A stretch of DNA of 24,952 nt from IMG/VR virus record IMGVR_UViG_3300002835_001017, positions 1 to 24,952 of that record; one strand, written 5' to 3'. The translations under genes were made by a program, and so were the position numbers. The notes under the pieces were generated by a model. It was not told the DNA's origin and searched no databases. It saw nothing but the letters and a program-made list of their open reading frames with translations. The stretch's first letter is position 1; every line of letters starts with the position of its first letter. The stretch comes from a virus. Below are positions 1 to 24,952 of this stretch, one piece after another.

Positions 1-2859
1 GATGTACTTACTCCAATCGTTGATGCATTGAAGTTACCAAACCTAACGTATTTAAAGGATACGCAAGTTTACGGAATAGGAGATGTTGATTTTGCAGTAT
101 TTAGTATATTTGATAACAAAGATAATTGGCCAAAAGCTGAAACTCTATTTGGAAACAAAAAGATTGCACTATTTCACGGACCTGTTGATAACTCTACAAC
201 CGATGTAGGGTATGTGGTTAGTAGTAGACACTTTACAACTGAAATATTTGATGGATACCATTTAGCTCTATTAGGAGATATCCATAAAAGACAAGAGATG
301 ATATCACCAAGCGGATGTAAGGTGGTATATGCTGGTTCTTTGGTACAACAAAACTTCGGTGAGACATTAGACAAGCACGGATTCTTAGTTTGGGATTTAG
401 ATACAATGACCTATGAAGAAGTTGATATCAAAAATGATTATGGTTATTACACTTTGGATGTTGATGGTGGTATTGTGCCGGATGTAACCGATATGCCGTT
501 GTACCCTCGTTTAAGAGTGAGGATAACTAATACGGATACCGCAGATACAAAGAGGATGATGGCTGATATCACTACAAAGTATGGTGTGGAGGACTTTACA
601 ATCATTAGAACGGATACATTCAATAAGAAGAAAACCAACGATAGAGAGGCAAGGCTGGAAGTAGACAGCATAGCTGATATAAACCATCAAAACTCTTTAA
701 TCGGTGAGTATATTGAACGTATGATGCCATTTGTGACAAAGGAGGACTTAGCTGGAATAGAGAAAATCAATCGTGACATTAATAGTAGAATACAACCATC
801 AGAACTACAAAGAAACATAAGCTGGAAACCAATTAAGTTTGATTTCAGTAATATGTTCTCATACGGAGAGAGAAACGTAATCAACTTCGATAAGGTAAGT
901 GGATTGATGGGATTATTCGCACCAAATGCACAGGGAAAATCATCTCTATTTGATGCAATCTCATTTTGCCTATTCGATAAGTGTAGTAGAGCTTATAAAG
1001 CATCCGCTATTATGAACAATCGTAAATCTGATTTCCATTGCCAATTAGAATTCTCCGTAGATGGAGTTATCTATGGTATTCGTAGAGAGGGAAGAACAAT
1101 CAATAAGGGAAAGAACGTAAAAGTGGATGTTGATTTTTGGAGAGAAGGAGATAGTGGTAGAGAATCACTTAACGGAACGGAACGTAGGGATACCAACCAA
1201 GTCATTGAAACCTATGTAGGAAGATATGAGGATTTCATTATGACTGCACTTTCACTACAAGCTAACAACGCACTATTCATTGATAAATCACAATCCGAAA
1301 GGAAAGATTTGATGGCTCAGTTTATGGGATTGGATATATTTGATAAGCTGTATGATACTGCTACCAACGATATCAAAGATGTGAATGCACTTATCAGAAA
1401 TTTCAGAAGAACCGACTTCACTTCGGAATTAGCCCAAAAAGAAAACGACTTGAATTCAAAGAGAGAGGAGTATGATAGTTTGGATGCTGAGAAGTTAGAA
1501 TTAGAAACTCGTAAGAGTGATTTGGAAGAACAAATTGTAACCATATCTCAACAAATAGTTCCAATTCAAGGTAACTTAGATATTAATTCTCTAAACGCAA
1601 AAGCACAAAAGATTGTTGATGATTTAAAGACTTGGGGTGATAGTAAATTCGATAAAACAATAAAACATACGGAGGCTAATGAATTAGTTAGAGAAGCTAA
1701 AGAAATGGTTGATTCTAAAGTTACTATAAACGGAACTGATATTGGTGAAGCACAAATACAATTGAATTTAGTTAAAGGACAGATTAAAGATACATTACAT
1801 CAGATTGAATTATTAGAAAGTGCTATTGAACATAACAAAGAGAAGTTATCACATTTAGCAGAGCATGAATATGACCCTAATTGTAACTTTTGTATGAACA
1901 ATGTATTCGTAAAGGATGCAAAGGAAACCGAAACTAAATTAGGAGAGCAGGGTAATCAATTAGAAATACTAAACATATTACATGGTGCTCTTATAACTCA
2001 ATTAGGTGAATTGGCTGGAGTTGAAGACCAATTCCGTCAATGGAAACAATGGACTGATGAATATAAACGATTGATAGTAGTAAGAGAACGTTTGGATACT
2101 GATATTAAAACTTGCGATACTAAGGTTGAATTGTTACAACATCAAAAAGAAACTGTGTCAGCTGATATTAATAGATATTTTGAAAACGAAGGAACTATTA
2201 TACGAAACGAAGCATTAGATATTCAAATCCAAAATGTTCGTAGATTAAAGCAAGGTGTTGAAAAACAAATATCAGATGTAAACAAACTTATGTTGAAATT
2301 AATGTCAGAAGTAGGTGCAACCAAAACTTACATTGACAATATGGTAGCTAAGATGGAGGAAGTAAAAGAATTGGAAAGCAAAAACCAATTATATACATTC
2401 TATTTAGATGCAGTTAAGAAAGATGGTGTACCATATGAGTTAATATCCAAAGCACTTCCAGCAATTGAAAACGAAGTGAACAACATATTAGGACAAGTGG
2501 TAGACTTCTCAATATCAATGGATACCGATGGAAAGAACATTAACGCTAGAATCGTTTACGAAGACCAGGAGTGGGCTCTTGAGATGTGTAGTGGTATGGA
2601 GAAGTTTATATCGGGATTAGCGATTAGAGTCGCTCTAATTAACATATGCAACCTACCAAGACCAAACTTCTTAGTAATAGATGAAGGGTTTGGTACATTG
2701 GATGCGGATAACCTATCATCCCTATTTATGATGATGCAATATCTTAAAACTCAATTCGATTTCATTTGGGTAATTTCTCACTTAGAACAAATGAGAGATA
2801 TTGTAGATGGACTTATCGAAATTAAAAAGGTAGATGGGTTCTCTAAGATTAATTTCTAA
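1..2859 (+). CDS. Mre11-Rad50 (SbcD-SbcC, T4 gp47-gp46-like) fusion nuclease, 5' truncated
   Basis: The reading frame is open from base 1, so the N-terminal part of the nuclease domain lies outside the window and the apparent TTG start at 28 is not real. The first ~250 residues match the end of an SbcD/Mre11 phosphoesterase: an HGPVD segment, GDIH (274-285, the metal-binding G-H/D-x-H element), then YAGSLVQQNFGE and a capping-like region. Without a stop the frame enters an SbcC/Rad50 ATPase: Walker A APNAQGKSS (919-945), a long coiled coil broken by a zinc hook CNFC (1882-1893), the ABC signature region MCSGME near 2584-2601, and Walker B LVIDEGFGTLD near 2671-2703. In T4, gp46/gp47 process DNA ends for recombination-dependent replication and host DNA degradation; here both activities appear to sit on one chain. 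The gene ends just before an intrinsic terminator and overlaps the 3' end of a minus-strand gene by 11 bp. Confidence 0.93.
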   Translation, partial: DVLTPIVDALKLPNLTYLKDTQVYGIGDVDFAVFSIFDNKDNWPKAETLFGNKKIALFHGPVDNSTTDVGYVVSSRHFTTEIFDGYHLALLGDIHKRQEMISPSGCKVVYAGSLVQQNFGETLDKHGFLVWDLDTMTYEEVDIKNDYGYYTLDVDGGIVPDVTDMPLYPRLRVRITNTDTADTKRMMADITTKYGVEDFTIIRTDTFNKKKTNDREARLEVDSIADINHQNSLIGEYIERMMPFVTKEDLAGIEKINRDINSRIQPSELQRNISWKPIKFDFSNMFSYGERNVINFDKVSGLMGLFAPNAQGKSSLFDAISFCLFDKCSRAYKASAIMNNRKSDFHCQLEFSVDGVIYGIRREGRTINKGKNVKVDVDFWREGDSGRESLNGTERRDTNQVIETYVGRYEDFIMTALSLQANNALFIDKSQSERKDLMAQFMGLDIFDKLYDTATNDIKDVNALIRNFRRTDFTSELAQKENDLNSKREEYDSLDAEKLELETRKSDLEEQIVTISQQIVPIQGNLDINSLNAKAQKIVDDLKTWGDSKFDKTIKHTEANELVREAKEMVDSKVTINGTDIGEAQIQLNLVKGQIKDTLHQIELLESAIEHNKEKLSHLAEHEYDPNCNFCMNNVFVKDAKETETKLGEQGNQLEILNILHGALITQLGELAGVEDQFRQWKQWTDEYKRLIVVRERLDTDIKTCDTKVELLQHQKETVSADINRYFENEGTIIRNEALDIQIQNVRRLKQGVEKQISDVNKLMLKLMSEVGATKTYIDNMVAKMEEVKELESKNQLYTFYLDAVKKDGVPYELISKALPAIENEVNNILGQVVDFSISMDTDGKNINARIVYEDQEWALEMCSGMEKFISGLAIRVALINICNLPRPNFLVIDEGFGTLDADNLSSLFMMMQYLKTQFDFIWVISHLEQMRDIVDGLIEIKKVDGFSKINF

Positions 2860-3022
2860 CAACCGGTAATACATTTTTAGGTGTGGTCTTGTTTAAAGAC
2901 TGCACCTTTTCTTTTATAAGGGTTTCTACCAACCCATTTATTTTATATCCTTTCTCTTTACAAAATTCCTTTAATGCTTGATGTATTTCAGCATCTATTT
3001 GTATCATTGCGTACTTTTTCAT
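2849..3022 (-). CDS. Small ribbon-helix-helix (Arc/MetJ-like) DNA-binding protein, 57 aa
   Basis: This frame on the minus strand runs from ATG at 3022 to TAA at 2849 and encodes 57 residues. The beginning, MKKYAMIQIDAEIHQALKEF, reads as a short beta strand (AMIQID) followed by helix A. GYKINGLVETLIKEKV then gives the turn and helix B, the standard ribbon-helix-helix layout. A basic tail ending VLPVVRN follows. RHH proteins dimerise and insert the paired strand into the major groove, commonly as autorepressors in phages and plasmids. It is the only convincing minus-strand gene in the window. Its coding sequence contains the plus-strand terminator of the neighbouring gene, and its 3' end overlaps that gene by 11 bp. 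Tandem 10-bp repeats lie immediately upstream of its start and are a candidate operator. The fold is a pattern-based call, and no target is known. Confidence 0.78.
   Translation of the reverse strand: MKKYAMIQIDAEIHQALKEFCKEKGYKINGLVETLIKEKVQSLNKTTPKNVLPVVRN
2880..2915 (+). terminator. Rho-independent terminator of the recombination nuclease gene
   Basis: An 11-bp stem, GGTGTGGTCTT (2880-2890) with AAGACTGCACC (2896-2906), closes a 5-nt loop GTTTA and is followed by TTTTCTTTT (2907-2915). Every stem position pairs in plus-strand RNA, two of them as G-U wobbles. On the minus strand these two positions become C/A mismatches and there is no U tract, so the signal is oriented for plus-strand transcription. 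It begins 21 nt after the stop codon of the nuclease and lies within the antisense ribbon-helix-helix gene. Confidence 0.85.
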
Positions 3023-3050
3023 AACTTTCTTTAGTTTTCTTTAGTTTTCT
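3023..3050. repeat. Tandem 10-bp repeats, candidate operator for the RHH protein
   Basis: TTAGTTTTCT occurs twice in perfect tandem (3031-3040 and 3041-3050), preceded by a degenerate third copy at 3021-3030 (7 of 10 matching, overlapping the start codon of the minus-strand gene by two bases). The spacing of 10 bp puts equivalent bases on the same DNA face, as expected for cooperative RHH dimers. The array sits directly upstream of the RHH start codon and ~30 bp from the late-type box of the tail-fibre gene, so a bound protein could affect one or both. Binding is inferred. Confidence 0.5.
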
Positions 3051-3081
3051 ATATATAATTATAAAGATAAATAATAATCCG

Positions 3082-3090
3082 AATATTTAT
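3082..3090 (+). promoter_or_regulatory. Late-promoter-like box upstream of tail fibre
   Basis: AATATTTAT, 21 bp before the ATG at 3112. It matches the TATA(C/T)TTAT box found upstream of six other genes here at 8 of 9 positions. The surrounding 3051-3111 is extremely A/T-rich, so this single instance is weak and gains support mainly from its shared position. Confidence 0.45.
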
Positions 3091-3111
3091 TAATAATTAA
3101 TAGAAAGATAC

Positions 3112-6100
3112 ATGGCAAGAATAAAAAAATACTCACCAAGTTTAAGTACTAATTTAACTTATTACGAAACTTTTGCGGTTGATACTAATCCAACTTCGGA
3201 TTATTTCAAAGTAACCGAATTTAAAGATACATTTACAGGTGGTAAAAACGGATTCTTAATTGAAGGTTCTGAACATCTAATGGAATCTACTGAAATAAAA
3301 ATAGAGATTATAGATGTTAATGGAAATTCTATTTATTATGAACCTGGTAATGGTGTTCCTGAATATTATGAAGGATTATCAAAAATTGTTGCAGTTTATA
3401 TTTACGAAGATACTCCAATCGGAGATGCTAAAATAACTATACTTGGTGAATTAAAAACATATAAAGATGGTGTTAATGTAAAAGATATTCCTGATAATTG
3501 GAAAGGTGTATATAATGTAAAATGGGAAAAAACATTTAAGGTAAATAGATTACTACCAAATGAAGATACTGTTAGATTTTATAAAAGACCAAATGTAAAC
3601 ATAACAGAAATAACAAAACCAATATTCAGTACATCTTTAGCAACAATAACTCAAACTGGTAGTTTATATGGTACATCAATAACTCCACAAGAAGGACAAC
3701 CGTTAGCTAATTACAAATTACCAACTTTCTATAAATTAACAATAGATGATGATAGCAATTGGACCGGTTCTATTGTGGGCTCGATAATCAATGTACCAAC
3801 TTTAGGATATTCCACACAAGTAGATAGTGTAATAAATAATAAAGAATTATTAGTAAAAACCCCATATACTAATCAATATTTAGGTTCTGCGTATGGTGAT
3901 ATAGTTCAAAATTTTACAAGCGAAGGATATACATCTTCATTTAATTACTACGAAGGCATTGGTTTAACAGCAAGTGCACTAACTGGTTCTTTTGCCAAAA
4001 TAAACATTAGCGATTTAACTACATTTGTTGGAGATGTATCGAGAGTTAAAATATTTAGAAAATCACAATCTCAAGTAGTAGATTATCAATTTATACAAGA
4101 GATAGCATTGGAATCCAATGAATTATTAATTGATTTAGAATCAAAAACAAAGAATCAGGAATACTATGGTATATTTACTCAACCAATTATACAAAATTAT
4201 TGGGTAACTTCATCTAATTCTATAACTGCTACATTTAATCAAAATTATTTATATGATTCTGTTAAACTTAGTAGTGCAACTTCTAAATATTTTTATACAA
4301 CCAAATCAATTGCTTTAAAGGAAGGTTCTGAATATAGTTTAGATTTTAATGTAAGATTACAAGATACAATATCTGCTAACAATTATATAAGAGCATTTTT
4401 AAGTGGTTCTAGAGTATCAACAAATGGTACAATTCAAGTAGAGCAAAATATTACAACAATAATATCTAACAATGGTCTAATACAAAAAAGTAATAGTTTA
4501 AGTAATATTAAAGCTGAACAAATTGATAACGCTAGATTGTATTTTGAAGTAGTTGGTAATAATTGGTACATATCAAATGTTAGTTTTAAAGCATCCAAAG
4601 AAACGGCATTTTCTCCTGATGATATAACATTCATTCAATCCGTACCAAGAGAATTACCAGTTGAAACATTTGATTATAGATTTGAATTCTATGGTAGTAA
4701 TGGTAAATTGATTCCTGTATTAGTTGAAGAACAAAAAACATTCGATGGCGGTAACTTACAAAATATTAAAAAAGAATTACGCTTAATACCATCATCATTA
4801 TATTTTCAGTTTGATTCTGGTTCAAACCCAGTTCCACCAACTACTATAAACATAGAAGTACAAAAAACATTATTAACTGGGTCTGTTCATTATACATCAC
4901 AATCAATTGATTTTTTTGGAAACGTATTAACATATGATGATTATACAGCTTCTTTTACTGGGCAAAGATATCCTGGTTTACTTCTTAATATAAATTCAGA
5001 TAGTCCAGAATTAACTGTAGGAAATTTTACTGGTTCTAGAAGTGATAAAATAGTTCAATATTTAGAAATAACCGGTGAGGTAGAAGGGTTTACTGATACA
5101 GTTGTTATTAGTAGAGTTTTAGATGGTTTTGGTGGGGTGAATCATATCATTAGACCTTTTAGAGGACTTGAAATTAGAAACAGTAGTACACAAAGTTTAG
5201 AAATTCAAGCGGTAAGAATAGATGGTGTAAATGATATATCGTTAAGTAGTACAACACAACCAAATAAAGGGTTTAATAGAATCCAATTGCACGTAATATC
5301 AGCTTCACTTGAGGGTGTTGAGAAATTTGTAAACTTAGCATATGCATCTTCATCTGGATTTATAAAAGGATTGAGTACGGGTTCTCTTGGTACTCGTGAA
5401 ATAAATTATAACGCAACATTTAATAGAGATTCAATTGATAAAAGATTGACGGTTTATTTAATGCCATCTTCATCAAATCCAGTATCTTCATCTGTATTAG
5501 CATCCACAATATTATCGGATTTTCAAGATGGTTTAGATTCTGGATTCGTATCATATACAGCAGATGCGTTTACAATTAACCCAAGAATACAAACTACATT
5601 TACACCAATATCAGCAAGTGCAACGGCATCTTTCTTTATTAGAGGTACTAATGAAAATCCTGTTTCTGGTTCAGTAACAATATTCCCATCAATGTCAATT
5701 AATGTGGATTATGTTCCTGAATATTGGATGTATTATGTAACTCATAGCTTTGATCCTGATATTACTGTAATTGCAATCGATGATAATAAACATATAATAC
5801 CATCGAGAAACCCAAATCAATTTGTTGGGTTGCCACTAAGTCAAAGTAAAACACTTACTGTAACTTGGACATATACAGAAGATTATACATCAGCATCGGT
5901 TAGTATAGATAAAACATTTTCTATTATACCCGAAGGTAAGCCGGGAGATGAATCAATTGTATTTGAAACAAACCCATTAAATGTTGCACTAAAAGCAGAT
6001 GCAAAAGGTATTGTCAATAGTTATGATTCATCTGCAACTGAAATTAAATTAAAGCAAGGTTCTAGATATTTGGTGTTTACTGGTAGTAGAGATGCTGGTA

Positions 6101-9100
6101 CATTCCATATAGCAACGGCATCAATTGTAACTCAAAATATAACAAAAGGTAGGGTAGAGTTTGGACAAACATCATCCCTATTTGTAAGTAAGTCATCAGC
6201 ATTAACTCAATTGAGTGGTAGTGTTGAGTATCCAATGATAATTCATCCGTATTATACTTCATCAATTTATACGGCAAGTATAGTACAAAATTATACAAAA
6301 ATATTGGATGGAGCGCCTCCTCTTGATGTAACGATAGAACCTATTGTAGTATCTTTGAATTCGGATGAAGTTGGTGCAATTTATGATTATAGTAGAACAT
6401 CAACAACAATTAGAATAAAAGAAGGCTCTGATTACTTAGTGTATTCGGATGTATCAACGGCACCTGGAACATTTAGAATTGATAATATAGATTCCAATCG
6501 TATTACAAACTTAGCAATATCTGGGTCATCTACAACAACGGCATCTTTGAAATTCAACGGATTCCATTATCCAAATGTATCGGCTAGTGCACTTTATAAT
6601 ATTGTTGCATATCCGTATTCATTAGGACCTGGTCATATATATTCATCATCGGCATTCCAACGTACTCAGGCATTTACAAAAAACGTAGCACCTGCCAAAG
6701 CTAGAACAGTAAATGTAACAGCGATATCTCAAACAATTACATATGATAGAGATACAAATGCGTTTAGTCCGCAAGAAGATAACATATTAACAGCAACTGC
6801 ATTTAATACAACTGGTTCTGTTTATTATTATTGGTTCGATGGAGCTGGAGTTGAAATTGGAACTGACCCAACTCACTTGGATAATACACATAATCCAAAT
6901 GATTCAACTGGTAACCCTGGACCTGGTGAAGTGTTTACTTATGTTGTAAAAATAACTGATGGTAACCCATATACATCAGCTACAATAAATCCTTATAGAG
7001 CAGAAGCTTCTGTGAGTGTGTCTGGTGTTAAACAAGGAGCAGATGCGTATAAATTAGTTGCAACAAATGAAAATACATCAATAACCGCAGATTTGTGGAC
7101 TAGTTCTTTTGATGGTACTGGTATTAAAATATCTGCTTTTAAAGGAACGGATGAATTAGTACATACATCATCATATTCTAATGCAACAAAGGTATATGAT
7201 TATTTGGGTACATTTATTGGAAACGTTGGATTTTATTCAGCATCAATTCACTCAACATCAACTTTTATAACACCAGGTGGAACTAAATTTCCACCAAGTA
7301 GACCTGCATCAATTGGAAATTTAACTGGATGGACTTATCCTGGAACAAATAAGTCTGGTAATATAATTTACAAAGTTGATTTTGAAAATGGAAGACAGAC
7401 TCAATTTGTAACACAATCAATAGGAGTTCAATTTACACCACCAGCACCATATGATGCAAAACTTACAAATGATAACTCATCAATAGTTTATAAAGTTTCT
7501 GGTGAAGTTGAATTTTTTGGAACTGGTACTTTGATTAGAGCATATAGAGGGGATACTATATTAACAAACAAACCTTCTGGATTTACAGGCGGACAACCGG
7601 ATGCATATGGAAATACTGGATATAAAGAACAATGTAGAATAACAATATTTGATAAATCATCTCACATAACATTGGCAGGTGGTTTGGTTCCTGGTAATCC
7701 TGTTCCTGGTATATCTACATCGGCAAGTTTGGGTACTAACCCCGATTGGATTGGTGTAACTGCATGGAATGACCCAGAAACAAATCCAACTGGAGTAATT
7801 ATATATGAAATTGATTGTGAAGGTAGACAAAAATTATATAAGACACAATCTTTATCAGTTCAGTTTGAAGGTAATACTGGACCTGGTGTTGTAATGAGAG
7901 GAGAGTGGACTTCTGGTATTGATTATATTGGTAGTGTTGAAACTACAAACTATCGTAGAGATGCGGTAATATATAATGCGGTACCAGGAACAACAACATA
8001 TTATGCAGCTGTTAGTGGTAGTGGGCCTGGTACAGCTGCTGGAGCACAAACCCCATCTGGTACAACGGCAAGTACAAATTATTGGCAATATTTGGGAGTT
8101 GAAGAATTTTTTGTGGCAGCTAAGATTGCAATATTTGAAGAATCGTATGTTAAAAATACAATTAACGTTGGTACTAAAAATGGTACTGGTGCATTTGCTA
8201 ACATTGTAATTTCTGGAGGTAGAACCGACCCATATATCGCTATCGGCCAAAATGCAACTGTTGGAACGGCCGGTACTTCTGGTACATCAACACCATCAAC
8301 GGGTGTTATTGGATATGATAGACCTGGTATATTTTTAGGAATATATGAAAGTGGAACTGCCGGCGGTGGTGCTGGTACAACTGGTAGATTTTCTATAAGT
8401 AACGCAGATGGTACTAAAGCACTTAAATGGGATGGTAGTACTTTAACAATCGTAGGTGCGATTAGACAAGTTACACCGGGAGTAAGTGAGGGTTCTTTAA
8501 GAGGAGCATGGACAAGTGGATTTATATATTATGCAAATGATATAGTTTCATATGCAGGTCAAAGCTGGCAATGTACATCTGCAGCATCCCATACTGCAAC
8601 AAATAATACAAATGCAACAACTGGGTATCCCGGTTCTGGTCCTTGGGTAATTGCGGCAGCAGCTGGAACGTCTGGAACAGCTGGTAGTGGTGGAACTGCT
8701 GGTGTAAATGGGGCAGCTGGAGCAGCTGGACCTGGTGTTGTTTATAGAGGGCCTTGGACTGGTAGTTTAGAATACTTCAAAACAACTGAAAGAACAGATG
8801 TTGTTAAAGGTAGTGATAATCAATATTATATAGCAAAATCAACACACACTCCAAATGTAGTAAATGCACCAATTGGTACAGCTACTAGACCAATTGATGG
8901 AGGTTCGTATTCTACATATTGGCAATCATTTGGGGCAACATTTAGTTCGGTAGCAACTGGATTATTACTTGCAGAAAACGCAACTATAACTAAGGGATTG
9001 GTGATAGGGCAGGATGGTACTGATGTAGGATTTATCCGTTCCGCTGGTGCACTTAGTATTGGTGGTGGTAATGGATTTTATATGGATGCTGCTGGTAGAA

Positions 9101-10983
9101 TGAGATTTGGAGCAGATACATCTACTGATGGTAACTTTGTTTATTGGGATGGTAGTACATTGGATATAAATGGAGTAATAACTGCAGATTCTGGAGAAAT
9201 TGGAGGATTTACTATTGCTAATAATAAATTACTTGCATCTGGTAGTTTATTGAGATTCGATACACAAATTCCACAAATTGAATTTTATACAAATGCTACT
9301 GGTTCTGCAAAGGTTATTCTTAATCCAAAGGCAACATTAACAGATCCGGGTGGAACTATAATATATATAAGTGGAGCAATGTATGATGGAACTGATGGCA
9401 ATAGAACAGCAGCGTCTGGTACTACTTCTACTACTACATATGTTACGCAAACATATAGTGGTTCTTTGGGAGTGTCATCAGTATATGGTTCGCCGGCATA
9501 TACTTTGCAAAGTTTTGGTGAGTCTGGAAATACAAACTTTGAAGTTTACGTCCCAGCAACAAGCTTAGCAATATCAGCAACTACCCCAACGGCATATTCG
9601 GATTCCCCACCATATGCACCACAATATTCATATCAATCCTATTATTCTGAATATGCATATGCAGGTAACGTATCTGCTGGCTGGTATGTACAAATGTTTG
9701 ATTCTACTGGAACAACATTTATATCAGAAGTAGCACTTAACGGTGCATCAACATACAGAACCAGTACAGCAACTAATAACTACTACCAAGCATACACTTA
9801 TACCAGTGGTTATCCATATTATGAGGAATCATACAGTTGGAACTCTGTTTCAAATTCAAACACAGCATATTATCAGGGAAATATACCATTTGGACCTAAA
9901 GCAGGGCAAATAGCAATACCATCACCGGGTATATATAAGTTTAGATTGGTATTAAAAGTATCAGCACAATCTGCCGGTATAAGTGATTTTACGGGAGGTA
10001 CATCTACATATTACACTACAACGGCAACTGCAAACCATACAACAACAGGAGATATTACATTCCAGTTTTCACCAAACGTAAACAAAACGGAAATAACCAA
10101 TGGTGGTATTCAAGTACTATCAAACAAAGATGCATATGTTAAATTTATAAGACTTGAACCAAATTCATACTCAGCATCCGAAACACTTGCATGGGTAATT
10201 GGAGCAAAGACAAGTCTTCAAGCATATGGTGTATATCCTGCTTACTATGAACAAACTGCACTTGTTGTTACTGGAAAAGTATCGGTATCATCTAAGGGAG
10301 AAAACACATTAGGTATTACCGATTATGATACTGGTACATCACAATACATATCTCTTACGATTGGTGGTAAGTATTCCGATACTACTTTGGCAAATCAAAG
10401 TAGAGTATTTACTTTATCAAACATATATCCATATCAAGATGATAAATACGATTTAGGAGCTGCATCATACAGATGGAGAGATATTTTTACAAATGGCGCA
10501 GTCACCGTTACATCGGATAGAACTAGAAAATTTGAAATACAAACAGCTCAATTAGGATTGGATTTTATAAATAAATTACAGCCTGTATCGTATAGAATGA
10601 TTACTGGTAGTATGGTATATCAATCACCTTGGCCTAATTTTGTGGATAAAGTATTACAACCGGGCGAAACCGATGATACGGGAATTGTATTAAAAGAACA
10701 AAAAATTATAAAAGTACCAAACCCAGAACACCCACCACTAATTGAAGTTATACCCGGTAAAAGAACTCACTATGGTTTAATTGCACAAGATGTAAAACAA
10801 ACTTTAGATGAAATTGGAGTATCAACTACTGATTTTGCTGGTTACGTTGCTGGTGATGTTGAAAATGATGAAACATTAGGATTGCGATATGAGGAATTTA
10901 TATCTCCTATGATTAAAGCAATTCAAGAACTATCATCAAAAGTAAATCAATTAGAACTAATAATAAGTGGTTCGTTTTCTTAA
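3112..10983 (+). CDS. Giant tail fibre / receptor-binding protein with C-terminal S74 chaperone domain
   Basis: A 2623-residue, Ser/Thr/Tyr/Gly-rich, mostly beta-structured protein. Most of the N-terminal two thirds resembles tandem Ig-like or beta-sandwich modules, including duplicated units (compare residues ~970-1010 with ~1090-1130, and ~1345-1370 with ~1465-1490). Three modules of the form RG-x-W-T-S-x3-Y (residues ~1590, ~1793 and ~1873) look like small carbohydrate-binding modules, and a collagen-like run of eight G-x-y triplets sits at ~1851-1876. A segment with DGSTLDINGVI and EIGGFTI (~2015-2040) is typical of phage fibre and tip proteins. The C-terminus carries a peptidase S74 intramolecular chaperone: DLGAASYRWRDIF, then TSDRTRK with the candidate cleavage serine S2468 and K2473, then HYGLIAQDV and RYEEFISPMIKAIQEL. 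S74 domains trimerise the fibre and then cut themselves off, here releasing about 156 residues. The late-type box precedes the gene. Confidence 0.9.
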   Translation: MARIKKYSPSLSTNLTYYETFAVDTNPTSDYFKVTEFKDTFTGGKNGFLIEGSEHLMESTEIKIEIIDVNGNSIYYEPGNGVPEYYEGLSKIVAVYIYEDTPIGDAKITILGELKTYKDGVNVKDIPDNWKGVYNVKWEKTFKVNRLLPNEDTVRFYKRPNVNITEITKPIFSTSLATITQTGSLYGTSITPQEGQPLANYKLPTFYKLTIDDDSNWTGSIVGSIINVPTLGYSTQVDSVINNKELLVKTPYTNQYLGSAYGDIVQNFTSEGYTSSFNYYEGIGLTASALTGSFAKINISDLTTFVGDVSRVKIFRKSQSQVVDYQFIQEIALESNELLIDLESKTKNQEYYGIFTQPIIQNYWVTSSNSITATFNQNYLYDSVKLSSATSKYFYTTKSIALKEGSEYSLDFNVRLQDTISANNYIRAFLSGSRVSTNGTIQVEQNITTIISNNGLIQKSNSLSNIKAEQIDNARLYFEVVGNNWYISNVSFKASKETAFSPDDITFIQSVPRELPVETFDYRFEFYGSNGKLIPVLVEEQKTFDGGNLQNIKKELRLIPSSLYFQFDSGSNPVPPTTINIEVQKTLLTGSVHYTSQSIDFFGNVLTYDDYTASFTGQRYPGLLLNINSDSPELTVGNFTGSRSDKIVQYLEITGEVEGFTDTVVISRVLDGFGGVNHIIRPFRGLEIRNSSTQSLEIQAVRIDGVNDISLSSTTQPNKGFNRIQLHVISASLEGVEKFVNLAYASSSGFIKGLSTGSLGTREINYNATFNRDSIDKRLTVYLMPSSSNPVSSSVLASTILSDFQDGLDSGFVSYTADAFTINPRIQTTFTPISASATASFFIRGTNENPVSGSVTIFPSMSINVDYVPEYWMYYVTHSFDPDITVIAIDDNKHIIPSRNPNQFVGLPLSQSKTLTVTWTYTEDYTSASVSIDKTFSIIPEGKPGDESIVFETNPLNVALKADAKGIVNSYDSSATEIKLKQGSRYLVFTGSRDAGTFHIATASIVTQNITKGRVEFGQTSSLFVSKSSALTQLSGSVEYPMIIHPYYTSSIYTASIVQNYTKILDGAPPLDVTIEPIVVSLNSDEVGAIYDYSRTSTTIRIKEGSDYLVYSDVSTAPGTFRIDNIDSNRITNLAISGSSTTTASLKFNGFHYPNVSASALYNIVAYPYSLGPGHIYSSSAFQRTQAFTKNVAPAKARTVNVTAISQTITYDRDTNAFSPQEDNILTATAFNTTGSVYYYWFDGAGVEIGTDPTHLDNTHNPNDSTGNPGPGEVFTYVVKITDGNPYTSATINPYRAEASVSVSGVKQGADAYKLVATNENTSITADLWTSSFDGTGIKISAFKGTDELVHTSSYSNATKVYDYLGTFIGNVGFYSASIHSTSTFITPGGTKFPPSRPASIGNLTGWTYPGTNKSGNIIYKVDFENGRQTQFVTQSIGVQFTPPAPYDAKLTNDNSSIVYKVSGEVEFFGTGTLIRAYRGDTILTNKPSGFTGGQPDAYGNTGYKEQCRITIFDKSSHITLAGGLVPGNPVPGISTSASLGTNPDWIGVTAWNDPETNPTGVIIYEIDCEGRQKLYKTQSLSVQFEGNTGPGVVMRGEWTSGIDYIGSVETTNYRRDAVIYNAVPGTTTYYAAVSGSGPGTAAGAQTPSGTTASTNYWQYLGVEEFFVAAKIAIFEESYVKNTINVGTKNGTGAFANIVISGGRTDPYIAIGQNATVGTAGTSGTSTPSTGVIGYDRPGIFLGIYESGTAGGGAGTTGRFSISNADGTKALKWDGSTLTIVGAIRQVTPGVSEGSLRGAWTSGFIYYANDIVSYAGQSWQCTSAASHTATNNTNATTGYPGSGPWVIAAAAGTSGTAGSGGTAGVNGAAGAAGPGVVYRGPWTGSLEYFKTTERTDVVKGSDNQYYIAKSTHTPNVVNAPIGTATRPIDGGSYSTYWQSFGATFSSVATGLLLAENATITKGLVIGQDGTDVGFIRSAGALSIGGGNGFYMDAAGRMRFGADTSTDGNFVYWDGSTLDINGVITADSGEIGGFTIANNKLLASGSLLRFDTQIPQIEFYTNATGSAKVILNPKATLTDPGGTIIYISGAMYDGTDGNRTAASGTTSTTTYVTQTYSGSLGVSSVYGSPAYTLQSFGESGNTNFEVYVPATSLAISATTPTAYSDSPPYAPQYSYQSYYSEYAYAGNVSAGWYVQMFDSTGTTFISEVALNGASTYRTSTATNNYYQAYTYTSGYPYYEESYSWNSVSNSNTAYYQGNIPFGPKAGQIAIPSPGIYKFRLVLKVSAQSAGISDFTGGTSTYYTTTATANHTTTGDITFQFSPNVNKTEITNGGIQVLSNKDAYVKFIRLEPNSYSASETLAWVIGAKTSLQAYGVYPAYYEQTALVVTGKVSVSSKGENTLGITDYDTGTSQYISLTIGGKYSDTTLANQSRVFTLSNIYPYQDDKYDLGAASYRWRDIFTNGAVTVTSDRTRKFEIQTAQLGLDFINKLQPVSYRMITGSMVYQSPWPNFVDKVLQPGETDDTGIVLKEQKIIKVPNPEHPPLIEVIPGKRTHYGLIAQDVKQTLDEIGVSTTDFAGYVAGDVENDETLGLRYEEFISPMIKAIQELSSKVNQLELIISGSFS

Positions 10984-10989
10984 AAAATA

Positions 10990-11007
10990 TATACTTATAT
11001 ATATAAA
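10990..11007 (+). promoter_or_regulatory. Late-promoter-like box, first copy of an 18-bp repeat
   Basis: TATACTTATATATATAAA contains the 9-bp box TATACTTAT (10990-10998), 20 bp before the ATG at 11019. The identical 18 bp recur at 14691-14708 in front of the paralogous gene, and the first 14 recur at 18420. The repeated position just upstream of late genes supports a phage-specific promoter. Confidence 0.6.
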
Positions 11008-11018
11008 TAAATAACATT

Positions 11019-11303
11019 ATGGCACAAATAAAAGAACAATTAAACGTTGATGTTTTAAATAGCATTAAATCAAAAAGAGATGAAATATCTAATTTAGTGA
11101 TGGAATTAGGTCAAATCGGTTTTAGACACAGAGAACTTAGAAATGAGTTATTAAAATTAGACCAAATTAAAGTATCTATTGAAAATAGATTTGATGAGGT
11201 AAATGAAGAAATTAAATCAATTCTAGTAGAGTTGGAAGTAAAATACCCAAAGGGTGAAATAGACCTTCAAGAAGGTGTTGTTTATTTTGAATCTGCTGAA
11301 TAA
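11019..11303 (+). CDS. Small coiled-coil protein, paralogue of the one at 14726
   Basis: A 94-residue acidic, almost entirely helical protein with heptad-like spacing of Leu/Ile/Val over residues ~8-75, ending in a conserved tail KYPKGEIDLQEGVVYF. The tail and overall plan match the 122-residue protein at 14726 (KYPQGRINLQDGTIQY), so the two are paralogues. It starts 35 bp after the fibre stop and has its own late-type box. I do not recognise a named family. Its position directly behind the fibre would suit a fibre-assembly chaperone or connector, but this is only positional inference. No signal peptide, membrane segment or enzyme motif is visible. Confidence 0.8.
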   Translation: MAQIKEQLNVDVLNSIKSKRDEISNLVMELGQIGFRHRELRNELLKLDQIKVSIENRFDEVNEEIKSILVELEVKYPKGEIDLQEGVVYFESAE

Positions 11304-11309
11304 AATAAA

Positions 11310-11341
11310 TTTGGTAGTTTCAAAATAATTTAGTATCTTTG
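11310..11341 (+). promoter_or_regulatory. Bacteroidetes housekeeping-type promoter for the glycosylation genes
   Basis: TTTG (11310-11313), a 20-bp spacer, then TATCTTTG (11334-11341). This fits the Bacteroidetes primary-sigma consensus TTTG - N19-21 - TAnnTTTG at every specified base. Transcription would begin a few bases downstream, leaving a short A/T-rich leader before the ATG at 11360. This is the only transcription unit in the window with this kind of promoter instead of the TATA(C/T)TTAT box. Confidence 0.72.
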
Positions 11342-11359
11342 TTACAATAATTAAATTTA

Positions 11360-13531
11360 ATGGAAAACACACGCAAAAGGTTACTTTACGTTTGCCCTCA
11401 CTTATCTACTGGAGGTCAACCACAATACACGTACAAACAAATAAAACACTTCATAAAAGATTTTGATATTGAAGTGGTTGAACTAAGCAATAGCGGAGGA
11501 AATGCTTTTGTAGTTCAAAAAAATAGAATCAAATCTTTATGTATCGTACATACATTAGGAGATGATAAATCTGAAATTTTAAATGTAATATCTGAATTTA
11601 AACCTGATATTATACATTTTCAGGAAATTCCACAGTTTGATTTAGCAACAAATATATTAGATAAAATATTCACAAAGGATAGAGAATATTTTATATTGGC
11701 AACAACTCATGGTTCTTTTACAAACCCATCTGAAATAGTATATCATCCAGACAAATATGTTTTAGTATCCGAATGGAGTAAACAAAAGTTTGCTGAAGCT
11801 GATTTGGGAGTTGATTTGGATTTATGGGAATATCCTATCGAAGAATATGAATTTGATAAGGAAGCTTCCCAAAAATATTTAGGATTAGACCCAACTTGGA
11901 AGCATGTACTTAATGTTGGTTTATTTTCTCCTGGTAAAAATCAAGCTGAAATATTTGCGGTAGCAAGACAATTAGAAAAATACAAAATTAAATTTCATTT
12001 TGTTGGTAATCAAGCAGGCAACTACGAACACTATTGGTTACCTATAATGAAACATAAGCCTGATAATTGTGTAATATGGGGAGAGCGTGACGATGTTGAT
12101 ATATTTTATTCAGCGTGTGACATGTTTTATTTCTCATCAACATTAGAATTAAATCCATTATCAGTTAAAGAGGCATTATCATTTAAGTTACCTTGTTTAT
12201 TTAGAAAATTACATACATACTTAGATACATACGATAGCAACCCATTAGTTCAATATATAACAGATGATTTAAAATTAACTAAAAGATTTATATTAGAAAA
12301 ACTACAACCTGAATTTAATGAAATACCAGGTTGGTTTGCATATCAAGATTTATATACTGATGTAGTTAAAAATGCTGGTAACGATGATGTGTTTGTAGAA
12401 GTAGGTGCATGGTTTGGTAAATCTACAAATTATTTAGCACAACAAATTAGAGAATCAAAAAAGAATATTAAATTTACAACTGTTGATACTTGGAAAGGAA
12501 CTGATGATGAAGATATACACCAAAATATTGTTGGCGCATTTAACGGAGATATATTTTATGAATTTGTAGATAATACAATTCTATCCGATAATTATGGAGC
12601 AATTGATATGATAAAAGATACATCCAGAAACGCAGCTAATAATTTTTCTAATGGTAGTATTGATTATATAATGTTAGATGCTGGGCACTCATATGATGCG
12701 CTTAAAGATGATTTAGAAGTTTGGTATAATAAAGTAAAACCGGGTGGAATTGTTAGTGGGGATGATTATGGTGTATTCTATGGAGTAACACAAGCAGCAG
12801 ATGAATTTTTCTATGGACAATTTGAAAAAGGATTTCGTTCATTTATTAGAAAAAAACCACGTATTCAAATAAGACATTTATTAACTAAACCTGAAGATGT
12901 TAGAGAAAGAGTTAGTATGTCATCTATTAAACAATTGGCAAAATATGGTATTGATTACCTCCCTATGGTAAATAAACCATATGAGGGATTACCACCATCG
13001 GAACATTGTAAAAGACCTGAACAAATAAGTGATAAGCCGGGAAATTTTGGAAACGGATTAGGACCTTTAACTGGAGGACATTACGGATGTTTCCAAGCAC
13101 ATAGAGGGGCATTGGAAACTATGAGTGATGAATATGATTACACTTTAGTATTTGAAGCTGATGCATTTATTTATACTGGATTAGAGGAATTTGTACAAAT
13201 AGTAAATAGAGCTTGTTTCTTAATGGAAAGAGATGATGTTTACTTTATGGGATTATCAGATAACGCATCTAGAAATAAAGAAAGAATAGATGAGTTATTT
13301 AGTAAAACGGCAGCAAATCAGGATTTAGCACATGCATATTTAATTCCAAATAAAACTAAAAATTGGTGGATTGAAAGATTCAATGATACACCTTGGGAGG
13401 GATATGATTTATGGCTTACCGATGTATTCTACAAAGAACCTAAATTAAGATACACTACAAATAAAATATATGTAAAACAATCAGAGGGATTTTCTTTGAT
13501 AGATAAAACAATTAAAACTTGGAGTATATGA
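11360..13531 (+). CDS. Three-domain glycan-modifying enzyme: GT4-like / SAM methyltransferase / GT25-like
   Basis: A 723-residue protein with three apparent catalytic modules. Residues ~1-315 resemble a GT-B glycosyltransferase of family 4: an N-terminal Rossmann start with GGQPQYTYKQ, a NVGLFSPGKNQ strand, and an E-x7-E element (E263, E271) within ELNPLSVKEALSFKLP. Residues ~335-480 resemble a class I SAM-dependent methyltransferase: FVEVGAWFGKSTNYLA (~345-360, motif I), DTWKGTDDEDIHQN, and LDAGHSYDALKDDLEVW with PGGIVSGDDY (~439-470). Residues ~490-723 resemble a GT25-type (LPS/procollagen galactosyltransferase-like) domain: LTGGHYGCFQAHRGALE (~570) and VFEADAF (~597), in place of the usual EDD. 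It overlaps the next glycosyltransferase by ATGA. The role is probably building or capping an O-linked glycan on a phage structural protein; the sugar and acceptor cannot be read from sequence. An alternative target is the host envelope. Confidence 0.82.
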   Translation: MENTRKRLLYVCPHLSTGGQPQYTYKQIKHFIKDFDIEVVELSNSGGNAFVVQKNRIKSLCIVHTLGDDKSEILNVISEFKPDIIHFQEIPQFDLATNILDKIFTKDREYFILATTHGSFTNPSEIVYHPDKYVLVSEWSKQKFAEADLGVDLDLWEYPIEEYEFDKEASQKYLGLDPTWKHVLNVGLFSPGKNQAEIFAVARQLEKYKIKFHFVGNQAGNYEHYWLPIMKHKPDNCVIWGERDDVDIFYSACDMFYFSSTLELNPLSVKEALSFKLPCLFRKLHTYLDTYDSNPLVQYITDDLKLTKRFILEKLQPEFNEIPGWFAYQDLYTDVVKNAGNDDVFVEVGAWFGKSTNYLAQQIRESKKNIKFTTVDTWKGTDDEDIHQNIVGAFNGDIFYEFVDNTILSDNYGAIDMIKDTSRNAANNFSNGSIDYIMLDAGHSYDALKDDLEVWYNKVKPGGIVSGDDYGVFYGVTQAADEFFYGQFEKGFRSFIRKKPRIQIRHLLTKPEDVRERVSMSSIKQLAKYGIDYLPMVNKPYEGLPPSEHCKRPEQISDKPGNFGNGLGPLTGGHYGCFQAHRGALETMSDEYDYTLVFEADAFIYTGLEEFVQIVNRACFLMERDDVYFMGLSDNASRNKERIDELFSKTAANQDLAHAYLIPNKTKNWWIERFNDTPWEGYDLWLTDVFYKEPKLRYTTNKIYVKQSEGFSLIDKTIKTWSI

Positions 13532-14676
13532 TATACGGTAATTTAAAAAAGAATATACAGCCAATTAGAGAAATACAAAATAGAGTAATCTTTCATAACG
13601 TAAGAGGACCTTTTGTAGAAATAAAAGGAAGTAAAAAAGCAGATTACAGAGTTGAATTTATAGATTCAAAAACAAATAAAGTTTTGTACAGAGCAAACAT
13701 AGCAAATAATTGTTGGTGTAAGTGTAGTATAGAATATTTTGTAAATTGGAAAATTGTAATTTATGAAGATGGGAAGTTGTGGTATGAAAAAATGTACGAT
13801 GCAACAAATGCAAATGTATATATAGCATTGGATTCTAAGGCCTTGGGTGATTCTTTAGCATGGTTTCCATATGTAGAGGAATTTCGTAAAAAGCATAATT
13901 GTAAAGTTGTAGTATCTACATTTATGAACGATATGTTTATAAGTAAATACCCTGAATTGGAATTTGTTGCACCGGGAACATCTGTTGGTAATTTATACGC
14001 AATGTATTCAATTGGTTTATTTTATAATGAAGATGGTACTATAAATGGTTTAAAAAATCCAATAGACCCAAAAACACAAACTATGCAAAAAATGTGTAGT
14101 GATATATTGGGATTGGATTACATTGAAGTTAAACCAATATTAAAAGATAGACCTGTAACTATTGATAATGATTTAAAACAAATTTGTATTGGAATACATG
14201 GTACAGCACAACCAAAATTTTGGAATAATCCACAAGGTTGGCAAGATGTAGTAGATTGGTTAGTAGGTAGAGGTTACACAGTTAAATTACTTTCTAAAGA
14301 AGGTGATGATTATATGGGAAATAAATTACCAAATGGAATTGTAAAACACCCAATCGGCCCACTTGAATTAGTTATGGATGAAATGAAAAAATCCAAAGCA
14401 TTTATTGGTATTGGTAGTGGATTGAGTTGGTTAAGTTGGGCATTAAATGTTCCTACTGTATTAATTAGTGGATTCTCATATGATTGGGCTGAAATGCAAG
14501 ATTGTGTAAGAATTGCCGCACCGAAGGGAAAATGTGAAGGATGTTTTAATAGACTTAAATTAGATGCGGGTGATTGGAATTGGTGTCCTGACCATAAAGA
14601 TACAAATAGACAATTTGAGTGTACAAAATCAATAACATCCGAATCGGTAATAAAAGAATTGGAAAAATTCTTATAG
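13528..14676 (+). CDS. TibC/AAH-type protein O-heptosyltransferase family glycosyltransferase
   Basis: I place the start at ATG 13528, which overlaps the upstream stop as ATGA, rather than TTG 13519; the product is 382 residues. The N-terminal ~90 residues form a small beta domain (KKADYRVEFIDSKTNKVLY) followed by LDSKALGDSLAWFPYVEEFR. The C-terminal half is a GT9-like GT-B domain with GIHGTAQPKFWNNPQGW, HPIGPLELVMDEM and IGIGSGLSWLSWALNVP. The end carries four cysteines, C336-x2-C339, C353 (WNWCPDH) and C365 (FECTKSIT). This layout is that of the bacterial autotransporter O-heptosyltransferase family (TibC, AAH), where a similar Cys4 site holds a ferric ion and the enzyme decorates Ser residues of surface adhesins. 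In a phage, the Ser/Thr-rich fibre encoded just upstream is the natural candidate acceptor (inference). It is co-transcribed with the preceding fusion enzyme. Confidence 0.85.
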   Translation: MIYGNLKKNIQPIREIQNRVIFHNVRGPFVEIKGSKKADYRVEFIDSKTNKVLYRANIANNCWCKCSIEYFVNWKIVIYEDGKLWYEKMYDATNANVYIALDSKALGDSLAWFPYVEEFRKKHNCKVVVSTFMNDMFISKYPELEFVAPGTSVGNLYAMYSIGLFYNEDGTINGLKNPIDPKTQTMQKMCSDILGLDYIEVKPILKDRPVTIDNDLKQICIGIHGTAQPKFWNNPQGWQDVVDWLVGRGYTVKLLSKEGDDYMGNKLPNGIVKHPIGPLELVMDEMKKSKAFIGIGSGLSWLSWALNVPTVLISGFSYDWAEMQDCVRIAAPKGKCEGCFNRLKLDAGDWNWCPDHKDTNRQFECTKSITSESVIKELEKFL

Positions 14677-14690
14677 AAATTAAAAAACAA

Positions 14691-14708
14691 TATACTTATA
14701 TATATAAA
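14691..14708 (+). promoter_or_regulatory. Late-promoter-like box, second copy of the 18-bp repeat
   Basis: TATACTTATATATATAAA, identical to 10990-11007. The box TATACTTAT ends 26 bp before the ATG at 14726. Both copies are also preceded by TTAAAAAA and both genes start ATTATGGCA. This means promoter and gene were duplicated together, and the two copies bracket the glycosylation island as direct repeats. Confidence 0.6.
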
Positions 14709-14725
14709 CAATAAAAAACAAAATT

Positions 14726-15094
14726 ATGGCAGGATTAGATAACATCCCACAAAAAACAACAGTTGAGATTGAAACATCTAAATTAGATGAGACTGTATTA
14801 GAAAAAATAACAGAATTGAATAAAAAATCAACTATGTTAGTTAATGATTTTGGAAGTATTTATATCAGAAAGAAAGAATTGCATTTAGAAATAGAAAGAC
14901 TTGATTCTGTTCTTGAAAAAGCTGAAGCTGAATTTAAACTCATTAATGATGAATTAAAAGATGCAGTTGATGCACTTGATGAAAAATACCCACAAGGTAG
15001 AATTAACTTACAAGATGGTACAATTCAATATCAACCGGGAGCACCTACTAGAAAGCAATTAGCTGAACAACAAGCACAAGGGGCACAGGCTTAA
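14726..15094 (+). CDS. Small coiled-coil protein, paralogue of the one at 11019
   Basis: A 122-residue acidic helical protein. A low-complexity N-terminus precedes a coiled coil from about residue 20 to 92 and a tail ALDEKYPQGRINLQDGTIQY, which aligns with the C-terminus of the 94-residue protein at 11019. It differs by an N-terminal extension and a Gln/Ala-rich C-terminal extension (PTRKQLAEQQAQGAQA). The identical upstream 18-bp promoter sequence supports duplication. No known family is recognised. Presence in a late transcription unit suggests a virion or assembly protein, and nothing more specific can be said. Confidence 0.8.
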   Translation: MAGLDNIPQKTTVEIETSKLDETVLEKITELNKKSTMLVNDFGSIYIRKKELHLEIERLDSVLEKAEAEFKLINDELKDAVDALDEKYPQGRINLQDGTIQYQPGAPTRKQLAEQQAQGAQA

Positions 15095-15114
15095 TTTGTA
15101 AAAGAATAAACCTT

Positions 15115-15123
15115 TATATTTAT
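15115..15123 (+). promoter_or_regulatory. Late-promoter-like box upstream of the NMNAT-ligase gene
   Basis: TATATTTAT, 23 bp before the ATG at 15147, matching the box family TATA(C/T)TTAT at all 9 positions. Confidence 0.5.
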
Positions 15124-15146
15124 TGATATAAAGTTATTCCTATATA

Positions 15147-18100
15147 ATGAGCGAATTATCAAATTTCTTAGTAGAATCTATATTATTGGAGAAAGCGGAT
15201 TCCATAAACAAAGTAGTTGTTGTTTATTCGGGCCGCTTTCAACCTTTTCATAAGGGCCATTACGCAACTTATGAAAACTTAGTACGCAAATTCGGAAAGG
15301 ATAGCGTGTATATCGGAACTTCTAATGTTACCGATTCAAAAAAATCTCCATTTAGTTTTAAGGAAAAAAAAGCAATAATGATGCAGATGTTTGGGATACC
15401 ATCATCTAAAATTGTTAATGTCAAAAATCCATATGCACCTGAAGAAATACTAAAGAAGTATGATTCTGATACAACTGGTTTAATAGTTGTAGTTGGTGAA
15501 AAGGATGAAAATCGTTTAAGTGGTAAATACTTCACTCCATATAAAGGTAAAGTAGAGCAAGGATATTTAGATAAAGGATATGTGTACGCTTCGCCTGCTA
15601 CGGCAAATCCTATTAGTGGAACTGATGTTCGTTATTGGTTGAGTGCTGGAAGTGCAATTGACAGAAAGAAAAACTTTACAAAAGCATATCCAAAATTTGA
15701 TGACCAAATATTCAAATTAATTACTCTTAAGTTAAAGGGATTGAAAGAATGTATTAACGAAGAAATTAAATTAAACGTAAAAGTTGGTGATACTTTATTA
15801 ATGGGTAAATTCAAAAATAAAAAAGTAGTTGTTAAAAATATAGGAACTGATGAATGGGGAATGCCAACAATCAATGGTAAGAAAGCAGTAACATTCAGAA
15901 TTCCTAAAAAAGAAACTCTAAAAGAAACCGCATCTAATAGTGGGTTTGGAGGACAAGATGAACCTGATACATCATTTGTAGCAGATGGACAACCTAGAAT
16001 ATTAAACACAGCTAAACCTGAAAATTGGTACACTCAAGGTGGATATACTCAAATGGATACTCCCAAAGCAGACGCTATGAGAGGTAGAGGTAAATCAAAA
16101 GATACCGAAACTCAATTTAGAAAAGCTTATTACAAATTAAAGAATGTAACACAAAGTACATTAAATCCAGCAGATGACCCACATACTGTTGAAGATTGGC
16201 AAGAAACCGAACCAAATAAAGCAATAGATAAACCTAAAAGATTTTGGGAATTACCTGATAATCAAAAAGATACTATAATTTCAAAAGAAGATATCAAAGA
16301 AATCGTTGATGATTTTGATGAACTATTAGATGAGATGGGACTTGGTGGTGGAGCTGGTGTGGGTTTAAGTTTACCGGGTGGATATATAAATGGAGCACCT
16401 GATAGTGATGATGTTAAGAAGGTTAGTAAAAAACTTAACAACAAAGGAATGAGTGGATATGAGGAAATTGATGAAATAGCAGTTCAGATTGATAATATTC
16501 CTGGTGGGTTAGCAAACGGTATGACATTAAATGATATAGCTAAGCATCATAATATAAGTCCACAAACATTAAAGAATGAATTTATAAAAGGATATGCAAT
16601 AGAAAGAGAACATACTACTGATATTAATATAGCAAAAGAAATTGCATTAGACCATCTATACGAAGACCCAAATTATTATAGTAAACTTTCTAAAATAGAA
16701 ATACCATATAATGAAGGATTCACAAAAGGACAGATATTTGCTGGTAAAATGAAGGTGGGTGGAAGGCCTGTAAATGTAGAAGTTGAATTGGTAGGTTCTG
16801 ATAATAAAAAAAATGAATTTATAACTAAAATCATATTCGTTGATAAAGGATATGAAAGACAATTACCAATAGGTTCTAAGTTACCAATACCGGCTAGAAT
16901 ATTTAGAACACCTGGTGGCGGTTGGAGAAAAATTAAAACACCATCTGCGTTTGAAAATGTAACTGAAGCAACTACATCCGATATAATAAAAGATTTGGAT
17001 AAAGTAAAAAATGATTTAATTAAAAAGGTAGATGTATTAATTGCTAAAAAGAAAAAACTATATTCTAATATGGATATAGAATCTCCAATGAGTGCAGATG
17101 AAAAGAAATTAGATAAGGATATACAATCTATATTTTCACAAATCCAACAATTAATTCTACAAAAAAGAAAAATAAAAGAATCAATAAACGAATCATTATT
17201 ATTAGAAGGTGGTGCGTATGGTCACATGAATCATCCATTTGATATTGAAATGAATCTTACATTTGCTGATTTAAAACAAATTGTGGTAAGGGCATTAAAT
17301 GGTGATTTGGAATTGGCAAGAGAAAAGACTGATGGACAGGCATTGGCAGTTAGTTGGGTTAATGGTAGATTAGTTGCAGCTCGTAACAAATCACACCTAA
17401 AGAACAAAGGTGAAGGTGCTATGACAATAGGACAAGTAGCTACTAAGTTTGCTGGCAGAGGTGGATTAACCGATGCTTACAACTTCGCTATGCAGGATTT
17501 ATCCAAAGCAATTGGAGCACTATCCGAACCTCAACGTAAGAAGGTTTTTAAGGATGGTAGCTCGTTTATGAACTTAGAAGTGATATATCCAACCTCTGTA
17601 AACGTAATCCCTTACAATCAACCCCTATTGGTATTTCATGGTACATTTGATTATGATATCGATGGTACTATTGTAGGTGAGAACCAACAAGCAGCATCTA
17701 TATTAGGTGGAATGATTAAACAAGTAAACGCACATGTTCAATCAAAGTACACAATTCAGGGACCTCCAATTAATAAACTTCCTAAATCGGAACATCTTTC
17801 TAAATTGCAAGGAAAATATTTAGGAATGATTTCTAAACTTCAAAATGAATTTAAATTAGCGGATAGTGATGGTGTGGCTGATTATCATCAAGCATGGTGG
17901 ACTAACTTTGTAGAAAAGAAAGCTAAGAAGTTAGATTATCAACAAAAGATAGGATTAATAAAGAGATGGGCTTTTGGTGATAAGAGTTTCCGTATAGCAG
18001 AAATAACTGATGACAAATTAAGAGCATGGGCTGAACAAACTGATAAGCAAGACCAACAAAAGATAGGGAAGCAAAATCTAATGAGATTTGAGGAGATATT

Positions 18101-18401
18101 TTTAGGAGTTGGTGCTGATGTACTATCTTTTATGGATTCGGTTCTTACAGCAAACCCTGATAGTGCTAAAAGACAAATGGTAGCTCGTTTACAATCAACA
18201 ATAGCTCAAGTAAAAGCAAGTGGTGACCCTAAGAAAATTGAAAAATTAAAATTAGAATTATCTCGCCTAAATGCACTTGGTGGATTTGAAAAGATTGTAC
18301 CAAATGAGGGTATTGTATTTGTATATGGTGGTAACACTTACAAATTAACAGGTGCATTCGCACCCCTAAATCAAATTTTAGGTATTTTCTTCGATAAATA
18401 A
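15147..18401 (+). CDS. NMN-adenylyltransferase-like domain fused to a covalent nucleotidyltransferase (ligase-like) domain
   Basis: A 1084-residue multi-domain protein. Residues ~20-195 are an adenylyl/cytidylyltransferase of NMNAT type: GRFQPFHKGH (29-38) is the HxGH nucleotide-binding motif and ISGTDVR (156-162) matches the ISxTxIR motif. The middle contains a glycine-rich stretch GVGLSLPGGYINGAP (~407-421), a segment EREHTTDINIAKEIALDHL (~490-510) resembling the phage/bacterial DUF5661 pattern, and a Lys/Glu-rich coiled coil (~610-680). Residues ~688-1084 carry ligase-superfamily motifs: KTDG (727-730, motif I, candidate adenylylated Lys727), NLEVIYP around E811 (motif III), LLVFHGTFDYD (~827-837, IIIa), EGIVFVY (1054-1060, IV) and YKLTG with K1066 (V). 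It is probably an RNA or DNA end-modifying ligase coupled to an NAD-forming or nucleotide-activating domain. Repeated ESILLE/ESLLLE sequences at residues 10-15 and 682-687 suggest prohead targeting or cleavage sites. Confidence 0.82.
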   Translation: MSELSNFLVESILLEKADSINKVVVVYSGRFQPFHKGHYATYENLVRKFGKDSVYIGTSNVTDSKKSPFSFKEKKAIMMQMFGIPSSKIVNVKNPYAPEEILKKYDSDTTGLIVVVGEKDENRLSGKYFTPYKGKVEQGYLDKGYVYASPATANPISGTDVRYWLSAGSAIDRKKNFTKAYPKFDDQIFKLITLKLKGLKECINEEIKLNVKVGDTLLMGKFKNKKVVVKNIGTDEWGMPTINGKKAVTFRIPKKETLKETASNSGFGGQDEPDTSFVADGQPRILNTAKPENWYTQGGYTQMDTPKADAMRGRGKSKDTETQFRKAYYKLKNVTQSTLNPADDPHTVEDWQETEPNKAIDKPKRFWELPDNQKDTIISKEDIKEIVDDFDELLDEMGLGGGAGVGLSLPGGYINGAPDSDDVKKVSKKLNNKGMSGYEEIDEIAVQIDNIPGGLANGMTLNDIAKHHNISPQTLKNEFIKGYAIEREHTTDINIAKEIALDHLYEDPNYYSKLSKIEIPYNEGFTKGQIFAGKMKVGGRPVNVEVELVGSDNKKNEFITKIIFVDKGYERQLPIGSKLPIPARIFRTPGGGWRKIKTPSAFENVTEATTSDIIKDLDKVKNDLIKKVDVLIAKKKKLYSNMDIESPMSADEKKLDKDIQSIFSQIQQLILQKRKIKESINESLLLEGGAYGHMNHPFDIEMNLTFADLKQIVVRALNGDLELAREKTDGQALAVSWVNGRLVAARNKSHLKNKGEGAMTIGQVATKFAGRGGLTDAYNFAMQDLSKAIGALSEPQRKKVFKDGSSFMNLEVIYPTSVNVIPYNQPLLVFHGTFDYDIDGTIVGENQQAASILGGMIKQVNAHVQSKYTIQGPPINKLPKSEHLSKLQGKYLGMISKLQNEFKLADSDGVADYHQAWWTNFVEKKAKKLDYQQKIGLIKRWAFGDKSFRIAEITDDKLRAWAEQTDKQDQQKIGKQNLMRFEEIFLGVGADVLSFMDSVLTANPDSAKRQMVARLQSTIAQVKASGDPKKIEKLKLELSRLNALGGFEKIVPNEGIVFVYGGNTYKLTGAFAPLNQILGIFFDK

Positions 18402-18419
18402 TCGTTTTCTTTATTTTGA

Positions 18420-18428
18420 TATACTTAT
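18420..18428 (+). promoter_or_regulatory. Late-promoter-like box upstream of the terminase genes
   Basis: TATACTTAT, followed by ATATA as in the 18-bp repeats (14 bp identical), 24 bp before the ATG at 18453. Confidence 0.55.
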
Positions 18429-18452
18429 ATATACAAATATATCGTAAGTAAT

Positions 18453-19136
18453 ATGGCAAAGGAATTCAATAAAAAGTTTATGCATCCAACACGTAGAAAG
18501 TTGGTGGATATGGTAATGCATGGCGCCGAATATGAAAAGGAATCATTTATTTCATTTTCTGGAGCAGATAAGGAAATTATAAAACGTAAGGTTGGTGAAA
18601 AATGGACTGATGAAGATGGTAAGTCTTGGGAGCAATTGGAAGCTGGTAAAGTTCAAACATCGGAGTTAGGTGATACTATGGCAGAAGTTAGAGCTTATTT
18701 AGATAAGTTAAACACTTGTAAAGATGAAGATTGTAAAACTATTAAACCAGGTAGAGTTGATAAAAAATTAATATCTAAAACTGGATATTGTATTACTTGT
18801 TTAGCAAAAAAAGAATCGCAGATTAAACTTGATGGATTATGGGGTTATTACGAAACATATAAAATCACATCTAATATGATTGCACATGGTAATGATGTTG
18901 TTGCTCAATTTAAACAAGCGTATAGAGATGCAAAACAAACTTATGAAGTGGTTCAAGAAGATGGTAAGATTGAAAAGTGGAGTATGGAAAGAGATGTGGA
19001 AGAACTTAAAGCAGAAATCCTTTTAGAAATTGTTAAATTTGAAGATGAGATTCAACAAGCTACTAAATTAAGAAATGAGGCTTACGATAAATTAAAAGAT
19101 AAAAATTACGATTTAGTAAGACCCCTTAACGATTAA
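18453..19136 (+). CDS. Putative terminase small subunit (gp16-position) with Cys4 motif
   Basis: A 227-residue protein whose stop is separated by 1 nt from the terminase large-subunit start. This is the place and spacing expected of a small terminase subunit, which recognises phage DNA and regulates the motor. A basic N-terminus (residues 1-20) is followed by a mixed region, then four cysteines arranged as C89-x4-C94 and C113-x2-C116, plausible as a zinc site. Two helical segments fill residues ~135-225, the second (ERDVEELKAEILLEIVKFED) being coiled-coil-like. T4 gp16 is shorter (164 residues) and I cannot see direct sequence identity to it, so the name rests on context and general architecture. 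A head-completion or other packaging accessory protein is the main alternative. Confidence 0.6.
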   Translation: MAKEFNKKFMHPTRRKLVDMVMHGAEYEKESFISFSGADKEIIKRKVGEKWTDEDGKSWEQLEAGKVQTSELGDTMAEVRAYLDKLNTCKDEDCKTIKPGRVDKKLISKTGYCITCLAKKESQIKLDGLWGYYETYKITSNMIAHGNDVVAQFKQAYRDAKQTYEVVQEDGKIEKWSMERDVEELKAEILLEIVKFEDEIQQATKLRNEAYDKLKDKNYDLVRPLND

Positions 19137-19137
19137 T

Positions 19138-20733
19138 ATGAGTACTGGTATAACACAAAAGAAATCTCTAAAAGATATTATTGCAGAAGAATACAAAAAG
19201 TGTGCGGTAGACCCGATTCACTTTATGAAAAAGTATTGTATGATTCAACATCCGGTAAGAGGTAAAATACCCTTTCATCTATTTCCATTTCAGGAAAAGA
19301 CTTTAATTCAATTTGCAGGTAATAGATTTAATGTAGTATTGAAATCACGTCAAACTGGTATTTCAACCTTATCGGCTGGATACGCACTTTGGAAAATGAT
19401 ATTTAATTCTGATTTTAACGTATTGGTTATTGCAACAAAGCAAGATGTTGCAAAGAACTTAGTAACTAAGGTAAGAGTGATGCATGAATTACTTCCTAGT
19501 TGGCTTAAGGGAGGTTCTATGGAGGATAACAAGCTTTCCCTTCGTTTACACAATGGTTCTCAAATTAAAGCTATTGCAAGTTCTCCTGATGCAGGACGTT
19601 CGGAAGCATTATCACTTCTAATATTTGATGAGGCAGCTTTCATTGATGATATCGATGAGATTTGGGTGGCAGCTCAATCAACATTATCTACGGGTGGTAG
19701 TTGTATTGCATTATCCACTCCTAATGGTGTGGGTAATTGGTTTCACCAAACTTGGTTAGGAGCTGAGGAAAGTAGAAACCCATTCAATACAATCAGATTA
19801 CATTGGACAGTGCATCCTGAAAGAGACCAAAAATGGAGAGATGAGCAAGAAAAACTATTAGGACCTAAAAAAGCAGCACAAGAATGTGATTGTGATTTCG
19901 TATCTTCTGGTGAAACTGTAATTGAACCGGAAACCCTAATGTTCTATAAAGAAACATACATTCAGGACCCAATTGAGAAAGGTGGATTTGATGGAAACCT
20001 TTGGAAATGGGAGCATGCCGATTATAATAAATCTTATATGGTTGTGGCCGATGTGGCCAGAGGTGATGGTGGGGATTACTCTACCTGCCATGTAATTGAT
20101 ATTGTAAACGCAACTCAAGTAGCAGAATATAAAGGTAAAGTGGATACAAAAGATTTTGGAAATTTCTTAGTAGCACTTTCAACTGAATACAATGATGCAT
20201 TACTTGTAATAGAGAACGCAAACATTGGTTGGGCAACAATTCAGCAAGTAATTGATAGAGGATATAAAAACTTATTCTATATGAGTAAGGATTTAAAGTA
20301 TATTGATATCCAACATCAAATGACAAATAAATACAGGTCAGAAGAAAGAGGATTGGTAGCTGGATTTTCAACTACTTCTAAGACTAGACCTTTAATCATA
20401 TCTAAATTAACCGATTACTTCAGAGAGAAATCAGTTATAGTTCGTTCTTCTCGTTTAATAGATGAGTTATTCACATTTATCTATATGAATGGTAGAGCAG
20501 AGGCTATGAAAGGTTATAATGATGATTTGACAATGGCATTTTCAATAGGATTATGGGTTAGAGATACCGCACTTAGATTAAGACAAGAAGGTATTGACTT
20601 AACTAAAAACGCAGTTTCTGGTATAACATCAAATGCATATCAAGGAGTTTATGGTGGTGGGTTTGGTGATAGTGAAAATCCTTGGAAAATGAGAGTTGGT
20701 GATGGATTTGAAGATTTATCCGAATGGTTATAG
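19138..20733 (+). CDS. Terminase large subunit, ATPase-nuclease packaging motor (gp17-like)
   Basis: A 531-residue motor protein. The N-terminal ATPase shows an upstream region FPFQEKTLIQF, Walker A KSRQTGIST (K69-T77), Walker B LLIFDEAAFI (D164, E165) and the coupling motif ALSTPNG (~192-198). The C-terminal RNase H-like nuclease shows VADVARGDGGDYS with D305, LVIENANIGW with E359, and NDDLTMAFSIGLW with D462/D463, giving the expected acidic metal-binding triad. The protein is somewhat shorter than T4 gp17 (610 residues) but all catalytic elements are present. It docks on the portal encoded 72 bp downstream, translocates DNA and makes the headful cut. It is co-transcribed with the preceding putative small subunit. 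Confidence 0.96.
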   Translation: MSTGITQKKSLKDIIAEEYKKCAVDPIHFMKKYCMIQHPVRGKIPFHLFPFQEKTLIQFAGNRFNVVLKSRQTGISTLSAGYALWKMIFNSDFNVLVIATKQDVAKNLVTKVRVMHELLPSWLKGGSMEDNKLSLRLHNGSQIKAIASSPDAGRSEALSLLIFDEAAFIDDIDEIWVAAQSTLSTGGSCIALSTPNGVGNWFHQTWLGAEESRNPFNTIRLHWTVHPERDQKWRDEQEKLLGPKKAAQECDCDFVSSGETVIEPETLMFYKETYIQDPIEKGGFDGNLWKWEHADYNKSYMVVADVARGDGGDYSTCHVIDIVNATQVAEYKGKVDTKDFGNFLVALSTEYNDALLVIENANIGWATIQQVIDRGYKNLFYMSKDLKYIDIQHQMTNKYRSEERGLVAGFSTTSKTRPLIISKLTDYFREKSVIVRSSRLIDELFTFIYMNGRAEAMKGYNDDLTMAFSIGLWVRDTALRLRQEGIDLTKNAVSGITSNAYQGVYGGGFGDSENPWKMRVGDGFEDLSEWL

Positions 20734-20749
20734 TGTTTTGATAAATTAC

Positions 20750-20758
20750 GATATTTAT
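20750..20758 (+). promoter_or_regulatory. Late-promoter-like box upstream of the portal gene
   Basis: GATATTTAT (8 of 9 to the box), 47 bp before the ATG at 20806. It forms part of a small dyad GATAT-TT-ATATC. The longer distance leaves a ~45-nt leader containing a T7 run near 20780. Confidence 0.4.
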
Positions 20759-20805
20759 ATCATATAATGTCAAAATAGGATTTTTTTAGAAATTAATAAT
20801 AAAAT

Positions 20806-22575
20806 ATGGCAGAACAGGAAATAGATGATAGAAGTTTTTTTGGTAGGTTAAAGAAGTTATTCTCAACCAGCGCAATCGTAACCGTTGATAGTGACGGTAA
20901 ACGTAAGGTTGTAGATACGGATGAACGCCAAATGAATACAAACTTCGTAAATCTTAGAGATAGATATACAAAGTTACAAAGGTCTTACTACGAAAGCCAA
21001 ACTGGTGCACAATCAATGGCATATCATCAAGTTCGTAGAGAACTTTTTAGAGATTATGATGCTATGGATAATGACCCAATCATTTCTTCTGCATTAGATA
21101 TATATTCTGATGAATCTACAACAAAAAATGAATATGGTGATGTACTTCATATCCGTTCATCAAATGAAAATGTAAGTTCAATTCTTCATAATTTATTTTA
21201 TGATGTAATGAATATAGAATTTAATTTATGGCCTTGGACTAGAAACCTTGTAAAATATGGTGATTTTTTCTTGGCATTGGAAATTGCAGAAGGTAAAGGT
21301 ATTGTAAATGTAATACCATATTCTGTATATAATACGGAAAGATTGGAAGGCACAGACCCAAATAATCAAAATTATATTAAATTTAAATGTGAAGTTGATA
21401 GATATGGTAAGAAGGAATATGAGAACTATGAAATGGCTCACTTCCGTTTACTATCTGATACAAATTTCTTACCATATGGTAAAGCAATGATTGAAGGTGG
21501 TCGTAGAGTTTGGAAGCAAATATCACTTATGGAAGATGCTATGATGATACATCGTATTATGAGAGCACCTGAAAAAAGAGTATTTAAAATTGATATTGGT
21601 AATATAAATCCGCAAGAAGTTGATAACTACATGCAAAAGATTATTACCAAAATGAAGAAAACTCCGTTTGTTAATAAAGATACAGGAGATTACAACTTAA
21701 AATACAATATTCAGAATCTTACCGAAGATTTCTTTTTACCTGTTAGAGGTGGGGATAGTGGTACATCAATTGAAAACTTACAAGGTTTAGAATATACAGC
21801 AACAGAAGATATTGATTATTTAAAAGCTAAACTATTTGCAGCATTAAAAGTACCTAAATCATTTTTAGGATATGAAGAAGATGTAAATGGTAAAGCAACT
21901 CTTGCCGCTCAAGATGTTCGTTTCGCTAGAACTATTGAAAGAATTCAAAGAACAATTGTTAGTGAATTAACTAAAATAGCAATTGTACATTTGGCATCTC
22001 AAGGTATTGATGATTCCGAAATGACAAACTTCCAACTTACTTTAACTAACGCTTCTACAATATATGAGCAAGAGAAAGTAAATCTTTGGAGTGAAAAGAC
22101 AAGATTAGCATCTGATTTGAAAGCATTGAATATGTTATCAAGCGATTGGGTATTCCATAACGTATTTGGAATGAGTGAAGATGAAATGGATGTAGAGAGA
22201 GCTAAAATGGTATTAGACCTTAAAGATAGATTCCGTTACAACTCAATTGAACAGCAAGGAGAAGACCCAGCTAATCCACCACCGCAACAAAATGTGGAGG
22301 AGGAAATTGAAAAAATGAAACAAAATATTGTAGATAATAAAGGTGGTAGACCAAGAGAGGGAAATACTTACGGAAAGGATAAACATCCATTAGGTAGAGA
22401 CCCATTGGGTAACAAAGAAAATGAAGCAGATAGAAAGAGAGAAACTCGAACAAATGAATCAGGAAAAAGACTAGCACGTGAATATATAAATGGAATTTCA
22501 TCAAAAAAGAAGATAATATCGGAAAAAACTTCACTTTTAGATGAAAATAATTTGATAGATGACACTAAATTTTAA
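20806..22575 (+). CDS. Portal vertex protein (gp20-like)
   Basis: A 589-residue protein with the typical T4-family portal signature. It shows SSALDIYSDEST early (~95-106), NLVKYGDFFLALEI, MRAPEKRVFKIDIGN (from residue 252), EDFFLPVRGGDSGTSIENL (from 307), then DIDYLKAKLFAALKVPKSFL and a helical segment RFARTIERIQRTIVSELTKIA. Twelve copies form the ring through which DNA enters the head and on which the prohead core and terminase assemble. The last ~100 residues are very charged and low in hydrophobics (GRPREGNTYGKDKHPLGRDP), an extension likely exposed or flexible. It sits directly after the terminase with no tail tube or sheath genes between them, unlike T4. Confidence 0.96.
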   Translation: MAEQEIDDRSFFGRLKKLFSTSAIVTVDSDGKRKVVDTDERQMNTNFVNLRDRYTKLQRSYYESQTGAQSMAYHQVRRELFRDYDAMDNDPIISSALDIYSDESTTKNEYGDVLHIRSSNENVSSILHNLFYDVMNIEFNLWPWTRNLVKYGDFFLALEIAEGKGIVNVIPYSVYNTERLEGTDPNNQNYIKFKCEVDRYGKKEYENYEMAHFRLLSDTNFLPYGKAMIEGGRRVWKQISLMEDAMMIHRIMRAPEKRVFKIDIGNINPQEVDNYMQKIITKMKKTPFVNKDTGDYNLKYNIQNLTEDFFLPVRGGDSGTSIENLQGLEYTATEDIDYLKAKLFAALKVPKSFLGYEEDVNGKATLAAQDVRFARTIERIQRTIVSELTKIAIVHLASQGIDDSEMTNFQLTLTNASTIYEQEKVNLWSEKTRLASDLKALNMLSSDWVFHNVFGMSEDEMDVERAKMVLDLKDRFRYNSIEQQGEDPANPPPQQNVEEEIEKMKQNIVDNKGGRPREGNTYGKDKHPLGRDPLGNKENEADRKRETRTNESGKRLAREYINGISSKKKIISEKTSLLDENNLIDDTKF

Positions 22576-22591
22576 TAAACATTAAAAAGTT

Positions 22592-22600
22592 TATATTTAT
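22592..22600 (+). promoter_or_regulatory. Late-promoter-like box upstream of the prohead-core cluster
   Basis: TATATTTAT, matching the box family at all 9 positions, 41 bp before the ATG at 22642. It would drive the run of closely spaced genes from 22642 to the protease at the window edge. Confidence 0.5.
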
Positions 22601-22641
22601 ATGTGTTAGTTTATAGACATAGGTTAAACATAGGGTAATAA

Positions 22642-23523
22642 ATGAAAAAAATAAAACATTCCAAAATTAAGAATACTGGAGTGTTATTTGAATTATTAGT
22701 AAGACAAATAACATTAGAGGTACTTAATGGTGATAAGACGGAAAACGCAAAAAAAATAGTAAAAGAGTTCTTTGCATCTGGCACTGAATTAAATAAAGAA
22801 TTACGTCTTTATGATTTGCTATTAAAAGAAAAATACAATTCGGAATCAAAAGCCGAAATGTTTGTTGAAACTGTATCACAGGCTCATTCTAAATTGAATG
22901 TTGCAAAATTATCAAAGGAGAAGTATAATCTTATTAAAGAGATTAATGCAAAATTTGAATTAGAGCAATTTTTATCATCCCCTATAACAAATTATAAAGT
23001 AATTGCATCTATATATAAGGTGTTCGAATCAAGAAAAACTGAAAATTACGATATTAAAGATATATTCAATTCAAAGGTAACACTTATTGAAAATATCATT
23101 TCTAGACCTACTGTAAATAAAATAATACCTACAACAGATAGTACAAAGTTGATAGAAACATATAAACAACAAGACAAAGACCTACGTTTACTAACTTATA
23201 AGATTCTTGTTGAAACTTTCAATAAAAAATATACAAATTTAAATGATAAACAAAAAAGTTTATTAAAAGAGTATATTAACAATATGTCTAATACATCTAA
23301 ATTTAAAGATTATTTGGCAGTAGAACTTCCACAAATTGTTAGCGAATTAAAAGTTATCAAATCTAAAATCGGTGATAAAGTTACTACTATTAAATTATCA
23401 GAAACTATTTCTGTTTTAGAAAAAATGAAAATTGGTAAAACTGTAACCGATAATCACGTTTCATCTATAATGCTTTCTTATGAGTTAATCAAAGAATTAA
23501 AATCAAAGGTAAATGTCAAATAG
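22642..23523 (+). CDS. Conserved-type T4-like phage protein between portal and prohead protease, possible core protein
   Basis: A 293-residue, Lys/Glu-rich, nearly all-helical protein beginning MKKIKHSKIKNTGVLFELLV and continuing with RQITLEVLNGDK. The pattern KIKNTG-x-LFELLVRQIT resembles a hypothetical protein I associate with the head cluster of marine T4-like phages, but I cannot assign a characterised function. No catalytic motif, signal peptide or membrane segment is visible. It occupies the gp67/gp68 position (prohead core genes between portal gp20 and protease gp21 in T4), so a scaffold-core role is plausible by position only. Its 3' end overlaps the next gene by 11 bp, indicating translational coupling. 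Confidence 0.75.
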   Translation: MKKIKHSKIKNTGVLFELLVRQITLEVLNGDKTENAKKIVKEFFASGTELNKELRLYDLLLKEKYNSESKAEMFVETVSQAHSKLNVAKLSKEKYNLIKEINAKFELEQFLSSPITNYKVIASIYKVFESRKTENYDIKDIFNSKVTLIENIISRPTVNKIIPTTDSTKLIETYKQQDKDLRLLTYKILVETFNKKYTNLNDKQKSLLKEYINNMSNTSKFKDYLAVELPQIVSELKVIKSKIGDKVTTIKLSETISVLEKMKIGKTVTDNHVSSIMLSYELIKELKSKVNVK

Positions 23524-24070
23524 ACTAAAAGAAATAATCAGAACAATAGTTAAAGAAATCCAATCTGAAAAGGAATTGGAAGAAATGACTGGAACTGGTG
23601 CAGTTGCTGGATATGATACTCCAAACGCATTTTCTAAACCTGGTCAAACTGCAAAGAAAAACAAAAGATTAGCTAACGTAACTGGTGGTGAGGTTGTTGA
23701 TGATTTAGAAGAATCAAAAATATTAAATCTTAAACAAGAAAAAGAGCAACCAGTAGCTATTAAAGATATAGATGATGAGGATATAGCAGATGTAAGTGGT
23801 ATGGAAGTTGCTAAGGATGGGTTGCATTTATCTGAAAATCGTTGGTTAGCAATTAAAAATGAAGATGGTTCTCCTAAAGCTAAAATGAGTAAGGGTATAA
23901 CATCTATCAAACAACAATTAGGTGAGGTAGAGAAATTTGTTAACTGGTATTCTAAGATAAAGAATGAGAATGGAGTTAAGAGAGATGATTACTATAAAAG
24001 AACAAATAAGAGTTTACATAAGATAAAAGAAAGGTTAATGAATCTTTCGGAAAAAATAAGAACATTATAA
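23513..24070 (+). CDS. Small prohead-cluster protein with N-terminal targeting-like helix
   Basis: A 185-residue charged protein. The N-terminal helix SNRLKEIIRTIVKEIQSEKE is amphipathic and resembles the N-terminus of the next protein (RQRLKELVKEVMTEE). It is followed by EMTGTGAVAGYDTPNAFS, a glycine-rich motif that I recognise as recurrent in phage head-region proteins without a known function. The rest is acidic (DDEDIADVSGMEV), then helical, with RWLAIKNEDGSPKAKMSKG and a basic helical end. It starts inside the previous gene and its stop is 1 nt before the next start. Core/scaffold or packaged internal protein is the most plausible role, by position and by analogy with T4 internal proteins. 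No enzyme motif is seen. Confidence 0.72.
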   Translation: MSNRLKEIIRTIVKEIQSEKELEEMTGTGAVAGYDTPNAFSKPGQTAKKNKRLANVTGGEVVDDLEESKILNLKQEKEQPVAIKDIDDEDIADVSGMEVAKDGLHLSENRWLAIKNEDGSPKAKMSKGITSIKQQLGEVEKFVNWYSKIKNENGVKRDDYYKRTNKSLHKIKERLMNLSEKIRTL

Positions 24071-24071
24071 T

Positions 24072-24560
24072 ATGAACATAACTAGACAAAGACTAAAAGA
24101 ATTAGTTAAGGAAGTAATGACAGAAGAATCTGAATATCAAGCATTCTTTCAGAAAGCTTTAGATAAAGCAGGTAAAGATATTAATGCAATGTCAGATGAA
24201 GAAAAGAAAGCTTTCTTTAATAAAATTGATTCTGCTTGGAATGGTAAAGGTGAAAAGAGTGAAGGTAATGCTTTTGGAGCAGCCGTTTCTAACGCAAAGC
24301 AAGCAGGAGATGATGAGTTTGAAGTTGGTGGTGAAAAATATAAAACTGAAGATATAGCAACTGAATTACCATCTGCAACTATACCATCTGCAGTAAAAAT
24401 CAAATTAGCAATGGCTATTGATAAAATTAAAGATGCTAAATTAAATAATAATGCAAAATTACAATTAGTTGCACAAGTTATTGATAGTTTAGGTATAGAT
24501 AAATCTCAATTAGGTACTATTGCTAATAAGATTAGAAGCAAAATGGAATCTAAGAAATAA
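24072..24560 (+). CDS. Small helical prohead-cluster protein
   Basis: A 162-residue, Lys/Glu/Ala-rich protein. The N-terminal amphipathic helix MNITRQRLKELVKEVMTEES parallels that of the 185-residue neighbour. A loop rich in Gly/Ser follows, and the C-terminal half (KIKLAMAIDKIKDAKLNNNA onward) is predicted helical. It lies 1 nt after the upstream stop and 9 nt before the protease start, in the position of prohead core genes. I do not recognise a family. A minor scaffold or internal head protein is the most plausible guess. Candidate prohead-protease sites such as KSE/G are only weak matches. Confidence 0.7.
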   Translation: MNITRQRLKELVKEVMTEESEYQAFFQKALDKAGKDINAMSDEEKKAFFNKIDSAWNGKGEKSEGNAFGAAVSNAKQAGDDEFEVGGEKYKTEDIATELPSATIPSAVKIKLAMAIDKIKDAKLNNNAKLQLVAQVIDSLGIDKSQLGTIANKIRSKMESKK

Positions 24561-24569
24561 GAATATAAT

Positions 24570-24952
24570 ATGAAATCACTCTTAATAGAAACAAACCTAT
24601 TTGAAGGTAAGGTACAAGAAGATGACGGAGGGAGAACCTTAGTAAAAGGTATTCTACAAAGAGCATCTGCGGAAAACCAAAATGGTAGAGTATATCCTAA
24701 AGAAATCTTAATGAGAGAATCTAAGAAATACGAAGTACTAATTAAAGAACGTAGAGCATTAGGTGAATTAGACCATCCAGATTCTACTGTAATTAATTTA
24801 AAGAACGTATCTCATAATGTAAGAGAAATACATTGGGAAGGGGATGATTTGTGTGGGACAGTAGAAATTCTACCAACACCATCTGGTAATATCTTAAAAG
24901 AATTATTAAAAGCTGGAATCCTATTAGGTATCTCATCAAGAGGTATGGGTTC
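24570..24952 (+). CDS. Prohead core serine protease (gp21-like), 3' truncated by window edge
   Basis: The ATG at 24570 opens a frame that stays open to the last base; 127 codons are visible. It begins MKSLLIETNLFEGKVQEDDG and shows the gp21 (herpesvirus-assemblin-like) protease pattern: ASAENQNGRVYPKEIL, then GELDHPDS with the candidate catalytic H69, and GISSRGMG with the candidate catalytic serine S122 or S123. T4 gp21 cleaves prohead proteins after (L/I)-x-E and itself. The N-terminal LFE/G here fits a self-cleavage site. The gene order portal - core proteins - protease agrees with T4, and scaffold and major capsid genes are expected beyond the right edge. Confidence 0.92.
   Translation, partial: MKSLLIETNLFEGKVQEDDGGRTLVKGILQRASAENQNGRVYPKEILMRESKKYEVLIKERRALGELDHPDSTVINLKNVSHNVREIHWEGDDLCGTVEILPTPSGNILKELLKAGILLGISSRGMG

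Follow-up and report, generated by a model that had tools for sequence, protein, structure and literature searches.

In the descriptions so far, enzymes of the TibC/Aah type (BAHT family) serve autotransporter adhesins made by Gram-negative species; TibC coats adhesins of E. coli with heptose, with ADP-heptose as donor and Ser as acceptor (PMC4358343). In Clostridioides difficile, a dedicated glycosyltransferase gene lies beside that of a collagen-like protein, and in vitro work on this SgtA-BclA3 pair has demonstrated O-glycosylation at Thr (and Ser) residues of Gly-Pro-Thr-type triplets (PMC7157674). Phage virions can also be glycosylated: the work on mycobacteriophages by Freeman et al. 2023, as cited in PMC12619734, reports glycans on capsid and tail-tube subunits.

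The virus DNA considered here (the window: positions 1 to 24,952 of IMG/VR record IMGVR_UViG_3300002835_001017) encodes a protein that shares with TibC/Aah (PMC4358343) the whole fold including the N-terminal beta-barrel, the catalytic Asp, Thr226, Lys230 and Trp305, the Cys4 site, and a putative thumb with two adjacent hydrophobic residues. It differs in belonging to a separate clade and in having Val in place of Arg286. Furthermore, the neighbours in the phage clade are collagen-like Gly-Thr-Ser proteins, not strand-loop-strand autotransporters of the AIDA-I/TibA type, and the enzyme is joined there to GT4 and methyltransferase domains, either in one operon or by fusion. A glycosyltransferase linked to a Ser/Thr-bearing Gly-X-Y repeat protein, as in SgtA-BclA3, is seen at the level of the clade, the window itself having two short runs only. 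SgtA, however, is a metal-dependent UDP-GlcNAc transferase with a spore protein target and Gly-Pro-Thr acceptors, and kinship with TibC is not shown for it. In mycobacteriophages, virion proteins are glycosylated as is proposed here, although the target proteins in the cited account differ. The best explanation of the locus, and one that we hold to be probable on the sequence evidence, is a virion O-glycosylation cassette acting on collagen-like Gly-X-Ser/Thr triplets.

Family, fold and active site

The product of 13528-14676 is a TibC/Aah-family protein with a complete Cys4 motif and the catalytic Asp, Lys and Trp.

13528..14676, plus strand: TibC-family glycosyltransferase (TIGR04414 272 bits; 4rap E 9e-52; AF2 model versus 4rap TM 0.85)
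13849..13851, plus strand: codon for D108, equivalent to TibC Asp110, the catalytic base (Asp in every row: phage-type 49/49, autotransporter-type 25/25)
14215..14217, plus strand: codon for K230, equivalent to TibC Lys230, a donor phosphate contact (invariant, 74/74 rows)
14371..14373, plus strand: codon for V282 at the position of TibC Arg286, an adenine contact, changed (alignment ungapped from V282 to W301)
14533..14622, plus strand: predicted Cys4 iron-finger C336, C339, C353 and C365, equivalent to TibC C339/342/358/370

The reading frame comprises 382 aa, from an ATG at 13528 to a stop at 14674-14676; a TTG at 13519 is a possible alternative start. NCBIfam TIGR04414 (hepto_Aah_TibC) matches the protein with 272.1 bits (cut-off 200; E 7e-81), while two Pfam families stay under their cut-offs (TibC_1st 20.3 of 27; Glyco_transf_9, PF01075, 16.9 of 22). 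The TibC structures 4rap/4rb4 are the only solved relatives (E 9e-52). The AF2 model (pLDDT 91.8) has the N-terminal beta-barrel and the GT-B-like catalytic domain of TibC and reaches a TM of 0.85 to 4rap over 373 columns; the next fold families (GT9, WaaC) reach at most 0.6. Among PHROGs, no family matches the protein. The initial annotation had assigned it to the TibC family on the basis of short motifs and the C-terminal Cys4; both are present, and the profile scores favour that family over an unrelated one. An LPS/GT9 identity (WaaC/WaaF) was rejected, PF01075 staying below its cut-off and TIGR02193 giving 26.5 of 185.

The equivalents of Asp110, whose role as catalytic base was established for TibC (PMC4358343), and of Lys230, Thr226 and Trp305 are all kept, with Ser at the Thr226 position in some relatives. 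The Cys4 and catalytic residues are invariant across 61 distinct phage homologues, and the Cys4 is supported as a predicted iron-type site. TibC is a dodecamer with a hydrophobic beta-hairpin thumb; at the tip of the corresponding segment, Y262-M263 stands here in place of F265-V266. The Arg286 position holds Arg in 25/25 autotransporter-type rows and in 8/49 phage-type rows; in the other 41 it is replaced together with the preceding TG motif. In TibC, the Arg286Ala substitution abolished or largely diminished function (PMC4358343).

Gene neighbourhood

11019..11303, plus strand: 94-aa helical protein, resembling the 122-aa protein at 14726 (cross-similarity of families, synteny table)
11311..11341, plus strand: predicted Bacteroidota-type promoter, TTG-N20-TATCTTTG, 5' of the GT gene
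11360..13531, plus strand: 723-aa protein with GT4 (about 1-330), Methyltransf_24 (346-470) and a GT25-like C-terminus (about 570-620 matched), from Pfam and Foldseek
14726..15094, plus strand: 122-aa helical protein 3' of the TibC gene

The stop codon of the 723-aa gene overlaps the TibC start (ATGA). Some 80 freshwater T4-like phages have this gene pair too, in most cases preceded by a promoter of Bacteroidota type: TTG-N16..23-TAnnTTTG occurs in the 130 bp upstream of 53/64 related loci, versus 2.1% of random windows. GT4-TibC fusions occur repeatedly, and the Microcystis phage Mel-JY01 has GT4, methyltransferase and TibC in one polypeptide. The overlap, the conserved pairing and the fusions suggest that both proteins work in the same pathway, and the two-enzyme island of the initial annotation stands. 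The domain reading of the 723-aa protein rests on Pfam, because its AF2 model is of poor quality in the GT4 part and gives low TM-scores over the whole chain. Foldseek matched GT4 enzymes, SAM methyltransferases and ColGalT1, likewise with low TM-scores, and the GT25 match lies below the Pfam cut-off.

Linkage to collagen-like Gly-Thr-Ser proteins

In a phylogenetic tree, phage TibCs and a nested Methylobacter branch form a clade apart from the autotransporter TibCs, and at least 568 loci of the phage type were confirmed in aquatic viruses. The initial annotation had proposed comparing the phage protein with bacterial TibC/AAH in this way and had supposed that the phage borrowed an adhesin-glycosylation system. 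A large clade of its own, with bacterial genes nested inside, does not have the look of recent borrowing.

A triplet ORF lies nearby in 32/49 phage-type rows of the tree versus 0/24 autotransporter-type rows (28/44 phage-type rows when five pattern-picked rows are left out). Of viruses selected solely for a Gly-Thr-Ser pattern in their DNA, 24/50 carried TIGR04414 over its cut-off, as against 1/40 random viruses (Fisher 4e-7) and 0/28 Gly-Pro-collagen viruses (1.5e-6), related phages being non-independent samples and the random controls unmatched for phage type. The control pattern for Gly-Pro is in part palindromic, and its count is therefore limited to those records, 28 of 38, that truly encode Gly-Pro triplets. 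TibC lay within 10 kb of a Gly-Thr-Ser match in 15/24 virus records, where 5.3 were expected. Among TibC-positive records of at least 60 kb, about 15/19 have three or more such matches, and the sole random record with more than one match is the one that carries TibC. The strict pattern is absent from 21/38 TibC-positive records of at least 30 kb, many of them fragments, including one of 133 kb and a 636-kb phage.

The same linkage exists in bacteria. In the methanotrophic Methylococcales, the TibC gene lies 13-141 bp from that of a secreted (GTS)n protein in 7/8 loci, and none of five autotransporter-type loci there adjoins one. Methylobacter luteus, for one, has both a TibC gene and a Gly-Thr-Ser protein. 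Conversely, TIGR04415 acceptor repeats number 17-37 in each of three tested autotransporter-type neighbours, and none were detected in the tested Gly-Thr-Ser proteins of the phage/Methylobacter clade. Since this type of TibC adjoins or shares a genome with Gly-Thr-Ser proteins, Ser/Thr in collagen-like Gly-X-Ser/Thr triplets is its likely acceptor, rather than the strand-loop-strand repeat of the autotransporter type or overall Ser/Thr richness.

The tail fibre encoded in the window

3112..10983, plus strand: 2623-aa tail fibre with a Peptidase_S74 end, candidate acceptor
8245..8289, plus strand: fibre aa 1712-1726, GQNATVGTAGTSGTS triplet run
8656..8736, plus strand: fibre aa 1849-1875, AAAGTSGTAGSGGTAGVNGAAGAAGPG triplet run

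This fibre had been described as adhesin-like and next to the TibC gene. It does lie upstream, as do homologues in 46 other loci, but it ends 2.5 kb away, with the 94-aa and 723-aa genes intervening (11019-13531). A virion fibre protein remains the probable kind of target. This one is a tail fibre whose end is a Peptidase_S74 chaperone, and a profile search found no TIGR04415 strand-loop-strand repeats in it. It contains two short triplet runs; its S/T triplet pairs number three, against a shuffled mean of 0.02 (0/5000 shuffles as high). Among the fibres of the window subclade, 25/46 have an S/T triplet run. As sole acceptor, the adjacent fibre is weakened as a candidate, the long Gly-Thr-Ser ORFs of larger relatives lying elsewhere, tens of kb from TibC. 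The main target is probably encoded outside the 25-kb window.

Sugar donor and alternative explanations

Between TibC and the 122-aa gene, 29/76 relatives have genes for a nucleotidyltransferase and a kinase, both HldE-like; the window lacks them. These genes, of 128 and 247 aa, have TIGR02199/TIGR02198 as best family and are closest to domain II and domain I, respectively, of the HldE (RfaE) kinase/adenylyltransferase. They differ from HldE in being split into two short genes that score about half the curated family cut-offs or less. Because this pair abuts TibC, heptose is a plausible donor sugar. A complete phage-encoded ADP-heptose pathway was rejected: the 636-kb phage alone has GmhA over its cut-off, and there the gene is 27 kb away from TibC. 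So were Flavobacteriaceae as the source of ADP-heptose: 0/81 genomes pass the TIGR02199 cut-off, with weaker matches in 14, so that a putative host from this family would seldom make it by the established pathway. That result, together with the loss of the Arg286 adenine contact and its TG motif and the effect of Arg286Ala, could also mean that the acceptor is the same and the donor is not an ADP-sugar (CDP- or GDP-heptose, for example, or a hexose), in which case the name "heptosyltransferase" would be mistaken, or too narrow, for the phage clade. We regard this as unlikely, though the strongest of the alternatives, since the phosphate and sugar contacts Thr226, Lys230 and Trp305 are retained, the best family of the adjoining genes is heptose activation, and the host is itself putative. 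The heptosyl activity originally assigned is not established, given the change to Val, but a heptose-type donor is favoured by these neighbours in relatives.

It could also be imagined that the enzyme mainly decorates Ser/Thr of folded domains of the 2623-aa fibre, whatever the repeat type, and that the triplets merely correlate with Bacteroidota-phage fibres. A fibre homologue precedes the gene pair in most loci whose contig extends far enough, and the 21/46 subclade fibres without a triplet run come with a TibC that keeps all catalytic residues. This reading seems rather improbable, however: the fibre lacks TIGR04415 repeats, Gly-Pro-collagen viruses lack TibC, and in Methylococcales enzymes of this clade go together with secreted (GTS)n proteins, no phage being involved. 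Phages are known to carry O-antigen-modifying glycosyltransferases, and the GT9-like fold would suit an island that alters polysaccharides on the host surface, perhaps as a barrier to superinfection, like GT9 heptosyltransferases acting on LPS. We think this very improbable in view of the score in a protein O-glycosyltransferase family, far above the GT9 models, the predicted iron finger and TibC-type N-terminal barrel, and the ties to Gly-Thr-Ser proteins that phages and bacteria both show. Least credible of all is an action on hypermodified phage DNA: phages do use glycosyltransferases in DNA modification (PMC12619734), but the TibC-family membership and the linkage to fibre proteins argue against it, and base-modification genes were not seen within the window.

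Proposed pathway and its implications

From what was observed (the family and its fold, the active site, the operon, the clade, and the Gly-Thr-Ser linkage in viruses and Methylococcales), we infer an acceptor, a donor, an order of steps, a virion location and a benefit for the preferred cassette. The TibC-like enzyme would be a cytoplasmic protein O-glycosyltransferase that transfers a first sugar, probably heptose from a nucleotide-activated form, to Ser/Thr of Gly-X-Ser/Thr triplets in tail-fibre proteins before assembly. The 723-aa protein (GT4, methyltransferase, GT25-like) would then probably extend and O-methylate the glycan. For the phage of the window, the likelier target would be a long Gly-Thr-Ser fibre encoded beyond the 25-kb record, of the kind seen in larger relatives; both short triplet runs within the 2623-aa fibre would be targets as well. 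The fibre shaft could thereby be stiffened or protected. The wider proposal is that a large, hitherto undescribed branch of TibC-type enzymes, found in T4-like phages, huge phages and Methylobacter-type bacteria, attaches O-linked heptose to Ser/Thr in collagen-like Gly-Thr-Ser proteins; we give it about even chances.

No literature tying TibC/TIGR04414 to phages or collagen-like proteins was found in a search outside which most subscription journals lay, and nothing relevant was found on collagen-like tail-fibre glycosylation or on Mel-JY01. If the proposal is true, the TibC family has a new acceptor class, there is a new kind of virion glycoprotein, and some phages bring their own heptose-activating enzymes. 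It would also point to a means by which collagen-like fibres of great length, rich in Ser/Thr and poor in proline, are stiffened or protected, and would allow virion glycosylation to be predicted from the sequences of uncultivated phages. For enzymology, Methylobacter would offer a clean non-phage pair in its (GTS)n protein and the adjoining enzyme.

Identity and phylogeny

The genes considered are arranged as follows:
1-2859: open-ended 952-aa ORF
3112-10983 (+): 2623-aa tail fibre
11019-11303: 94-aa gene
11360-13531: 723-aa glycosyltransferase (GT) gene
13528-14676 (+): TibC-like gene
14726-15094: 122-aa gene
15147-18401: NMNAT/cytidylyltransferase-like gene

Sequence and predicted fold make it essentially certain that the intact ORF at 13528-14676 encodes a TibC-family protein. 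Its 382-aa product matches TIGR04414, the autotransporter strand-loop-strand O-heptosyltransferase family, with 272 bits (cut-off 200), and the TibC structures 4rap and 4rb4 are its only PDB relatives (E 9e-52). An AlphaFold model (pLDDT 91.8, 32 sequences) compares with 4rap at TM 0.85, against at most 0.6 for GT9 and WaaC structures. In TibC, Asp110 is catalytic, Cys339/342/358/370 are iron ligands and Arg286 contacts adenine (PMC4358343). Asp110, Thr226, Lys230, Trp305 and the four cysteines are all present in the aligned window protein, so that the family assignment of the initial annotation holds, as does its C-terminal iron-type Cys4 site.

The protein nevertheless belongs to a separate branch, departing from the autotransporter branch in one donor-site residue and in acceptor type. 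A quick-method tree of 74 rows gives a fully supported split between 25 autotransporter-type rows, E. coli TibC among them, and 49 phage-type rows, with six Methylococcales rows nested inside the latter (support 97 in this tree). Judged by these sequences, phage TibC is a clade of its own, and the idea that the phage borrowed an adhesin-glycosylation system finds no backing in this topology. Only 4 of 50,697 GenBank phage records carry a relative, while an alignment search of IMG/VR confirmed at least 568 loci. Phage-type TibC is also carried by contigs assigned to MAGs of Rickettsiaceae, Flavobacteriales, Winogradskyella and Pacearchaeota (L088, L090, L091, L092); several of these contigs encode fibre or tail-sheath-like proteins and resemble phage DNA.

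Neighbourhood and host

The window, an IMG/VR virus record of 24,952 bases, encodes a terminase, a portal protein and a prohead protease of T4 type. The TibC start overlaps the stop of the 723-aa gene (ATGA), in whose product GT4 and Methyltransf_24 domains are followed by a C-terminus that resembles GT25 but scores below cut-off. A single IMG/VR scan gave 98 relatives, of which 80 were kept (65-79% identical); their common order is fibre, 94-aa gene, GT-methyltransferase, TibC, 122-aa gene, NMNAT-like gene, 227-aa gene, terminase, portal. The sequence TTG-N16..23-TAnnTTTG is found in the 130 bp preceding the GT gene in 53 of 64 loci, compared with 2.1% of random windows. Bacteroidota are known for promoters of this form. 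Among cultured phages, Flavobacterium phage immuto and Microcystis phage Mel-JY01 have the closest terminases (58%). On these grounds a Bacteroidota host is inferred; the recorded source of Mel-JY01 is a cyanobacterium.

On either side of the operon, the 94-aa gene and the 122-aa gene look like paralogues, with similar endings (KYPxGxIxLQ(E/D)G). Both are preceded by an identical ATACTTATATATATAAA (10991, 14692), which recurs with one mismatch at 18421; near-matches number 9 against 1.3 expected, and it is probably a late-promoter-type element. The two genes possibly mark a duplication site around the island. The product of the NMNAT/cytidylyltransferase-like gene ranges from ~660 to ~1,500 aa between relatives in which the flanking genes are unchanged, and the gene is apparently modular. 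The 952-aa ORF, with PHROGs SbcD-like (aa 11-247) and SbcC-like (213-951) matches in a single frame, may be a fused SbcD-SbcC.

The acceptor

Three autotransporter-type neighbours tested each contain 17-37 TIGR04415 repeats, whereas phage-type loci often adjoin collagen-like Gly-[Thr/Ser]-[Ser/Thr/Ala] ORFs. Phage-type TibC also occurs in eight Methylococcales genomes. In seven of them its neighbour, 13-141 bp away, encodes a protein of 233-323 aa that apparently bears a signal sequence and contains runs like (GTS)n. Such a neighbour was found at none of the five autotransporter-type loci from the same search, nor at any of 71 other loci of the autotransporter-type set. This pairing outside phages therefore counts against a mere coincidence with phage fibres.

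Independent picking of virus records points the same way (Table).

Table. TIGR04414 above cut-off in virus records picked by DNA pattern
Gly-Thr-Ser: 24/50
Arbitrary: 1/40
Gly-Pro: 0 among 38 picked, 28 of which really encode the triplets

Fisher values are 4e-7 against the arbitrary pattern and 1.5e-6 against the 28 Gly-Pro records. These counts and those below carry the qualification that related phages are no independent samples, that fragments are numerous among the records and that random controls are unmatched for phage type. Among records of at least 60 kb, TibC is found in 19/25 Gly-Thr-Ser-picked versus 1/14. In 15 of the 24 TibC-positive Gly-Thr-Ser records, no more than 10 kb separates TibC from the pattern (5.3 expected). 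In reverse, the strict pattern occurs in 12/12 TibC records of a first set, partly picked for such ORFs, and in 17/38 of a second; about 15 of 19 TibC records of at least 60 kb from both sets have three or more matches. Two or more matches occur in only one of 40 random records, the sole one with TibC. A collagen-like Gly-X-Ser/Thr acceptor is well supported for the phage-type clade and moderately supported for the window phage. LR756501.1 (a 735-kb phage, L083) holds 1,364 exact Gly-Thr-Ser pattern matches, nearly all on one strand.

That the neighbouring fibre is the target, as first proposed, stands in part. It has two triplet runs (aa 1712-1726 and 1849-1875), and its three triplet pairs exceed the 0.02 expected from composition (0/5000 shuffles as high), but runs of this kind are present in just 25/46 fibres of its subclade. 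The two runs are short, and larger relatives encode long, tail-fibre-like Gly-Thr-Ser ORFs (897-3,152 aa) away from TibC, at distances of ~48 kb (L205 genome) and ~110 kb (L213 genome; TibC 74% identical); the main acceptor is therefore probably encoded outside the window. At aa 1799-1837 the fibre also has a weak match to carbohydrate-binding CBM_5_12 (20.9 bits, cut-off 26.2).

Donor and proposed pathway

In 29/76 window-clade loci, two genes come directly after TibC, one for a nucleotidyltransferase (128 aa) and one for a PfkB-type kinase (247 aa). This pair is a predicted split HldE: its best NCBIfam families are TIGR02199, at 91-103 bits (cut-off 181.5), and TIGR02198, at 85-117 bits (cut-off 345), which favours an NDP-heptose donor. 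The heptosyl transfer initially proposed is weakened for the window itself, where the pair is absent. Moreover, the Arg286 position is Arg in 25/25 autotransporter-type but 8/49 phage-type rows and Val in the window, which disfavours plain ADP-heptose.

Several phages have GT4 fused to TibC, and in Mel-JY01 GT4, methyltransferase and TibC form a single 1,226-aa protein; these fusions support the view that the three would build a shared, extended, methylated glycan. The mechanism proposed is that during infection TibC would prime Ser/Thr of Gly-X-Ser/Thr triplets on newly made fibre chains, that GT4 and the GT25-like domain would add sugars and that the methyltransferase would cap the glycan; so modified, the collagen-like shaft would gain stiffness or resistance to proteases. 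Among proven systems, SgtA-BclA3 (PMC7157674) is the nearest analogy.

In the Mel-JY01 record (PP395634.1, L082), 2-3052 and 4750-8430 hold a long Gly-Thr-Ser ORF and the fusion; the fusion bears no annotation other than 'methyltransferase FkbM', and the ORF before it is annotated partly as minus-strand CDSs.
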